64,000 nucleotides of DNA from contig FCOH02000019.1 in NCBI GenBank assembly GCA_001544595.2, positions 1 to 64,000 on the forward strand, in the 5' to 3' direction. The notes beneath the pieces were generated by a model, which was not told the origin of the DNA, made no database searches, and saw only the letters and a program-made list of their open reading frames with translations. The stretch comes from Caballeronia peredens (GTDB lineage: Bacteria > Pseudomonadota > Gammaproteobacteria > Burkholderiales > Burkholderiaceae). Made by a program: the position numbers and the translations under genes. This document shows positions 1 through 64,000 of this stretch, piece by piece (the first letter of the stretch is position 1; every line of letters begins with the position of its first letter).

Positions 1-1
1 G

Positions 2-1198
2 GGGAGGATCGTCGGTGTCGGCAGCGCGCCCGCCGATTTCAACGCGGCGAAGGTCGTCGATGCGACCGGGATGTACGTCGCGCCCGGTTTCGTCGACTTG
101 TCCGCGCGCCTGCGCGAGCCGGGCTTCGAGCACAAGGCGACGCTCGAATCCGAAATGGCCGCGGCTATGGCGGGCGGCGTGACGAGCCTCGTCTGTCCGC
201 CCGACACTGATCCCGTGCTCGACGAGCCGGGCCTCGTCGAAATGCTCAAGTTCCGCGCGCAGAAGCTGCATCTCGCGCATGTGTATCCGCTGGGCGCGCT
301 GACGGTCGGACTGAAGGGCGAGGCCATCACCGAGATGGTCCAGCTGACGGAGGCGGGCTGCATCGGGTTCTCGCAGGCGGACAATCCGATTGTCGATACG
401 CGCACGCTCCTGCGCGCGCTGCAATACGCGACCACTTACGGCTACACCGTGTGGCTGCGTCCGCAGGACGCGTACATGGCCCGGGGCGGCGTGGCGGCGA
501 GTGGCGCGGTGGCGTCGCGGCTCGGGCTTTCGGGCGTGCCGGTGTCGGCGGAAACCATCGCGCTGCATACCATTTTCGAGCTGATGCGCGTGACGGGCGC
601 GCGCGTGCATCTGTCGCATCTGTCGTCGGCGGCGGGCGTGGCGCTCGTGCGCGCGGCGAAGGCCGAAGGGCTCGCGGTGAGCTGCGACGTGACGATCAAT
701 CACGTGCATCTGACCGATGTCGACATCGGCTATTTCGATTCGCAATTCCGCCTCGATCCGCCGCTGCGCTCGCAGCGCGACCGCGACGCGATTCGCGCGG
801 GCCTGGCGGACGGCACGATCGACGCAATCTGCTCCGATCACACGCCGCTCGACGACGACGAAAAGCTGCTGCCCTTCGCCGAAGCGACGCCCGGCGCGAC
901 GGGTCTCGAACTGCTGCTCTCGCTGACGGTGAAGTGGGCGCGCGAGGCCGGCGTGCCGCTCGCGAAAGCGCTCTCGCGTATCTCGTCCGCCCCGGCCGAC
1001 GTGCTGAAGCTGTCCGCCGGGCGCATCGCGACGGGCGCGCTCGCGGACCTGTGCGTGTTCGATGCAGCCGCCGACTGGCGCGTCGATCCGCAGAAGCTCA
1101 AGAGCCAGGGCCGCAACACGCCGTTCCTCGGCTACGAGTTGCCGGCGCGCGTGCGGGCGACCGTCGTCGCCGGGCACGTCGCCTTCGAGAGCCGCTGA
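2..1198 (+). CDS. pyrC': dihydroorotase-like protein (PyrC'/PyrX, probably inactive), 5' truncated by window
   Basis: The reading frame is open from base 2, and codons before the first ATG (71) already read as dihydroorotase-like sequence, so the true start lies upstream of the window. The amidohydrolase fold is clear (VDLSARLREPG, GGVTSL, HLSHLSS, SDHTPL). The metal-binding HxH that normally precedes the RExPG-like motif is replaced by S-A-R (bases 101-109), and the AHAED-type histidine reads LRPQD. In Pseudomonas and relatives such catalytically dead PyrC' proteins act as structural partners of aspartate carbamoyltransferase (PyrB). I infer the same role here, with pyrB expected immediately upstream outside the window. 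The gene ends two bases before the next ATG, implying a common transcript with the acyltransferase. Confidence 0.88.
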   Translation, partial: GRIVGVGSAPADFNAAKVVDATGMYVAPGFVDLSARLREPGFEHKATLESEMAAAMAGGVTSLVCPPDTDPVLDEPGLVEMLKFRAQKLHLAHVYPLGALTVGLKGEAITEMVQLTEAGCIGFSQADNPIVDTRTLLRALQYATTYGYTVWLRPQDAYMARGGVAASGAVASRLGLSGVPVSAETIALHTIFELMRVTGARVHLSHLSSAAGVALVRAAKAEGLAVSCDVTINHVHLTDVDIGYFDSQFRLDPPLRSQRDRDAIRAGLADGTIDAICSDHTPLDDDEKLLPFAEATPGATGLELLLSLTVKWAREAGVPLAKALSRISSAPADVLKLSAGRIATGALADLCVFDAAADWRVDPQKLKSQGRNTPFLGYELPARVRATVVAGHVAFESR

Positions 1199-1200
1199 GC

Positions 1201-2010
1201 ATGGCATTGGTCTGGCGCAAGCTGCGGCTCGTCGTCCATCTGCTGTATGGCATGTGGATCGTCGCGCGACGCTTTCCGCGCGCATCCGCGAGCGAGCGCG
1301 CCGAGCTGAATCGCGTGTGGTCGCTGGAGATGCTGCGCCTGTGCGGCATGAAGCTCGTCGTGCACAACGACGAAGCCCGGCTCGATAGCGGCGTGCTCGT
1401 GGTCGGCAATCACATCTCGTGGATCGACATCTACGTGATCAACGCGTGGCGGCCGACGCCGTTCGTGTCGAAGGCGGAGATCCGCAAATGGCCGGTCGTC
1501 GGCTGGCTGGCGCATCAACTGGGCACGGTGTTCGTGCAGCGCGAGAAGCGCAGCGATGCGAAGCGCATCATGCACGAACTCGCGGAGCGGCTGCTCGCCG
1601 GCGAGATGATGTGCGTGTTCCCCGAAGGCACCACGACCGACGGCCAGACGCTGCTGCCGTTTCACGCCAACATGTTTCAGGCGGCGGTGTCGGCGTCCTG
1701 CCCGGTGCAGCCGGTCTGCCTGATGTACGAGGATGCGCAGGGAAGACAGTCGGTCGCGCCGGCGTATATCGGCGACATGACGCTCGACGCTTCGCTCAGC
1801 GCGCTTCTGCGGGCGACGCCGCTCACCGCGCATCTCTACGTGTGCGATCCGCTCGCGCCGGGCGCGGACCGGCGTCTGCTCGCAAGCGAGGCGCAGGCGG
1901 CGGTGCAGGCGGCGCTGGAGGGGATGCGGGGCGCGCCTGCGATCGTTGCCGAAGCGCCGCGCGTGCAGCCGGTCACGTCTGCTTCTTCATCGAACAACTC
2001 ACCTGCGTGA
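1201..2010 (+). CDS. 1-acyl-sn-glycerol-3-phosphate acyltransferase (PlsC family)
   Basis: 269 aa. It carries the lysophospholipid acyltransferase motifs: NHISWID (HxxxxD catalytic motif, about residue 70) and FPEGTTT (about residue 140), with a hydrophobic N-terminal stretch that suggests inner-membrane association. It would acylate lysophosphatidic acid or a related lysolipid. The ATG lies two bases after the PyrC' stop, so the genes are probably co-transcribed. Its last 38 bases overlap the 3' end of apaH on the other strand. The family includes ornithine-lipid and other lyso-lipid acyltransferases, so the exact acceptor is not settled by sequence alone. Confidence 0.88.
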   Translation: MALVWRKLRLVVHLLYGMWIVARRFPRASASERAELNRVWSLEMLRLCGMKLVVHNDEARLDSGVLVVGNHISWIDIYVINAWRPTPFVSKAEIRKWPVVGWLAHQLGTVFVQREKRSDAKRIMHELAERLLAGEMMCVFPEGTTTDGQTLLPFHANMFQAAVSASCPVQPVCLMYEDAQGRQSVAPAYIGDMTLDASLSALLRATPLTAHLYVCDPLAPGADRRLLASEAQAAVQAALEGMRGAPAIVAEAPRVQPVTSASSSNNSPA

Positions 2011-2860
2011 GAACGCGCTGCGACGGATCGGCCGTGAGCCGCATCGCCGACAGCTTGTTACCCCATACGCAGCCGGAATCCAGGCACAACACGTCGTCGC
2101 GGATCATGAGGCCGAGCGCGGCCCAGTGGCCGAAGACGATCGTCACGTCCTGCGTGCGGCGGCCGGGCGCGTCGAACCACGGCAGATAGCCGGGCGGCGC
2201 GGCATCGGGGCCGCCGTTGTTGGCGAATTCCATCGCGCCTTCGGCCGTGCAGAAGCGGATACGCGTCAGCGCGTTGTAGATGACGCGCAAGCGGTCTGCG
2301 CCGGTCAGCGAATCGTCCCAGCGATGCGGCTCGTTGCCGTACAGTGCAGCAAGCGTTTCCTTCCAGTTCGGCGCGCGCAATGCGCATTCGAGCTCGTGCG
2401 CGAGCTCCATCGTCATGGTCGCGTCCCATTGCGGGAGCACGCCGGCGTGAACCATCAGCAGGCCGTTGTCGAAATGCGCGACTGGTTTGTGGCGCACCCA
2501 TTCGATCAGATCGGCGGCGTCGGGCGCGGCGAGGATTTCATCGAGCGTGTCGCCTTTCTTGGGCTTGCGCAGGCCGGCCGCCACCGACAGCAGATTCAGA
2601 TCGTGATTGCCGAGCACGACGGTCGCGCGCGAGCCGAGTGCGATCACGTCGCGCAGCGTCTGCAGCGATTTCGGGCCGCGGTTGATCAGATCGCCCGCGA
2701 ACCAGAGCGGCACGTCGTCGCGGACGTCGGCCTTTTTCAGGAGACGCTGGAACGGGTCGCGGCAGCCCTGGAGGTCGCCGAAGACGAGCGGGGCGGGGGA
2801 AGTGTCGATGCTGGAGGTCGGGAAAACGGTCATTGATGAGGGACGGAGAGCGGGCTTCAT
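1973..2860 (-). CDS. apaH: symmetrical bis(5'-nucleosyl)-tetraphosphatase (diadenosine tetraphosphatase)
   Basis: 295 aa metallophosphoesterase with the ordered motifs GDLQG (residues 28-32), GDLINRGP and GNHD, as in ApaH, which hydrolyses Ap4A to two ADP. E. coli ApaH is about 280 aa and starts close to its GD motif. Here 10-20 extra N-terminal residues depend on the start: ATG at 2860 as given, or ATG at 2833 (MTVFPTS). Neither has a strong Shine-Dalgarno. It is convergent with the PlsC-like gene and divergent from rmlB. In Burkholderia apaH is the usual left-hand neighbour of the O-antigen locus. Confidence 0.92.
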   Translation of the reverse strand: MKPALRPSSMTVFPTSSIDTSPAPLVFGDLQGCRDPFQRLLKKADVRDDVPLWFAGDLINRGPKSLQTLRDVIALGSRATVVLGNHDLNLLSVAAGLRKPKKGDTLDEILAAPDAADLIEWVRHKPVAHFDNGLLMVHAGVLPQWDATMTMELAHELECALRAPNWKETLAALYGNEPHRWDDSLTGADRLRVIYNALTRIRFCTAEGAMEFANNGGPDAAPPGYLPWFDAPGRRTQDVTIVFGHWAALGLMIRDDVLCLDSGCVWGNKLSAMRLTADPSQRVLTQVSCSMKKQT

Positions 2861-3162
2861 GTCTGGGTCCCAGCATTATGGAGCAGACGCGCGAGGCCGT
2901 TTGCTGACACCTGATGCGCCTCGCTCGTTACACATTGCAACTCAGTGCAACCGGGATCGGCCAGCTGTATCAAGTTGTTATGGGTGTCGTTTTTGCAGTG
3001 CTTGGCTTTATAATCAACGGTTAGCCAGACTGCGGCCGGTTTTTTTCGGATCGGTCGCGGATTCCGTATCGATAACGAACTTGTCGCTTACGCGCAAATT
3101 TTTCTCATTTTCGAACCGGCGTTCAGCTTCTCGCGCGAGCTGAAAGCAGCGAAAGGAAACTT
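2861..3162. other. intergenic region between divergent apaH and rmlB
   Basis: 302 bases, more AT-rich than both flanks from about 2930 on. It should hold the promoter of the O-antigen operon (plus strand) and of apaH (minus strand). A perfect -10 hexamer is listed separately. I looked for a JUMPstart/ops element (GGCGGTAG) of the kind that recruits RfaH and did not see one. A purine-rich ribosome site (AAAGGAAA, about 3150-3157) sits just before rmlB. Confidence 0.6.
3009..3014 (+). promoter_or_regulatory. rmlBp: candidate -10 box of the rml/O-antigen operon promoter
   Basis: Exact TATAAT in an AT-rich stretch 149 bases before the rmlB ATG. No good -35 hexamer lies 16-18 bases upstream (GTCGTT at 17), so an activator or a weak -35 would be needed. 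A TTGCAG at 2993-2998 is only 10 bases away and cannot serve as -35. Confidence 0.4.
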
Positions 3163-4215
3163 ATGATTCTTGTTACGGGCGGCGCCGGTTTTATCGGCGC
3201 CAATTTTGTTCTGGACTGGCTCAAAGGCTCGGATGAACCCGTTTTGAACGTCGACAAGCTGACGTACGCGGGTAATCTGGAAACGCTGAAATCGCTGGCC
3301 CACAATCCGAAGCACATTTTCGCTCGCGCCGATATCTGCGACCGCGCCGCGATCGATCGTCTGCTGGCCGAACACAAGCCGCGCGCTATCGTGCATTTCG
3401 CCGCCGAAAGCCACGTCGACCGTTCGATTCACGGCCCGGCCGACTTCGTGCAGACGAATGTCGTCGGTACGTTCACGCTGCTCGAAGCGGCCCGTGCCTA
3501 TTGGGGCGCGTTGCCGGAACAGGAAAAGGCCGCGTTCCGTTTCCTCGCGGTTTCCACGGACGAAGTGTTCGGCTCGCTGGGCCCGAACGACCCGCAGTTC
3601 TCGGAAACCACGCCGTACGCACCGAACAGCCCGTACTCGGCGTCGAAGGCGGCAGCCGATCATCTGGTTCGTGCCTATCATCATACGTATGGTTTGCCTA
3701 CGTTCACGACTAACTGCTCGAACAACTACGGCCCGTACCACTTCCCCGAGAAGCTGATTCCGCTCGTGATCACGCGCGCGCTCGCGGGCGAGCCGCTGCC
3801 CATTTACGGCGACGGCAAGAACGTCCGCGACTGGCTGTATGTCGGCGACCATTGCGCGGCCATTCGCCGCGTGCTTGAAGCTGGCAAGCTCGGCGAAACG
3901 TACAACATCGGCGGCTGGAACGAGAAGGCGAATATCGACGTCGTCAATACGCTGTGCGCGCTGCTCGATGAACTGCAACCGAAGGCGGGCGGCTCGTATA
4001 GCGAGCAGATCACCTTCGTGAAGGACCGCCCGGGTCACGACCAGCGTTACGCGATCGATGCGCGCAAGCTCGAACGCGAACTCGGCTGGAAGCCCGCTGA
4101 GACGTTCGAGACCGGGCTGCGCAAGACCGTGGTGTGGTATCTCGCGAACCGCGAATGGTGGGAGCACGTTACTTCCGGCGAATATCGCAGGGTGGAGTCG
4201 CTTGGGGATGAGTAA
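3163..4215 (+). CDS. rmlB: dTDP-glucose 4,6-dehydratase
   Basis: 350 aa extended SDR, second enzyme of dTDP-L-rhamnose synthesis: dTDP-glucose to dTDP-4-keto-6-deoxyglucose. Visible hallmarks are GGAGFIG (residues 6-12) for NAD binding, STDEVFG with the catalytic Asp-Glu pair of 4,6-dehydratases, and YSASK (YxxxK, about residues 158-162). Length is normal for RmlB. ATG 3163 follows AAAGGAAA at good spacing. First gene of the operon; its 3' end overlaps rmlD by 8 bases. Its product may also feed the aminotransferase at 6621. Confidence 0.96.
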
Positions 4216-5137
4216 TGGCGAACGAGCGGTGCCTGTGATTCTCATTACGGGTGCGGGCGGCCAGGTCGGAATCGAACTGACCCGCAGCATGAGTCTGCTT
4301 GGTCGGGTCGTGGCAGTCACGCGAACCGAATGTGATCTGGCCTGCTCGGAGCAGATCGAGTCGCTTGTGAACGAGGTCAGGCCGGGCCTGATCTTGAACG
4401 CCGGCGGCTATACGAACGTCGATGAGGCAGAGAGCGACCGCGATGCCGCCTATCGCGTGAATGCGGATGCCCCGCGCACGCTTGCGCACGCGGCCTCGAA
4501 GCTGGGCGCGCTGCTCGTTCATTATTCGACTGACTATGTTTTCGACGGTTATAAGGCTTGCGCCTACACCGAAGAAGACGAACCTAACCCGCTATCGGCG
4601 TATGGCGAGAGCAAGCTGGCAGGCGAGCGAGCCATTCGCGAAGCGGGGGGGAATCATTACATTTTTCGGACGAGCTGGGTTTTCGGCCTGCGCGGCGGAA
4701 ATTTTTTAAAGTCGATAGCGCGAGCCGCTCAGACGCGTGACTCCTTGTCGGTCGTGGCGGACCAGTTCGGCGCGCCGACATCGGCAGTGCTCGTCGCAGA
4801 CGTGACGGCGCTTGCAGTCAGAGCTTATCTGCGCAACGATCGTCCGCTCGAGTCCGGGATTTATCATCTCGCCGCTTCCGGTGAAACGAATTGGTACGAT
4901 TATTCACGATTGATCGTCGAGACCCTCGCGCTAGGTGGCGTGCCGGTGCGTACCGCTATCGAGCAGATTCGAAGCATCGGGGCCGCTGACTATCCGACGG
5001 CTGCACGCAGGCCGGCCAACTCGCGTCTCGATACATCAAAGCTGCGCAAGGCGCTAGGAGTGGAATTTCCGCAGTGGCATGCCGGCGTTCAAGACGTTTT
5101 GCTGCAAATTGCCGCATCGAAAGATGTCTTGCAATAA
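4208..5137 (+). CDS. rmlD: dTDP-4-dehydrorhamnose reductase
   Basis: 309 aa SDR reductase, last step to dTDP-L-rhamnose. It has GAGGQVG near the N-terminus, STDYVFDG, and YGESK (YxxxK). ATG 4208 lies inside the end of rmlB (8-base overlap) and is preceded by GGAG and GGGG purine tracts. An in-frame GTG at 4235 just before the Rossmann strand is a possible alternative. The order here is rmlB-rmlD-rmlA-rmlC, whereas the well-studied Burkholderia O-antigen loci have B-A-C-D. Confidence 0.95.
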
Positions 5138-5170
5138 GCCGTGTAGCCGTGTCTATTGGAGAGAATCAAA

Positions 5171-6052
5171 ATGAGTAAGAAAGGGATCATACTTGCCGGC
5201 GGCTCCGGGACGCGTCTTTACCCGATCACCCGGGCGGTATCGAAGCAGCTTCTTCCCGTGTACGACAAGCCGATGATCTACTACCCGCTCTGCACGCTGA
5301 TGCTGGCGGGAATTCGCGACATCCTGATTATTTCCACACCGCAGGACACACCGCGTTTTGCGGAAATGCTGGGAGACGGCGCGCGATGGGGCCTGAATCT
5401 CCAGTACGCAGTGCAGGAGCGTCCGGATGGAATCGCCCAGGCCTTCATCATCGGTCGCGACTTCATCGGCAACGATCCTTCGGCGCTGATTCTCGGAGAC
5501 AACATCTTCCACGGACACGATCTGCAAGTGCAGGTCCAGCGAGCGGCGCAGCGTGCCGAGGGAGCTACCGTCTTCGCCTACCACGTCCAGGATCCGGAGC
5601 GCTATGGCGTAGTCGAGTTCGACGACAAATTCCGCGCGGTCTCGCTGCAGGAGAAGCCGAAAGTTCCCAAGTCGAGCTACGCGGTGACAGGTTTGTATTT
5701 CTACGATAACCAGGTGTGCGATATCGCTGCAGGTATCAAGCCGTCAGCGCGCGGCGAACTTGAAATTACAGACATCAACGTCGCCTACATGGAGCGGAAA
5801 ACGCTGAATGTCGAGATCATGGGACGCGGTTATGCATGGCTCGACACGGGTACGCACGATTCCTTGCAGGAAGCCTCCGTGTTTATCGCAACCTTGCAAA
5901 AACGGCAGGGCTTGATGGTGGCTTGTCCGGAAGAGATCGCGTTTCGTAATCGCTGGATTTCGGCCGACGACCTGCAACGGTTCGCCGCCGAATTGTCCAA
6001 AAACGGGTACGGCCAGTATCTGGAGCGAGTCTACAGGGAGTTTGTCGCATGA
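5171..6052 (+). CDS. rmlA: glucose-1-phosphate thymidylyltransferase
   Basis: 293 aa nucleotidyltransferase, first step of the rhamnose pathway (glucose-1-phosphate plus dTTP to dTDP-glucose). The N-terminal [11 protein letters not shown] signature and the [11 protein letters not shown] segment are typical, and length matches RmlA. ATG 5171 is chosen because GGAGAG (5158-5163) lies 7 bases upstream; the longer in-frame reading begins at a TTG inside that region. It overlaps rmlC by 4 bases (ATGA), implying translational coupling. Confidence 0.96.
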
Positions 6053-6600
6053 ATCTGAATGTCATGCCAACGGAGATTCCCGAGGTCATGATTCTCGAGC
6101 CGAAAGTCTTCGGCGACGATCGCGGCTTCTTCTACGAGAGCTTCAACGCAAAGCACTTCGAGGCAGCAACCGGCCTGAAGCGGGAATTTGTTCAGGACAA
6201 TCACTCTCGCTCCGCGAAGAACGTGCTGCGCGGTCTGCATTATCAGACCCAGCATACCCAGGGAAAGCTGGTGCGCGTAATTGCAGGCGCCGTGTTCGAT
6301 GTGGCCGTGGACATCCGCAAGAGCTCGCCGACCTTTGGAAAGTGGGTGGGAGTCGAGCTGTCTGCCGAGAACAGGCGACAGCTGTGGGTTCCGGAAGGGT
6401 TCGCGCACGGTTTTGTCGTGGTTTCGGAGTTTGCCGAGTTCCTCTATAAAACCACCGACTATTACGCGCCGGAATTCGAGCAATCCATTCGCTGGGATGA
6501 TCCGCAAATCGGTATTTGCTGGCCGGCTGAAATTGCACCGATTCTTTCGAAGAAAGATGCGGACGGCTCTTCGTTCGCCGGCGCTCAGCTGTTCGATTGA
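6049..6600 (+). CDS. rmlC: dTDP-4-dehydrorhamnose 3,5-epimerase
   Basis: 183 aa cupin epimerase, third step of dTDP-L-rhamnose synthesis. RGLHYQ carries the catalytic His, and DNHSRS and GFAHGF are the usual RmlC motifs. The start ATG overlaps the rmlA stop (ATGA). Length is typical. It completes the rhamnose set, consistent with the rhamnosyltransferase-like genes at 13670 and 33999. Confidence 0.96.
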
Positions 6601-6620
6601 CAAGATTAAAGGAGAAGTGT

Positions 6621-7751
6621 GTGGCTATTCAATTGTTCGTCCCGAATTTTCGTATCGACGAATGTCTCGAAGAAATTCGGGAGTGTCTTGAGAAAGGCTG
6701 GACAGGTCTGGGGTTCAAGACCAATCAGTTCGAGGAGGCCTGGAAGGCGTACACCGGCCTGGAGCATGCGCATTTCCTGAGTTCGAACACCGTGGGGTTG
6801 CATCTCGCGCTTGAACTCTTCAAGACGAAGTTCGGCTGGGCCGACGGCGACGAGGTCATCACCACACCGCTTACCTTCGTCTCGTCGAATCATGCGATTC
6901 TCTACTCCCGGCTCACGCCTGTGTTCGCCGACGTCGACGATTCGCTGTGCCTCGACCCGGACAGCGTAGCGACGCGCATCACCGACAAGACGCGTGCGAT
7001 CGTTTTCGTTGGCATCGGCGGCAACATCGGCCGATATAACGAGGTGCTGGCGCTGTGCAAGGAGCGCGGCATCAAGATGATTCTGGATGCGGCACACATG
7101 GCCGGCACGCGTATCGAAGGCCGGCACGCCGGCTTCGACGCCGATGTCTCGGTGTTCAGTTTCCAGGCGGTAAAGAATCTACCTACGGCCGACTCTGGCA
7201 TGATCTGCTTCCAGGATGCGGAGGACGACGTTCGCGTGCGCAAGATGAGCTGGCTCGGCATCAACAAGGATACGTATGCCCGCACGGCCTCCCAGGGGGC
7301 GTATAAGTGGATGTACGACGTCGAAGAGGTCGGCTTCAAATACCACGGCAACTCGATCATGGCGGCGATCGGTCTCGTGCAGCTCAAGTATCTTGATGGC
7401 GACAACGCGTACCGCCGTCAGCTTGCTGCCTGGTACGAAGAGCAACTCGCGGAACACACGAAGATTCGCCTGGTCAATATCGCGAAGAACTGCGAATCGT
7501 CGCGCCATTTGTTCCAGATTCGCGTGAAGAATCGCGACGAGCTGATGCTGGCCCTCAACGAGCATGAGGTCTATCCTGGCGTGCATTATCGCGACAACAC
7601 CGAGTACCGCATGTACGCGAGCGGCAAGGGCCAATGCCCGAACGCGCACCTCGCAAGTTCGGAGATCCTGTCGCTGCCGATGCATATGCGGGTGACGCGC
7701 AAGGATACCGACCTGATCACATCTCTCGTCCGTCAGTACGCAGCAGAATGA
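6621..7751 (+). CDS. DegT/DnrJ/EryC1/StrS-family sugar aminotransferase
   Basis: 376 aa PLP enzyme of the nucleotide-sugar aminotransferase family. Visible are SSNTVGLHLAL (phosphate/PLP pocket), DAAHMAG (Asp to the pyridine N) and the Schiff-base lysine in QAVKNLPTADSG. GTG 6621 is preferred because AAGGAG (6609-6614) lies 6 bases upstream; the same frame also opens at TTG 6597. It overlaps the acetyltransferase gene by 4 bases. The pair suggests transamination of a 4-keto-6-deoxy sugar (RmlB product is the nearest source) followed by N-acylation. VioA-, WecE- and PseC-like roles cannot be told apart here. It is one of three DegT-family enzymes in this locus and is the divergent one. Confidence 0.88.
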   Translation: MAIQLFVPNFRIDECLEEIRECLEKGWTGLGFKTNQFEEAWKAYTGLEHAHFLSSNTVGLHLALELFKTKFGWADGDEVITTPLTFVSSNHAILYSRLTPVFADVDDSLCLDPDSVATRITDKTRAIVFVGIGGNIGRYNEVLALCKERGIKMILDAAHMAGTRIEGRHAGFDADVSVFSFQAVKNLPTADSGMICFQDAEDDVRVRKMSWLGINKDTYARTASQGAYKWMYDVEEVGFKYHGNSIMAAIGLVQLKYLDGDNAYRRQLAAWYEEQLAEHTKIRLVNIAKNCESSRHLFQIRVKNRDELMLALNEHEVYPGVHYRDNTEYRMYASGKGQCPNAHLASSEILSLPMHMRVTRKDTDLITSLVRQYAAE

Positions 7752-8245
7752 AGCAAGTCTATGCGCCGTACGAGTTTGATGGCGTGCGGTTGCGCCTTCT
7801 TGCTGAAGATGACCTTCGGGCCACGCTTGCGTGGCGCAATCGCGATGGCGTACGTCAGCAATTCAAGAATCCGGCTTTGCTCGACTGGGAGTCTCATCAC
7901 GCCTGGTTCCTCCGCTATAGCGACAAGGCGGAGGACCTCGTGTTCATGGTCGAGGATGCGCTGACGAATACGCGGGTCGGACAGGTGGCCATCTACGCCA
8001 TCGATAACGAAAAGCGAACCGCCGAGATTGGCAGGTTCGTGGCCGCGCCTGAGTCTCAGGGCAAGGGATTCATGCGACGCGGTATTGGAGCGTTGATGCG
8101 ATTCGCCGCTCGCGAGCTATCCCTGAGCTCCGTCTATCTCGAAGTGCTCGACACCAACGTCCACGCTAAGCGTCTCTACCAGACCCTCGGTTTTGTCGAG
8201 ACCGATTCCCGCGAGGGACTCGCGCGAATGGAGCGAACTGTTTGA
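7748..8245 (+). CDS. GNAT-family N-acetyltransferase (amino-sugar type)
   Basis: 165 aa. The acetyl-CoA loop (SQGKGFMRRGIG, Q/RxxGxG/A type) and the C-terminal NVHAKRLYQTLGF typical of GNAT enzymes are visible. The overall pattern resembles PseH/WecD-type nucleotide amino-sugar acetyltransferases. ATG 7748 overlaps the aminotransferase stop (ATGA), and its own stop overlaps the wzm ATG by one base, so the three genes are tightly coupled. I infer acylation of the amine made by the upstream enzyme; the acyl group cannot be read from sequence. Confidence 0.82.
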   Translation: MKQVYAPYEFDGVRLRLLAEDDLRATLAWRNRDGVRQQFKNPALLDWESHHAWFLRYSDKAEDLVFMVEDALTNTRVGQVAIYAIDNEKRTAEIGRFVAAPESQGKGFMRRGIGALMRFAARELSLSSVYLEVLDTNVHAKRLYQTLGFVETDSREGLARMERTV

Positions 8246-9057
8246 TGACTACATACAATAGCGCGAACTCGCGCCCAATTTTCGGGGAGTTCATCAGCGC
8301 GCTTAAGCTGTGGCGCGTGTGGCTGCACATGGGTTTGCAGGATGTGAAAAGCCGGTTCCGGAGTTCGTTCCTTGGTCCGGGCTGGATTCTCGTGAACTTG
8401 GCCGCCATCATCGGCGCCATCGGCATGATCTACGGGCGGCTCTTTCATCAGCCGATGAACGAGTTCCTGCCGTTCCTGACGCTTGGCCTCGTGACCTGGG
8501 CTTTCATCGGATCGTCGCTGACTGAAGGCTGCAACGCGTTCATCGTCGCTGAAGGCTACATCAAGCAATTCCCGTTTCCAAAGACCATCTACCTTTACCG
8601 TGCGATGGTGCCCTACGTCATCGTGTTCGCCATCGGGCTCGCGGTGTTCTTCGTCTGTGCGGCGATCTATCAGCGTCCGATCGGATGGGGGGCCTTGTGG
8701 GTCCTGCCATGCTTTGTGCTTTTTCTAATCGTCAACTTCTTTCACTTGGTGATCGTCGCGCATATTGGCGCGCGCTTCCGGGATCTGCCACATCTGCTCG
8801 GCAGTGCGATTCAGATCGCGTTCTACCTCACGCCAGTGATGTTCACGGTAGCGATGCTCAAGGACCGCGGCCTGGCCTTCGTGTATATGGTCAATCCGCT
8901 GTACTACCTGCTCGAGCTGATCCGTTATCCGTTGCTTAACAGCGAACCCCCTCCCGTCGAAGTCATCTACGTGTCCATCGGCTACTGCGTGGTGGTTGGA
9001 CTCATCGCGTCACTCATTGTCAGGAAGATGTCGCAACGGATCGTCTACGTGCTATGA
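8245..9057 (+). CDS. wzm: O-antigen ABC transporter, permease
   Basis: 270 aa ABC-2-type permease with about six hydrophobic segments (AAIIGAIGMIYG, FLTLGLVTWAFIG, YVIVFAIGLAVFFV, VLPCFVLFLIV, IAFYLTPVMFTV, YVSIGYCVVVGLIASL). It pairs with Wzt (9054, 4-base overlap) to move undecaprenyl-linked polysaccharide across the inner membrane. Its presence, and the lack of any Wzx/Wzy in this part, means the O-antigen is assembled to full length in the cytoplasm before export. Confidence 0.93.
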   Translation: MTTYNSANSRPIFGEFISALKLWRVWLHMGLQDVKSRFRSSFLGPGWILVNLAAIIGAIGMIYGRLFHQPMNEFLPFLTLGLVTWAFIGSSLTEGCNAFIVAEGYIKQFPFPKTIYLYRAMVPYVIVFAIGLAVFFVCAAIYQRPIGWGALWVLPCFVLFLIVNFFHLVIVAHIGARFRDLPHLLGSAIQIAFYLTPVMFTVAMLKDRGLAFVYMVNPLYYLLELIRYPLLNSEPPPVEVIYVSIGYCVVVGLIASLIVRKMSQRIVYVL

Positions 9058-9803
9058 CACAGGAATTAAAAATCAGTCTGCGTGATGTGGGCGTGCGCTT
9101 CGACGTGTCTGCACGGCAGGATAGTCTGAAATCGACCATCGCCAACGCGTTGCGAGGCAACAAGCAAAAGCACGAGCGGCGCATGGTCCACGCTCTCAAG
9201 AGCGTGTCGCTCGAGATCCAGCACGGCGAGCGCGTCGGGCTGATCGGCCTGAATGGTGCGGGCAAGAGCACTATCCTGAAGGTAATGGCGGGAATTTACC
9301 CGCCGACTTCAGGCGAAGCCCGCATAAGCGGCCACGTCTCCGCGATGTTCGAACTCGCGACCGGGTTCGAGATGACGCAAACCGGCTGGGACAACATCCG
9401 CATTCGCGGGATGCTCCTTGGGCTGACGCCGGCGCAAGTGGAGGAGCGCATCCAGCAGATCGGAGAGTTTTCGGAACTCGGCGAGTTCCTCGACTATCCC
9501 GTCAAGACTTATTCGGCCGGTATGTTCATCCGGCTAGCGTTCTCGGTCTCGACCGCGATCAACCCCGAGATCCTGTTGCTCGACGAAGTCATGGGCGCGG
9601 GCGACGTACAGTTCGCCAATAAGGCGAAGCGGCGCATGCATGAGTTCATGGAGCAAGGAAAGATTCTGGTGTTCTCGAGTCACAGTCTCGAAATGCTCGA
9701 GGCCTTCTGTGAGCGGGTCATCTGGTTGCGCAAGGGAGAGATCGTCATGGACGGCCCGGCCAAACAGGTGCTCAGCGAGTACGAGCGCGCCGCTGGCCAG
9801 TGA
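9054..9803 (+). CDS. wzt: O-antigen ABC transporter, ATP-binding protein (short form)
   Basis: 249 aa nucleotide-binding protein: Walker A GLNGAGKST, signature YSAGMFIRLAF, Walker B ILLLDEVMGAGD, and H-loop SSHS. It ends soon after the ATPase domain, so it lacks the C-terminal carbohydrate-binding domain that some Wzt proteins use to recognise a capped chain end. That points to cap-independent export. Start ATG overlaps wzm. A 24-base perfect palindrome follows 12 bases after the stop. Confidence 0.94.
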   Translation: MTQELKISLRDVGVRFDVSARQDSLKSTIANALRGNKQKHERRMVHALKSVSLEIQHGERVGLIGLNGAGKSTILKVMAGIYPPTSGEARISGHVSAMFELATGFEMTQTGWDNIRIRGMLLGLTPAQVEERIQQIGEFSELGEFLDYPVKTYSAGMFIRLAFSVSTAINPEILLLDEVMGAGDVQFANKAKRRMHEFMEQGKILVFSSHSLEMLEAFCERVIWLRKGEIVMDGPAKQVLSEYERAAGQ

Positions 9804-9815
9804 GCGCGGAACGCT

Positions 9816-9839
9816 GGCCGTCCCGCGCGCGGGACGGCC
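9816..9839. repeat. 24-bp perfect palindrome between wzt and the next glycosyltransferase gene
   Basis: GGCCGTCCCGCG followed directly by its reverse complement. As RNA it would form a stem of about 10 bp with a tetraloop. No U-run follows, so it is more likely an attenuating or mRNA-stabilising hairpin than a strong intrinsic terminator, although a binding site is possible. It marks the end of the tightly overlapping rml-to-wzt gene block. Confidence 0.6.
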
Positions 9840-9870
9840 GCAAAGCGGGATATTTCTGTGTGGGTCTCCG

Positions 9871-12800
9871 ATGAAATTTGAAACTCTAATTTCCGATACC
9901 AAGTGGGTTGGGGGGCGCGAAACGTCGGTGCCTGATGTGTCGGTCTTGCTGTCCCTGTCGGAAGGCGGCGCGCAGTTGGCAAGCCGGGCCGTCGAGTCGG
10001 TTCTCGCACAGACGCTGACGTCTATCGAACTGATCGTGATCGACGACAGTGGCGATGCGGCGGTAGCCGAATATCTGCATCGAGCTCAGCAGCTTGATCC
10101 GCGTGTCGGGGTGCTGCGCCACATGCAGCGTAACGGAATTGTGGCGGCCAACTGGAACGAGGCAATTCTGCGCGCCCGCGGCGCATACATGATGCTCGCG
10201 TGCGAGGAGGACGAATTTCGGGCCGACGCGCTGCTGGAACTACTGGACATCGTGCGGGGAAAGCCCGAGCAAATTTCCTTCGGCTACGTCGAGGTGGTGT
10301 CGGCGGAACATCTGGAAGGTGAGCGCAACCCGTCGAACGCCGCGCAGCGTGCGCAGTCCCTCATCATGCTGCGTGTCGCCAATTTCATCGCGCGTAACGC
10401 AGTGCTCATCCCGCGCCAGGTTTTCGATACGATCGGGCTGCTCGATCCGCATGTCGTGCTGTCCCATGCCTCTGAGTGGGACTTCTGGCGTCGCGTGTCG
10501 GAGATTTTCGAACTAAAGTTCGTTGATGTCCTGGTCGGCTTCTGTCATGCGGGAATGGCGGTTCGCGGCGTACTCGATGTTGACCGCTGGGCAGTCGAAG
10601 AATGGATGCGCACGGAGCGCAATGCACGGCTGATGCGAGATCAGATCGGCCAATATGATGTCCATGCACCCGATGTCCGACACGGGCAGACAACGCGTGA
10701 GGCATGCGTGGCGGCGGCTCGTTTGCATGGACAACTCACCGTCGCGGATCAGGCCGGACCTGTCGCGACCGACGAAGGATATGTGCTGGTCGTGTCGGTC
10801 CAATACGATGCATCGGCGGTGCTGTACTTCGACATGCTTCCCGCGCCGCTCGGGCGCCGCGTGCGCATCGTTCCCAACGAGCCGCAGCGTTTCCTCGATT
10901 CACTGGCGCGCGCGAGCGTGCTCATTGTCTCCCGCGCATTGCGTGCCTATCAGCCATGGATCGACGCGGCAAAGGCGCTCGGCATCCCTGTGTACTACTT
11001 CCTCGACGACAACATGCCTTTGCTGCAGCAGAATGGCGAAGCGAGCATGACAGGCGAGGACTTCGGTCGAGACGTTTTCAGGGAGGATCTGAAACGCTTC
11101 GATGGCGTTCTGCTGAGCAGCCAACCGTTGCTCGAATATTTCAAACAGCACAAGTTTCACGAGCATCTGCACCATTTCCCGGTTGCATGTGCGATGGGAG
11201 AGGACGAGCGAACGCGGATCACACGCAACGCGCACAAGGATCCCGATGAGATCGTGCTCGTTTTCATGGGCGGCCTCGCGCGTTCGAAGGTCGTGTGGGA
11301 GCTGATCATCCCTTGCCTCGAGCGGCTCGCGAAGGAGGGCGCGCGTATCCATTTCGTGGCGCCTGGCCTCAATACCGACGCGGATACCTTGAGCCGCATG
11401 CCGGCCTCGCTGCGCGTGACACTCCTGCCCTGGGATCCCGGCTACCCGTATGTTGTGCGCCGTTTCGCGCGCTTCAAACCGGATTTCATGCTTCTCGCGG
11501 GCAATGAGACGCCGAACAATCCTTTCAAGACGCGTCATCCTCTGCTGACTGCGAGCCTTCTCGATGCGGTGGCCGTGCTTCCGAACATCGAGCCCTACAC
11601 TGATATCGAGCCGGGCTCGATCGCGCTCGTCGTCGACAAGCCGTTCGAGATGGATGCGTGGGACGCCGTACTGCGACGCATCGTCAAAGGCCGGGTCGAT
11701 GCTCAGGCGATCAAGATGCGCAATCGCCGGCATTGTGACGACGCATTCTCAGGCACGCGCAACGCGGAAGTGCTGCGTCGCATGATCGGCGAGGGAGGCG
11801 GCGAGCCTTCCTGGCAACTGCAATACCGGCGCCTCGCCGCGATGCCGAGCGTGCATGAACGCATAGGACTCGGCGGCGCGCGTGACGAGCGAGCCTTGCG
11901 CAACGCAATGGAGTTGCTCGCGCTGCGTCGCGGTCGTCGCTACTCGTGGCGTCACCGCATTCTGGCGCGACCTTCGAATCTGTGGAATTCGTGCAGTGCC
12001 GCGTTCTGGCCGTTGCAGCAGGACACCCTCAAGCATGGATGGAAACGGCGCGGCAGCTCGCTCGAGATCAGCGACAGCCTGCACGACCGGCCGTATTACA
12101 CCTTCGATGTGCGCATGCCGAAAGGCATCTTTGCGGGTGTCGCAATGGCTTTCGCGATCGATGGTCCCCAGCAAGGCCGCGTGTCGGTCGAACTCATTGC
12201 GCCGTCGGGGACCGTGGCAGGGCGCTCGACGCGGGACTTGAATCGGCTGGATCTGTCGCATCCGGTGGAATTCATGTTCAACCCGGTGACCATTCAGGAG
12301 GAGCAACAGTGGCGTCTGCGCTTGCGGTGCCGCTCTTCTACGCCGGTGTATGTCTATGAACTCGTCAACCGGCGCGGGCTGAATATGTTCTACGGTGCGC
12401 CGAGCCCGTTCATGCAATTGCTCGCGCCCAACCCGCGCCGCGCAAATTCGAGCAGAACAGGTCAAAGCGCAGAGACCGAAGGCGCAGCGATGCCGCCCGT
12501 CGACGTAAAGCTCATCATCGAAGGGCATATCCCCACTAATCAGATCATCGCGCGGGTCATCAGCGAGGCGTTGGGTGATAAAGGCTCCGTCGAGCCGATT
12601 CTGCTTACTGATTTCACACCAGACGTCATACTGGATGGCGGCCTCGTTGTGCTCAGCCGCATTTCCAGTCCCGCAGCAATTCCCATGATCGAATGGATGG
12701 AAATGCATGGCGTCGGCTATTTGTACTACATCGACGATAACTTTTGGGAACTGACCGGAAACACGCCCCTCGCGCAGTATTACCGCTGCGAACCGGTCCG

Positions 12801-13677
12801 CGAAACCTTGCGGCTCGCCATCCGCCATTCAAAAGGCGTAATCGTCAACTCGCCGTTGCTCGGCGAATACATCAAGCGGCGTCACACTCGCGCGCGCGTG
12901 CAAATGCTAAATGCGCCGTTCGATTTCTCGCTGGTGCGTCAATTGGAACCGCAGAGCAAGGCGCCGGGCGAGGTGCGTATTGGATTCGCGGGTAACATCT
13001 CGCGAGCCGCCGACTTCGTCGAAATCATCCCCGCGTTTGAGCGTCTACTGGAAAAGTACCCGAACGTGACGCTGGTGTTTTTCGGTTACTGTCCGCCCGA
13101 ACTTACCGGACGTGATCGTGTAATCGACGTGCCCACGGTCAAGGACTACGCCGAATTCATTGCGCTCAAGGAGTCGTATGGACTGGACATCGGCCTCGCA
13201 CCGATGGCCGATACGCCTTCAAATCGCTACAAGACCAATAACAAGTATCGCGAATATGGCGGTCTGCGCATTGCAGGCATCTATACCAACATGTCGCCAT
13301 ACAAAGATTCGGTGATTCACGGCAAAACCGGGTTGCTGATCGAACATCACGCGGGCTCGTGGTATGAAGCGATGGAGTTGCTTGTTACCGACGCCAAGCT
13401 TCGCACCGACATCGCCAGTGCCGCCTACGAGGATGTGGTGACGAACTATGCGCAGCATGTCGTTGCTTCGAAATGGCGCGACACGCTGACGGAGTTTGCG
13501 CGCAAGTATCGAACGTTCGACAGCGTCGAAGTACCGACTGCTTCGGCTAAGGCGAAGCTGTGGGTGCGCAAGATGGCAGGCCGTGTCCGTCTGCGCTCGC
13601 TTCTCCTCGTGAGCCGCGCCAGGACGCTGCTTGCAGCGCCTCGTCCGGCCTCTCCCGTGAAGACGTCGGATGAGTAA
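9871..13677 (+). CDS. multi-domain glycosyltransferase (GT2 plus two GT-B modules)
   Basis: 1268 aa. Domains in order: GT2-like fold (about residues 15-240; VSVLLSL, VIDDSGD, and ACEEDE where DxD is expected); a GT-B/GT4-like module (about 300-700; VYYFLDDN, FMGGLARSK, NNPFKTRHP); a beta-rich linker (about 710-845); and a second GT-B module (about 880-1230; YLYYIDDNFWEL, IGFAGNISR, NRYKTNNKYREYGG). The two GT-B modules share the YY-x-DDN motif and layout, suggesting internal duplication. ATG 9871 is chosen where GT2 homology begins; the frame is open further upstream but only over the end of wzt. It probably adds two or more residues of the O-antigen repeat. It overlaps the next gene by 8 bases. 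Confidence 0.85.
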   Translation: MKFETLISDTKWVGGRETSVPDVSVLLSLSEGGAQLASRAVESVLAQTLTSIELIVIDDSGDAAVAEYLHRAQQLDPRVGVLRHMQRNGIVAANWNEAILRARGAYMMLACEEDEFRADALLELLDIVRGKPEQISFGYVEVVSAEHLEGERNPSNAAQRAQSLIMLRVANFIARNAVLIPRQVFDTIGLLDPHVVLSHASEWDFWRRVSEIFELKFVDVLVGFCHAGMAVRGVLDVDRWAVEEWMRTERNARLMRDQIGQYDVHAPDVRHGQTTREACVAAARLHGQLTVADQAGPVATDEGYVLVVSVQYDASAVLYFDMLPAPLGRRVRIVPNEPQRFLDSLARASVLIVSRALRAYQPWIDAAKALGIPVYYFLDDNMPLLQQNGEASMTGEDFGRDVFREDLKRFDGVLLSSQPLLEYFKQHKFHEHLHHFPVACAMGEDERTRITRNAHKDPDEIVLVFMGGLARSKVVWELIIPCLERLAKEGARIHFVAPGLNTDADTLSRMPASLRVTLLPWDPGYPYVVRRFARFKPDFMLLAGNETPNNPFKTRHPLLTASLLDAVAVLPNIEPYTDIEPGSIALVVDKPFEMDAWDAVLRRIVKGRVDAQAIKMRNRRHCDDAFSGTRNAEVLRRMIGEGGGEPSWQLQYRRLAAMPSVHERIGLGGARDERALRNAMELLALRRGRRYSWRHRILARPSNLWNSCSAAFWPLQQDTLKHGWKRRGSSLEISDSLHDRPYYTFDVRMPKGIFAGVAMAFAIDGPQQGRVSVELIAPSGTVAGRSTRDLNRLDLSHPVEFMFNPVTIQEEQQWRLRLRCRSSTPVYVYELVNRRGLNMFYGAPSPFMQLLAPNPRRANSSRTGQSAETEGAAMPPVDVKLIIEGHIPTNQIIARVISEALGDKGSVEPILLTDFTPDVILDGGLVVLSRISSPAAIPMIEWMEMHGVGYLYYIDDNFWELTGNTPLAQYYRCEPVRETLRLAIRHSKGVIVNSPLLGEYIKRRHTRARVQMLNAPFDFSLVRQLEPQSKAPGEVRIGFAGNISRAADFVEIIPAFERLLEKYPNVTLVFFGYCPPELTGRDRVIDVPTVKDYAEFIALKESYGLDIGLAPMADTPSNRYKTNNKYREYGGLRIAGIYTNMSPYKDSVIHGKTGLLIEHHAGSWYEAMELLVTDAKLRTDIASAAYEDVVTNYAQHVVASKWRDTLTEFARKYRTFDSVEVPTASAKAKLWVRKMAGRVRLRSLLLVSRARTLLAAPRPASPVKTSDE

Positions 13678-14659
13678 GGCAGACGCCCACGGATTGCCCG
13701 AACAGGCCATACGGCCGCCGTCGGTGAATGCCGTGATGGTCACGTTCAACCCGATGGTGGCCAATGTTCGCGCGATCCTCGAAGCGCTCGCCTCGCAGGT
13801 GGAGCGGGTCGTGATCGTCGACAACGGCTCGGCGGCGAATATCGCCGAGGACCTGACGCGCCTTGCGGCGGACCACGGCTGCCTGTTCGTCAGACTGAAA
13901 CAGAACATCGGCATCGCGGCGGCCCAGAATCGGGGCGTCGACGAGTTGGTTTCACCGTTGCCACCGCCTGCCAAGCACAACGATTTCATCCTGTTCCTGG
14001 ATCACGACAGCGTGCCGATGGGCGGCATGGTGCAAGAACTGCTCGCCACCGATTCGCGCATGCGCAAGCAAGGTGCGCGCGTAGGTGCAGTCGGACCTCT
14101 CACCCTGGACAAGCGAACCCACACCGATGGCCGCTTTATGCGACAAGGTCGATGGTGGATCCATCGCAAGGCATGCAGCGACGGGTGTCGCGAACTGAAA
14201 GTAGATTTCCTGATTTCTTCGGGCACGCTGATTCGCGTCGACGTATTGAAGGAAGTAGGCGGCATGAACGAAGGACTGTTCATCGATCACGTCGATACCG
14301 AGTGGTGCCTGCGCGCGGCGCGTCGCGGATATGAGCTTTTCGGAGCATGCCGGGCGCGACTCCTGCACTCCTTGGGAGACTCGGTCGTGCATGTATGGGC
14401 GGGGAGATGGCGCGAAGTCTTCGTTCATTCGCCGTTGCGGGACTACTATATCTGTCGCAATACTGTCGCAATTGTGCGAGACGTTCCTATGTCTCTGGCA
14501 TGGCGACTTTTCCTTCTGACACGTTTGATCCTGACGATCCTGTTCTTTGGCGCGGTGGCAGCACCGCGCATGGCGCGTCTGCGACTCATGGGAATTGGGC
14601 TGTGGGACGGAATTGTCGGCAACTCCGGCGCGCGCTCAGCGATTGTGGATCGAAATTGA
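13670..14659 (+). CDS. GT2-family rhamnosyltransferase-like protein
   Basis: 329 aa. GT-A motifs: AVMVTFNP at the N-terminus, VDNGS, FLDHDS (DxD equivalent), and FIDHVDTEWCLRA (ED/W-type acceptor motif), followed by a hydrophobic C-terminal stretch (FLLTRLILTILFFGAVAA). This layout is that of WbbL/RfbF-type dTDP-rhamnosyl transferases, and RmlA-D supply the donor upstream. ATG 13670 overlaps the previous gene by 8 bases. Specificity for rhamnose is inferred from family and context. Confidence 0.82.
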   Translation: MSKADAHGLPEQAIRPPSVNAVMVTFNPMVANVRAILEALASQVERVVIVDNGSAANIAEDLTRLAADHGCLFVRLKQNIGIAAAQNRGVDELVSPLPPPAKHNDFILFLDHDSVPMGGMVQELLATDSRMRKQGARVGAVGPLTLDKRTHTDGRFMRQGRWWIHRKACSDGCRELKVDFLISSGTLIRVDVLKEVGGMNEGLFIDHVDTEWCLRAARRGYELFGACRARLLHSLGDSVVHVWAGRWREVFVHSPLRDYYICRNTVAIVRDVPMSLAWRLFLLTRLILTILFFGAVAAPRMARLRLMGIGLWDGIVGNSGARSAIVDRN

Positions 14660-15179
14660 TGCGAAAATGACAAATTTGGCGAAAGCGAGCGCCATCCGCT
14701 ATCAGTCTTGCATAGAAACGTTGACCGATTCGCTTGACCATGTGGCACTGGCCACTCGGTTGAAAGCCGCCGTCACGGCTTTCCGCAGTCGGAGCGCGAT
14801 TAGAGTCACTTTGCGCGACCGACGTGAAAACTCATGGCAGCAAGACGACTCGCCAGAATGTCAAGATTTAATCACGATCCGGTTTTGGCCCCTTCTCGTA
14901 ATTCGTTGTTCAAGTGGAAGTTGCCCGTCAGTTGTGAGATTATTCGGCGCTTTAATAGCATTTTGCGATGTGTTTGTTGGGTATGTGCGTTCCCTATTTG
15001 TCATTGCTTCGAGATAAGAGGGCAGTAGCAAGTCCGTGATCGATGCGGTCGATCGGACGTGCGATTATCGTGAGCTTTCGTACAAAACTGCGCACCTGTG
15101 TGCTGTGATGTCTACTTTCTGAGGGAATGGGAAGAGAGGTGCCGTGCCTCTTGGTTCCGGACCGGTTAATTGAAACACT
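14660..15179 (+). other. 520-bp intergenic region within the O-antigen locus
   Basis: No convincing gene. A frame opening at ATG 14667 runs to 15017 (116 codons), but its translation resembles no family and codon use is unlike the neighbours. An imperfect inverted repeat (GTCCGTGATCGA / TCGATCGGAC, about 15032-15059) could be a weak hairpin. This is the first long gap after a run of overlapping genes, so a new promoter for 15180 is expected here, but I could not pick clear -35/-10 boxes. Confidence 0.5.
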
Positions 15180-18100
15180 ATGCGTCAGCCGAAATTTAGC
15201 TTTCCGCCTTGCACCGCCTGTGGAGGCGAGCAATTTGTTCCGTTCGCCATCCGGTCCGACGGTGTGCAGGTCGTTCAATGCAGGACGTGTGGACTCGGCG
15301 TCGCGAGCGGCGTCAGCACGAAGGCGAAGGGCGCCGGGATCAGCGACGACCGCGAGTGGATCGAGCGACTTTTGACGCTCGTGGGTGGGTCGAATTATCG
15401 GATTCATGAACAGTCGGCTAGCGACACCGGCGCGGCTAGGACGCTGGCAAGCATCGGTACGTCCGCGGTCCTTGCATCAGGTGCCGGGCTCGATGCTGCT
15501 GATTACACCCTGGACTGCGCCGAACAGGTCGTCGACCAGGCGCATCCTGTGGCGAAACGGGCTGTCGTGAGCGAGGACTCTGCTGAACTGGTCGTTTCGG
15601 TGGCTGCGCTTGAGCATGCCGAAGACTTCGGAGTGGCGTTTGGACGCCTCGTGAACAGCATTTTGCCGGACGGCGTCGCGTTTCTGATTGTGCCCACGCT
15701 GCCCGTGTTGAATGAGAAGCGACCGGCACCGCTTCAACGCTTTTATCCCACCGAGGCTTGCCTTGAACGCATTGCGGCCGAACACAAATACCAATTGATT
15801 CACGTCAAGTTATCTGCAGAAAAGTATGCTCCCGTATGCGTTGGATTTCTGACAGCGAATGCCGGATTTATTCCGCGACTGCAGGGCGTCCTGGACAAAT
15901 TGGTGGCATCGAATGCCGATGACCTCTCGCGTGAGGAGCAGTTGGCGCGATTGCATTTCAACGCGATTTATCTGCGTCACGCCACCAATGAGTTTCTTCA
16001 CGATCTTGCTCGCGTGAATCGAGCTGACATGAGCAACGACTTGCTCAAGAGGGCTGCGCGTCTGTGGGCCTCCGATTTACACCTGCTACAGGACAACGCC
16101 ACCCAGATCGAATCCCTCAAGGCCCGCTGCGACGAGCAGTTCGATCGCGCGCTACGATGGGAGCAGTCGTGGCGGAAGAAGTCAGAGCAACTGGAGGCTC
16201 AGACTGGTCGCCTCGTGGCGAAGCTCGATGTCGTAGTACGCGACGGTAAGCTCAATGTCGCGCAGGCAAATCAGGCGGTCATCTATGAGATGGAACGGTC
16301 GGCGCTTCTCGAGGCACGCGCGAACGGCGCGGAACTTCGGGCCATTCAGGCGGAGCAGCGGTTGCTCAGTTTCTATGGCGAATACGAGGCGATGCGCAAC
16401 AGTTCGTTCTGGCGCGTTACGGCACCGTTCCGCAAATTCCTCGTGCAGCATCCGCAGGCGGCAAGGCGCGCGCGTCAGTTCGCGCGCATCATGTGGTGGA
16501 GCGCCAAGTTCAAGCTGCGCGCCAACCTTCGCGAAGTGAAACGCCGCCGGCTTGCTTTCATGGAAGAGCAGGCTGCCGCTGCACGTCGCACGGCAACGCC
16601 GGATCGTCCTGCGGTAACGTTGCTGCCGGTCGAAAACTTCAATCCTGAATTGCAGAGCGACGTACGAGGTCTTGCTTGGCCTCACGAGCGACCGCTCGTG
16701 AGCGTGGTGATCCCCTGCTTCAATTACGGACATCTCGTGCGTGAGGCGATAGCCTCGGTCGAGGCTCAGACTTTTCAAGATGTCGAAATCATCGTCGTTG
16801 AAGGCGGCTCGACTTCCGCTCAATCACGGCAGTATTTCGAGCCTCTCATCATGGGCGCATCGGTCCGGGTTCGCGTGCTGTTGCAGGGGAAGGCGCAGCG
16901 GGCAGGCGCGAATCGCAATTTCGGCATTAGTCACGCACGCGGCAAATATGTGTGCTGTCTCGATGCGGATGATCGCCTCGCTCCGACATACCTGGAGAAG
17001 GCGGTTTTCCTGCTCGAGAACTACGGTTATGACGTTGTTTCTCCGGGAATGAAATACTTCGGCGAGCGTAACGACGTGTTCGCTCCGTTGGAACAGCCCG
17101 ATCTCTCCAGTTTGCTCAAGGCGAACTCCATTCTGACGTGCTCCGTCTATCCGCGCGCGTTGTGGAAGGAGGCCGGCGGGTTTCGGGATTCGGATCCGAA
17201 TTATGGGCACATTCACGAAGACTGGCTTTTCTGGGCGCGGCTCGCAGCGCTCGGAGCGAGATTCTTTAATTTTCGGGAGCCTTTGCTGTTCTATCGCACG
17301 CACGGGGAAACGTTGAGCAAGAGCAGTTCCGTAATCGACAACGAAACACAGTCGCGCTACGTCGCCGAGTTCAATGCGGACGTGCTTTCAGCCGACGCGC
17401 TTGCGAGATCCCGACAACGCAGTTCGCAGGATCGCCGTGTGCCGAGACCACTCGAGAATGTCCTGCATGCCGTGCAGACGGATGATCAGCGTCCGACGAT
17501 CATGCTGACCGTGCCGTGCCTCATTCTCGGGGGGGCGGAACGCTTGCTGAGCAAGATCGTCGGACATCTTGCCCAGCACGGCTGGCGCATCATCATCGTC
17601 TCGACGGTGCCGGTCGATGCGGTTCACGGTGACACGACTGAGTGGTTCCAGGCGCATACCAGCGAGATCTATCATCTGCCGCGATTCCTGCCGCAAGACC
17701 GCTGGAAGGATTTCGTCGACTATCTGTTCCTGAGCCGTCGGGTCAGCGTATTGTGGAACGCAGGGAGTATCTTCTTCTACGACTATCTGCCCGCGTTGAC
17801 GCAACGTTTCCCGGACCTCAAGGTTGTCGACCTGCTCTTCAACACCGTGGGTCACACGGCAAATAACAGGCGTTACTCGAATGTGATCGACATGCACCTG
17901 GTCGAAAACGAGGAGGTGCGGCAATGGCTGATCAATGCGGGAGAATCGCCAGAGCGAATCGAGCTCATCGAGAGCGGCGTTGACCTCGACGCGTTTCGTC
18001 CGGCGGCGAAAGATGGCGCGTTCCTGCGCGGACTGGGTGTTCCGGAGGGTGTTGTTCTGATCGGATTTTCGGGACGCTGGGCGGAAGAAAAAGATCCGCT

Positions 18101-18635
18101 CGCTGTGGTCGAGATCGCGAAACGAATGCCACCCGATCTTCCCATCGCGTTCATCATGCTCGGTTCGGGTGCGCTGGAGAACGCAGTCCGCGCCGCCGTA
18201 CAACAGGCTGGGCTCTCGCCTGAGCGGTTCATCATCGTAGGACCGGTCGATGACGTGAAACCGTACATGGCTGCTTGCGACGTGCTGCTCGTGCCGTCGC
18301 GTCTCGATGGCCGCCCCAACGTCGTAATGGAAGCGCTCGCGAGCGGCACTGCGGTGGTCGCGTCCCGCGTCGGCGGATTGCCGGAAATGGTGGAAGAGGG
18401 TGTAACCGGCTATCTGTGCGAACAGGGCGACTACGCGGCTTTCGCAAACCGCGTGCACGAACTCGCGATCAATCCGCGGCTGCTCGGTGAGCTGAAGCGC
18501 AAGGCGCGCAGCTACGCCGAGCAACGTCTGGACATGAACGTCATGTTGCGTGCGTACGAACTGGCGTTCGATGCGCTGCTGGCCGATGGACAGCATCGAC
18601 TCGGCACGCCGTCGGCGTCGGATCGCGAGGGTTGA
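15180..18635 (+). CDS. multi-domain protein: zinc-ribbon methyltransferase-like, coiled coil, GT2 and GT4
   Basis: 1151 aa. A four-Cys zinc site (C11, C14, C34, C37) precedes a degenerate SAM-methyltransferase-like region without a clear GxGxG. A helical, probably coiled-coil stretch (about residues 300-400) ends in the FWRVTAPFR motif common before fused transferases. A GT2 domain (about 500-760; VSVVIPCFNYG, LDADDR) and a GT4 domain (about 770-1140; GGAERLL, GRWAEEKDP, PSRLDGRPNVVMEAL) follow. It probably extends and may methylate or size the O-chain. The ATG at 15180 lacks a strong Shine-Dalgarno, but the Cys cluster begins right after it. Its GT4 half resembles the separate protein at 21617. 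Confidence 0.82.
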   Translation: MRQPKFSFPPCTACGGEQFVPFAIRSDGVQVVQCRTCGLGVASGVSTKAKGAGISDDREWIERLLTLVGGSNYRIHEQSASDTGAARTLASIGTSAVLASGAGLDAADYTLDCAEQVVDQAHPVAKRAVVSEDSAELVVSVAALEHAEDFGVAFGRLVNSILPDGVAFLIVPTLPVLNEKRPAPLQRFYPTEACLERIAAEHKYQLIHVKLSAEKYAPVCVGFLTANAGFIPRLQGVLDKLVASNADDLSREEQLARLHFNAIYLRHATNEFLHDLARVNRADMSNDLLKRAARLWASDLHLLQDNATQIESLKARCDEQFDRALRWEQSWRKKSEQLEAQTGRLVAKLDVVVRDGKLNVAQANQAVIYEMERSALLEARANGAELRAIQAEQRLLSFYGEYEAMRNSSFWRVTAPFRKFLVQHPQAARRARQFARIMWWSAKFKLRANLREVKRRRLAFMEEQAAAARRTATPDRPAVTLLPVENFNPELQSDVRGLAWPHERPLVSVVIPCFNYGHLVREAIASVEAQTFQDVEIIVVEGGSTSAQSRQYFEPLIMGASVRVRVLLQGKAQRAGANRNFGISHARGKYVCCLDADDRLAPTYLEKAVFLLENYGYDVVSPGMKYFGERNDVFAPLEQPDLSSLLKANSILTCSVYPRALWKEAGGFRDSDPNYGHIHEDWLFWARLAALGARFFNFREPLLFYRTHGETLSKSSSVIDNETQSRYVAEFNADVLSADALARSRQRSSQDRRVPRPLENVLHAVQTDDQRPTIMLTVPCLILGGAERLLSKIVGHLAQHGWRIIIVSTVPVDAVHGDTTEWFQAHTSEIYHLPRFLPQDRWKDFVDYLFLSRRVSVLWNAGSIFFYDYLPALTQRFPDLKVVDLLFNTVGHTANNRRYSNVIDMHLVENEEVRQWLINAGESPERIELIESGVDLDAFRPAAKDGAFLRGLGVPEGVVLIGFSGRWAEEKDPLAVVEIAKRMPPDLPIAFIMLGSGALENAVRAAVQQAGLSPERFIIVGPVDDVKPYMAACDVLLVPSRLDGRPNVVMEALASGTAVVASRVGGLPEMVEEGVTGYLCEQGDYAAFANRVHELAINPRLLGELKRKARSYAEQRLDMNVMLRAYELAFDALLADGQHRLGTPSASDREG

Positions 18636-18636
18636 A

Positions 18637-19269
18637 ATGAATTCGGTCAAGATCGTGGGTGCCGGAGCGCTGGGCCGCGAAGTTCTCGCGGCGCTGCGCG
18701 TGCTCGGCGACGAGGTGCGGTGCTTTCTCGTCGAGCCCGGGTTTGCCGGAGCACCCATTCGCGGGATTCCCGTCCAGCAGATCGAGCAACGAGATGACAC
18801 GTGGGGCGACGCACGTTATGTGCTCGCTGTCGGCGTCAACGACGCGCGCCTGAGACTGACGCAGACGCTCGGCGAAACGGCCGAGTATGCAACCGTGATT
18901 CATCCCGCTGCCGTCATCGGCCCGTATGTGGAAATCGCGGCGGGCGCCATGATCATCGGACGAGTGAGCATGACCACTGACATCGGAATTGGACGGCATT
19001 CGCTCATCAATCCCGGCTGCAATATTTCGCATGATTGCAGAGTCGGCGACTTCGCGAGCCTCGGCCCGGGCGTGTCGCTCGCTGGCAGGGTGACGATCGA
19101 GGAGGGCGCCAATCTCGGCGTCGGCGCTGTGGTGGCGCCCGGCGTCGTGGTAGGCGCATGGTCGACGGTGGGTGCGGGCGCCGTCGTGATTCGGAATGTC
19201 GAGCCCGGAGCAACCGTTGTGGGCGTACCCGCGCGTCCTATCGTCAGGCGCCCGTTGCAGGGCGTGTAA
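18637..19269 (+). CDS. NeuD/PglD-family sugar O/N-acetyltransferase
   Basis: 210 aa. An N-terminal Rossmann-like half (KIVGAGALGREVLAAL) is followed by a left-handed beta-helix of hexapeptide repeats; PGCNISHDC carries the expected catalytic His. This is the NeuD/PglD architecture. PglD acetylates UDP-4-amino-4,6-dideoxy-GlcNAc; NeuD acetylates sialic acid. With a DegT aminotransferase 107 bases downstream and a WbpM-like 4,6-dehydratase at 37 kb, a PglD-like role on a 4-amino sugar is the better inference. The ATG follows the previous stop by one base. Confidence 0.85.
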   Translation: MNSVKIVGAGALGREVLAALRVLGDEVRCFLVEPGFAGAPIRGIPVQQIEQRDDTWGDARYVLAVGVNDARLRLTQTLGETAEYATVIHPAAVIGPYVEIAAGAMIIGRVSMTTDIGIGRHSLINPGCNISHDCRVGDFASLGPGVSLAGRVTIEEGANLGVGAVVAPGVVVGAWSTVGAGAVVIRNVEPGATVVGVPARPIVRRPLQGV

Positions 19270-19376
19270 GCGGTTCGAATGAACTGCGCGTGTTCGTCGT
19301 GGCCGAGAATGGACTGGCCGCTGGGTGAGAACATGGAACCCGAGCATTTGCTCGACCCATTCGATACATATCAAAT

Positions 19377-20462
19377 ATGAGTACCGAAAAGATCAAGGTT
19401 TTGATTCCCCAACTGCCTCGGACGGATGCAATCCTGCCGTACATGAGGCGGATTGACGAGACGAGAACCTACAGCAACTACGGCCCGCTTGCGACCGAGT
19501 TTCGCGATCGATTGAGTGCGCTGACCGGCGCAACGGGTGTGACGATCACGAGCAACGGCACGACGGCAATCGAAGTCGCGCTGAGGATTCGTGCCCGGAA
19601 GGGCGCGCGCTATTGCCTGATGCCTTCTTACACGTTCATCGCGAGCGCACACGCCGTCTGCAACGCAGGCCTCACGCCTTATCTGCTCGACGTGTCGGAG
19701 CGTACGCTCACGCTCACTCCGGAACTGGTAAAGGCCGCACTGCGCGATCTAGGCGAAGCGCCGGCCGCGGTGCTGGTCGTGAGCGCGTTCGGCGCGCCAC
19801 CGGATCAGGCGGCGTGGCAGGCATTCGAAGATGAGACCGATATTCCGGTCGTCTTCGACGCCGCAGCAGCGACGACTTCGATCAGATCGGTAGGCAAACA
19901 GCCGTTGTGCGTCAGTTTGCATGCCACCAAGGCGCTGGGCATCGGCGAGGGCGGCGCGATACTCTGTTCGGACAAGAGCCTGATCGAGCGCGCCACGGCC
20001 ATCACCGGCTTCGGTTTTCTCGGTGCGGAGCGCGTGTCGGCCATTCGCGCGGGCAACTATCGTATTTCTGAGTACTCCGGCGCGGTCGGGCTGGCTGTAC
20101 TCGACGCATTGCCCGAACGGCTGGCGGAGCTGCAGCGCCTCACTGACGGCTACCGCGCGCGAATTGGTTCGGACAAACGGTGCCGGTTCCAAGAGGGCGT
20201 TGGCGAGACGTGGTTTACGATGACGCTCAATGTGATCGTGCCGGAAGATTCGGTGGCGGCGACGGTGAGGCAGCTCGACGAAGCGCAGGTCGAGTGGCGA
20301 CGCTGGTGGGGTTTCGGCTGCCACAAGCATCCGGCATTCGCAGACGTGCCGCGCGGCGATCTGACGACGACCGAGTCGATCTCGCAACGGGTAATCGGCC
20401 TGCCTTTCCATAACCTTCTCTCCGATGACGATCTGGATCGAATCGTTCGATGCTTGCCATGA
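19377..20462 (+). CDS. DegT-family aminotransferase, plus-arm copy
   Basis: 361 aa PLP sugar aminotransferase: TSNGTTAIEVAL, VVFDAAAATTS (pyridine-binding Asp) and the Schiff-base Lys in SLHATKALGIGEGG. ATG 19377 directly precedes KIKVLIPQLP. The protein aligns almost end to end by eye with the minus-strand copy at 32154-33314 (shared YSN-GPLATEF, ASAHAVCN-GLTP, NxRISEY, QxxWRRWWG-GCH motifs). PglE-like 4-amination is inferred from the adjacent NeuD/PglD-like gene. It overlaps the following GT2 gene by 4 bases. Confidence 0.88.
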   Translation: MSTEKIKVLIPQLPRTDAILPYMRRIDETRTYSNYGPLATEFRDRLSALTGATGVTITSNGTTAIEVALRIRARKGARYCLMPSYTFIASAHAVCNAGLTPYLLDVSERTLTLTPELVKAALRDLGEAPAAVLVVSAFGAPPDQAAWQAFEDETDIPVVFDAAAATTSIRSVGKQPLCVSLHATKALGIGEGGAILCSDKSLIERATAITGFGFLGAERVSAIRAGNYRISEYSGAVGLAVLDALPERLAELQRLTDGYRARIGSDKRCRFQEGVGETWFTMTLNVIVPEDSVAATVRQLDEAQVEWRRWWGFGCHKHPAFADVPRGDLTTTESISQRVIGLPFHNLLSDDDLDRIVRCLP

Positions 20463-21538
20463 GCCAGACGCCCTTACTGTCTTACATCGTTCTGTCGTAT
20501 AACTACGAGCACTACATCGACCACACCATTCGAAGCATTCTGCGGCAGACCGTGCAGGACTTCGAGATCGTAGTCGTCGACGATTGTTCGAAAGACAACT
20601 CAGTGGAAGTCGTAAAGAGCTTCCGCGATCCGCGCATTCGCCTGCTGTGCAACGAGAGGAACCTTGGCGGTGCAGGTAGCTATAACCGTGCCGTGTCGGC
20701 GGCGCGGGGCGAATGGCTCGTCAACCTGGACGCTGATGACTGGATCGCGCCGCACAAGGCGGAAGTCCAGCTCGAGTTGGCGGCGAAGCGCCCGGAACTG
20801 GACATCATCGGCAGCTATGTCGTATTCCTCGATGCCGATGGTGCGCCCCACCCGAACGCCGAGGTGCTGGAAAACACGGTCAACCAGCCGCATGAATTTG
20901 GTCGCGTCGACACCTGGGTGGGCACCAATAACCTCTGCCGGTCGTCGGTGATGATGCGGCGTTCAGCGCACATGAGGATCGGCCTGGACGATCCAAACAT
21001 GGCGCGCGCGCCCGACTATGAACTCTGGACGCGCGCCCTGCGCGAAGGCTGCGGTATCGCTACCGTGCCGGAGAAGCTCACCTACCTGCGGTTGCATTCA
21101 AGCGGTGTGACTCACGCCGATCCGCTCGGCACGCTGCTGGAGCTTGCCTACGCGATGTTGCGCAACCTGATGCCGCTTGCAGAGCGACGCGCACTGTACC
21201 CGACGATCCAGCGGATCTTGGCGTGGGTCTGCCGCAATCACGAATTGAGCCGACTAGCCCCGATCGAACGCTATCGTTTGATCGGGATGCTGATGCAGGC
21301 CACGGAAGTCGGCGATTTCGCGAGCTTCAAGGCTGCGCTATCGGACTCGAAGCATGACGCGGAATGGGCGACGACCGGGCGCCGCGCGTTGGCCTTGTTC
21401 AGCGACGGCGCAGGTCCATATCAGGACGTGCGGACGCTGCAAAGGGAAGTTGCTGCGCAAGTCGCCGCGGTCGACTGGTGGCGTCAGCGCGCCCAGACGT
21501 GGGAGCGGGAGTACATGAACGCAGCCCGCGCTTCTTGA
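20459..21538 (+). CDS. GT2-family glycosyltransferase
   Basis: 359 aa. Classical GT-A core: SYIVLSYNYEHYI, VVVDDCSKDNS, NLGGAGSYNRA, and NLDADDW (DxD), with RAPDYELWTRA as acceptor-side motif. The C-terminal 150 residues are helical and unassigned. ATG 20459 gives a 4-base ATGA overlap with the aminotransferase stop; a second ATG nine bases earlier is also in frame. It probably adds one sugar of the O-antigen repeat. Donor unknown. Confidence 0.88.
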   Translation: MSQTPLLSYIVLSYNYEHYIDHTIRSILRQTVQDFEIVVVDDCSKDNSVEVVKSFRDPRIRLLCNERNLGGAGSYNRAVSAARGEWLVNLDADDWIAPHKAEVQLELAAKRPELDIIGSYVVFLDADGAPHPNAEVLENTVNQPHEFGRVDTWVGTNNLCRSSVMMRRSAHMRIGLDDPNMARAPDYELWTRALREGCGIATVPEKLTYLRLHSSGVTHADPLGTLLELAYAMLRNLMPLAERRALYPTIQRILAWVCRNHELSRLAPIERYRLIGMLMQATEVGDFASFKAALSDSKHDAEWATTGRRALALFSDGAGPYQDVRTLQREVAAQVAAVDWWRQRAQTWEREYMNAARAS

Positions 21539-21616
21539 GTCTCCCGGTGCGTCTCCGAGCAATCAAAGTGCGCTTGCACGAATGGCCCGAGTCTCGAGCC
21601 CCGTTTCGTTAGAATA

Positions 21617-22756
21617 ATGAACAAGCCCAATATACTCGTACTGCTTCCGTTTCTCGTTCAGGGCGCGCTGTCCATCAGCGTCATGCGCGCTATGAGAGCC
21701 CGAGGCTTCGAGGTCGCCATCGCATACTGTGACGATGCCTCGTCGGTCTACAAGCCCGATGCGCTCGAGGATTTCGCGGCCGATGGTTGCGCGATCAACC
21801 TGATCGGTGTGAATCATCCGCATAGGCCGCAATTGCTTTTGAAGGAAATCGACGACCGCGGCATCGACCTGGTTCTGCAAATCGGCGCGAGTGACCTTTA
21901 CCACCAGCTGCCGTATATCAAGGAGCGCCGTCCGGGGCTGCGGCTCGTCGACACGCTCTACAACGAGTTTGGCCACACCCTCAACCACTTTCTCTACGAG
22001 AGCTGCTACGACGGCGTCATTGTCGAGAGCGAGTACATGCGACGCTTCGTCGAGCATTCCTCGCTCAAGCAGGACCCGAACGTCGTGGTCGCGCCTAATG
22101 GCGTTGATCTCGAGAAGTTCCGTCGTGCGAGTGTGCCTGCAGCGAATCGTTCACTCACAGTGGGCTACATCGGGCGGATGTCGGATGAAAAGAACCCGCT
22201 TGGTTTCGTGTCGATGGCGGAGGCGCTCGTCGCTAAGGGGCTGGATGCGTCCTTCGAGCTCTACGGCGGCGGTATTCAGGCGGACGCGGTGCGCCAACGG
22301 ATAAACGACAGCGAAGCGAGTTCGCGTATCAGGTATCGGGGCTTCATCGAGCACACGCCCGAAGCACTGCATGGCCTCGATGTGCTCGTGGTGCCGTCGA
22401 AGTTCGATGGACGTCCCAACATCGTCATGGAAGCCAATGCTTGCGGCGTGCCCGTGATCGCCTCGCCGGTGGGTGGTGTACCGGAGATGCTCGAAGAGGG
22501 ACGGAACGGCTATCTTGCTTTTCCTGGCGACACCATGCGCATCGCTGAGCTTCTCACTGAGTGGATCGAGCATCCCGAAGTCCTGCAACGCTTGAAGGAC
22601 ACTTCACTCGAACTCGCGCATGAGCGCTTTGGTCGAGAAACGATGCTCGATACTTATGATCAGGCATTTTGCAGCTTTGCTCAGCAACGCGAAGCGCTTC
22701 GAGTAGATCTCGGCGACATGCGCACGCAGCCGGACGAATCGCTTTCGGATCGATGA
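21617..22756 (+). CDS. GT4-family glycosyltransferase
   Basis: 379 aa GT-B enzyme: N-terminal NILVLLPFLVQGAL, APNGVDLEKF, GYIGRMSDEKNPLGF, and the GT4 signature PSKFDGRPNIVMEANACG. It resembles the GT4 half of the 15180 gene (VDTLYNEFGHT versus VDLLFNTVGHT), so the two are probably paralogous. ATG 21617 lies 78 bases after the previous gene with no strong ribosome site visible. Retaining transferase acting on the cytoplasmic side is expected for the family. Confidence 0.88.
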   Translation: MNKPNILVLLPFLVQGALSISVMRAMRARGFEVAIAYCDDASSVYKPDALEDFAADGCAINLIGVNHPHRPQLLLKEIDDRGIDLVLQIGASDLYHQLPYIKERRPGLRLVDTLYNEFGHTLNHFLYESCYDGVIVESEYMRRFVEHSSLKQDPNVVVAPNGVDLEKFRRASVPAANRSLTVGYIGRMSDEKNPLGFVSMAEALVAKGLDASFELYGGGIQADAVRQRINDSEASSRIRYRGFIEHTPEALHGLDVLVVPSKFDGRPNIVMEANACGVPVIASPVGGVPEMLEEGRNGYLAFPGDTMRIAELLTEWIEHPEVLQRLKDTSLELAHERFGRETMLDTYDQAFCSFAQQREALRVDLGDMRTQPDESLSDR

Positions 22757-23203
22757 GAAAGCGCGCGCTTATCGGGCGTTTCCTTGACGCAATGTTGCCT
22801 TGCTGACCGGTCGGCAGATGCAAGATTTGAGCGCTGAGTCGCCCACCACGGAGCTTAAGGCGCTGCGGCGCGCACGTTGCGTTGCGCATCGACAGTTCAT
22901 GAACGTTTCGGCCCTTTCGGCACCGTCACATGGCAATCTAATCATTTTGCTGTCGGTTAATCATCAGACGTAATAGAAAACCAGGTTCAGTCATAAGGGC
23001 GTCGCCGAAGTCGGAAGCAAAGGCTCAACGAAGAACAAGCGATTGCCAGGTGAAATCAATCACCAAAATCCCGTTGTTCGGTGCTTTAGAGATCTTTCGG
23101 CTCTTTTTCTGGTGAAGCCGCCTTTTTGTGCTCGTCGTGTAACGAGTATGATAAAAGGAAGGGTGCTTTAAGCGATTTTTGCGTATTTCATTTGAAAAGT
23201 CCG
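22757..23203 (+). other. 447-bp intergenic region
   Basis: AT-rich for this genome and without a recognisable gene. A TATGAT (23147-23152) overlaps an inverted repeat CTCGT/ACGAG (23131-23146) and could be the -10 of a promoter for the downstream propeller-like gene, but no matching -35 is seen. The reading frame of the next gene is open back to TTG 23126. The composition drop and loss of gene overlap suggest an insertion boundary. Confidence 0.45.
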
Positions 23204-24667
23204 ATGATCGAAGTCAAAGAAGAGGTCTATGCACTTGTCACGACGACGCGTGCATTGTTGTTGGTTGAACTCCATTCGAAACGCGTTACTCCGCTCGAAT
23301 GGGACCGAGGGGAATACTACGGCCTGTCATGGTTCCCGCACAGCGAGGATCTCGTTCTCAGTCATTCGCTCATCGACAACGCCAAACTACAGGATTTGAC
23401 GGCGTATGCGCAGTCGGAAGTGGGCATCCTGTCGATAGGCGATCGGAGCACTCAAGGGTTTCTTTCGCAGCCTCATCAGATCGTATGTGGCTCGGATGGC
23501 CGCGTTATTTGCACGAATACCGGTCGCAACGCTATCAGCGTGTTGGACCCGTCCCGTCCGGATGTGGTCCAGGAGGCACGTATTTCGTCCGGGCGCTGGG
23601 ATCGGCTCGATTCGCATGAAGTCATAGGCGATCACCTCAACTCGGTGTTCGAGAGAGATGGTCACCTGTACGTCATTGCTCATGGTCACGGCAAAGGCTC
23701 GGCACTCGCCATCTTCAGTTATCCTGAAATGAGTTTGCTGAGCGTCGAGCCCGTGAAGAATCGCACGGGCCTTCACAATATTTGGATCACCTCCGAAGGG
23801 CAGCGTATCGCCTGTCATAGCGAATCGGGATCTTTGATCGAACTGAATTCCAATGCTGTTCTTTGGGAGTCGGGCTGCCCTATCTACACGCGCGGCCTCG
23901 CCGCGACAGCGGATTTCGCGCTAATCGGAGAGAGCGAAAAGTCTAGCCGTGAGTTGCGGCGCGCGACGATGAGCGGGCTATGGATGCTTGACCGGAAAAC
24001 GTGGCAACCCGTCGACTTTTTCCATCTCGGGCCATATGGAGGCGTTCATGACGTTCGCTTGTTAAACGTTAGCGACGAAGCACATCATGGCCACGTCTTC
24101 GCCGGAACGAGGGCACTTCTCGCCCACGACCGGGACAAGGAGCGAGTCGCCAACCGCATTCGCGCGTCGAAGCGCAGACAGCACTCGCGCGAGGCGTGGA
24201 AAACGTTTGAATTTGTGTTCGGGACGCCTCAGGTTCGCGCCGATAATGCCTTGAAGGTCGCTCAGGACCAGCTTTGTCTCATGACCCGAACGGAAACGGA
24301 GTCGAACGTGTCGAGCGAGTTTGATTTCGACTATGCCTTCGAGGGGACCGAAGCAGGGGGCCATATTTCCGTGGTTACGTATCGAGGCTCGGGCTCCGAT
24401 ACCGACATGAACGCCGTGCTCATTCAACGGGTCAGTGAAAGTGAAGCTACACTGTCCCGATGGCTCCACGACGGCCGGCACTGGGAGTCGCACGGACCGG
24501 TGCCCCTGGCGGGGATACCGTTACGCGGGAGGGTTCAGGTCGCACAAAGTGAAAAGCGCCTGCAACTGCTGATCGACGGGCGCGAAATTCCGCAAGAGTA
24601 TATGGATGGCATGGAGGGGCGACTCGGTATCCGCTGGTGCGGTGCGGCCTTGTTTGCGGCGGAGTGA
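23204..24667 (+). CDS. unrecognised protein: beta-propeller-like N-terminal part plus lectin-like beta domain
   Basis: 487 aa from ATG 23204 (MIEVKEEVYALV); an in-frame TTG at 23126 would add 26 low-complexity residues. No signal peptide or membrane segment, so probably cytoplasmic. Residues about 1-330 show repeated short beta-strand units separated by loops (LLLVELHSKRVTPLEW, VICTNTGRNAISVLDP, RDGHLYVIAHGHGKG, GQRIACHSESGSLIEL) as in six- or seven-bladed propellers of the TIGR03032/NHL-like type. After a basic linker (about 330-355) the last 130 residues look like a concanavalin-like sandwich (LQLLIDGREI). It carries no glycosyltransferase motif. It sits between paralogous cassettes in the O-antigen locus; function unknown. 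A carbohydrate-binding or modifying role is only a guess. Confidence 0.6.
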   Translation: MIEVKEEVYALVTTTRALLLVELHSKRVTPLEWDRGEYYGLSWFPHSEDLVLSHSLIDNAKLQDLTAYAQSEVGILSIGDRSTQGFLSQPHQIVCGSDGRVICTNTGRNAISVLDPSRPDVVQEARISSGRWDRLDSHEVIGDHLNSVFERDGHLYVIAHGHGKGSALAIFSYPEMSLLSVEPVKNRTGLHNIWITSEGQRIACHSESGSLIELNSNAVLWESGCPIYTRGLAATADFALIGESEKSSRELRRATMSGLWMLDRKTWQPVDFFHLGPYGGVHDVRLLNVSDEAHHGHVFAGTRALLAHDRDKERVANRIRASKRRQHSREAWKTFEFVFGTPQVRADNALKVAQDQLCLMTRTETESNVSSEFDFDYAFEGTEAGGHISVVTYRGSGSDTDMNAVLIQRVSESEATLSRWLHDGRHWESHGPVPLAGIPLRGRVQVAQSEKRLQLLIDGREIPQEYMDGMEGRLGIRWCGAALFAAE

Positions 24668-25016
24668 CGCGTGACCTCATAGCTCGTGACTGAAGGAAAA
24701 TAGCTGCGCTGACACGCATACAAGTGCGTGCACGGCGAATATCGACTAATTCAGCTGTCGCACAGCCTTGCCCCGATTTGACTTAATGGGCGCACCAGTT
24801 TGATATGGGCACGAGTCATGCTGAATGTCATTAGATATGGTACAGACCATTGCGAGATTCACCGTGCGAGTCACCATGGAACCAGGTACCGAACAGGCTC
24901 GCGTGGCTCGCCTTCGAAGCTAGTCCGAATAGACTGACTTCGGAGGCCGGCGCTACCGCGTCGCTGCAAATTCGACTTGATAAGACTCTCGGACTGGAGT
25001 CAAAGGGCAATGCATC
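24668..25016 (+). other. 349-bp intergenic region with a possible promoter
   Basis: No gene seen. It separates the propeller-like gene from the A-B-cysC operon. A TTGACT box with a weak -10 (listed separately) and purine tracts GGAG/AAAGGG (24995-25007) ahead of the GTG start of A are the only signals. Confidence 0.5.
24778..24806 (+). promoter_or_regulatory. possible sigma-70 promoter for the A-B-cysC operon
   Basis: TTGACT (24778-24783), 17-base spacer, TGATAT (24801-24806). The -35 matches five of six, the -10 only three of six. It lies about 210 bases before the GTG of gene A. Plausible because the operon begins after a 349-base gap. Confidence 0.3.
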
Positions 25017-26720
25017 GTGAGCTTGAGCTATTGTGATCTGTTAATCATTGATGAGATGCTGCCGTGCGATTTTTCGCCGTTCCGGACGCTGGAATACACG
25101 CACTATCTGAACTATTTCGGATCCTCCGTACTTCTATCGACGGAAGGCTGGCACGCCTGGGTCTCGAATCTGGGCTTTGACCAGCAACTTGCGGAAAGCG
25201 AGTTCGACGACAGCATCAAAGCGAAAATCGATCGGTTTTCCTCATTTTCCTCGATTGTGCCGAAGCTAGCATATGTCACGTTCTTGCACAACGCCTGGCA
25301 GGTCTTTCCGCACTTAACGGAGCGTCGTATTCCGTTCGTCCTGCAGCTTTATCCCGGCGGCGCCTTCGAGCCCAACGTGTCATCGAGCGATGAAATGTTG
25401 CGCAAGATCGCTCACTCGCCGTTGTGCCGCAAGATCATCGTGACGCAAAAGCTTTCGCGCGACTACCTCCTCGAAAACATCGGATGCGATTTGTCGAAAA
25501 TCCAATTCATCTACGGCGGGGTATACAACACGCGAAACGGATTCGATTTCACGCGCGATAAGAAACTCTTCGGAAGGGACAAGAGCACGCTCGACATCTG
25601 TTTCGTTGCACATCGGTATGGCGACGATATAAAGAAGAAGGGTTATGACAAGTTCGTGGCCGTGGCCAAGGCATTGACCTCACAGTTTGAGGCTGTGCGC
25701 TTTCATGTAGTGGGGGATTACACACCGGATCAGATCCCGCTCGAACATGCCTCGGCCAGCATTACATTTCACGGCAAACAGCCCGGAAGCTTTTTCAAAG
25801 AGTTTTACCCGAGCATGGATATCATATTGTCCGTGAATCGGCCATCGGAGGATCATGGAGGCGCGTTCGACGGCTTCCCCACGGGCGCTTGCATGGAGGC
25901 GGGCTTTCGCGGCGTGCTCAACTGCGTGAGCGACCCCCTGAACCTCAACGTCGCGTTCACGGACGGAGAGGACATCATGCTCGTCGATCTCGATACCGAC
26001 AAGACTATCCAGAGACTATCTGGACTCCTGAGCGAGCCAGAGAAGCTCTACGAGCTGGCGTATGCGAACTGGCGACGGTTCCTGGACGTATTCGACACCG
26101 ACCGTCAATTGTGGGGGCGCACGCGCATCCTCTCTGACGAACTGCTGAATCAGGAACCTCTGATCGTGCGCCCATCGCCGCAACTGAGCCTGATGGATTC
26201 CAGAATTCTTGAGCCCGTTCGTGTGGAAGGGAGACAGGCGCTCGCTATCGAAAAGGAAGTGTCCCGTCAGTTAGACGTCAATCTGCAGGATGCGGTGACG
26301 CGGCACGATAATTTGGCGGTTGCCTACGCGACCCTCGCAGAAGGATTCGAAGCGGTTCGCACCGAAAACGTTTCACTAAACGAGCGTCTCGTGACACTGA
26401 CCGAACGCCTTACGGCGCTGAACGAGCGTCTCGCGACGCTGACCGATGAACTCGATTCTGCACGCGAGCAGGAGGCCGAGAGAGCGTCGCAAGCGCTCGA
26501 AATCGAGGGAGCGCTGAATGACTGCAAACTCGAGATAGAGTCGCTCAATAACGCGATAGCCGCCCATGAAAGTGAGCGCGAAAGATTTCCTGATGGTCAT
26601 TTGGAACGTGTCACCCTCAGAATGTTGCGCTCGCGCTATTTCATGTCGCTTCGCACAACGGTATCGCGCGCGCGTAATCGCAGTTTGCGCTCGAATCAAA
26701 GCAACAAGGTTATCAAATGA
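25017..26720 (+). CDS. GT-B glycosyltransferase-like protein A (plus arm), with C-terminal coiled coil
   Basis: 567 aa from GTG 25017, preceded by AAAGGG at 9 bases. N-terminal IDEMLPCDFSPFRT and the GT4-like half (FVAHRYGDDIKKKGYDKF, FHGKQPGSFFKEFYPSMD, GFPTGACMEAGFRG) indicate a GT-B transferase. Residues about 410-540 are heptad-patterned and include a 14-residue tandem repeat (LNERL-TLT). The tail is basic. It aligns over most of its length with A' on the minus strand (30312-32105), including TLAEGFEA-R-EN just before the coiled coil. Translationally coupled to B by a 4-base overlap. Donor and linkage unknown. Confidence 0.75.
   Translation: MSLSYCDLLIIDEMLPCDFSPFRTLEYTHYLNYFGSSVLLSTEGWHAWVSNLGFDQQLAESEFDDSIKAKIDRFSSFSSIVPKLAYVTFLHNAWQVFPHLTERRIPFVLQLYPGGAFEPNVSSSDEMLRKIAHSPLCRKIIVTQKLSRDYLLENIGCDLSKIQFIYGGVYNTRNGFDFTRDKKLFGRDKSTLDICFVAHRYGDDIKKKGYDKFVAVAKALTSQFEAVRFHVVGDYTPDQIPLEHASASITFHGKQPGSFFKEFYPSMDIILSVNRPSEDHGGAFDGFPTGACMEAGFRGVLNCVSDPLNLNVAFTDGEDIMLVDLDTDKTIQRLSGLLSEPEKLYELAYANWRRFLDVFDTDRQLWGRTRILSDELLNQEPLIVRPSPQLSLMDSRILEPVRVEGRQALAIEKEVSRQLDVNLQDAVTRHDNLAVAYATLAEGFEAVRTENVSLNERLVTLTERLTALNERLATLTDELDSAREQEAERASQALEIEGALNDCKLEIESLNNAIAAHESERERFPDGHLERVTLRMLRSRYFMSLRTTVSRARNRSLRSNQSNKVIK
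26376..26459 (+). repeat. 42-bp tandem repeat (two units) inside gene A
   Basis: Units begin CTAAACGAGCGTCTC (26376) and CTGAACGAGCGTCTC (26418), 42 bases apart, with the remainder clearly similar. Each encodes 14 residues, exactly two heptads, so the change in length preserves the coiled-coil register. Confidence 0.7.
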
Positions 26721-28018
26721 GCGTAGGTAACGACGTACGTGCTTCGACGACAACACAAGGCTTTAGCGCTGACAACTACGCCGTCATCCTGACTTGCAGC
26801 GACATCGACAAGCACAAGCACAACGAATGCTTCAGCAATGAACTCACGCCCGCGTTTCTGGCTCAAGGTTTGTCCGTACGGAAGCTCGATTATCTGCGAG
26901 AAGTCCGAGCGGTATCGGACGCGATTCGTGACGAACACTGCGTTTTCTTCGTCTGTTTCAACGGTTTTGGCTCGGAACTCCTGCACGCGGCCGGGCAGCC
27001 CGGCATACTTGCGTCGGTGTTCGAGTATTACGGCAAACCGGTGTTCGACTTCATGCACGACTGTCCCGTCCACGAATCGATGGCGCATCAGATCGCCTCG
27101 GTCGGAGAATTCCGGCGTTTGCTCTCAACCGACTACACCTACGCGCACATCGCGCGGCTGCTCGGCGTGAAAAACGTGCGAGCAGTCTCCAGTATCACGT
27201 TTCCGAATACGATCACCGAAGGGCAGCGCTCTCACGCGTCGCGCAGTATCGAGGTTTTGCTTCCAGTCGGACTGTCTCGTCCGGACGAAACGCGCCAACG
27301 ATTCGCGCGTGCCCGCAACCACAAAGACCGAGTTTTTCGTGAGCTTTTCGAGAGCGTCGTGGAATTCTCGCTCAAGAATCTGAACGTCGATCCTCTAGTC
27401 GAGATCCTGCTGGCCTGTCAGGAGGCCGGGGTTTACGCCGACATGCACGATCCGGACATGCGTTTTCTCATCACGTCCGTCGTGGACTACGTCAAGTTCG
27501 AGCGGCGCGATCGTCTGGTCAGAGCCATCAATCACTTGCCGGTGACGGTCATATCCGACTACGACGTAAAAGAGTTTTACGCGAACTCCAGACTGAGATC
27601 GATCGGTCAAAGATCGTTTCCGAGTTTGCTACGCACGATGAATGACGCGAAGTGCGTGATCTGTCCGCTGCCGCATCACACCGGTTTTCACGAGCGCGCG
27701 CTTGCCTCGTTTACAGCGGGCGCGGGCGTGATCGCCAGCCCCAACGAAATTCTGGAGACACACTTCGTTCAAGGCCGCGACATGCTCACGTACCAGTCCG
27801 AGGATGACCTTGCCGCCATGCTCGAGGACGTGTTTGCCGGCCGGCTCGATCTCGAGCCGCTGGCGCGCAGCGGACGCGAACGTGCACTTTCGAGGTTCCC
27901 GTCTATGGCGATCGTCGAGACCATCATCTCGATGTGGAGGCACCACCCGGGAGGCGCCATCAAACACGCGACCTCGATGTCGAAAGCGTCTCAAGCAAAG
28001 ATTACTGATCCACTATGA
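26717..28018 (+). CDS. CgeB-like GT-B protein B (plus arm)
   Basis: 433 aa. Conserved with B' on the minus strand: DIDKHKHNE, FFVCFNGFGSELLHA, FMHDCPVHE, the DPDMRFLITSVVDYVKF segment, and a C-terminal glycosyltransferase-type motif HERALASFTAGAGVIASPNE like that of CgeB/GT1-type C-terminal domains. No membrane segment or signal peptide. ATG overlaps the A stop (ATGA), and B's own stop overlaps the cysC start the same way, so A, B and cysC form one coupled unit. Probably a transferase that works with A; substrate unknown. Confidence 0.7.
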   Translation: MSVGNDVRASTTTQGFSADNYAVILTCSDIDKHKHNECFSNELTPAFLAQGLSVRKLDYLREVRAVSDAIRDEHCVFFVCFNGFGSELLHAAGQPGILASVFEYYGKPVFDFMHDCPVHESMAHQIASVGEFRRLLSTDYTYAHIARLLGVKNVRAVSSITFPNTITEGQRSHASRSIEVLLPVGLSRPDETRQRFARARNHKDRVFRELFESVVEFSLKNLNVDPLVEILLACQEAGVYADMHDPDMRFLITSVVDYVKFERRDRLVRAINHLPVTVISDYDVKEFYANSRLRSIGQRSFPSLLRTMNDAKCVICPLPHHTGFHERALASFTAGAGVIASPNEILETHFVQGRDMLTYQSEDDLAAMLEDVFAGRLDLEPLARSGRERALSRFPSMAIVETIISMWRHHPGGAIKHATSMSKASQAKITDPL

Positions 28019-28635
28019 AATGCAATCAGTTCATTGAACCGAGTGGTGCTGACCTCGTTCGTCATCCGGTGGCGATCAGCCGAGATCAGCGCGAGCGGAA
28101 GCAGGGACATCGCGGGCAGGTCGTCTGGATTACCGGACTGCCCGGATCGGGGAAGTCCACGATTGCCTATGCGATCGATCGCCGTCTGAATATCGAAGGG
28201 ATTGAATCCGTCGTGCTGGACGGTGATGCGCTGCGCATTGGCTTATGTTCAGATCTCGGATTCTCGTGCGAAGATCGTAACGAGAATGTCCGTCGAGCGG
28301 CGGAAGTCGCTAGGCTCTTCCTGGAGAGAGGGATGGTCGTGGTGGTCGCTCTGGTTTCGCCGCTGCGCGAGGCCCGCGAGCGCGCCCGGGAAATCGTATC
28401 CGCTACCGATTTCCTGGAGGTGTTCTGCTCCTGCCCTCTGGTCGTCTGCCAGCAGCGTGATCCCAAGGGGCACTACGCAAGAGCCAAGGCAGGGAGCATG
28501 ACGCAATTCACTGGTGTTTCGTCGCCCTATGAAATGCCACTTGCACCCGACGTTGTTCTCGACACCGAGAACGAATCGATAGAAGCGTGCGTGGAGCGGG
28601 TGAGTACAACCGTGCTCGAGCGTATTCGTCGCTGA
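28015..28635 (+). CDS. cysC: adenylyl-sulfate (APS) kinase
   Basis: 206 aa. P-loop GLPGSGKST (residues 41-49), LDGDALRIGL, DRNENVRRAAEVA, and the APS kinase signature RDPKGHYARAKAGSMTQFTG..SPYE. These are the diagnostic stretches of CysC, which phosphorylates APS to PAPS, the universal sulfate donor. The ATG overlaps the stop of B by 4 bases, so it is made together with two putative glycosyltransferases rather than with a cysteine operon. No PAPS-dependent sulfotransferase is recognisable in the window. The minus arm (A'-B') has no cysC copy. Sulfation of the O-antigen is an inference. Confidence 0.88.
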   Translation: MKCNQFIEPSGADLVRHPVAISRDQRERKQGHRGQVVWITGLPGSGKSTIAYAIDRRLNIEGIESVVLDGDALRIGLCSDLGFSCEDRNENVRRAAEVARLFLERGMVVVVALVSPLREARERAREIVSATDFLEVFCSCPLVVCQQRDPKGHYARAKAGSMTQFTGVSSPYEMPLAPDVVLDTENESIEACVERVSTTVLERIRR

Positions 28636-29076
28636 TGCATATCCGATTCGGGCACCGCGACATTGCAATCGCTAGCGGATACGAGGGATCGCCGCGCGGG
28701 AATAATCGACGCTCGGGAAAAGGGGGCGCGTCGGTTCAATTCAGACGCGACCCGTCGAAACGACGCATCAACTGTGGTCTCGAGTTGACTGTCATTGCGA
28801 TCAGGCCGATAGCGGGATGACCAGGGAACGAATGTCGCGAGAAGACATCGGGCTCGTCCGACATACTCGTGCGCGGCCCGGGCTCGAACGTAGTTGTTCT
28901 CTCGCCCGCTGCTCGCGCTGAATTGCCGGCTTGTGTGATCGCTTGCGGTCCGAAGCAATGCCGCCCTTCGCCGTCGAACTAACCTCGTTCGAGCTGCGCA
29001 CTTCGATGAGAAACCGAAGTGCGCATCGCAGCGAAGCCGGGTCGATGGTTAAGCTTAGCGAGTTGTGAAAAGTCCG
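28636..29076. other. 441-bp region between convergent cysC and B'
   Basis: No gene seen. This is the junction of the two inverted paralogous arms. It contains one clear hairpin near the B' side (listed separately) and otherwise nothing recognisable: no transposase remnant and no long direct or inverted repeat of the flanking genes. Confidence 0.55.
28995..29025. terminator. hairpin between convergent operons, candidate bidirectional terminator
   Basis: TGCGCACTTCG (28995-29005), 9-base loop, CGAAGTGCGCA (29015-29025): a perfect 11-bp stem. No T-run follows on either strand, so intrinsic termination would be weak, but its position between convergent transcripts fits a shared stop signal. Confidence 0.5.
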
Positions 29077-30315
29077 CTAGCGTGGCATGTTTTTCCATTG
29101 TGAAACAACGATTCGAGCCAGCCGATCGGGGGAGAAGCGCTCGCGGGCGACTCGCTCTCCATTGGACGCCATCTCCTGAAGGTCTATTTGACCTGCCAAA
29201 GCGCTGTCCAGCAAGCTGGCAAGATGCTCTGGGGTTCTGTAGGTCAACATGTCGCGTCCTTGCCAGAAATTCGTTTCAAGAACTTCGTTCGGCGCGGCGA
29301 AGACGGTCGCGCCGGCGGTAAATGCCGCCAAGGCGCGCTCGTGAAATCCAGTGTAGTGCGGCAGCGGGCATAGCACTATCTTCGAATCGCCCATCGTGTC
29401 GATCAGCTCGGGAAACGAGCGGTCCTTCATCAACCTCAGCTTCGAACCAGCAAACCGATGCGATACGTCGCGATCGGAAACAACCGTGACGGGTAGACGA
29501 GAAATCGCGCGCACGAGCCGGTCGCGTCGGGCGAACTTCACATAATCGAGAATGGCTGTGACGAGGAAGCGGATATCCGGATCCTGAAAATTGACCGCGA
29601 TATTCCCTTCCTGGCATGCGATGAGCGTTTGCGTCAACGGATCCACAGTCAGGTCATCGACTGCGATTGCAGTCACGCTGTCGAACAGTTCGCGGAATAG
29701 CCGATCACGGTACGATACCGGCGCGCGGAATCTGTCGATCACTACTTGCGGGTCGCATAGTCCAACCGGTAACAGAATCTCGATGGACCGAATGGCGAGC
29801 GGCTTTGTCGGTACCGGAACCGCTTCCGGAAATGTGATGCTCGGCACAGTTTGAACGCTTCTGGCGCCAAGCATTCGCGAAAGATGGGCGTACGAATAGT
29901 CCGTGAAAAGCGCCTTGCGAAACTGTCCCACCGATTTGAACTGATGCTGCATCGTTTCGTGCACAGGGCAGTCGTGCATGAGGTCGAACAGGGGCTTGCG
30001 CCACAACTCGAAAGCCGACACGAGCTTACCAGGCGTACCTGACGCGTGCACCAGCTCCGAACCAAAGCCGTTGAAGCAGACAAAGAACTGGCAGTTGTCG
30101 TCGCGCATTGCCTCGGAAAGCTGGCGTATGTCGCGAACGTAATCAAGGGACAGCAGTCGCACGCCCAGTGTAGATAACGCTTTGACCAGTTCGCGCGCAA
30201 ACGTCTCGTTGTGCTTGTGCCGGTCGATGTCGTTACGAATGAGCAGAACCGCGTAAGCATCGGCCGAAACTGAGCGGACTGCGCTCTCGAAGATAATAGG
30301 TGCTGCTCTGGTCAT
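29077..30315 (-). CDS. CgeB-like GT-B protein B' (minus arm)
   Basis: 412 aa paralogue of B (26717-28018): DIDRHKHNE, FFVCFNGFGSELVHA, LMHDCPVHE, DPDIRFLVTAILDYVKFARRD, and HERALAAFTAGATVFAAPNE near the C-terminus. Divergence is spread along the whole length, so this is an old duplication and not a recent copy. ATG 30315 overlaps the A' stop by 4 bases, mirroring the A-B junction. Role inferred as for B. Confidence 0.7.
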   Translation of the reverse strand: MTRAAPIIFESAVRSVSADAYAVLLIRNDIDRHKHNETFARELVKALSTLGVRLLSLDYVRDIRQLSEAMRDDNCQFFVCFNGFGSELVHASGTPGKLVSAFELWRKPLFDLMHDCPVHETMQHQFKSVGQFRKALFTDYSYAHLSRMLGARSVQTVPSITFPEAVPVPTKPLAIRSIEILLPVGLCDPQVVIDRFRAPVSYRDRLFRELFDSVTAIAVDDLTVDPLTQTLIACQEGNIAVNFQDPDIRFLVTAILDYVKFARRDRLVRAISRLPVTVVSDRDVSHRFAGSKLRLMKDRSFPELIDTMGDSKIVLCPLPHYTGFHERALAAFTAGATVFAAPNEVLETNFWQGRDMLTYRTPEHLASLLDSALAGQIDLQEMASNGERVARERFSPDRLARIVVSQWKNMPR

Positions 30316-32105
30316 GTCTGCTTTTCGTTCTGGACAGTCAAGTGTTGACGGCGAGGATCGAGCCGCGAATAGCTCATTCTGATCGACATTGCGGGCCTCG
30401 ATTTAAGCAGTCGGAGCACGCCTTTCTCGACTCGACCGAACGGAGCTGCATCGACCATTGCCTGAATGACGCGCCGGGCTTCTTCGCTCCGAAGAAGTGC
30501 CTCCATCTCCTTCAATTCGATCTCTGCCTGGAGGCGCGAGATTGTCGAATTCAACTCGAGTAGGGTGCCGTTGAGCGCATTGATGTCTCCGTGCAAGGCC
30601 GAGTTTTCAAAGTAGAGGCGTGAGATAGTCGCATTCAGCTCGGGTATGGTGCCGTTGAGCGCGCTGATATTCTCATGCAGCGTCGCGTTCTCAAGGCGTA
30701 AAGCCTCAAACCCTTCCGCAAGCGTCTTGTACTCGCCAAGCAGGCCGCCGTGCTGATTCTCGTAGTACTCGATAACCTGGCTATAGTCGGCTCTCAGCGA
30801 CTCATACGCTGTGGCAACCGTGTTGTATTGCTCCAGCAAGTTACGGTAGTGGCCGTTCGCTTCTTCGACCTGATGGCGCATTCCATTGTCGCCGAAATCG
30901 CTATCCATCATGCTCCGGTTCGGCGCTGGACGAACGATCAGATACTCGGGGCGCAAAAGCTCCGCCGTGATGAGACGCGTACGGCGCCAAAGCTGATAAT
31001 CCGTGTCGAATACTTCGAGGAATTTCTGCCAGTTTGCGTAAGCGACGTCGTACAGGCGCTCGGTGTTGCTGATCAGCTTCGACAGCCGGTCGATCGTTTT
31101 CTGAGTGTCAAGGTCCACAAGGACGAAATCGACATCGTCCGTGAACGCAACATTGAGATCCAACGGATCACTGATGCAGTTGAGCACACCTCGAAAGCCC
31201 GCTTCCATGCACGCGCCGGTCGGGAAGCCGTCGAATGCGCCTTTTCTACTCTCCGTCGGCCGGTTCACCGACAGAATGATGTCCATGCGTGGATAGAACT
31301 CGCGGAAGAACGCGTTTGGCTGCTTGCCGTGGAACGTCATCGTTCGTTCTGCGGCACCCAGCGGAATCTGGTCGGGTGTGTAGTCCCCCACGACGTGAAA
31401 GCGAACATGCTCAAACCGCTCGCTCAGCGCTTGCGCGACCGCAACGAATTGGTCGTATCCCTTCTTTTTCGTGTCGTCGCCGTATCGATGCGCCACAAAA
31501 CAGATGTCGACCGTGTCTTTGTGCGTGCCGAAGCGCTGCTTGTCGCGGGAAAAGTCGAAGTCATTACGCGTGTCGTAGACGCCGCCATAGATGAGTTCGA
31601 TTTTCGCGGGGTCGCATTTGATCTTCTCGAGCAAATAATCGCGCGAGAGATTTTGCGTCACGATGATTTTTCGGCACAGGGGCGAATGCGCGATCGTCAT
31701 GAGCCTTTGATCGCTTGCCTCGACGTTCAGCTCGAATCCGCCACCCGGGTAGAGCTGCAGAATGAACGGAATGTTTCGCTCGGCGAGCGCCGGGAGCATT
31801 TGCCAGGCATTGTGCAGGAACGTGATATACGCGAGCTTCGGAACCGTATCCCTGAAGAACGAAAACGGATGAATTCGTTCCTTGATTGATGGGCTCAGTT
31901 TGCTCGAGGAAAGTTGTTCTTCGAAGCGAAGATTCGACGCCCAAGAATGCCATCCCTCCGTGCAAATGAGCTGCGCCGTATCGAAGTGACTCAGATAATG
32001 CGAGTACTCGATCGTTCTAAAGGGCGAGAAGTCACACGGAAGCATCTCGTCGACGATCAAAAGATCGCAGAAGCCCGGCTCGCGGACTACATTCAATTGT
32101 GTCAT
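30312..32105 (-). CDS. GT-B glycosyltransferase-like protein A' (minus arm), with C-terminal coiled coil
   Basis: 597 aa paralogue of A: VDEMLPCDFSPFRT, FVAHRYGDDTKKKGYDQF, FHGKQPNAFFREFYPRMD, GFPTGACMEAGFRG, and TLAEGFEALRLEN before the coiled coil. The C-terminal region is longer than in A and contains a 28-residue tandem repeat (ALNGT..ELN-TISRL). ATG 32105 has no strong Shine-Dalgarno; it starts 48 bases after the DegT' stop. Coupled to B' by ATGA overlap. Confidence 0.75.
   Translation of the reverse strand: MTQLNVVREPGFCDLLIVDEMLPCDFSPFRTIEYSHYLSHFDTAQLICTEGWHSWASNLRFEEQLSSSKLSPSIKERIHPFSFFRDTVPKLAYITFLHNAWQMLPALAERNIPFILQLYPGGGFELNVEASDQRLMTIAHSPLCRKIIVTQNLSRDYLLEKIKCDPAKIELIYGGVYDTRNDFDFSRDKQRFGTHKDTVDICFVAHRYGDDTKKKGYDQFVAVAQALSERFEHVRFHVVGDYTPDQIPLGAAERTMTFHGKQPNAFFREFYPRMDIILSVNRPTESRKGAFDGFPTGACMEAGFRGVLNCISDPLDLNVAFTDDVDFVLVDLDTQKTIDRLSKLISNTERLYDVAYANWQKFLEVFDTDYQLWRRTRLITAELLRPEYLIVRPAPNRSMMDSDFGDNGMRHQVEEANGHYRNLLEQYNTVATAYESLRADYSQVIEYYENQHGGLLGEYKTLAEGFEALRLENATLHENISALNGTIPELNATISRLYFENSALHGDINALNGTLLELNSTISRLQAEIELKEMEALLRSEEARRVIQAMVDAAPFGRVEKGVLRLLKSRPAMSIRMSYSRLDPRRQHLTVQNEKQT
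30532..30699 (-). repeat. 84-bp tandem repeat (two units) inside gene A'
   Basis: Units 30532-30615 and 30616-30699 share blocks such as GGTGCCGTTGAGCGC exactly 84 bases apart, plus similar flanks (AGGCG-GAGAT-GTCG-ATTCA). Each unit codes 28 residues, four heptads, extending the coiled coil in register. Confidence 0.7.
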
Positions 32106-32153
32106 TGAGGTAATGTGAAATGCGGCGCTTGCCCGCGACGCCTGCGCATGGAG

Positions 32154-33314
32154 TTAAAGCGTCGGGACTTCCTGCTCGATCAGATCTTCGACAAACGATC
32201 CTGCTTGCGTCGTGCGTGCGTGCGCCGCGGAAGGAAAACACGCGACAATCCGGTCGAAATCTTCGTCCTTGAGCCCATCGTGACAAGGCACGCCAATCAC
32301 CGTCGGAGCGACCTTGTTGGTGACGGCAAGGCCGAAGGTCGGACAATCCGCAAACGCAGGATGCCGATGGCAACCAAGGCCCCACCAGCGACGCCACTGA
32401 ATTTCCTGAGCGTCGAGTTTTTCGATGGTCGCCTTCACATCGTCCGGTTCGACGATGATGTTCAAGCTCATCGTTACCCAGTCTCCCACACCTTCTTGAA
32501 GGCGCGCGCGACGTCCCGTCGCTTCGAGCCTGGTCCGGTATGCGAAGGCGACGTTTCGAAGCATTTCGACCTTTGTAGGAAGTGCATCGAGCGCAGCCAG
32601 GCCCACAGCCGCTGCATATTCTGAAATCCGAAAGTTTCCGCCACGAAGGGCAGACGTGCGCTCGACACCCATGAATCCGAAGCCGGTCATCGCTGTGGCG
32701 CGCTGTCCGAACTCCGCATCGGAACTCAGGATGGCTCCGCCTTCGCCGATACCGAGTACTTTTGTCGCGTGGAGACTGACGCAGACGGGAGCGTGTCCGA
32801 CGTGATGAAGCGCCGTCACGGCCGCGGCCGCATCGAACACCACCGGAATTCCGTTGCGAACTTCGAAACGCGCCCAGCCTTCCTGATCAATGGGGGCACC
32901 GAATGCGCTGATCACCAGAACGGCAGCCGGCTGTTCTGGCAATCGCGGAAGGACTGCCTCCACGAGTTCCGGCGTCAGAACAAGCGACACGGGATCGATG
33001 TCGACGAACGCCGGAGTGAGCCCGACGTTGCAGACGGCATGTGCACTTGCCACAAACGTGAAAGATGGCATGACACAGAGCTTGCGGCCCGGCAACGCCT
33101 TAAGACGCAATGCAATTTCAATTGCCGATGTGCCGTTCGAAGTCAAGGTTACTGACTCCGAACCCGTTGAGCCGCCCAGTCGTTGCGCAAACTCAGTCGC
33201 TAGCGGGCCGAAGTTACTGTAGATGCGCGCAGAGTCGATGCGATGAAGATAGGGTTCGATTTGCGCGATGGTAGGGAGCGAAGGAACAAGCACCTTGACC
33301 GGTAAATTTGACAT
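32154..33314 (-). CDS. DegT-family aminotransferase, minus-arm copy
   Basis: 386 aa paralogue of 19377-20462: TSNGTSAIEIAL, VVFDAAAAVTA, Schiff-base Lys in SLHATKVLGIGEGG, NFRISEYAAAVGLAALD and QWRRWWGLGCH. About 25 extra C-terminal residues. First gene of the minus arm (DegT'-A'-B'). ATG 33314 sits just before the LPVKVLVPSLP strand; upstream sequence is AT-rich without a clear Shine-Dalgarno. Two near-equivalent aminotransferases in one locus suggest either two related amino sugars or redundancy after duplication. Confidence 0.88.
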   Translation of the reverse strand: MSNLPVKVLVPSLPTIAQIEPYLHRIDSARIYSNFGPLATEFAQRLGGSTGSESVTLTSNGTSAIEIALRLKALPGRKLCVMPSFTFVASAHAVCNVGLTPAFVDIDPVSLVLTPELVEAVLPRLPEQPAAVLVISAFGAPIDQEGWARFEVRNGIPVVFDAAAAVTALHHVGHAPVCVSLHATKVLGIGEGGAILSSDAEFGQRATAMTGFGFMGVERTSALRGGNFRISEYAAAVGLAALDALPTKVEMLRNVAFAYRTRLEATGRRARLQEGVGDWVTMSLNIIVEPDDVKATIEKLDAQEIQWRRWWGLGCHRHPAFADCPTFGLAVTNKVAPTVIGVPCHDGLKDEDFDRIVACFPSAAHARTTQAGSFVEDLIEQEVPTL

Positions 33315-33998
33315 AGATTTTTCAAAAAATTACAGTCTCGTTGGGATTGTACTCGTCCGCCCGCAATATTTTTTGCTTTTATGCAACTATTTCAGAAATT
33401 CGTGCTTGCATTGACTTCTGGCAACTGCTTCGGGCGCCGCTCGGACATCTCAGTTTTATGAACTGTCGTTTAACGGAAACACGAAGTTCAAGCGCGACTG
33501 AGGCGAATAAAAGTGCGCGGACGTCAGGCGGTCTAAGTTTTCGGTTGAGAAACGAACCTGTACAGGCATCGACTTTCCGCCTTTGGCGTTGACGTCCCTG
33601 ACCAGCCATTGTGATTAGTTGATCGCGGCGCGACTTGCAAGGGGCGCAGACGCGCTTGGGCCGCCCGGACGCCATGAATAGATCTGCGCGAGATTAAGCA
33701 TCTTGTTTTAGAGAGAGCGTTGTCGATTGCTGGCCAGTCATCCCGCGCGATCCCGGCTTGGGGTTACCTCGAATAGGAACAGGCGGCGGTGTCCGGCTGA
33801 TGATCAGGCTACTTCATTGTTGTGAATGATGAAGCGCCGCAGCTTCGGCTGTTGCTGAACGCGAACCTCGTGTCGTGCGCGGCACTGACGCACCCCCCGC
33901 GGTTGCCGAAACGGGCGACTTTAAGGACAATCGGGGCGTCTTCAACCAGCCAGCCCGGTCCGTTTGTCTTTTCGTGGCGCGGACACCCTGCCAGTCCG
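33315..33998. other. 684-bp region between divergent DegT' and the GT2 gene
   Basis: No gene seen. The left half is AT-rich and should carry the DegT' promoter; TACAAT reads on the minus strand about 30 bases before its ATG, without a good -35. The right half is open in frame with the GT2 gene from GTG 33822, but those 59 codons look non-coding. Composition returns to the high-GC norm at about 34.0 kb, marking the edge of the variable region. Confidence 0.5.
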
Positions 33999-34853
33999 AT
34001 GAACACGACCTCACCGCGCCGCCCGTCGGGCGATCGCCCTGATCCCGCCATTACGCTCAGCATCTCGATCGTGGTCTACCGGCCCGACGCGGCGTTGCTC
34101 GCGCGCACCGTCGAAACGCTCGAAGCGGCGCTGGCGCAACTGCACGACGTCGCCGGCCGGCCGATGCTCTATCTGATCGACAACGGCAATCCGGGCGAAC
34201 TCGCCACGCTGCCGGTGCCGTCCGACGCTGAATTCGACACGGTCGTGATCGCGGGGCACGGTAACGTCGGCTACGGGCGCGGCCACAATCTCGCGATCGA
34301 GCGCGCCGACAGCCGCTTCCATCTGATCCTCAACCCGGACGTCGAAATCAACGCCGACGGCCTGCGCCGCGCGCTCGCCTTCCTGCGCGACTCGCCGGAG
34401 ACGGGACTGCTCGCGCCGTGGATCGGCGGCGACGACGGCCGTCAGCAATATCTCTGCCGCCGTTATCCGGCCGTGTTCGACCTGTTCGTGCGTGGCTTTC
34501 TGCCGTCCGGCATGCGCAAGCCGTTCGCGCGGCGTCTCGCGCGCTACGAGATGCGCGACGTCATCGGCGACAAGGACGTCGTCTGGGATCCGCCGATCGT
34601 CAGCGGCTGCTTCATGCTCTTCCGGACCGACGTGCTCACGTCGATCGGCGGTTTCGATCCGCGCTATTTCCTCTACTTCGAGGATTACGACCTGAGCCTG
34701 CGCACGCGGGACGTCGCGCGCGTCGTGTATGTGCCGTCGGTGCGCATCCTGCATCACGGCGGCGGCGCGGCGAAGAAGGGCTCGGTGCACATCAAGCTGT
34801 TCGTCACGTCGGCGTATCGCTTCTTCAACCGTTTCGGCTGGAAGTGGCTATGA
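33999..34853 (+). CDS. GT2-family rhamnosyltransferase-like protein
   Basis: 284 aa. GT-A motifs: SISIVVYRPDA, LIDNGN, LILNPDVEIN (DxD), GCFMLFRTDVL and FLYFEDYDLSLR. This is the WbbL/WbiF-type pattern. ATG 33999 is chosen because the family similarity begins just after it. Its 3' end overlaps the SDR gene by 4 bases. The codon use is strongly GC-rich, like the downstream wbi-type block and unlike 15-33 kb. It probably transfers rhamnose or another deoxy sugar early in the chain. Confidence 0.82.
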   Translation: MNTTSPRRPSGDRPDPAITLSISIVVYRPDAALLARTVETLEAALAQLHDVAGRPMLYLIDNGNPGELATLPVPSDAEFDTVVIAGHGNVGYGRGHNLAIERADSRFHLILNPDVEINADGLRRALAFLRDSPETGLLAPWIGGDDGRQQYLCRRYPAVFDLFVRGFLPSGMRKPFARRLARYEMRDVIGDKDVVWDPPIVSGCFMLFRTDVLTSIGGFDPRYFLYFEDYDLSLRTRDVARVVYVPSVRILHHGGGAAKKGSVHIKLFVTSAYRFFNRFGWKWL

Positions 34854-35830
34854 ACGCGCCAAGCGGACGCATCGCGGTGACGGGCGCGAACGGCTTCGTC
34901 GGCCGCGCGGTGAGTCGCGCCTTGCTCGCGCGCGGCATCGCGGCGACGGCGCTCGTGCGGCGCGGCGCGGATGCCGAGCCGGGCGTCGAGGTGCGTCATG
35001 TCGACGGGCTCGAATCGCTCACGTCCGATGCATTCGCAGGCTGCGACGCGGTGATCCATCTGGCCGCGCGCGTGCACGTGATGGCCGACGCGGCCGCGCA
35101 GAAGCAATCGGCGACGCAGGCGCAAGCGGTGCTCGATGCCTACCGGGCGACCAATGTCGAGGGCGCGCTCGCCGCCGCCGAGGCCGCGCGGCGTGCGGAC
35201 GTCACGCGCTTCGTGCTGATGAGCAGCATCAAGGCGCTGGGCGAGAGCGACCCGGGGCGCCCGTTCACCGAAGACGACGAACGGCGTCCGCCCGATGCCT
35301 ACGGCGTGTCGAAGGCCGAGGCCGAAGTCAGGCTGCTCGAATTCGGCAGCCGCACGGGCATGGAGATCGTCGTCGTGCGGCCGCCGCTCGTCTACGGCCC
35401 GGGCGTGCGCGCCAATTTCCTCGCGATGATGAACGCCATCGCGCGCGGCATTCCGCTGCCGCTCGGCGCGCTCGATGCGCGGCGCAGTCTCGTTTCCGTC
35501 GACAATCTCGCGAGTGCGGCGATCGAATGCGCGCGGCATCCGGCCGCGGCCGGCCGGGTGTTTCATGTGACCGATGGCGAAGACCCGAGCGTGGCGGACC
35601 TTGCGCGCAAGCTCGGCGAACAGCTCGGCAAGCCGGCGCGGCTCGTTCCGGTGCCGGCGGGCGTGCTGCGCGGCCTCGCGCGCATCGCGGGCAAGACGGC
35701 GCAAATCGAGCGATTGACGGGCAACCTGCGCGTGGATTCGAGCCGCATCCGCGACACGCTCGGCTGGCAGGCGCCCCAAACGCTGAATGAGGGACTGGCT
35801 GCGACGGCTGCGTGGTTTAAATCGCGGTAA
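34850..35830 (+). CDS. wbiG: NAD-dependent epimerase/dehydratase (WbiG/WbpV-like SDR)
   Basis: 326 aa SDR: TGANGFVGRAV at the N-terminus, MSSIKALGE, YGVSK (YxxxK), and RPPLVYGPGVRANF, a stretch characteristic of the WbpV/WbiG/WcaG-like group. In P. aeruginosa WbpV reduces the 4-keto product of WbpM during UDP-FucNAc/QuiNAc synthesis. Here the next two genes are WbpL/WbiH- and WbpM/WbiI-like, so the same function is inferred. ATG overlaps the GT2 stop (ATGA). Confidence 0.85.
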   Translation: MNAPSGRIAVTGANGFVGRAVSRALLARGIAATALVRRGADAEPGVEVRHVDGLESLTSDAFAGCDAVIHLAARVHVMADAAAQKQSATQAQAVLDAYRATNVEGALAAAEAARRADVTRFVLMSSIKALGESDPGRPFTEDDERRPPDAYGVSKAEAEVRLLEFGSRTGMEIVVVRPPLVYGPGVRANFLAMMNAIARGIPLPLGALDARRSLVSVDNLASAAIECARHPAAAGRVFHVTDGEDPSVADLARKLGEQLGKPARLVPVPAGVLRGLARIAGKTAQIERLTGNLRVDSSRIRDTLGWQAPQTLNEGLAATAAWFKSR

Positions 35831-35916
35831 CTCCGAGTAAATGATGAAACGAAGTTTTAGCCTTGAAAGCCTTGCGCGCTTGCTGGCAAGCTAAATAGCG
35901 GGATTCGCCACAATAT

Positions 35917-35945
35917 TTATCGTTATTCGTCAGACTTTTTAAAAT
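35917..35945 (+). promoter_or_regulatory. possible promoter of the wbiH-wbiI block
   Basis: TTATCG (35917-35922), 17-base spacer, TAAAAT (35940-35945), about 98 bases before the wbiH-like ATG, inside a short AT-rich island in otherwise very GC-rich sequence. The -10 matches five of six. A GCTTGC-TG-GCAAGC hairpin lies shortly upstream (about 35879-35892). Confidence 0.4.
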
Positions 35946-36042
35946 GAATCGGGCGAACGATCGCGTATCCTTCAGGGTTTTGTCGCGCAAAAAATCGCCA
36001 AGACGATTCGCGCCTGTCGCTCCGATAACCAAATAGACCTGC

Positions 36043-37068
36043 ATGCCGTTTTCGTTTCTCGAAGCTTCGTCGCCGATGGCCGCGATACCGGTCGCGGTAT
36101 CGGCTTTCATCGTCTGCGCGCTGATTCTTCAGGTGCTCGTTCGCACGGGTCTCGCGTGGCGTCTCGCCACCGACGTTCCCAACGAACGCTCGCTGCACGA
36201 GCGGCCGACGCCGCGCGTCGGCGGCTGGGGCATTGTGCCGGTCGCCATCGTGGCGCTGCTGGCCACGGCGCCGTCGATGTGGCTCGTCGCCGCAGCCGCC
36301 CTGTTCCTCGCCGCGGTCTCGCAGATCGACGACCGGCGCGGCCTGCCCGCGCGCGTGCGCTTTGCCGCGCATCTGTTGGCGGTCGTCGTCGTGATCGCCG
36401 CGCATCCGGCGGACGTGCCCTGGTGGGCGCTCGCGATCGTCGGCTTTCTGATGCTGTGGCTCGTCAACCTGTATAACTTCATGGACGGCTCGGACGGCCT
36501 GGCGGGCGGCATGGCGCTCTTCGGGTTCGCCGGATACGCGCTCGCGGCGCTGGCCGGACCGGCTCCCGACGCGGGGCTCGGTCTCGCGAGCGCGGCAATC
36601 GCGGGCGCGGCGGCCGGATTTCTGACCCTTAATTTCCATCCGGCGCGGATTTTTCTCGGCGATTCCGGGTCTATTCCGTTGGGCTTTCTCGCGGGCGCCC
36701 TCGGTTACTGGGGCTGGCAAAATGGCGTGTGGCCCGTCTGGTTTCCCGCGCTGATATTTTCGCCATTTATCGCGGACGCTTCCGTGACCCTGATCCGGCG
36801 TCTCGCGCGCGGCGAAAAGTTTTGGCAGGCTCATCGCGAGCACTATTATCAGCGAATGGTGCGCCTCGGAATCGGGCATGCGCGCACCGCACTCGTGTGG
36901 TATTTGCTGATGCTGGCGGGCATAATCCTCGCCAACTGGGCATTGCGGTTTTCCTTCATAGGTCAGTGGGGCGCGGTCGCAAGCTGGGCAGTCGTGGTTG
37001 TGACAGCGGGCGCCGTAGTCGACGCGCGCTGGCGGCGGCATGAAGCGCGCCATTCCGAACAATCTTGA
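36043..37068 (+). CDS. wbiH: polyprenyl-phosphate N-acetylhexosamine-1-phosphate transferase (WecA/WbpL/WbiH family)
   Basis: 341 aa polytopic protein with about ten hydrophobic segments. The PNPT-family cytoplasmic motifs are present: SQIDDRRGLPARVR (DDxx), NLYNFMDGSDGLAGG, NFHPARIFLGDSGS and HREHYYQR. It attaches the first HexNAc-1-phosphate to undecaprenyl phosphate, starting O-antigen assembly. ATG 36043 lacks a clear ribosome site; ATG 36076 is the next option. Twelve bases separate its stop from the next ATG. Confidence 0.92.
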   Translation: MPFSFLEASSPMAAIPVAVSAFIVCALILQVLVRTGLAWRLATDVPNERSLHERPTPRVGGWGIVPVAIVALLATAPSMWLVAAAALFLAAVSQIDDRRGLPARVRFAAHLLAVVVVIAAHPADVPWWALAIVGFLMLWLVNLYNFMDGSDGLAGGMALFGFAGYALAALAGPAPDAGLGLASAAIAGAAAGFLTLNFHPARIFLGDSGSIPLGFLAGALGYWGWQNGVWPVWFPALIFSPFIADASVTLIRRLARGEKFWQAHREHYYQRMVRLGIGHARTALVWYLLMLAGIILANWALRFSFIGQWGAVASWAVVVVTAGAVVDARWRRHEARHSEQS

Positions 37069-37080
37069 GGGTCCGTGCTG

Positions 37081-38979
37081 ATGAATCGAATAAAAGCATC
37101 ATGGCTATCGGCGGGGGCGTTCTTCTTCGATCTGGTCGCCGTCGTCGGATCCTGGCTCACCGCCTACGTCATTCGCTTCAACGGAACCATCCCGCACGAC
37201 TTCCGCGAGGGCGCGCTCGCCGCCCTCATCTGGGTGCTGCCGGTCTACGGCATCGTCTTCCGGGTGTTCGGGCTGTATCGCGGCATGTGGGTGTTCGCGA
37301 GCCTGCCCGACCTCATGCGCATCTCCAAGTCCATCGTCGTGGGCGCGCTCGTCGTCATGATCGGCGCGGTGATGTCGCAGCCGTCGCCCGTCATTCCGCG
37401 CTCCGTGCTGATCGTCTCGCCGCTGCTGCTGTTCCTCGCGATGGGCGGCGCGCGCGCGCTCTACCGCGCGGGCAAGGAGTTCTATCTGTACGGCGGCCTG
37501 GTGGGCCAGGGCAAGCCCGTGATCGTGCTCGGCGCGGGTACTGCGGGCGCGATGCTCGCGCGCGAACTGTCGCGTTCCAGCGAGTGGCGCCTCGTCGGCC
37601 TGCTCGATGACGATCCCGCCAAACAAGGCCGCGAAGTGCTCGGCCACAAGGTGCTCGGCTCGTTTGGCGATCTGCCGCGCTTCGCGGAACAGCTCAAGAC
37701 GGACTACGTGATCATCGCGATTCCTTCGGCGTCGGTCGAGGAGCAGCGGCGCGTCGCCACGCTGTGCGTGCGCGCCGGCGTCAAGGTGATGGTGCTGCCC
37801 GCGCTCAGCCAACTGACGGCGGGCGAGGGCGGCTTCCTGTCGCGCGTGCGCCAGATCGATCTCGAAGATCTGCTCGGCCGCGAGCCGGTGAAGATCGACA
37901 TGCCGCACGTCGAGCGGTTGCTGCACGAGCGCGTCGTGATGGTGACGGGCGCGGGCGGATCGATCGGTTCGGAATTGTGCCGCCAGATCCTGCGTTTTTC
38001 GCCCGCACAACTGATCGCCTACGATCTTTCCGAATACGCGATGTATCGCCTCATCGAGGAATTGCACGAGAAGTTTCCGGAGTGCTCGGTCATTCCCGTG
38101 GTCGGCGACGCGAAGGATTCGCTTCTGCTCGATCAGACCATGATGCGCTTCACGCCGCACATCGTCTTCCACGCGGCCGCCTACAAGCACGTTCCGCTGA
38201 TGGAAGAGCAGAACGCGTGGCAGGCGGTGCGCAACAACGTGCTCGGCACGCTGCGCGTCGCGCGCGCGGCGATCCGCCACGACGTGCGTCACTTCGTGCT
38301 GATTTCCACCGACAAGGCCGTCAACCCGACCAACGTGATGGGCGCGTCCAAGCGCCTCGCGGAGATGGCGTGTCAGGCGCTGCAGCAATCGGCGCCGCAC
38401 ACGCAGTTCGAGACGGTGCGCTTCGGCAACGTGCTCGGCAGCGCGGGCAGCGTGATTCCGAAGTTCCAGCAGCAGATTGCGAAGGGCGGGCCGGTCACGG
38501 TCACGCATCCGGAGATCACGCGCTTTTTCATGACCATTCCCGAGGCCGCGCAGCTCGTGCTGCAGGCATCGAGCATGGGCCGCGGCGGCGAGATTTTCAT
38601 TCTCGACATGGGCCAGCCGGTGAAGATCGTCGATCTCGCGCGAGACCTGATTCGTCTCTACGGCTATTCGGAAGAGCAGATCCGCATCACGTTCACCGGT
38701 TTGCGGCCGGGCGAAAAACTCTACGAAGAACTCCTCGCCGACGACGAAACCACCACGCGCACGCCGCATCCGAAGCTGCGCATCGCGCAGGCGCGCGGCG
38801 TGCCGGACAATTTCATCGACGAATTGTTGCCCTGGCTCATGCAGCATCGCGTGCTCTCCGACGAGGAAGTGCGCCGCGACCTGCGCCGCTGGGTGCCGGA
38901 GTATCAGACCGCGACGCTGCCCGTGCTGCAAAGCGTGCAGGTGGCGAAAGCGGTCAACGAGCGCGGCGCGGCGCGCTGA
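37081..38979 (+). CDS. wbiI: nucleotide-sugar 4,6-dehydratase (WbpM/WbiI/PglF family)
   Basis: 632 aa. Four N-terminal membrane helices, then a first Rossmann-like domain (GAGTAGAMLAREL), then the catalytic SDR domain (VTGAGGSIGSELCRQI, STDKAVNPTNVMGASK). Met replaces the usual Tyr of YxxxK, as in the S-M-K triad known for WbpM-type UDP-GlcNAc 4,6-dehydratases. Product is UDP-4-keto-6-deoxy-GlcNAc. ATG 37081 is preferred over GTG 37075 since GAGGG (37067-37071) is 9 bases away. It supplies the substrate for a WbiG-type reductase and possibly the PglE/PglD-like genes at 18-20 kb. Confidence 0.93.
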   Translation: MNRIKASWLSAGAFFFDLVAVVGSWLTAYVIRFNGTIPHDFREGALAALIWVLPVYGIVFRVFGLYRGMWVFASLPDLMRISKSIVVGALVVMIGAVMSQPSPVIPRSVLIVSPLLLFLAMGGARALYRAGKEFYLYGGLVGQGKPVIVLGAGTAGAMLARELSRSSEWRLVGLLDDDPAKQGREVLGHKVLGSFGDLPRFAEQLKTDYVIIAIPSASVEEQRRVATLCVRAGVKVMVLPALSQLTAGEGGFLSRVRQIDLEDLLGREPVKIDMPHVERLLHERVVMVTGAGGSIGSELCRQILRFSPAQLIAYDLSEYAMYRLIEELHEKFPECSVIPVVGDAKDSLLLDQTMMRFTPHIVFHAAAYKHVPLMEEQNAWQAVRNNVLGTLRVARAAIRHDVRHFVLISTDKAVNPTNVMGASKRLAEMACQALQQSAPHTQFETVRFGNVLGSAGSVIPKFQQQIAKGGPVTVTHPEITRFFMTIPEAAQLVLQASSMGRGGEIFILDMGQPVKIVDLARDLIRLYGYSEEQIRITFTGLRPGEKLYEELLADDETTTRTPHPKLRIAQARGVPDNFIDELLPWLMQHRVLSDEEVRRDLRRWVPEYQTATLPVLQSVQVAKAVNERGAAR

Positions 38980-38994
38980 GCGCCGGGGTCATGC

Positions 38995-40032
38995 ATGACG
39001 ACGCTCGATGACGTTCATGCGCTGACCCATGCCGGTTCGCTTCTGTCGCGCGACGGCGAGATCGTCGCGCCTTACGATCTCGAAGTCTTGCACGCCGACG
39101 CCTCCGGCTTCGCCCCCCTCGACGACGGCATCTTCAACGCGGGCCGCGCGCCCTTCGACGCACACTACGCGCTCGCGCGCCGCGTCCATCTCGTCAACGC
39201 GTTCGGCGTCACGCTCGGCGATTCGATCATCGGTCTGTCGGCGCTGTTTGCGGTGAAGCGCCGTCATCCGCATCTCGCGTTCACCGTGTATCGCCCGGCG
39301 CGCGCGCCGCGCTACGTGCAGCGTCTCTATGAACTCGCCGCGCCGCTGTTCGGCGAGAGCGTGGATCTTCCGGTGCCGCGCGCGAGTCTTCCCGACGATG
39401 AACTCAAGATCGATATCGGCAATCAGCTTTTCTGGCCGCGTTTCGCGTCCATGCCGATGATCGATTTTTTCCTGTGGGCGCTGGGCGTCGCGCCGGCGAG
39501 CGTCGCTGACGCCGACAAGCGTAATCGCTGGCTCGCGGACGTGGCCTTGCCGCAGCCGGCGCGCGCGCCCTACGCGCTGCTCTGCCCGGACGCGAGCACG
39601 CCGGTGCGCAGCATTCCGGCGTCGGTGCGCGCGGACATCGTCGCGCGGCTCACGAATGAAACCGGGCTCGACGTCTATGGTTTCGGCGCGGTCGATCATC
39701 CGCGTTATCGCGATATCGCGCCGCTTTGCGCCGATACCGACGATTTCCTCGCGTGGATCAAGCACGCACGCTGTCTCGTGACGGCGGATACGGCGGCGTT
39801 GCACGTCGCGGCGGGTTTCGACGTGCCGACGACCGCCTTCTTCACGACGATTCCCGCACCGCTTCGCGCGCGCGATTACGCGAACTGCGTCGCGATCGAC
39901 ATGGGATTGCCGCACTTGCGCGGCATTCACGCGAGCGCGCGGGCCGCGGATCTGGACGCGCTGGAACGCGCGTACCGCGCTTACGACTGGCGCGCGATGC
40001 CGCTTCCGCGCGGCGCGTCGCACTTCGTCTGA
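38995..40032 (+). CDS. GT9 heptosyltransferase-like protein
   Basis: 345 aa. The C-terminal half has GT9-type motifs: CLVTADTAALHVAAGFDVPTTAFFTT, matching the donor-binding TxxxHxAAA-x-P segment, and YGFGAVDHPRYRDI. The N-terminal half (FGVTLGDSIIGLSALFAVKRR) fits the acceptor domain. No catalytic Asp near the N-terminus could be assigned with confidence, so activity is uncertain. Last gene of the rightward O-antigen transcript; it ends 4 bases from the convergent LysR gene. Confidence 0.7.
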   Translation: MTTLDDVHALTHAGSLLSRDGEIVAPYDLEVLHADASGFAPLDDGIFNAGRAPFDAHYALARRVHLVNAFGVTLGDSIIGLSALFAVKRRHPHLAFTVYRPARAPRYVQRLYELAAPLFGESVDLPVPRASLPDDELKIDIGNQLFWPRFASMPMIDFFLWALGVAPASVADADKRNRWLADVALPQPARAPYALLCPDASTPVRSIPASVRADIVARLTNETGLDVYGFGAVDHPRYRDIAPLCADTDDFLAWIKHARCLVTADTAALHVAAGFDVPTTAFFTTIPAPLRARDYANCVAIDMGLPHLRGIHASARAADLDALERAYRAYDWRAMPLPRGASHFV

Positions 40033-40036
40033 CGCT

Positions 40037-40966
40037 TCACTTCGGCCTGCCGCTGCCGCTCACCTGAAATGTCGGCAGCCGCGAGTAGAGTTCCGCGACC
40101 CAGTCGATGAACACGCGCACGCGGCGCGGCTGATGCCGATTGGCCGCATACAGCACCGACACCACGCGCGGATACGACGGATATTCCATCAGCACTTCCC
40201 TGAGCGCGCCGCTTTTGACGAGCGGATCGAGCGTGTAGCTCGAACTCTGGATCAGGCCGAGCCCCGAGACGCCGGCGGCGATATACGAGTCGCCGTCGTT
40301 GACCGCGATCTTGTGCTTCATCGCGATGACGCGCGTTTCGCCGTCGATGACGAATTCCCAGTTGCGCACGCGTCCCGACTTGTTCAGCACGTAACCGACG
40401 GCGAGATGCCGGTCGAGATCGTCGAGCGTCCGCGGTTCGCCGTGCTGCTCGATATATCCCGGCGACGCGCACGTGATCTGCGTGTACGCGCCGATGCGCT
40501 TGGCCACCAGCCCGACGTCGCCGACCGCGCCCACGCGCACGACGCAATCGACCGCTTCCTCGACGAGATCCACTTGCCGGTCCGTCAGCACCAGTTCGAC
40601 GCCGATGTCCGGATACGCCGCGAAGAATTCGGGCAGCGCGGGAATGATCGTGTTTTTCGCCATCACCTGCGGCAGGCTGACCTTGACGTTGCCTTTCGGA
40701 CTCAGCTTCGAGTGCGACAGCGAAGCTTCCATGTCGTCCACTTCGCCGAGCACGCGCACGCAGCGGTCGTAATAGGCCTCGCCGTCCTCGGTGATGCTGA
40801 TGCTGCGCGTCGTGCGGTTGATGAGACGCGCGCCGAGATGTGCTTCGAGCGCCTGAAGCGTGCGCGAGACGCTGGCGGGAGGCAGGCGCAGGGCGTCGGC
40901 GGCTTTGGAGAAACTGCCCGCCTCGACGACCCGCGCGAAGACTTTCATTGCAAGGAAGCGATCCAT
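40037..40966 (-). CDS. LysR-family transcriptional regulator
   Basis: 309 aa. N-terminal winged helix-turn-helix (FARVVEAGSFSKAADAL, SVSRTLQALEAHLGARLINRTTRS) and a periplasmic-binding-like effector domain, both standard for LysR regulators of the AaeR/DmlR-like group. Target unknown. An inverted repeat CGATC-N8-GATCG at 41038-41055 upstream of its start could be its own operator. Confidence 0.93.
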   Translation of the reverse strand: MDRFLAMKVFARVVEAGSFSKAADALRLPPASVSRTLQALEAHLGARLINRTTRSISITEDGEAYYDRCVRVLGEVDDMEASLSHSKLSPKGNVKVSLPQVMAKNTIIPALPEFFAAYPDIGVELVLTDRQVDLVEEAVDCVVRVGAVGDVGLVAKRIGAYTQITCASPGYIEQHGEPRTLDDLDRHLAVGYVLNKSGRVRNWEFVIDGETRVIAMKHKIAVNDGDSYIAAGVSGLGLIQSSSYTLDPLVKSGALREVLMEYPSYPRVVSVLYAANRHQPRRVRVFIDWVAELYSRLPTFQVSGSGRPK

Positions 40967-41037
40967 GCTCGGGGTCCGGAAACGTGATGCGCGGCTGCAT
41001 GGGCGCGCGCGATGGTTGAGCCTGCTTTTTCAAGCGA

Positions 41038-41055
41038 CGATCATACTTAAGATCG
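41038..41055 (-). promoter_or_regulatory. possible LysR-type operator/promoter
   Basis: CGATC, 8-base spacer, GATCG. The minus-strand reading contains TATGAT (complement of 41040-41045), a good -10, about 75 bases upstream of the LysR ATG. No good -35. Dyad plus -10 overlap fits LysR autoregulation. Confidence 0.3.
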
Positions 41056-41113
41056 CCCGCGCACGCGCTGGAACGCGCGCGGCGCTGCGGAAAAAGCGAA
41101 GTTCAGCCGCGTT

Positions 41114-41701
41114 TCAGAGTCCGAGTCCCTGGCAGAGCCACCAGGAATAGTGCTCGATCATGCGTTGGAACGGCGCGTGATGGCCGTAGGCGATCGAGGA
41201 GACGGCGAGCAGCCCGACGCCCGCCATGAGCGCGCGCGGCATCTTGCGCGGCTTGTCGAAGACGCGCAGCAGCAGCAGGGCGGCGATAATCGCGCCGAGC
41301 AGCCAACCGGCGACCACTTCCGCGGGCGTGTGCGCGTCCTGCATGATGCGGCTCGCGCCGATCGCCGCCGCGAGCGCGAGGCCGCCCAGCGCGCCCAGCC
41401 GGTACCAGCCGCCGCCGAAGCCGCCGAACAGCAGTCCGCCCGCCACTGTATAGATGGACGCGGCGAGCATGGTGTGGCCGCTGATCATGCGGAACTGGAT
41501 GGCGGGAATTTCGAGGCCGCAGCCGGCGTAGAGAATTTTCGAGAGGCCGACGAGCCCCATGCCCGCCGTCAGCAGCACGGCCCAGCGTACGGCGAGCCGC
41601 ATGTCGACCGAGCGTAGCCAGAGCGCGCAGACGAGCGCGAGCGGCAGCAGGAGCGCCGCGTCGCCGAGATTCGAAAGTGTCCAGAGTACCCTTGTTTCCA
41701 T
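41114..41701 (-). CDS. PAP2-family membrane phosphatase
   Basis: 195 aa with about five or six hydrophobic helices. PAP2 motifs are visible: SGHTM (SGH) and ASRIMQDAHTPAEVVAGW (SRxxxxxH-x3-D-like, D replaced by E in the last position). Such enzymes dephosphorylate undecaprenyl pyrophosphate or phosphatidic acid. Recycling of the lipid carrier used by both neighbouring polysaccharide systems is a reasonable inference, but the substrate is not determined. Confidence 0.85.
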   Translation of the reverse strand: METRVLWTLSNLGDAALLLPLALVCALWLRSVDMRLAVRWAVLLTAGMGLVGLSKILYAGCGLEIPAIQFRMISGHTMLAASIYTVAGGLLFGGFGGGWYRLGALGGLALAAAIGASRIMQDAHTPAEVVAGWLLGAIIAALLLLRVFDKPRKMPRALMAGVGLLAVSSIAYGHHAPFQRMIEHYSWWLCQGLGL

Positions 41702-41738
41702 ACGTATCCGTTATAGGCAGTCTTGCGGGCGAACCCGC

Positions 41739-42833
41739 TTACGAACTGTCGTCCTGCTTGCGGCGGCCGGCCATCCGGTACTCGGTCGGCGAAATCGACA
41801 GCCGCTTGCGAAAGATCTTCGCGAGGCCGTCGCCGCTGCCCGCACCGCAGCGGCGCGCGATCTTGTCCACCGGCAGGTCGGTCGCGGCGAGCAGCATGCA
41901 GCTTGCATCGAGCCGGGCACGCAATAAATATTCCGACGGCGTGAGCCCGATCTGCGCCTTGAAGCGGCGCAGGAAATTGCGTTCGCTCATCGCGGCGACG
42001 CGCGCCGCATCCGTGATCGAGATCGGGCGCACGTAATTTTCGCGAATCCAGCGCGCCGCCGTTTCGATCTTCTGACGCACGCCGCCGCTTTCCGTATCGT
42101 CGAGCACGGTGGCGAGTTTCTGCCACGCGCCCGGAATCGAGCGCTCCGACACTTCGCGCGCCACCGCCGCGCCGTGATCGCGCTTGACGATCGACAGCGC
42201 CGCCGCGATCGGCCCTTTCGGATCGTCGAGCGTCAACGTCTGCTCGGCGATGAAAAGCGGGTTCGACACCGCCGGCAGGTGATTCGGCAGATGCGCCGCC
42301 GCATGAGCCGAAAACAGCGCGGGCGTCGCGGGCTCCTCGGCGAAATCGAGCGAGCGGTTCTGCACGCTCAGATTCGCCGCGGCAAGAATCTGCGCGCCTT
42401 CGCCGATCGCCTTGATGAACGGAATCTTCGGCGCCACACGTCCGAGCCGCTTTCTCAGTATCACGTCGTGACGTGCGCGCCGCGCGCCGTCGCCGCCCGC
42501 GATGAACAGCGCATCGCACTCGTTCATCCAGCGCGTTTCCAGGCTCTCGGTCCAGATGCGCATCGAGCAACTGCTCGCCACGCTGCCGCCTTCACTCGAC
42601 AAAAATAGCAGCGAATAGTTGGGCGCTTCAGTGCGCTGACCAGCATCCGCGGGCAGACGAACCTGATTGGCGAGCGCAAAGACCTCGGAGATCGAACTGA
42701 CTTCGACGAGCGAAAAGTCCTCGAAGATCAGAATGCCGATCCGCCTTGCCGTGCCGGCCACGTCGGCGGGCGTCGCGTCAGGCGCGATTCCTCGCACGAC
42801 CTGAAGCCGGCCCATCCCATTGGCATATACCAT
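41739..42833 (-). CDS. AraC-family regulator with GATase1/DJ-1-like N-terminal domain (copy 1)
   Basis: 364 aa. Residues about 30-200 form a DJ-1/PfpI-like domain (RIGILIFEDFSLVEVS, ALFIAGGDGA), but no nucleophilic Cys is evident in the elbow (IKAIGEGAQIL). Residues about 255-355 are the double helix-turn-helix of AraC (ISITDAARVAAMSERNFLRRF, PVDKIARRCGAGSGDGLAKIF). Paralogous to the regulator at 48292, with matching starts (MVYAN versus MPYAN). Divergent from galU. Confidence 0.88.
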   Translation of the reverse strand: MVYANGMGRLQVVRGIAPDATPADVAGTARRIGILIFEDFSLVEVSSISEVFALANQVRLPADAGQRTEAPNYSLLFLSSEGGSVASSCSMRIWTESLETRWMNECDALFIAGGDGARRARHDVILRKRLGRVAPKIPFIKAIGEGAQILAAANLSVQNRSLDFAEEPATPALFSAHAAAHLPNHLPAVSNPLFIAEQTLTLDDPKGPIAAALSIVKRDHGAAVAREVSERSIPGAWQKLATVLDDTESGGVRQKIETAARWIRENYVRPISITDAARVAAMSERNFLRRFKAQIGLTPSEYLLRARLDASCMLLAATDLPVDKIARRCGAGSGDGLAKIFRKRLSISPTEYRMAGRRKQDDSS

Positions 42834-43151
42834 CGACTTCTCCCTGTCGACCGGCGCGGGCGCATCAGCGCTTGCACCGGTCCATGCAACGAAGTTGCCA
42901 GACTCCGCGAAGGAACATCATTGGCGGGAAAGTGACTCACATGCGTCGCACTATACGCGGCAGCCAACATTCGCCGCGCGGCGAGTCTGAAAATGACGAA
43001 CTGTTGGCAGATGATTTCGATATTCGAGGAATAAGCTCACCCTATTCCTGTCGTCTGACAAAACGGCGACGTGAACCCACAAGAAGAGGCGTGCCACGAA
43101 CGCTCCACGACGCGTCGTGCGTGCCTCGCCAACTTCCAACGAGGTGAGCCG
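42834..43151. other. 318-bp region between divergent AraC-type regulator and galU
   Basis: No gene is supported; the galU frame is open to 43071, but the added residues look non-coding. Holds both promoters. A 7-7 inverted repeat (43027-43049, listed separately) and the galU Shine-Dalgarno GAGGTGAG (43141-43148) are the recognisable elements. Confidence 0.55.
43027..43049. promoter_or_regulatory. inverted repeat upstream of galU, candidate operator
   Basis: AGGAATA, 9-base spacer, TATTCCT: perfect 7-bp arms in an AT-rich stretch 103 bases before the galU ATG. Size and spacing suit a dimeric regulator; the divergent AraC-type protein is the obvious candidate, though AraC sites are more often direct repeats. 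Confidence 0.45.
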
Positions 43152-44114
43152 ATGCTAAAAGTACGCAAGGCGGTGTTTCCGGTCGCGGGTCTCGGCACGC
43201 GATTCCTTCCGGCGACCAAGGCCAGCCCGAAGGAGATGCTGCCCGTCGTGGACAAGCCGCTGATTCAATATGCGGTCGAAGAAGCGATGGCCGCGGGCAT
43301 CACCGAGATGATCTTCGTCACCGGCCGCAGCAAGCGCGCGATCGAAGATCATTTCGACAAGTCCTACGAAATCGAAGCTGAGCTCGAAGCGCGCGGCAAA
43401 CAGAAGCTGCTCGATCTCGTGCGCAGCATCAAGCCGAGCCACGTCAACTGCATCTATGTGCGCCAGGCCGAAGCGCTCGGACTCGGACACGCGGTGCTGT
43501 GCGCGGAGAAGCTCGTCGGCAGCGAGCCGTTTGCCGTGGTGCTCGCCGACGATCTGCTCGATGGCGAGCCGCCCGTGCTGTCGCAGATGGTGAGCGTTTT
43601 CGATCACTACCATTCGTCGGTGATCGGCGTGGAGGAGATCGACCGGCAGGATTCGCGTTCGTACGGCGTGATCGAAGGCAAGCCGTGGGACGACGGTCTC
43701 TTCAAGCTTTCGCGCGTGGTGGAGAAGCCCGAACCCGCGCTCGCGCCGTCGAACTTCGGCGTCGTCGGCCGCTATGTGCTGATGCCGCGCGTCTTCGATT
43801 TCCTGCGCACGCAGAAGCCCGGCGCGGGCGGCGAAATTCAGCTGACCGACGCGATCGCCGCGCTGCTCGCGCAGGAACAGGTGCTGGCGTTCCGTTATCG
43901 CGGCAAGCGCTTCGATTGCGGCAGCAAGCTCGGCTATCTGAAGGCGACGGTCGAATTCGCGCTGCGTCATCCGGAAGTGCGCGGCGAGTTCGAGCGCTAT
44001 CTGCGCGCGCACTTCGGCGTGAAAGATGACGCGCCGCTGCCCGCGCACGCGGTGGATGCGATTCAGGCAGCGGATGCCGGCGATGCAAGCGAGTGCCCGA
44101 CACTCGCGGCATAA
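43152..44114 (+). CDS. galU: UTP-glucose-1-phosphate uridylyltransferase
   Basis: 320 aa nucleotidyltransferase making UDP-glucose from glucose-1-phosphate and [22 protein letters not shown] at the N-terminus, [22 protein letters not shown] and [12 protein letters not shown] are the bacterial GalU/GtaB signature. ATG 43152 has GAGGTGAG directly upstream (3-base gap). Length is slightly greater than usual, with a poorly conserved C-terminal tail. UDP-glucose feeds both polysaccharide systems in the window. A good hairpin terminator follows. Confidence 0.95.
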
Positions 44115-44149
44115 GATCGGGCCAAAAGGTTTCTTGGCGGGAGGGCGGG

Positions 44150-44180
44150 CGGCGCGCAGCGATGTGCGCCGTTTGCCTTT
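44150..44180 (+). terminator. intrinsic terminator-like hairpin after galU
   Basis: Nine-base-pair stem (44150-44158 with 44163-44171, one G-U pair) closed by a GCGA tetraloop and followed by TTTGCCTTT. It lies between convergent galU and the GDP-mannose hydrolase gene. Confidence 0.6.
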
Positions 44181-44191
44181 GCGGCGCCGGT

Positions 44192-44644
44192 TTATCTGAA
44201 GTAGGCCTTGGTGTTGTCGTGCACGTCGTCGCGCGCGAGCAGTTCGTCGGGCAGCAGCCATTGATATTCGCTGTGCTGATCGAATCGGCCGATGGGCACC
44301 GTGCCGCTCAGGGTCATCGCGTAGGCGAGCACGATGTAATGCGTGCCGGCGTCGTCCGTGCCGGCGAAGTTGTCGTCGTAGTGATGCTCGAACACGCCGA
44401 AGAAACGCGACGCCGACCGTTCCATGCCCGCGACGCCGAGTTCGTTATTGACGATGCGCTTGAACGCCGCATCGAGCGATTCGTTCTTCGCGATGCGTCC
44501 GCCCGGCACGAACCAGGTTCCGCGCGCCGGCCGGTTGCGCCGATGGCCGAGCAGGATCCGCCGGTTGCCGTCGGTGACGATCAGGTCGATCGACACGAGC
44601 GGCGTGAGCCGCACCACCGTCAGAAAATCCGCCTCGCTCAGCAT
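44192..44644 (-). CDS. gmm: GDP-mannose mannosyl hydrolase (Nudix-like)
   Basis: 150 aa. DFLTVVRLTPLVSIDLIV, RRNRPARGTWFVPGGRI, ESLDAAFKRIVNNELG, FEHHYDDNFAGTDDAGTHYIVLA: the protein follows E. coli Gmm/WcaH closely, including the modified Nudix box (KN-E-LDAAFKR) lacking the usual catalytic glutamates. It hydrolyses GDP-mannose to GDP and mannose, or GDP-glucose. Start 44644 is chosen because GGAG lies 5 bases upstream and the family begins there; the frame opens earlier at 44677. In E. coli the gene sits in the colanic acid cluster next to gmd/fcl, whose homologues lie 12 kb downstream here. Confidence 0.9.
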   Translation of the reverse strand: MLSEADFLTVVRLTPLVSIDLIVTDGNRRILLGHRRNRPARGTWFVPGGRIAKNESLDAAFKRIVNNELGVAGMERSASRFFGVFEHHYDDNFAGTDDAGTHYIVLAYAMTLSGTVPIGRFDQHSEYQWLLPDELLARDDVHDNTKAYFR

Positions 44645-44782
44645 CTTCGCTCCGTAGATTGCGCTCCCGCTCGACACGTTCAGCGCGAGTCGAGTGTAGC
44701 GCGCGCAGACAGGCGGCAGGCACGCGAGGCACTGGCGAAATACGCCTAAAGATCGTCTGCGCAGGCCATGTGCCGCGCGACG

Positions 44783-47095
44783 TCACTGGCCCGTGTAGCC
44801 CGCGGGTTTCGTCACGTTGGCGCGCATCGCGTCCGCGTTGTCGGACACGACGTAGACCGGCGCCGAGGTCAGCACGAGCGGCACGCGGCCGTCGCTGTAC
44901 TGCACCGCCGACGCGTTGCCCATCATGTCGAACACGGTGACCGTGCCGGACCTGGTCGGCGCATCGACGGCCAGGCTGTAGTTCACCGCACGCGTCGCAT
45001 CGAAGCCGTTCGCGCCGGGCCACGACGCGTTGTCGTGCGTCCACAGCGCGGTCACGACCTTGCCGCCGTTCAGACGCTGGAACGCATAGGCGTAGACGCC
45101 TTTGGGCGTGTCGTTGACGTAGCCCATCGTCGTCGTGCCGTCGACGATGCGCGTGAGCGCGGCGACCGCCATCGCGGCGGGCTTCGGGCTGATCTGCTTC
45201 TGCCCGAAGCCGCCTTGCGGATTGACGAGATCGAAGAAGACGCCGTAGCCGGTCTCGTTGGGGATATCGGCGGAATAAAACACGAAGCTCACGTCCGCGC
45301 CTTCGCCGAGCAGAATCAGATGCGCGCGCGACACCACCGCGCCTTGCGCATAGAGCACGTTCCAGTTCGGCGAGTTCGGCCCGTACTTGCTGCCGATGTC
45401 GTAGCTCACGCCCGTCTCCGTGACGAAGAGCTTCGCGCCGGGCTTGACGCTTTCCGTCATCGCGCGGCGCAGGTCGCGCATCATCGCGGGCATCGCTTTC
45501 GCGGACGTCGACGGATCGGCGTCGAAGCGCTCCGGCGGATGCGACGGCGAAGTGCCGACATCGTAATAGCCGTGCGCGCTCACGCCATCCAGATACTTGC
45601 CGATGCCGAGCGGCGCGAGACGCCGCAGCCATTTCGCGTTCGATGCGAGATTCGAGAGCGTGAGCCCCATCACGACGGCGTTCGGATCGCCCGCGTGAAT
45701 CGCGTCGTGGGTCGCCTTGTACAGCGCGACGAGATTCGCATCCGAATCCTTCCACGGCAGGCCGCCTTCGTAGTCCGGCTCCCACGTGACCTGATAGTAG
45801 TTATGCGTTTGCCGCGGGAACCAGGTCTTGCGCACCGTGTTCGATTCTTCGCCGACGCGCTTCATATAGGCGCTGTAGGCGTCGAGCGAAACGGGCGCCC
45901 AGCTGTGCGTGCGTTCTTTCGTCGGGCTCGCCCATGCGGGAATGCCGTCGAGCTGGATGAGGCGCAGCAGATCGCCCGGCTTGAAGAACGCCGACAGGTT
46001 GTCGGCGGAGGCGTTGAAGGTGTTCGGACCTTTCTCCTCGGTCATGTACCAGTTGCGGTTGTCGTTGACCCAGGTGAGGCCGAGATCCGTATAGAGCGGA
46101 CGATAGCCGTCGCCGGAGCAGCATTCTTCGCCCGGCTTCAGATACGCGGCGCCCTGTCCGCCGAAGCGATGCTGATCCGGATGCGCGTACGTGACGGGCG
46201 GCAGCGCCGGGGCGACATCCGGCAGCACGCCGAAAGTCGCGATGCCCGCAGGCCGCGTGCCGCGCATGGGAAGCGCGGTCTTTGCCGAGACGAGCGACGC
46301 GCCGACCGAGAAGTAACCCGCCGCCCCCGACGTGCACGCGAGCGTGTAGGTGCCCGGCCGCGCCTGAACCGGAAAGCTGCCGCTCGCCTTCACCGTGTTC
46401 CACGCGTCGCGGATCTGCCACTCGACGGTGTCGGCGGCTTTCGCGCGCGTCGTGATCGCGACGCGCACCGGGACGTCGAGCGCGAACATGCGCGTGCCGT
46501 CGCTGCCGGGCGTGTCGGCTTCGATGACGTCGCCGGCTTCTTTCGCCGCAACCGCCGGCGCCGGCGCGCTGCAACGCATGGGCGGCGTGTCGGCCGGATC
46601 GGGCTCGGACACGCTCGCGAGCGCCGCGCGCTTGGCTCCCGGTTTTGCGCCGGATGCCGCTCCCGGTGTCGCGTTCGAACGTGCATCGTCCTGTGCGCCC
46701 GACGGAATCCTGACCGCGCCCGTGCTCGCATACCAGCAATGCTTCTCGACGCCCGGCGCCGGATCGTCGAACACGCTGTTGTCGCAGCGCGCCTGATTGG
46801 CGAAGGTCTTGACCGCGTGCTGCGTGGGCGTACCGTACAGCACGCGGGTGCTGCCGCTGAAGGTGCAGGTGCCGTACTCCGCCGCGCACGGTATCCAGTT
46901 GACGCCGCCGCTCGCGAACGCGCCCGAGGCGCCTTGCGATCCCGCGCCCGCGGCGGCGCGCGTGTTCGTGGTTTCGTCGGAGGTGGCCTTGTCGCAGCCG
47001 GACATCGCGAGCAACGCAGCGACGGCCACGGTGACGCGGCGCATGCGAAGCGTTCGGCGAGCGGCGGTGGAACGCGAAGCGGAGGTTCGGTTCAT
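44783..47095 (-). CDS. lipoprotein glycoside hydrolase-like protein (clan GH-A, GH39/PslG-like)
   Basis: 770 aa. N-terminal basic region, hydrophobic helix and lipobox-like ALLAMSGC predict a lipoprotein. Residues about 40-260 are low-complexity/beta-rich. The C-terminal (beta/alpha)8 domain has YYQVTWEPDYEGG (candidate acid/base Glu) and LFVTETGVSYD (candidate nucleophile Glu), the arrangement of clan GH-A enzymes such as GH39. P. aeruginosa PslG, a GH39 enzyme encoded in an exopolysaccharide cluster, is a functional analogue. Start 47095 gives the shortest reading with an export signal; the frame is open to 47203. Likely trims or releases the exopolysaccharide made downstream. Confidence 0.72.
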   Translation of the reverse strand: MNRTSASRSTAARRTLRMRRVTVAVAALLAMSGCDKATSDETTNTRAAAGAGSQGASGAFASGGVNWIPCAAEYGTCTFSGSTRVLYGTPTQHAVKTFANQARCDNSVFDDPAPGVEKHCWYASTGAVRIPSGAQDDARSNATPGAASGAKPGAKRAALASVSEPDPADTPPMRCSAPAPAVAAKEAGDVIEADTPGSDGTRMFALDVPVRVAITTRAKAADTVEWQIRDAWNTVKASGSFPVQARPGTYTLACTSGAAGYFSVGASLVSAKTALPMRGTRPAGIATFGVLPDVAPALPPVTYAHPDQHRFGGQGAAYLKPGEECCSGDGYRPLYTDLGLTWVNDNRNWYMTEEKGPNTFNASADNLSAFFKPGDLLRLIQLDGIPAWASPTKERTHSWAPVSLDAYSAYMKRVGEESNTVRKTWFPRQTHNYYQVTWEPDYEGGLPWKDSDANLVALYKATHDAIHAGDPNAVVMGLTLSNLASNAKWLRRLAPLGIGKYLDGVSAHGYYDVGTSPSHPPERFDADPSTSAKAMPAMMRDLRRAMTESVKPGAKLFVTETGVSYDIGSKYGPNSPNWNVLYAQGAVVSRAHLILLGEGADVSFVFYSADIPNETGYGVFFDLVNPQGGFGQKQISPKPAAMAVAALTRIVDGTTTMGYVNDTPKGVYAYAFQRLNGGKVVTALWTHDNASWPGANGFDATRAVNYSLAVDAPTRSGTVTVFDMMGNASAVQYSDGRVPLVLTSAPVYVVSDNADAMRANVTKPAGYTGQ

Positions 47096-47664
47096 CGTGT
47101 AAAGACGCGAGCGCGCTGTGCTGAGTGCGGTGAAGGGCGCCGCTGCGGACGCCAAGCGCACACGATGATGCCTGCGCACGCGCGCGACCGTGCGCGCGCG
47201 CACGCGCGGACATGCTTCGTCGGATCATTGCGATACGCGGCGACGCGCGTTGCGAATCTGAACGCTTTCGGCGCACGCGGCGTTCGCGGGCGCACATGGA
47301 ATATCAAGAGTGAAACACGTGCGCCCCGGGCATCGCGGCCGGCGTGAGTGCCTGCCGGCGGAAATCCTGACCGATCCGCAAGCGGCGGCGACGCGCGAAA
47401 CTTACGTCGGCCGATCGAAGCGCAATCGCGGCAATTCGGCCGCATTCAACCGACTATTACAAAACCTTTCAATTGCGCGGCCGAAATAAAGCGTCAAAGC
47501 GTGCGCCGCCGCAAAACGCTAGTCGATGGCGGACGCGTCCGCAGCCCGGACGCGGCGCGCACGCAGCCGCAAGGGCATCGGACGTCTCGTGCGGCGCAGC
47601 ACGATACCTCATATGAAAACACCTTGATTATGTCGCTGGATAAATAGCTCGACGATTAATCCTG

Positions 47665-47724
47665 AATCCGCTGCTTTAATAAAATCCGCTAAAAAGAATA
47701 TCCGTCCGGATTAACAAGCGGACT
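47665..47724. repeat. AATCCGCT repeat cluster in the AT-rich regulatory region
   Basis: AATCCGCT occurs at 47665-47672 and 47683-47690 (18 bases apart), and a near-inverse AGCGGACT at 47717-47724. Phasing of about two helical turns between the first two copies is suggestive of regulator sites. Confidence 0.35.
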
Positions 47725-47985
47725 AATTGCGGTTTTAAATCGGTATGCGGAGTATGTATTAGACGACGCGCATTTGCGGCGGGCAACAACCAAAATTTTC
47801 CGATTCCCGTGAAACGCGCGATCCCCCGCACAGTGCCCGATGTTTCAAAGTTGAATCAGTTTTTTTGATCTGACCGGCGCGCCGCGGCATCCCGCAAGCC
47901 AAACAGGGCCGTGGCTCGGGGCTCTGCGGCCGTGCGGGTGTCCGATGGGGCAGAGCGCGATTCGATTTCAACTAAGCCGGGACAT

Positions 47986-48139
47986 AAAAGTTTGTATGAC
48001 AAATCTACCCTTTTTGTTTCTCCGTTCTTTGAAAACCGGCGGGTAAGAATTTGGGGAAGGATATCAATGTGCGCTCACCCTCATAGCGGAACAGAATTTG
48101 TGGTTTAAGCGCGAAAATCTAGAGCACAAAAAAGTTTGT
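47986..48139. repeat. duplicated AAAAGTTTGT motif upstream of the AraC-type regulator
   Basis: AAAAGTTTGT at 47986-47995 and 48130-48139, 144 bases apart, both in AT-rich sequence. Could be paired binding sites or chance; no wider similarity around the copies is evident. Confidence 0.25.
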
Positions 48140-48291
48140 CTGCTTATTATTCAAGCCAGCGGATGGATTCCGCCATCACATCGTTCCAATCGGTCATGGC
48201 AACCCGGCGAAGTTCGGGAAACTCATTGATGCGCCGCAATGGCCGAGAACTCTTCCGCACCTCCTTGGAAACAAAGCTGCAGAGGATGACC

Positions 48292-49293
48292 ATGCCTTAC
48301 GCCAATCTCGAACCCGCAGTCATGGGTTGGATGCCCCCCGCGACGAGAGCCTCTCAGACCGAGGTCCGCCGCATCGCGATTCTGCTGTTCGACGGTTTTT
48401 CCCTGCTCGGGGCAGGGATCGTCGCGGAGGTCTTCCATATGGCGAACGAGCTGTCGTCGGCGAAGTCCCGTGCGGACTGCACCTACGACGTGCGCTTTCT
48501 GTCCGTCGAAGGCGGCAATGTCGCCTGCTCGTCGTCGGTGCGCGTGTGGACCGACGGGCTCGACGCGCGCCATTACGGCGGCTTCGACGCGCTCTTCGTC
48601 GCCGGCGGCCGCGGCGCGGAAGACGCCGCGAAGGACGACCGCATCATCGAATGGGTGCGCCGCGTGCAGACCAAGACGACGGTCGTGCGCGCCATCTCCG
48701 AGGGCCGCAAGGTGCTCGACGCCGCCGGCATCGGCCAGGCGCAGGAGTCTCAGGCGCGCTACGGCACGGCGATGATCCATCTCGTGCGCGAGGAACAGTC
48801 GGGCGATGCGGGCGACCGTTACGAATCGATGAAGGGCGCGCTGCTGATTGTGAAGCGCGATCTCGGCATCGACGTGTCGCGCAGCGTCGCCGAGCGCCTG
48901 ATGCCCGGCTCGGCCGCGAAGCTCGTGTCGATTCTCGGCGACAGCGGCGCAGCCTCGGCCGGCGACAAGATCCGCGCGGCGGCGCGCTGGCTGCAGGACA
49001 ACTGCGAACGGCCGATTTCGGTTGTCGATGCGGCGCAGGTGGCCGCGATGAGCGAGCGCAACTTCCTGCGCCGCTTCAAGATCGAGATGGGCATCACGCC
49101 GTCCGATTACCTGCTGCAGGCGCGTCTGGCCGTGACCTGCGCGCTTCTGACGGATTCGGAACTGCCGGTCGACAAGATCGCGCGCAGAAGCGGCATGGGC
49201 AACGGCGACCGGCTCGCCAAGATTTTCCGCAAGCGCCTCCTGATTTCTCCGACCGAATACCGGACGCAGAGCAGGCGCGAGGCGAACGTCTGA
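48292..49293 (+). CDS. AraC-family regulator with GATase1/DJ-1-like N-terminal domain (copy 2)
   Basis: 333 aa. DJ-1/PfpI-like domain (RIAILLFDGFSLLGAGIVAEV, ALFVAGGRGAED) then AraC helix-turn-helix pair (ISVVDAAQVAAMSERNFLRRF, PVDKIARRSGMGNGDRLAKIF). Closely related to the protein at 41739-42833. ATG 48292 is preferred: AGAGGA is 5 bases upstream and MPYAN matches the start of its paralogue; the frame opens at 48136. It reads toward manC with 134 bases between and is the likely local regulator of the exopolysaccharide genes. Confidence 0.88.
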   Translation: MPYANLEPAVMGWMPPATRASQTEVRRIAILLFDGFSLLGAGIVAEVFHMANELSSAKSRADCTYDVRFLSVEGGNVACSSSVRVWTDGLDARHYGGFDALFVAGGRGAEDAAKDDRIIEWVRRVQTKTTVVRAISEGRKVLDAAGIGQAQESQARYGTAMIHLVREEQSGDAGDRYESMKGALLIVKRDLGIDVSRSVAERLMPGSAAKLVSILGDSGAASAGDKIRAAARWLQDNCERPISVVDAAQVAAMSERNFLRRFKIEMGITPSDYLLQARLAVTCALLTDSELPVDKIARRSGMGNGDRLAKIFRKRLLISPTEYRTQSRREANV

Positions 49294-49427
49294 TCGCGCT
49301 CGTGCGGATCGCCGAAACAACTATGGCGTAAAGCGTCGAACATTTGGCCGGACCTGAACGGTTCGGCACTTAATCATTCTCGGGCGGCATGCACCGCACC
49401 GGACGAACAGGCAGGCAGGAGTCCTAT

Positions 49428-50945
49428 ATGACGAACGAGGCACGCACGGAAGGTCGGGTGATGGAAGCAACGCAAGGCGAGCACGCGGGGGCGTCCTGCC
49501 GCCGGCTCGTGCCCGTGATTCTGGCGGGCGGCTCGGGCACGCGCCTGTGGCCGATGTCGCGTGAGCAGTTTCCGAAGCAACTGATCGGCATCGTCGGGCG
49601 GGATTCGCTCCTGCAGGCGACCGTGGCGCGCCTGAAAGGCTTCCCGGGCGACTTCAAGGTGGCCGCCGAGCCGATCATCGTGTGCGGCGAGGAGCATCGC
49701 TTCACGACCGAGGAGCAGACGCGCGAAGCGGGCGTCAACGCGCGCATCATCGTCGAGCCCGCGCGCCGCGACACGGCGCCCGCGCTGACGCTTGCCGCGC
49801 TGGCCGCGATGAAGGGCGGCGAGGACGCGATCATGGTCGCGATGCCCGCCGATCACTCCATCGCCGACATTCCCGCGCTGCATCGCGCGATCGCGATCGC
49901 GGCGGAGCACGCAGAGCGCGGCGTGATCGCGACGCTCGGCATTCCGCCGACGCGCCCCGACACCGGCTTCGGCTACATCCGTCTGGGCGAGGCGCTGGAG
50001 GACGGCGCGCACCAGATCGACCGTTTCGTCGAGAAGCCGGCCGCCGAACTCGCGGCGCAGTACGTCGCCGCCGGCACGTACTGGTGGAACAGCGGCATCT
50101 TCGTCGTGCGCGCAAGCGTGTGGCTGGCGGCGTTGCAGAAGCTCAACGGCGAGATGCACGCGGCCTGCTGCGCGGCGCTCGCGGAAGGTCACGACGACGG
50201 CAAGTTCTTCCGTCCGGCCGCCGCGCAATTCGGCCGCGCGCCGTCCGATTCGATCGACTACGCGGTGATGGAGCACATCGGCACGACGAGCAGGCCGTGC
50301 GACGGCGTGGTCGTGCCGCTGGTCGCGGGCTGGTCCGATCTCGGCTCGTGGGACGCCGTGTGGGACGCGATGGACAAGGACGACTCCGGCAACGTCGCGA
50401 GCGGCCGCGTGGTGTTCGAAGGCGCGACCTCGAGCTATGCGCGCTCCGAAGGCGGACGCCTCGTCGCGTGCGTGGGCACGACCAACATCATCGTCGTGGA
50501 GACGGACGACGCCGTGCTCGTCGCGGACCGTTCGCGCGTGCAGGACATCAAGGGGCTGGTCGCGCGCATCCGCGAGCAGCATGCGCCCGAAGCCGACGCG
50601 CATCGCAAGGTGCGCCGTCCGTGGGGCTTCTACGACTCGATCGAGCACGGCGAGCGTTTCCAGGTGAAGCGCATCGTGGTGTCGCCGGGTTCGAAGCTGT
50701 CGCTGCAAATGCACCATCACCGCGCGGAACACTGGATCGTGGTGTGCGGCACGGCGCTCGTCACGCGCGGCGAAGAGCAGTTCCTGCTGAGCGAAAACGA
50801 ATCGACGTTCATTCCGCTCGGCGTGCGGCATCGTCTGGAGAACCCGGGCAAGGTGCCGCTCGAAATCATCGAGGTGCAGTCGGGCAGCTATCTCGGCGAA
50901 GACGACATCGTGCGCTTCGACGACACCTACGGCCGCTGCTCGTAA
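49428..50945 (+). CDS. manC: mannose-1-phosphate guanylyltransferase / mannose-6-phosphate isomerase
   Basis: 505 aa bifunctional type II enzyme, homologous to BceA/CpsB/AlgA. N-terminal pyrophosphorylase domain ([35 protein letters not shown]) and C-terminal cupin isomerase domain (RPWGFYDSIEHGERF, LSLQMHHHRAEHWIVV with metal-binding His). It makes GDP-mannose for gmd/fcl. ATG 49428 has AGGAG 6 bases upstream; the frame opens at 49389. Confidence 0.95.
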   Translation: MTNEARTEGRVMEATQGEHAGASCRRLVPVILAGGSGTRLWPMSREQFPKQLIGIVGRDSLLQATVARLKGFPGDFKVAAEPIIVCGEEHRFTTEEQTREAGVNARIIVEPARRDTAPALTLAALAAMKGGEDAIMVAMPADHSIADIPALHRAIAIAAEHAERGVIATLGIPPTRPDTGFGYIRLGEALEDGAHQIDRFVEKPAAELAAQYVAAGTYWWNSGIFVVRASVWLAALQKLNGEMHAACCAALAEGHDDGKFFRPAAAQFGRAPSDSIDYAVMEHIGTTSRPCDGVVVPLVAGWSDLGSWDAVWDAMDKDDSGNVASGRVVFEGATSSYARSEGGRLVACVGTTNIIVVETDDAVLVADRSRVQDIKGLVARIREQHAPEADAHRKVRRPWGFYDSIEHGERFQVKRIVVSPGSKLSLQMHHHRAEHWIVVCGTALVTRGEEQFLLSENESTFIPLGVRHRLENPGKVPLEIIEVQSGSYLGEDDIVRFDDTYGRCS

Positions 50946-51060
50946 GAGACGGAACGCGGGGAACACGGCAGGGCGAAAGACTTCTTTGCAGCGGCTGGAC
51001 ACGAGCGAGGGAGGACACGAGAAGAGGGCGGTACAGGGCGATTGCGTTCGGGGGAATGAC

Positions 51061-52440
51061 ATGCGCGATTTACAGGGATTGCTGGCTCGTCTGTTCGACG
51101 TCGTGATGATCGTCGGGGGCGCGGCCGTGGCGTCGCAAATCAGGTTCGAGTACATCGAGGCGCACGCCTATTCGATCGCGTTCGTCGCGTTCGCGGCGGC
51201 GTTCTCGCTCGCGCTCTTTCCGGGCTTCGGCGTCTATCAGTCCTGGCGCGGCCGCAGCAAGCTGCAGCTCGCCTGCCAGGTATCGCTCGGCTGGCTCGTC
51301 GTGCAGGGCTGCGCGCTTGCGCTGATGTTCTCCCTGCATCGCCTCGACTACGTGTCGCGCCTCTGGTTCGCCTACTGGAGCGCGATGTCCGGCGGCCTCA
51401 TGATCGCCGGGCGCCTCGTCACGCACGCCGTGCTCGCGCACATGCGCCACAAAGGCCTGAACCTGCATCAGGTGGCGATCGTCGGTTGCGGCAGACATTG
51501 CGATTCGATGGTCCGCAAGATCGACCGCTCGGCGGATTCCGGTTTCCGCGCAAGCGCCGCGTTCAATGCGTCGCCCGAAACGACGCGTCTCAACACGCGT
51601 GTGCCGGTGTTCGAGGATTACGACGCCTTCGTGAACTACGTGCGCACGCAGAACGTGCACGAGGTGTGGCTCGCGCTGCCGCTGTCGCAGGAGCGCATGA
51701 TCCTGCGCTTCGTGAACGAGTTCCGCAACGACCTCGTCAACGTGCGCTTCATTCCCGACGTGCGCAGCCTCGCGCTGTTCGAAAGCGGCATGACCGATCT
51801 GCTGGGCGTGCCCGCGATCAACCTCGTCGCCTCGCCGCTGTCGCCCTCCGCGATGCTGCAGAAGGAGCTGTTCGACCGCGTGTTCGCGCTGGCCGCGATC
51901 GTCGCCGTCGCGCCCTTGCTGATCGGCATCGCGCTCGCGATCAAGCTGACTTCGCGCGGCCCGGTGTTCTTCACGCAACGCCGCAAGGGCGCGGACGGCC
52001 GCGTCTTCACCATCTACAAGTTCCGTTCGATGCGCCTGCACACGGAACAGGCCGGAGTGCTGCAGCAGGCCACGCGCAACGATCCGCGCGTGACCCGTAT
52101 CGGAGCATTTCTGCGTCGTACCAGCCTCGATGAGCTGCCGCAGTTCTTCAACGTTCTGCGCGGCGACATGTCGGTCGTGGGCCCGCGTCCACACGCACTG
52201 GAGCATGACGATCTGTATCAGAAGGTCGTATCGGGGTACATCCATCGTTACCGGATCAAGCCAGGCATCACCGGCTGGGCCCAGGTCAACGGCTTTCGTG
52301 GAGAAACGGATCGGATCGAAAAGATGGAAGGACGCGTCGCTCACGATTTGTACTACCTGGGTAATTGGTCGTTCGGACTCGATATGAGAATCATCGCCGC
52401 GACGATCTTCAAGGGATTACGCCACACCAACGCTTACTGA
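51061..52440 (+). CDS. undecaprenyl-phosphate hexose-1-phosphate transferase (WcaJ/BceB family)
   Basis: 459 aa PHPT-family initiating transferase. Four N-terminal membrane helices, a central Rossmann-like domain ([17 protein letters not shown]), a fifth helix ([20 protein letters not shown]), then the catalytic domain ([49 protein letters not shown]). Transfers glucose- or galactose-1-phosphate to the lipid carrier, starting the exopolysaccharide repeat. ATG 51061 follows GGGGGAA. It ends one base into the wza region (TGATG). Confidence 0.93.
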
Positions 52441-52457
52441 TGCAGGGGACGACCATC

Positions 52458-53645
52458 ATGCACAATCAACAACAACCGGGCACCACCTCCATGGCCGCCA
52501 ATAGCAACGTGTCGGGCATCTTCCGCCTCACGAGCCTGGCTGCGGCAGCTTCCTTCACAGTACTCTTCGCGGGCTGCGGACTCGCGCCGGGCATGCACTT
52601 CGAGTCGCCGCCGCAACTCGTGGAGACCTCCAACGATCAGGGCGAGCCTGCGACTGCGCAGAACATTCCGATCACCAACATCGACCTCTCGCTCATCCGC
52701 AAGATGAAGGCCGAGCAGCCGTCGGCGACCAACGATCCGAACGCGTCGCTGTACGGCAAGGCCACGCCCTACAAGCTCGGGATCGGCGACGTGCTGCAGA
52801 TCACCGTGTGGGATCACCCCGAACTCGTCGCCGCGCTCGGCCAGCCGCAGCAGCAGACGCGCTTGTCCGATGCCGCGCCCGGCTTCGTCGTGGACGCCGA
52901 CGGCAACGTGCAGTTCCCGTACGTGAATCGTCCGCTGCATGTCGTCGGCAAGACCGAGACGCAGGTTCAGCGCGAGCTCTACAACGAGCTGTCGAAAGTC
53001 TTCGTGAAGCCGCAGGTGACGGTGCGCGTCGCGTCGTTCCGCGCTTCGCAGGTGTATATCGACGGCGACGTGCGCACGCCCGGCGCGCAGCAGATCAACG
53101 ACATTCCGATGACGCTGACGGAAGCCATCGGCCGCGCGGGCGGATTCGCACCGACCGCGGATCAAAGCCGCGTCACGCTGATCCGCGACGGCGTGACTTA
53201 CCACATCAACATGGCGGGCATGACGGCGAAGGGCCGCAGCCCGTCGGACATCATGCTCAAGCCGGGTGATGCGCTGCGCATCGATTCGCGCGACGAGAAC
53301 GGCGTCTACGTGATGGGCGAAGTGTCCAAGCCCGCCACCGTGATCCCGATGCGCAACGGCAAGCTGACGCTCTCGGATGCGATTTCGCAGGCCGGCAGCT
53401 TCAACGCCGAGACTTCGGATCCGAAGCAGCTGTACGTGATCCGCAACGGCAAGACGGACAACCCCGAGGTGTATCACCTCGACGCGCGTTCGCCGGTGTC
53501 GATGCTGCTCGCGAACGGCTTCCAGCTGCAGCCGAACGACGTGGTGTACGTGGACAACAACGGACTCGTCCGTTTCTCGCGTGTGCTGAATCTGCTCCTG
53601 CCGGCGATCAACGCGGGCCTGACCGCGGCGGTGCTGACGAAGTAA
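52458..53645 (+). CDS. wza: outer-membrane polysaccharide export lipoprotein (Wza/BceE family)
   Basis: 395 aa. Signal peptide ending in lipobox VLFAGC, then Poly_export (YKLGIGDVLQITVWDHPEL) and repeated SLBB domains (VYIDGDVRTPGAQQI, VYVMGEVSKPATVIPM), and a short C-terminal hydrophobic segment as in Wza octamer pores. ATG 52458 (GGGG 9 bases upstream) gives a normal signal peptide; ATG 52440, overlapping the previous stop, is an alternative. Works with the kinase encoded next. Confidence 0.94.
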   Translation: MHNQQQPGTTSMAANSNVSGIFRLTSLAAAASFTVLFAGCGLAPGMHFESPPQLVETSNDQGEPATAQNIPITNIDLSLIRKMKAEQPSATNDPNASLYGKATPYKLGIGDVLQITVWDHPELVAALGQPQQQTRLSDAAPGFVVDADGNVQFPYVNRPLHVVGKTETQVQRELYNELSKVFVKPQVTVRVASFRASQVYIDGDVRTPGAQQINDIPMTLTEAIGRAGGFAPTADQSRVTLIRDGVTYHINMAGMTAKGRSPSDIMLKPGDALRIDSRDENGVYVMGEVSKPATVIPMRNGKLTLSDAISQAGSFNAETSDPKQLYVIRNGKTDNPEVYHLDARSPVSMLLANGFQLQPNDVVYVDNNGLVRFSRVLNLLLPAINAGLTAAVLTK

Positions 53646-53653
53646 GGCTGTAA

Positions 53654-53675
53654 CCGGCGCGCGGGGGCGCGCCGG
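53654..53675 (+). repeat. strong intercistronic hairpin between wza and wzc
   Basis: CCGGCGCGC, loop GGGG, GCGCGCCGG: nine G-C/C-G pairs. It begins 9 bases after the wza stop and 39 bases before the wzc ATG. No T-run follows, so partial attenuation or 3'-end protection of wza mRNA is more likely than full termination. Confidence 0.6.
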
Positions 53676-53713
53676 CAAACATTGTTCGACTTCAAGATTG
53701 AGCGAGCGAGACC

Positions 53714-55942
53714 ATGGCGATGAACTTTGATTCACGATACTCCGACGTATCGACGGGCGACGAGTTACGTCTGTCCGATTATCTGGCGGCCGTACTGGGC
53801 AACTGGAAACTCGTCACGGTCGTGATGCTCGCCGTGGTCGCGCTGGGAACGGCGTACGCGTTCATCGCGACGCCGACCTACAAGGCGGACGCGCTGATCC
53901 AGGTCGAAGAGACGAACGCCAACAACAACCCGAACGCGAACGCCAACGCGGTGCAGGCGGTCTCGCAGATGTTCGACGCGAAGTCCACGACCGCCGCGCA
54001 GATCGAACTGCTGCGCTCGCGTCTCGTCGTCGACGACACGGTGCGGCGCCTGCATCTCGACATCAGCGCGGTGCCGCACGGCTTTCCCGTGGTCGGCGGC
54101 GTGATCGGCAGCGTCTTCTCGATGTTCAACACGCCGGTTCCGTCGGGCTATCTGTCGCGCTTCGCATGGGGCGGCGAGCAGATCGACGTGCCGCTCTTCG
54201 ACACGCCGAAGGATCTCTACGACAAGAAGTTCACGCTCGTCGCGGGCGAGAACGGCAGCTACGTGCTGAACGATCCGGACGGCGTCGCGATTCTGACGGG
54301 CCGGGTCGGCGAGGAAGCATCGGGCGTGACGCCGCAAGGGCCGGTGAAGCTCAAGGTCGACAAGCTCGTCGGCAACCCGGGCGTGCAGTTCGAGTTGCAG
54401 CGCTTCTCGACGCTCACCACCATCGACAGTCTGCAGAAGCGTCTGACGGTGGCCGAAACGGCGCTGCAGTCGGGCATCATCGGCGTGAGCCTCGAAGGCG
54501 GCAACCCGAAGGAAGTCGCGCAGATCGTCAATAACATCGCGAACCGCTATGTCGCGCAGGATGCCAACAAGCGCTCGGCGGAAGCGGAGCACACGCTCGC
54601 CTTCCTCGATCAGCAACTGCCGATTCTGAAGAAGCAACTCGACGAATCGGAGCAGAAGTACAACTCGTTCCGCAACAAGCAGGGCACGGTCGATCTCTCC
54701 GAGGAAAGCCGTCTGCTGCTGCAGCAGATCGTCGACAACAAGACCAAGCTCACGGACCTGCAACAGCAGCGCGCCGAACTGTCGTTGCGCTTCACGGCGA
54801 ATCACCCGTCGGTGCAGGCGCTCGATGCGCAGATCGGCGCACTCACCGGCGCGCAGTCGCGCATGGCGAAGAACGTGTCGACACTGCCCGATACCGAGCA
54901 GACCGCGCTGCGCTATCTGCGCGACGTGCGCGTGAACACCGAGCTCTACACGAACCTGCTGAACAGCGCGCAGCAACTGCGCATCGCGAAGGCAGGCCAG
55001 ATCGGCAACGTGCGCGTGGTCGACTTCGCGCAGGCGCCGGACGATCCCGTGCGTCCGAAGCGCGTGCTCATCATCGCCATCTCGGCGGGCGTGGGCCTCG
55101 TGCTCGGCATCATCCTCGCGTTCATCCGCAAGTCGCTGTACGGCGGCGTGGAGCGTCCGGAAGAGATCGAAAAGCAACTGGGCGTGCGCGTCTTCGCGAT
55201 CGTGCCGCGCAGCACGCAGCAACTGCGTCTGCAACGCAAGGTCGGCATGCGCCGCGAAGGGCTGCACGTGCTCGCCGCGCAGGCGCCGGAAGATGCCGCT
55301 GTCGAAGGTATTCGCGGCCTGCGCACGTCGCTGCAACTGCAACTCGCCGATGCGCGCAACAACGTCGTGATGCTCACCGGCTCGCGTCCGGAAGCGGGCA
55401 AGTCGTTCCTTTCGGTGAATCTCGCGACGCTCGTCGCCTCGACACGCAAGCGCGTTCTTCTGATCGACGGCGACATGCGCCGCGGCGACATCCACTCGCA
55501 CTTCGGCGTGCGTCATTCGCCGGGCCTCTCCGACGTGCTGATGGGCGCCGACGTGTCGAGCGCGATCCTGCACGACGTGCTGCCGGGCGTCGATCTCATC
55601 ACCAAGGGTTCGCTGCCTTCGCATCCGTCGGAACTCCTCGCGAGCGATCGTCTGGGCGACGTGCTGGGCGAACTCAAGCAACTCTACGACCTCGTGATCA
55701 TCGACACGCCGCCCGTGCTCGCGGTCACCGATGCAACGGTCATCGGCAAGCACGCGGGCACGAGCCTGCTCGTCGTGCGGCACGGCAAGAACCAGGTGCA
55801 GGAAATCGGCGAGACGATGAAGCGCCTGCACCATGGCGGCGTGAACATGAAGGGTGTGCTGCTCACGGACGTTCCGCAGTCGAAGATGTTGATGGGTAGT
55901 ACATACGCCGGGTATTACGGCTACGAAAGCATCGCGGAGTAG
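53714..55942 (+). CDS. wzc: tyrosine autokinase / chain-length determinant (Wzc/BceF family)
   Basis: 742 aa. Wzz-type N-terminal part between two membrane helices (about residues 32-52 and 450-470), a GNVR-like region, then the cytoplasmic BY-kinase: Walker A GSRPEAGKS, A' VLLIDGDMRRGD, Walker B LVIIDTPPVLAVTD, and a short C-terminal Tyr cluster (YAGYYGY). Controls polymerisation and export with Wza. No Wzb/BceD-type phosphatase gene lies between or next to these genes. ATG 53714 or 53720. Confidence 0.94.
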   Translation: MAMNFDSRYSDVSTGDELRLSDYLAAVLGNWKLVTVVMLAVVALGTAYAFIATPTYKADALIQVEETNANNNPNANANAVQAVSQMFDAKSTTAAQIELLRSRLVVDDTVRRLHLDISAVPHGFPVVGGVIGSVFSMFNTPVPSGYLSRFAWGGEQIDVPLFDTPKDLYDKKFTLVAGENGSYVLNDPDGVAILTGRVGEEASGVTPQGPVKLKVDKLVGNPGVQFELQRFSTLTTIDSLQKRLTVAETALQSGIIGVSLEGGNPKEVAQIVNNIANRYVAQDANKRSAEAEHTLAFLDQQLPILKKQLDESEQKYNSFRNKQGTVDLSEESRLLLQQIVDNKTKLTDLQQQRAELSLRFTANHPSVQALDAQIGALTGAQSRMAKNVSTLPDTEQTALRYLRDVRVNTELYTNLLNSAQQLRIAKAGQIGNVRVVDFAQAPDDPVRPKRVLIIAISAGVGLVLGIILAFIRKSLYGGVERPEEIEKQLGVRVFAIVPRSTQQLRLQRKVGMRREGLHVLAAQAPEDAAVEGIRGLRTSLQLQLADARNNVVMLTGSRPEAGKSFLSVNLATLVASTRKRVLLIDGDMRRGDIHSHFGVRHSPGLSDVLMGADVSSAILHDVLPGVDLITKGSLPSHPSELLASDRLGDVLGELKQLYDLVIIDTPPVLAVTDATVIGKHAGTSLLVVRHGKNQVQEIGETMKRLHHGGVNMKGVLLTDVPQSKMLMGSTYAGYYGYESIAE

Positions 55943-55985
55943 GGCATCGCGGAAAAAAGCTCGGTAGTGCCCGGTACAACAATGT

Positions 55986-56005
55986 CGGCGCGTCCCCGCG
56001 CGCCG
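55986..56005 (+). repeat. intercistronic hairpin between wzc and gmd
   Basis: CGGCGCG, 6-base loop, CGCGCCG: 7-bp GC stem 32 bases before the gmd ATG. No T-run. Third strong GC hairpin type seen at gene junctions in this window. Confidence 0.45.
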
Positions 56006-56036
56006 CATCTAGAGACCGAAGATGGAGAGGTTACGC

Positions 56037-57155
56037 ATGGACCGCAAAGTCGCTTTGATCACCGGCATCACCGGGCAAGACGGGTCGTATCTTGCCGAAC
56101 TGTTGCTGAGCAAGGGTTACGAGGTGCACGGCATCAAGCGCCGTAGTTCGCTCTTCAACACAGACCGCATCGATCACCTGTACCGCGACCCGCACGAAGC
56201 GGACCAGCGCCTGTTCCTGCATCACGGCGACCTGACCGATTCGACGAGCCTCGTGCGCATCATCCAGCGGGTGATGCCCGACGAGATCTACAACCTCGCC
56301 GCGCAGAGCCATGTCGCGGTGTCGTTCGAGGAGCCCGAGTACACGGCCAACGCCGATGGCCTCGGCGCGCTGCGCATCCTGGAGGCGATACGTATTCTGG
56401 GCCTGGAAAAGAAGACGCGTTTCTATCAAGCTTCGACATCCGAACTATATGGTCTGGTTCAGGAGATTCCGCAGCGCGAGAGCACGCCGTTCTATCCGCG
56501 CAGCCCGTATGCGGTCGCGAAGCTCTATGCGTACTGGATCACGGTGAATTATCGCGAGGCGTACGGCATGTACGCGTGCAACGGCATTCTGTTCAACCAC
56601 GAATCTCCGGTGCGCGGCGAAACCTTCGTGACCCGCAAGATCACGCGAGCGATCGCGCGCATCGCCGTGGGCCTGCAGGACGATCTCTATCTCGGCAATC
56701 TCTCCGCGTTGCGCGACTGGGGCCATGCGCGCGATTACGTCGAGATGCAATGGATGATGCTGCAGCAGGAAAAGCCCGAGGACTTCGTGATCGCGACGGG
56801 CGTGCAGTACAGCGTGCGCGAGTTCGTGCAGCAGGCGGCGGCCGAGCTCGGCATTCATGTGCGCTTCGAGGGCGAGGGCGCCGATGAAGTCGGCATCGTG
56901 GATCGCGTCGAGAGCCGCGAGACCAAGCTCGCGCCGGGACGGGTGATCGTGCGCGTCGATCCGCGCTACTTCCGCCCGACCGAAGTCGAGACGCTGCTCG
57001 GCGACCCCTCGAAGGCGCACGCGAAGCTCGGCTGGCGTCCCGTCACGCCGTTCCAGGCGCTCGTCAAGGAAATGGTGCGCGCCGACTATCAAATCGCCCG
57101 GCGCGACGCGCTTGTCACGCTCGCCGGTTTCAAAGCCCTCGAACATCACGAGTGA
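56037..57155 (+). CDS. gmd: GDP-mannose 4,6-dehydratase
   Basis: 372 aa extended [51 protein letters not shown] (YxxxK) and [17 protein letters not shown] are diagnostic of Gmd (BceN). Converts GDP-mannose to GDP-4-keto-6-deoxymannose. ATG 56037 is preceded by GGAGAGG at 7 bases. Next to fcl, giving the full route to GDP-L-fucose. Confidence 0.96.
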
Positions 57156-57160
57156 AGCGC

Positions 57161-58117
57161 ATGGATAAGCACGCACGTATCTTCGTTGCAGGACATCGCG
57201 GGATGGTCGGCTCGGCGCTCGTGCGCCGCTTGACGGACGCCGGCTATCGCAACATCGTCACACGCACGAAGACGCATCTCGATCTCATCGACCAGGGCGG
57301 CGTGAACCTGTTTTTCGAGGAAGAGAAGATCGACGTGGTGTTTCTCGCGGCGGCGCGCGTAGGCGGCATCCTCGCAAATTCGACGATGCCCGCCTCGTTC
57401 ATCTACGAGAACCTCGCGATCGAAACGAACGTGATCCACGCGGCGTGCCGCTGGAACGTGTCGAAGCTGATCTTCTTCGGTTCGTCGTGCATCTATCCGA
57501 AGGCGTGCCCGCAGCCGATCAAGGAGGAATACCTCCTGCAATCCGCGCTGGAGCCGACCAACGAAGCCTACGCGATCGCGAAGATCGCCGGCCTCAAGAT
57601 GTGCGAAGCCTACAACCGCCAGTACGGCACGAAGTTCGTTTCGCTGATGCCGACGAACCTCTACGGCCCGAACGACAACTACGACCTGAAGAGCAGCCAC
57701 GTGCTGCCCGCGCTGATCCGCAAGGCGCACGAGGCCAAGCTGCGCGGCGACGCGACGCTGCCCGTGTGGGGCTCGGGCACGCCGCGCCGCGAGTTCCTGC
57801 ATGTCGACGATCTCGCCGACGCCGCGGCCTTCCTGATGGAGCGCGACGTGAGCGAGGGCGTGTTCAACGTCGGCGTGGGCGAGGATCTGACCATCCGCGA
57901 ACTGGCGCAGACGGTCTGCCGCGTGGTCGGCTTTCACGGCGAACTCGTGTTCGATCCGCTCAAGCCGGACGGCACGCCGCGCAAGCTGCTCGATGTCTCG
58001 AAGCTCGGAGACATGGGATGGCGTGCGTCGATTGCGCTTGAAGACGGGATTCGCGCGACGTATGCGGACTTTCTCGCGCGCTATGCATCGATGCAGCAGG
58101 CGCCGGTCGCGGCCTGA
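57161..58117 (+). CDS. fcl: GDP-L-fucose synthase (epimerase/reductase)
   Basis: 318 aa SDR: IFVAGHRGMVGSALVRRL, FFGSSCIYPK, YAIAK (YxxxK), RREFLHVDDLADA, as in Fcl/WcaG. Epimerises and reduces the Gmd product to GDP-L-fucose. ATG 57161 lies 5 bases after the gmd stop; an in-frame GTG at 57152 overlaps gmd and could also serve. Confidence 0.95.
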   Translation: MDKHARIFVAGHRGMVGSALVRRLTDAGYRNIVTRTKTHLDLIDQGGVNLFFEEEKIDVVFLAAARVGGILANSTMPASFIYENLAIETNVIHAACRWNVSKLIFFGSSCIYPKACPQPIKEEYLLQSALEPTNEAYAIAKIAGLKMCEAYNRQYGTKFVSLMPTNLYGPNDNYDLKSSHVLPALIRKAHEAKLRGDATLPVWGSGTPRREFLHVDDLADAAAFLMERDVSEGVFNVGVGEDLTIRELAQTVCRVVGFHGELVFDPLKPDGTPRKLLDVSKLGDMGWRASIALEDGIRATYADFLARYASMQQAPVAA

Positions 58118-58165
58118 ACGCGCATCGACTACGACGATAACGATACTCCCAGGGACAAAACAACA

Positions 58166-59308
58166 ATGTCTGCAACAGTGACCATCTTTCATAACGTCGT
58201 GTGGTCGCGGCACAAGGGTGAAGTGCTGTCCGAACTGCACAGCATCTCGGGCTCGGGCTCGATCCGCTACTCGATGGTGCAGATCGCCGACACCGAGCAC
58301 GATCGCATCGGCTTCTCGGACGTCGACTATTCGTTCCATCGCTATCCGATGAAGAAGCTCTTCAACGGCTGCTACGAGGATGTGCCGACCTGGCGCATGA
58401 CGATGCGTCTCACCTGGGAAGTCCTGAAGACGAAAGCGGATCTCGTGGTTTTGCCGGGCTATCATCGTCCCGAATATTGGGCGATGCTTGCGGCATGCAT
58501 CGTGACGGGCAAGCGGCGCGCGGTATTTTGCGATTCGACGGCGCGCGACAATCCGCGCCGCATGGTCACCTCGATTCCGAAGCGCCTGTTCTTCGCGCTG
58601 TGCGACGGCTACTTCGCGTTCGGCCTGCGCAGCCGCGAGTATCTGATGTCGCTCGGCGCGAAGCAGGACACGATCTTCAGTCCGTGCCAGGCCGCGGCGC
58701 TGCCGCGTTCGTTCACGCCGGACGCGGTGGTGCCCGACAGGGTCGCGTATCGCGAGGGCAACAAGCCGGTGTTTCTGTTCGTCGGCCGTTTGTCGGCGGA
58801 GAAGGGAATTAATACGCTCGTAGAAGCGTTCAGGATGTTGAAGGAGCGTGTGCCGGATGCGGAGTTGCGCATCGTCGGCACCGGGCCGCTCGGCAATCAG
58901 CTTAAGCAGCAAGCCGCCGATACCGGTCTGCAAGACTCCGTGAAGTTTCTGGGCAGCCTGCAGGACGAGCCGCTCTCGCGCGAATATTTCGGCGCTACGT
59001 GCATGGTGCTGCCGAGCGTGCGCGAGCCCTGGGGCCTCGTGACGAACGAGGCGCTGAGCCACGGCTGTCCGGTCATCGTCAGCGAGAGCTGCGGCTGCGT
59101 GCCGGAACTCGTCGTCGATGGCGTGTCAGGTTATTCGTTTCCCGCGGGCGATGTGCCGGCGCTGCATCGCACGATGCTGAAGTCGCTCGAAGCGTTCGCC
59201 GATACGGCGGGCGTCGCGAGGCGCTGCACGGATGTGATCCAGCGCTTCGATCCGCCGTCCGCGGCGGCGAACATCGCACGCGGTTGCGCGCTTCTGCTGA
59301 TGAACTGA
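58166..59308 (+). CDS. GT4-family glycosyltransferase
   Basis: 380 aa GT-B enzyme: FLFVGRLSAEKGINTLVEAF, RIVGTGPLGNQLKQQ, PSVREPWGLVTNEALSHGCPVI (EPWG-type GT4 motif with the catalytic Glu region). The N-terminal acceptor domain is unusual (VTIFHNVVWSRHKGEVLSEL). ATG 58166 is preceded by CAGGGAC. Donor unknown; GDP-fucose or GDP-mannose are available from the operon. Confidence 0.88.
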   Translation: MSATVTIFHNVVWSRHKGEVLSELHSISGSGSIRYSMVQIADTEHDRIGFSDVDYSFHRYPMKKLFNGCYEDVPTWRMTMRLTWEVLKTKADLVVLPGYHRPEYWAMLAACIVTGKRRAVFCDSTARDNPRRMVTSIPKRLFFALCDGYFAFGLRSREYLMSLGAKQDTIFSPCQAAALPRSFTPDAVVPDRVAYREGNKPVFLFVGRLSAEKGINTLVEAFRMLKERVPDAELRIVGTGPLGNQLKQQAADTGLQDSVKFLGSLQDEPLSREYFGATCMVLPSVREPWGLVTNEALSHGCPVIVSESCGCVPELVVDGVSGYSFPAGDVPALHRTMLKSLEAFADTAGVARRCTDVIQRFDPPSAAANIARGCALLLMN

Positions 59309-59340
59309 ACGAAGGGAGGATTCACACGCGGCTTTTCGGC

Positions 59341-59374
59341 GCCGCCGGATACGCGGTCCTGCGTACCCGGCGGC
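59341..59374 (+). terminator. long hairpin between two glycosyltransferase genes
   Basis: Arms 59341-59354 and 59361-59374: 14-bp stem with one A-C mismatch and a 6-base loop, in a 133-base gap. Weak T content after it (CTTTG). Either an attenuator separating expression of the two genes or an mRNA stabiliser. Confidence 0.5.
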
Positions 59375-59441
59375 CGGCGCTTTGCCCGGGCGGCGAGGAC
59401 ACGCCCGGGGATGCGGGCGCGAATGTCGGGCGAGGGACCAC

Positions 59442-60797
59442 ATGAGAATACTGATCTACGGGCTGAACTATGCGCCCGAGTTGACGGGTACCGGAAAGTA
59501 CACGGCGGAGATGGCCGAGGCGCTGGCCGAGTCGGGCCACGACGTGCGCGTCGTCTGCGCGCCGCCGTATTACCCGGAATGGAAGGTGGGGGAGGGCTAC
59601 AGGAGCTGGATGCACCGGATCGAGACGCGCCGCGGCGTGCGTCTGTGGCGCGCGCCGCTGTGGGTGCCTGCGAAGCCGAGCGGCGCGAAGCGCATGCTGC
59701 ATCTCGCGTCGTTCGCGTGCGCCTCGCTGCCTGCGCTCGCCGTGCATGCGCTGTGGCGCCCGCACGTCGTGATGACCATCGCACCGAGCCTGCTCAATGC
59801 GCCCGGCGCGCTCATGCTCGCGCGCATGACGGGTGCGCGTTCGTGGCTGCATATCCAGGACTTCGAAGTCGATGCCGCGTTCGACTTGGGCCTGCTCAAG
59901 AATCCTCGCGCGGGCCGCATGGCGCTCGCCTTCGAACGCTGGCTCATGAAGCGCTTCGACGTGGTGTCGTCGATCTCCGACAAGATGGTCGACCGCGCCG
60001 TGAACAAGGGCGTGGCGCTCGCCAACGTCTTTCATCTGCCGAACTGGGTCGATACCGCCGCGATCTTCCCGCTCGACCGGCCAAGCGAATTGCGCCGCGA
60101 ACTGGACATCGGCGAGCATACGGCCGTCGTGCTCTATTCGGGCAACATGGGCGCGAAGCAGGGGCTCGACGTGCTCGCCGACGCGGCCGCCGCGCTCGGG
60201 TCGCGCGAGGACATCGTCTTCGTGTTCTGCGGCAACGGCGCGACGCGGACGCAGTTGCAGAAGCGCTGCGCCGATCTGTCCAACACGCGTTTTCTGAGCC
60301 TGCAACCCGTCGAGCGTCTGAACGAGCTGCTCAATCTCGCCGACATCCACGTGCTGCCGCAGCGCGGCGACGTCGCCGATCTCGTCATGCCGTCGAAGCT
60401 GACCGGCATGTTCGCGAGCGCGCGCGCCGTCATCGCGATGGCGCATCCGGGCACCGAGCTGCACGAGGCGGTGAACGGACGCGGCGAAGTGATCGAGCCG
60501 GAGAACGCGCAGGCGCTGATCGGCGCGATCGAGATGCTCGTAGCCGATCCCGCATTGCGAGCGCGTCATGGCGACGAAGGGCGGCGCTTCGCGCAGGAGC
60601 GGCTCGCGCCGGCGGCCGTGTTCGCACGGATGCAGGAACGGCTCTTCGAGCTGGCGGGCTCGCGTCTGCCGAATGCGGCGGAAGTGCGTCTGCAGGAAGC
60701 CGGTTCGCAGCCGCGGCCCGCCGATGTCGCGGACGTCGCGCTCACGCGCATCGCGGAACGCGCGCCGATCCTGCCGCAGATCGAGAAGATCGAGTAG
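59442..60797 (+). CDS. WcaI-like GT4 glycosyltransferase
   Basis: 451 aa. LIYGLNYAPELTGTGKYTAEM, VCAPPYYPEWKV, LHIQDFEVDAAFDLGLL, LYSGNMGAKQGLDVLADAA and LPQRGDVADLVMPSKLTGM match the colanic-acid WcaI family of GT4 enzymes, which has been linked to fucosyl transfer. ATG 59442 is preceded by GAGGG at 5 bases; the frame opens at 59382. The C-terminal 40 residues are variable. Confidence 0.9.
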   Translation: MRILIYGLNYAPELTGTGKYTAEMAEALAESGHDVRVVCAPPYYPEWKVGEGYRSWMHRIETRRGVRLWRAPLWVPAKPSGAKRMLHLASFACASLPALAVHALWRPHVVMTIAPSLLNAPGALMLARMTGARSWLHIQDFEVDAAFDLGLLKNPRAGRMALAFERWLMKRFDVVSSISDKMVDRAVNKGVALANVFHLPNWVDTAAIFPLDRPSELRRELDIGEHTAVVLYSGNMGAKQGLDVLADAAAALGSREDIVFVFCGNGATRTQLQKRCADLSNTRFLSLQPVERLNELLNLADIHVLPQRGDVADLVMPSKLTGMFASARAVIAMAHPGTELHEAVNGRGEVIEPENAQALIGAIEMLVADPALRARHGDEGRRFAQERLAPAAVFARMQERLFELAGSRLPNAAEVRLQEAGSQPRPADVADVALTRIAERAPILPQIEKIE

Positions 60798-60824
60798 GGC
60801 GTGAGGGTTGTTTGTCTTGCCGGC

Positions 60825-60858
60825 GGGCCTCGCGTGAACGTTCGTTCGCGCGAGGCCC
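60825..60858. terminator. bidirectional terminator-like hairpin
   Basis: 15-bp stem (60825-60839 with 60844-60858, one G-T pair) closed by GTTC, between the convergent WcaI-like and small secreted-protein genes. No clear T-run, but the stem is the most stable in the window. Confidence 0.65.
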
Positions 60859-60877
60859 AAATGCTTAGTAGCGCGAC

Positions 60878-61351
60878 CTAGTACGGCGACTTGTAAATGT
60901 CCCGCGCGCGCGCCGCGTTCGCGGCCGGCGGCTTGAGACCCGCGGGCGTCGGATAGAGCGTCGCGGCCGCGCCTTGCGGCTGCATCATCATCTTCCCGTC
61001 GTTCTTGCGTGCCGTCGCGCGCAACTGTGCGCCTGCCGCCGGGTTGCCCACATAACCGTTCTGCTGTGCGAGCAGCTTGTCCGTCGGCGAGACGCCCTGC
61101 GCGGTCTGCGCGTTGGTGATCGGACCGCGCTGGCCGCCGCGTCCGTTGGTCGGCGCGCCGTACGGGTCCGAGTACGTGCCCGGACTGCCGAGCAGATCCA
61201 TTTCGGCCGGTGCGCCGCCGCCCGCCTGTCCCTTGGTGATGGCCGCGTCGGCGAAATTGCCCGCATGCGCCGCCGACGCTGCGACCAGCGCGCACGGCGC
61301 CAGCGCGCTCATGAAGAGAGAGAAGAGCGCCGTGCGTAGCTCATGTTTCAT
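60878..61351 (-). CDS. small exported protein of unknown function
   Basis: 157 aa from ATG 61351, which has GGAGG 6 bases upstream; the frame is open to 61480 but without coding character. Clear Sec signal peptide (FSLFMSALAPCALVAASAAHA, cleavage after AHA). The mature part is Gly/Pro/Gln-rich with short motifs (GPITNAQTAQG, KMMMQPQG) and no known domain; probably disordered. Opposite in direction to the exopolysaccharide genes and placed inside them. Function not recognised. Confidence 0.7.
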   Translation of the reverse strand: MKHELRTALFSLFMSALAPCALVAASAAHAGNFADAAITKGQAGGGAPAEMDLLGSPGTYSDPYGAPTNGRGGQRGPITNAQTAQGVSPTDKLLAQQNGYVGNPAAGAQLRATARKNDGKMMMQPQGAAATLYPTPAGLKPPAANAARARDIYKSPY

Positions 61352-61780
61352 CGAAGCCTCCAGGCGTGTTGCCGTGTATCGCCGCGCATCGAAAAGCGGC
61401 ATCGCGCATCGTTTCGGGGCGCGTCGAGAAGCGTCCTGCGACGAGCCCCGCGCGCATGCAAACACGATACTGCGCGCCACCGCCGGCTACCGCCAAAAGC
61501 CATGCCGAAGCGGCCATTCGAATCGGGGAGCATGCGTCGCATCGCACCCTTCGCCGATAATCGACTTACCAAACGCCGCGTACGGACGATGTGAGGGCGC
61601 GTGTTCCCCCCGAATGGGTGGACGACAAGACGGCCTCGATCGCGTGATCATGCGGTGCAGGACGAGCAGCATGCCGGTTCGTATGACGAGAATCGAAATA
61701 GAAGTCGCGGGCATGGCATGACAGGCGTGGCGCGCCGCAAGGCGGCCCTGGCGCAAGAGCGGTGTTATGGCGGGGGTCAT
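61352..61780. other. 429-bp region between divergent secreted-protein and WcaF-like genes
   Basis: No gene is supported, though the WcaF-like frame is open to 61601. It should hold promoters for both directions. I see no clear -35/-10 pair. GGGGG (about 61768-61772) just upstream of 61781 can act as ribosome site. Confidence 0.5.
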
Positions 61781-62410
61781 ATGGACAGAGCGATCGGGGA
61801 GCGTCGCGTCGGCAAGCCCGACAACGGCGACGCACTCGCTGCGCGCGGCACGACAGCGCCCGGCAAGGTGATCGACCTGTCGCGCGCCGGGCCGGGCAAC
61901 TACGAAGCCAGACGCGGATTCTTCATCGAGCTCGTGTGGTTCTTCATCGAAGCCTGCTTCATCAACAACAAGCTGATCCCGGTGTCGTTCTTGCGCGTCG
62001 CGCTGCTGCGCGCGTTCGGCGCGCGTATCGGCGCGAACTGCCGCATGCCGCATCCGATCCGCGTGAAGGCGCCGTGGAATCTCGAAGTCGGCGACAACTG
62101 CTGGTTCGGCGTCGACGCATGGATCTATAACCAGACGGACATTCGCATCGGCAACAACGTCTGCATCTCGCAGGGCGTATTCCTGACGACGGGTTCGCAC
62201 GACGTGGCCGGCAACATGGACCTGCAGGTCGCACCGATCGTGATCGAGGACGGCGTCTGGATCACATCCAAGTGCGTGGTGCAGATGGGCGTCACCATCG
62301 GACGTTCGGCGGTCGTCACGCCGCTTTCCGTGGTGCATCGCTCGCTCGACGCGGAAGGCGTGTACGGCGGCAATCCCGTGCGCTTCATCAGAAAGCGTTT
62401 TCCCGTGTAA
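61781..62410 (+). CDS. WcaF-like hexapeptide-repeat acetyltransferase
   Basis: 209 aa. Left-handed beta-helix repeats (IRVKAPWNLEVGDNCWFG, DIRIGNNVCISQGVFLTT) with catalytic GSHD, and the C-terminal GVYGGNPVRFIRKR typical of sugar O-acetyltransferases (WcaF/NodL group). Predicted to acetylate a sugar of the exopolysaccharide. ATG 61781 follows GGGGG; ATG 61718 is possible. Confidence 0.88.
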   Translation: MDRAIGERRVGKPDNGDALAARGTTAPGKVIDLSRAGPGNYEARRGFFIELVWFFIEACFINNKLIPVSFLRVALLRAFGARIGANCRMPHPIRVKAPWNLEVGDNCWFGVDAWIYNQTDIRIGNNVCISQGVFLTTGSHDVAGNMDLQVAPIVIEDGVWITSKCVVQMGVTIGRSAVVTPLSVVHRSLDAEGVYGGNPVRFIRKRFPV

Positions 62411-62803
62411 ATCATCAAGCCGCGAGAAGCGTGTTGCTGTGCGCTTCATCGCGACGTGGCGTCGAAACGTTGCAACGTTGCACGACGCCGGAGACGGCGA
62501 GAGATACAGCGCGCCCGGCGCGACGGACCGAAGAGCTCGACGAAGAGCCACCCGCCCGCGCCGGGATTTCGTGAACCGAATTGCGAAGGAGGCAGTGAAG
62601 CTGAACCGGAGTTCCGAGGGCACGCGATCGCGCGACAGGCGCGCAGTTCGATCGCGTGGAAGGGGCACCGTCGAGATCGTCCGTATCGTGCGCGCGGGTG
62701 TCGTGCGCGGATGCGGCGTTTTGGACAATGGGTCAGAAGCGCGGTGGCGATTCGGGCAGCACGCGACACCGCTCTAAGCACGGAATAAGAGGGAGCACGG
62801 GGC
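62411..62803 (+). other. 393-bp intergenic region before the oxidoreductase
   Basis: No gene seen. Contains one perfect palindrome (listed next) and, at the right end, the GAGGGAG ribosome site for the oxidoreductase. Confidence 0.5.
62466..62479. promoter_or_regulatory. 14-bp palindrome, candidate operator
   Basis: AACGTTGCAACGTT is its own reverse complement and lies 56 bases after the WcaF-like stop. Length suits a small dimeric regulator such as a LacI- or TetR-type protein; no promoter boxes are clear beside it. Confidence 0.35.
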
Positions 62804-64000
62804 ATGTTCATTGACAGCCGAAGTGTCGAAGAAGGCGCAGTGATAGAGACCACGGTTTGCATCATCGGCGCGGGCGTGGCGGGCATCACGCTCGCGCTCG
62901 AACTGGAAAGGCAGGGCATCGACGCCTGCATGCTGGAAAGCGGCGGATATCGCCCCGACGACGAAACGCGCGATCTGTACCGCGGCGAGAACGTCGGCGT
63001 GCCGTATGAATTCGCCGATGGCTGCCGCAGCCGCTATCTCGGCGGCAGCAGCAATTGCTGGGGCGGCTGGTGCCGTCCGCTGGATCCGTGGGACTTCGAG
63101 AAGCGCGACTGGGTGGCCGACAGCGGCTGGCCCTTCGGCATCGACGAACTGCGCCCGTACTACGCGCGCACGCATCAGCTTCTGCAACTGGGCGAGAACA
63201 ACTTCGAGCCCGCGTACTGGGAAGCGGCGATTCATCGCGACGACGTGAAGCGTCATCCGTATCCGAGCGGCACCGTGCGCGACACGATCTCGCAGTTCAG
63301 CGCGCCGGTGCGCTTCGGCAAGGTGTATCGCAAGCATCTGCTCGACGCGCAGCACGTGCGCGTGTTTCTCTTCGCCAACGCGCTCAACATCGACACCGAC
63401 GCCGACGCGCGCTCGGTCACGAAGATCGATGTCGGCACGCTGTCGGGCCGGCGCTTCGCGATGCGCGCGAAAGTCTTCGTGCTGGCGACGGGCGGCATCG
63501 AGAATGCGCGGCTCCTGCTTGCGTCGAACAAGGTTCAGGCGGCGGGTCTCGGCAACGGGCAGGATCTCGTCGGGCGCTATTTCATGGATCATCCGCGCAT
63601 CATGTCGGCGAACGTGCACTTCACGAAGGCGTGGCGGCGCAACAAGCTCTACGACATCAAGTATCACTATCAGAACCGCGCGGTCTCCGCGCACGGCACG
63701 TTCATCTCGTCGCAGTTCGCGTTGACGCAGCAGGTGCTCGAACGCGAGAAGCTGCTCAACGCGCGTGCGTGGTTCTATTCGGTGTTTCGCGGCGAGAACA
63801 CCAAGGGTTCGGAAGCGCTGATCCGCATGAAGCAGCGGCTTCTGAAGAAGGACGAGCCGGGCTTCAGCATGGCGGCGGATCTCGCCGCGATGATGACGAA
63901 CCCGGTCGATACCGCGTGCTTCGGACTCGCGCGTCTGTTGCAGCCGCGTCCGCTCATCACCGAGGTGAAGATTCAGACGATCGTCGAGGCCGAGCCGAAT
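62804..64000 (+). CDS. GMC-family oxidoreductase, 3' truncated by window
   Basis: 399 codons are present and the frame is open to the last base. FAD-binding VCIIGAGVAGITLALELE near the N-terminus, LESGGYRPDD, RYLGGSSNCWGGWCRPL (FAD/active-site lid of GMC enzymes), and VLATGGIENARLLL. ATG 62804 is preceded by GAGGGAG at about 10 bases. GMC-type oxidases act on alcohols or sugars; oxidation of a polysaccharide sugar or a lipid-linked precursor is a guess from position. The C-terminal His-Asn active-site region lies outside the window. Confidence 0.88.
   Translation, partial: MFIDSRSVEEGAVIETTVCIIGAGVAGITLALELERQGIDACMLESGGYRPDDETRDLYRGENVGVPYEFADGCRSRYLGGSSNCWGGWCRPLDPWDFEKRDWVADSGWPFGIDELRPYYARTHQLLQLGENNFEPAYWEAAIHRDDVKRHPYPSGTVRDTISQFSAPVRFGKVYRKHLLDAQHVRVFLFANALNIDTDADARSVTKIDVGTLSGRRFAMRAKVFVLATGGIENARLLLASNKVQAAGLGNGQDLVGRYFMDHPRIMSANVHFTKAWRRNKLYDIKYHYQNRAVSAHGTFISSQFALTQQVLEREKLLNARAWFYSVFRGENTKGSEALIRMKQRLLKKDEPGFSMAADLAAMMTNPVDTACFGLARLLQPRPLITEVKIQTIVEAEPN

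Follow-up and report, generated by a model that had tools for sequence, protein, structure and literature searches.

The O-antigen locus of Caballeronia holds the genes for a DegT-family aminotransferase and for two further proteins, A and B, twice, on opposite strands. We read the two sets, with a probability of about 0.5, as ancient paralogous modules for amino-sugar transfer, tethered by a coiled coil and set in an ABC-transporter-type O-antigen locus, with a putative role in end-capping or length measurement. The window analysed is the whole 64,000-nucleotide stretch of Caballeronia peredens DNA.

Organization and maintenance of the two arms

The six genes were found at the positions and on the strands given in the original prediction. 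On the forward strand, DegT1 (19377..20462, +), a DesI-like sugar aminotransferase gene (PF01041, 185.2 bits; nearest solved chains 3ju7 and 2po3), precedes A1 (25017..26720, +; GT4-like transferase domain at 25017-26174, coil and basic tail at 26175-26717) and B1 (26717..28018, +), which is PF13524 glycosyltransferase-like. Their paralogues on the reverse strand are DegT2 (32154..33314, −; PF01041, 189.5 bits), A2 (30312..32105, −; transferase domain at 30927-32105, coil and basic tail at 30315-30926) and B2 (29077..30315, −), assigned by BLASTP against B1 and by PF13524. In each arm the end of A and the start of B share 4 bases, the same coupling in both, as had been proposed.

Pairwise BLASTP comparison gave 213/362 identical residues for DegT1 and DegT2 (59%, E 3e-161), 323/571 for A1 and A2 (57%, E 0) and 216/401 for B1 and B2 (54%, E 1e-170); the transferase domain of A by itself is 70% identical between A1 and A2. 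Inverted DNA repeats of 485 nt (74%), 127 nt (73%), 59 nt (80%) and 50 nt (78%) were detected between the arms. The similarity is well above chance, and the recurrence of the three genes is confirmed. Purifying selection acts on both arms, the dN/dS values of the six genes against C. catudaia being 0.058-0.138; the value for the GT4 gene is unreliable, as its C. catudaia row overran the stop codon. The locus thus carries a diverged, paired DegT-A-B module of which both arms are kept. The 42-nt leader of DegT2 (33316..33357, −) is 90% conserved in C. catudaia, and a 13-nt exact match to it also lies upstream of DegT2 in Paraburkholderia domus, so the leader travelled with its arm.

Genomic setting and accompanying genes

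The window contains rml genes, wzm and wzt, which point to an ABC-transporter-type O-antigen setting. In three species the modules are flanked by rml/wzm/wzt on one side and by wbi genes on the other. Burkholderia O-antigen loci carry rml, wzm, wzt, wbiG, wbiH and wbiI (PMC5462993); the flanking genes of the window are of these kinds, and in the portion of that paper used here the DegT-A-B modules do not figure among the named genes. An exopolysaccharide-like cluster, judged by eye, lies further along in the window. The search for structured RNA in the window gave no match at gathering thresholds.

GT2 (20450..21538, +; PF00535, 119.6 bits) and GT4 (21617..22756, +; PF13692, 91.8 bits) glycosyltransferase genes sit between DegT1 and A1, as originally described. 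Their relatives in three other genomes (G045, G184 and G164) are 60-67% and 52-57% identical, respectively, and there form a block with DegT that has no A-B alongside; the block includes the acetyltransferase in 2 of the 3. The idea that the forward arm gained GT2 and GT4 is therefore not supported, and A-B probably joined an existing DegT-GT2-GT4 block. A conserved gene of uncertain start (23126..24667, +) is kept in C. catudaia and P. domus; it had been labelled a propeller, a label that could not be confirmed as no Pfam or NCBIfam family matched above threshold. After B1, at the junction of the arms, stands cysC (28015..28635, +; APS kinase, PF01583, 201.2 bits), which is present in C. catudaia and did not turn up in the locus of P. 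domus. A sulfation pathway through cysC was considered and rejected, the genome having no match at E≤0.001 to PF00685 or PF13469, the two families searched.

Protein A: a GT4-like domain on a heptad coil

Protein A consists of a catalytic domain, a C-terminal heptad coil and a basic tail. Profile comparison with hhalign matched A to GT4 at 96.1% (E 3.5e-9, 231 columns), and the PDB profile match was to a GalNAc transferase of the Pgl pathway (E 1.7e-7). E-x7-E is a motif of GT4 enzymes; A conserves an acid pair, D...E, at another spacing. Its KG[YF]D and GFP...EA stretches align with GT4 columns, and we take them to correspond to GT4 motifs. Judged from these alignments, A is a diverged GT4-like transferase. 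It resembles GT4 (GT-B) enzymes such as PglA and TarM in the profile match, which covers the C-terminal half of A, and differs from them in its own LYPGG and DGFPT signature and in scoring 21.5 and 21.2 bits against a Pfam transferase cut-off of 27.

The DNA of the A1 coil contains a 21-bp, heptad-sized tandem repeat (26376..26446, +), and that of the A2 coil a tandem repeat at 84-bp spacing, or four heptads (30531..30694, −; copies 78% identical over 80 nt). The coil repeats of 21, 84, 21 and 63 bp are all (4/4) multiples of one heptad; as read from this DNA, the coil of A lengthens by heptad-sized repeats. Coil scores of A1 and A2 exceeded those of 200/200 shuffles, and in a second test shuffles were equally good in 6/300 and 0/300. 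The coil periodicity of A in P. solitsugae and G184 was no better than that of shuffles, and in G045 and G184 it was not above that of the protein's own transferase domain. Coil lengths (140 for A1, counted by hand as the script missed its tail motif) differ between the window and C. catudaia by 14 and 35, multiples of 7; the differences from P. domus are not multiples of 7. The tail carries a net charge of +4 to +11 in the nine A proteins in which the script located it (+7 in A2) and may bind the membrane.

Protein B and the amino-sugar enzymes

B1 and B2 match PF13524 (Glyco_trans_1_2) at 35.5 and 35.8 bits, above the cut-off of 25, and by this family match B is a second transferase. The original remark that neither protein is an obvious member of a named transferase family thus holds for A, which stays under every Pfam transferase cut-off, and fails for B. 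Linkage of A and B extends outside the window: B lies directly downstream of A in 10/10 close A copies, with the 4-base overlap in 7 of them. A further locus, L016, was left out of this count, being 99.2% identical to that of P. domus.

The gene before DegT1 (18637..19269, +; single copy, start codon picked by eye) encodes a sugar acetyltransferase of the NeuD/PglB/VioB family (TIGR03570, 167.5 bits, cut-off 160.8), whose nearest solved chains are perosamine N-acetyltransferase and VioB. DesI is the best NCBIfam model for DegT1 and DegT2, and 2po3 the nearest named solved chain; their scores of 143.8 and 156.2 bits are the best in the library and lie far under the DesI equivalog cut-off of 650. 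Both proteins belong to the DegT family by PF01041, and their HATK lysine, presumably the PLP lysine, aligns with 2po3 and 3ju7. Taken together, DegT resembles DesI-type sugar 4-aminotransferases. With the known pairing of a DesI/VioA 4-aminotransferase and a VioB/NeuD N-acetyltransferase the window shares a DegT family with the HATK lysine and an acetyltransferase above its family cut-off; it differs in the low DesI scores and in having two aminotransferases for one acetyltransferase.

Comparison with coiled-coil chain terminators

Coiled-coil terminators of ABC-dependent O-antigens include WbdD of E. coli O9a and ORF7, GT137, of K. pneumoniae O4 (PMC11231755, PMC5082667). As far as these proteins are described in the sections of those papers drawn on here, A is like them in its N-terminal catalytic domain, C-terminal coil and possibly membrane-binding tail; both A1 and A2 show an extended coiled coil on the C-terminal side of the catalytic domain. 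In the distant relative G388, A likewise adjoins a Wzt with Wzt_C, standing after it and before DegT and a NeuD-like gene. A differs from WbdD and ORF7, again within those sections, in its GT4-like catalytic domain, its partner B and its two copies per locus. A further difference is that the window Wzt (249 aa) lacks the Wzt_C carbohydrate-binding domain (PF14524), for which there was no match genome-wide at E≤1; the same search in a control set gave matches in 4/14 genomes. The window therefore lacks the classical link between cap and export.

Proposed mechanism and alternative functions

RmlA and RmlB would provide dTDP-4-keto-6-deoxyglucose; DegT1 and DegT2 would add an amino group to it at C4, and acetylation of the product would fall to the one enzyme of NeuD/VioB type. 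A, with its coil of varying length and its tail probably on the membrane, and the translationally coupled B would then attach the amino sugar to the lipid-linked O-antigen as it grows, the most likely site being the chain end or close to it. Each arm may do so in its own version, unlike the other in enzyme sequence and coil length, and the second arm was inverted in the Caballeronia line.

We favour this reading because of the rml, wzm and wzt setting and the colinear P. domus locus, the DegT and acetyltransferase families, the GT4-like A and its constant adjacency to B, and the heptad-step repeats, basic tail, G388 gene order and terminator-like anatomy; moreover, a close DegT occurs in 4/4 sampled family genomes with a close A, although unlinked in 2, both near relatives. 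Against it stand the Wzt without Wzt_C, the single A-B pairs (P. solitsugae, G045, G184) that are not beside a DegT of the window type, distant A proteins that are coil-less or fused, and the coil tests and P. domus lengths that do not fit. The same Wzt, and the A relatives whose coil is missing or part of other fusions, would suit A and B as ordinary repeat-unit glycosyltransferases in which the coil only oligomerizes or binds partners, with no capping or measuring; another candidate for chain control, a large methyltransferase-like/GT2/GT4 protein in the locus, would fit here too. This is a real but somewhat doubtful alternative, since the heptad-step repeats and the position of A in G388, between a Wzt_C-bearing Wzt and DegT, suit a terminator better. 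That the modules act on a glycan other than the O-antigen, be it the exopolysaccharide encoded nearby or one attached to protein, is improbable: the exopolysaccharide-like cluster and the A-B genes of G045 and G184, which lie away from the O-antigen locus, would agree with it, but three species have the modules between rml/wzm/wzt and wbi genes.

A bolder form of the capping reading, which we consider unlikely, would make A a transferase of a new class that caps the O-antigen, GT4-like on a coil ruler evolving by whole heptads and working with B. The locus would then hold two ruler-caps, each served by an aminotransferase of its own and differing in coil length; two O-chain populations, unlike in end group and length, would result, and the exporter would be blind to the cap. 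Few O-antigen chain rulers are, to our knowledge, known experimentally. If A is a ruler, its relatives offer a natural series in which the effect of coil length on chain length could be tested, and its doubling in one locus a test of one cell making two O-antigen forms. It is possible that the arms make alternative O-antigen branches, as first suggested. The proposal of an undescribed system was too strong, because all four protein kinds fall in or near known families (A GT4-like, B in PF13524, DegT and the acetyltransferase in theirs); the pair looks like a variant of known O-antigen machinery and not an unknown kind of system.

Orientation and origin of the pair

A-B is paired in the window, in C. 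catudaia and in P. domus, and single in P. solitsugae, G045, G184 and Phyllobacterium. The inverted pair recurs in C. catudaia, and in P. domus the genes stand in tandem, within a locus colinear with the window; the pair is therefore taken as an old paralogous one whose second arm flipped in Caballeronia, and the inversion is not basic to it. Occurrence of the arm in both orientations across species could also reflect an invertible, phase-variable segment. This is very improbable and was rejected: the segment ends carry no inverted repeat of at least 18 nt, the longest inverted word common to both flanks is at most 10 nt, and the orientation is alike in both Caballeronia.

The arms might alternatively have arrived separately, as two related DegT-A-B sets that later joined, and to this we give tentative credence. 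DegT1 clusters with the DegT of G164, G045 and G184, apart from DegT2 (91/100; in the DegT trees a 280-aa fragment represents P. domus DegT1), A2 groups with P. solitsugae, G045 and G184 in the A-only tree (82/83), and A1B1 with A2B2 form one clade at just 54/42. However, although A1 and A2, like DegT1 and DegT2, are not sisters in the best trees, constraining them to be so was not rejected (p-AU 0.129 and 0.206), B1 and B2 pair at 74/68 in the B tree, and tying P. solitsugae to one arm only was rejected for A+B (p-AU 0.011 and 0.009). A sister placement of DegT1 and DegT2 at 100/100 was set aside, as it appeared only in the tree without the nearer DegT of G045, G184 and G164.

Distribution of protein A

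The family is rare, and the one annotated record encountered in this analysis names it hypothetical; with the readings given above, this rare transferase family gains a testable hypothesis. Distant A domains lack the coil in G635 and are fused to other domains elsewhere; G604 and G868 gave weak partial matches, and G125, which matches coil residues 440-529 only, was left out as a coil match. A phage or plasmid origin was rejected: the phage collection yielded nothing that matched A, and a single plasmid record contains a relative, that of Phyllobacterium. A fused A-like gene also occurs on four IMG/VR contigs, where it may be host DNA flanking a provirus.

Two diverged DegT-A-B arms in the window

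The same three genes, encoding a sugar aminotransferase (DegT), a GT4-like transferase with a C-terminal coil and basic tail (A) and a PF13524 glycosyltransferase-like protein (B), are found in the window on the plus strand as DegT1 (19377-20462), A1 (25017-26720) and B1 (26717-28018), and on the minus strand as DegT2 (32154-33314), A2 (30312-32105) and B2 (29077-30315). All six gene positions of the original prediction were borne out. Pairwise identities are 59% for DegT1/DegT2, 57% for A1/A2 (70% for the transferase domain alone) and 54% for B1/B2. When aligned, the arms are inverted DNA repeats, the longest of 485 nt at 74%. The predicted A-B coupling proved to be the same in both arms, a 4-base overlap of A and B. 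By ORF coordinates, this overlap is present in 7 of 10 close A-B pairs: two each in the window, C. catudaia and P. domus (where the B2 start, L014:11740, was chosen manually and gives ATG) and one in P. solitsugae. The remaining pairs are separated by 20 nt in both G045 and G184, two compared genomes, and by 2 nt in Phyllobacterium. Against C. catudaia, dN/dS was 0.058, 0.120 and 0.134 for DegT1, A1 and B1, and 0.138, 0.091 and 0.092 for DegT2, A2 and B2. Both arms are thus maintained. The DegT-A-B pair is a confirmed and conserved set of O-antigen modules, unusual yet explicable.

Distribution of A and its linkage to B

A is rare in overlapping samples that include the window's own genome. 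Matches were obtained in 2 of 58 genomes of the genus, 6 of 299 of the family when the full-length protein was the query (one of them a coil-only match), 6 of 398 of the family by domain alignment, 4 of 349 of the order and 4 of 398 of the phylum (each with one weak and partial match), and 1 of 241 of the class at E<=1e-10. Linkage of A and B outside this locus, on which the prediction depended, was found: B lies directly 3' of A in all 10 close copies of A. It was next to none of six distant A domains (G178, the second P. solitsugae A, G388, G635, G742, G796), and none was detected by BLAST near that of G1023. Near-identical 625-aa genes with an A-like C-terminal domain occur on four IMG/VR contigs (L054-L057). 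The portions consulted of PMC11231755, PMC5082667, PMC5462993 and PMC3927599 hold no description of the DegT-A-B cassette.

With DegT2 as query, 6 of 230 family genomes matched at E<=1e-40, five of them with at least 59% identity. The four sampled family genomes with a close A (G000, G132, G045, G184) are all among these five; the other, G164, has a close DegT, yet is absent from the A matches of the family whole-protein search. G132 is C. catudaia LMG 29318, which belongs to the window's genus. G045 and G184 are near relatives and hence not independent cases; their A-B genes are on a different contig from DegT, among mostly non-glycan genes.

GT2 and GT4 had been read as gains of the plus arm. 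This view was not upheld, as both probably belong to an older DegT block, arranged acetyltransferase-DegT-GT2-X-GT4 next to wzm/wzt in G045 and G184, and bigGT-DegT-GT2-GT4 in G164. No A-B was seen near the block within the stretches examined in these three genomes. Their DegT proteins are closer to DegT1 (67.6-69.4% identity) than to DegT2 (63.5-64.7%). The extra gene X (L047:6723-7838, L048:7120-8352) bears a weak likeness (19%) to the N-terminal part of a 1151-aa protein of the window.

Origin of the arms and orientation of arm 2

In every tree, the arm-1 genes of the window, C. catudaia and P. domus cluster separately from the arm-2 genes; the split of the arms therefore predates that of the three species' loci. 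Concatenated A+B placed A1B1 and A2B2 in a single clade (support 54/42) and rejected tying P. solitsugae to one arm alone (p-AU 0.011 for arm 1, 0.009 for arm 2). B alone united B1 and B2 (74/68). The best tree of A alone grouped A2 and the A proteins of P. solitsugae, G045 and G184 (82/83), and a single A1+A2 clade was compatible with the data (p-AU 0.129). DegT1 grouped with G164, G045 and G184 (91/100), DegT2 standing apart; a single DegT clade was also compatible (p-AU 0.206). On these trees, it is possible that DegT, A and B were all duplicated in place.

P. domus LMG 31832 has the gene order of the window, all on one strand: rmlB-rmlD-rmlA-DegT0-AcT0-wzm-wzt-GTbig-GT2a-bigGT-NeuD-DegT1-GT2-GT4-'propeller'-A1-B1-DegT2-A2-B2-GT2c-wbiG-wbiH-wbiI, counting matches to window genes only, so that further genes may intervene. 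Arm 2 is in tandem there, and is flipped with cysC at the junction in the window and C. catudaia. As the remainder of the P. domus locus is colinear, the simplest account is a single inversion of arm 2 in the Caballeronia line; an inversion in the opposite direction is possible. The 42 nt upstream of DegT2 are 90% identical between the window and C. catudaia, and 13-15 nt of them also precede the P. domus DegT2, so arm 2 travelled with its leader. In the window, the flanks of the flipped arm have inverted words of at most 10 nt in common. Several additional kb lie between DegT2 and GT2c in C. catudaia. Contig L016 is titled as a Candidatus Paceibacterota MAG; it shares 99.2% identity with the P. 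domus locus over 5097 nt and is therefore probably misbinned.

Protein families and the inferred sugar

DegT1 and DegT2 belong to PF01041, and their nearest solved chains are 3ju7 and 2po3. We take the latter to be DesI, its structure file naming a 4-dehydrase; DesI is also the best NCBIfam model, with a score far under its cut-off. The gene before DegT1 passes the NeuD/PglB/VioB cut-off, perosamine N-acetyltransferase and VioB being its nearest solved structures. From these genes, together with RmlA and RmlB, the inferred product is a dTDP-4-acetamido-4,6-dideoxyhexose.

A scored below the Pfam cut-off, and profile comparison matched it to GT4 (96.1%, E 3.5e-9, 231 columns). Among solved structures, it also matches Pgl-pathway GalNAc transferases (E 1.7e-7). 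Thirteen diverse A domains have 41 invariant columns, including LYPGG and DGFPT. B is over the PF13524 cut-off, and its profile matches that of GT4 weakly (23%) and that of A at 78%.

Coil and tail of A

Coil length, measured between the GT domain and the basic tail, is 140 residues (counted by hand) in A1 and 163 in A2. The corresponding values for arms 1 and 2 are 126/128 for C. catudaia and 132/145 for P. domus; the single A has 120 residues in P. solitsugae, 79 in G045, 80 in G184 and 63 in Phyllobacterium. The window differs from C. catudaia by 14 and 35 residues, both multiples of 7; the differences from P. domus are not. Coil DNA repeats are spaced at 21 bp in A1, 84 bp in A2, 21 bp in P. 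solitsugae and 63 bp in G388, all multiples of one heptad. The G388 repeat (A relative, L029:8698-10212; 3.6 copies at 99%) is likely a site of recent length change.

For the 28-residue heptad score, at most 8 of 200 shuffles were as good in 7 of 10 A proteins; P. solitsugae (36/200), G045 (100/200) and G184 (25/200) failed. For 3.5-residue periodicity, at most 12 of 300 were as good in 9 of 12, with P. solitsugae (47/300), G184 (29/300) and G635 (32/300; almost without tail) failing, as did the large protein bigGT (60/300). The periodicity exceeded that of the protein's own transferase domain in 9 of 12, the exceptions being G045, G184 and G635. The tail is basic, with net charge +4 to +11 in the nine proteins where the script located it. 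The GT domain evolves more slowly than coil and tail (dN/dS 0.06 and 0.05 vs 0.33 and 0.22).

A possible role for A in chain termination

According to PMC11231755, O-antigen terminators bear the terminating enzyme at the distal end of a coiled-coil ruler; WbdD has a membrane-associated helix, and the cap is read by a carbohydrate-binding module of the transporter. Alterations of the WbdD coil shift chain length (PMC5082667). A has a comparable layout, with a catalytic domain, a coil and a basic tail that may bind membrane. In G388, the gene immediately before A encodes a 492-aa Wzt whose Wzt_C domain scores 60.4 bits (cut-off 30.4), and a DegT gene and one resembling NeuD (29.9% identity) come after A. 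This anatomy and neighbourhood led us to propose a capping or ruler role. However, the reading domain of Wzt is one defining feature of the classical terminator, and Wzt_C is absent from the window's Wzt and unmatched in its genome (6,726,081 bases, 78 contigs). The claim is thus limited: by analogy, A may work like a terminator. The terminal pyruvate of Klebsiella O1 is dispensable for export (PMC11231755), which sets a precedent for a cap that no module reads. A ruler-cap reading of the DegT-A-B modules is an attractive hypothesis.

The O-antigen locus and flanking genes

The flanks of the arms form an O-antigen locus with rmlB, rmlD, rmlA, wzm, wzt and large multi-domain transferases, together with a DegT and an acetyltransferase of another type. 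The right-flank genes are presumably wbiG, wbiH and wbiI in Burkholderia nomenclature. The 1151-aa protein (15180-18635), with GT2 and GT4 domains, is a further candidate for controlling chain ends here; the N-terminal part of its G164 relative (47%) also scores as methyltransferase. cysC (APS kinase, 28015-28635) lies between the arms; the C. catudaia copy is 79.5% identical, and no match was found in the P. domus locus. The window's genome gave no match to sulfotransferase families PF00685 or PF13469, leaving PAPS from cysC without an obvious user. By eye, the ORF list shows an exopolysaccharide cluster at 49389-60797 with ManC-, WcaJ-, Wza-, Wzc- and Gmd-like genes.
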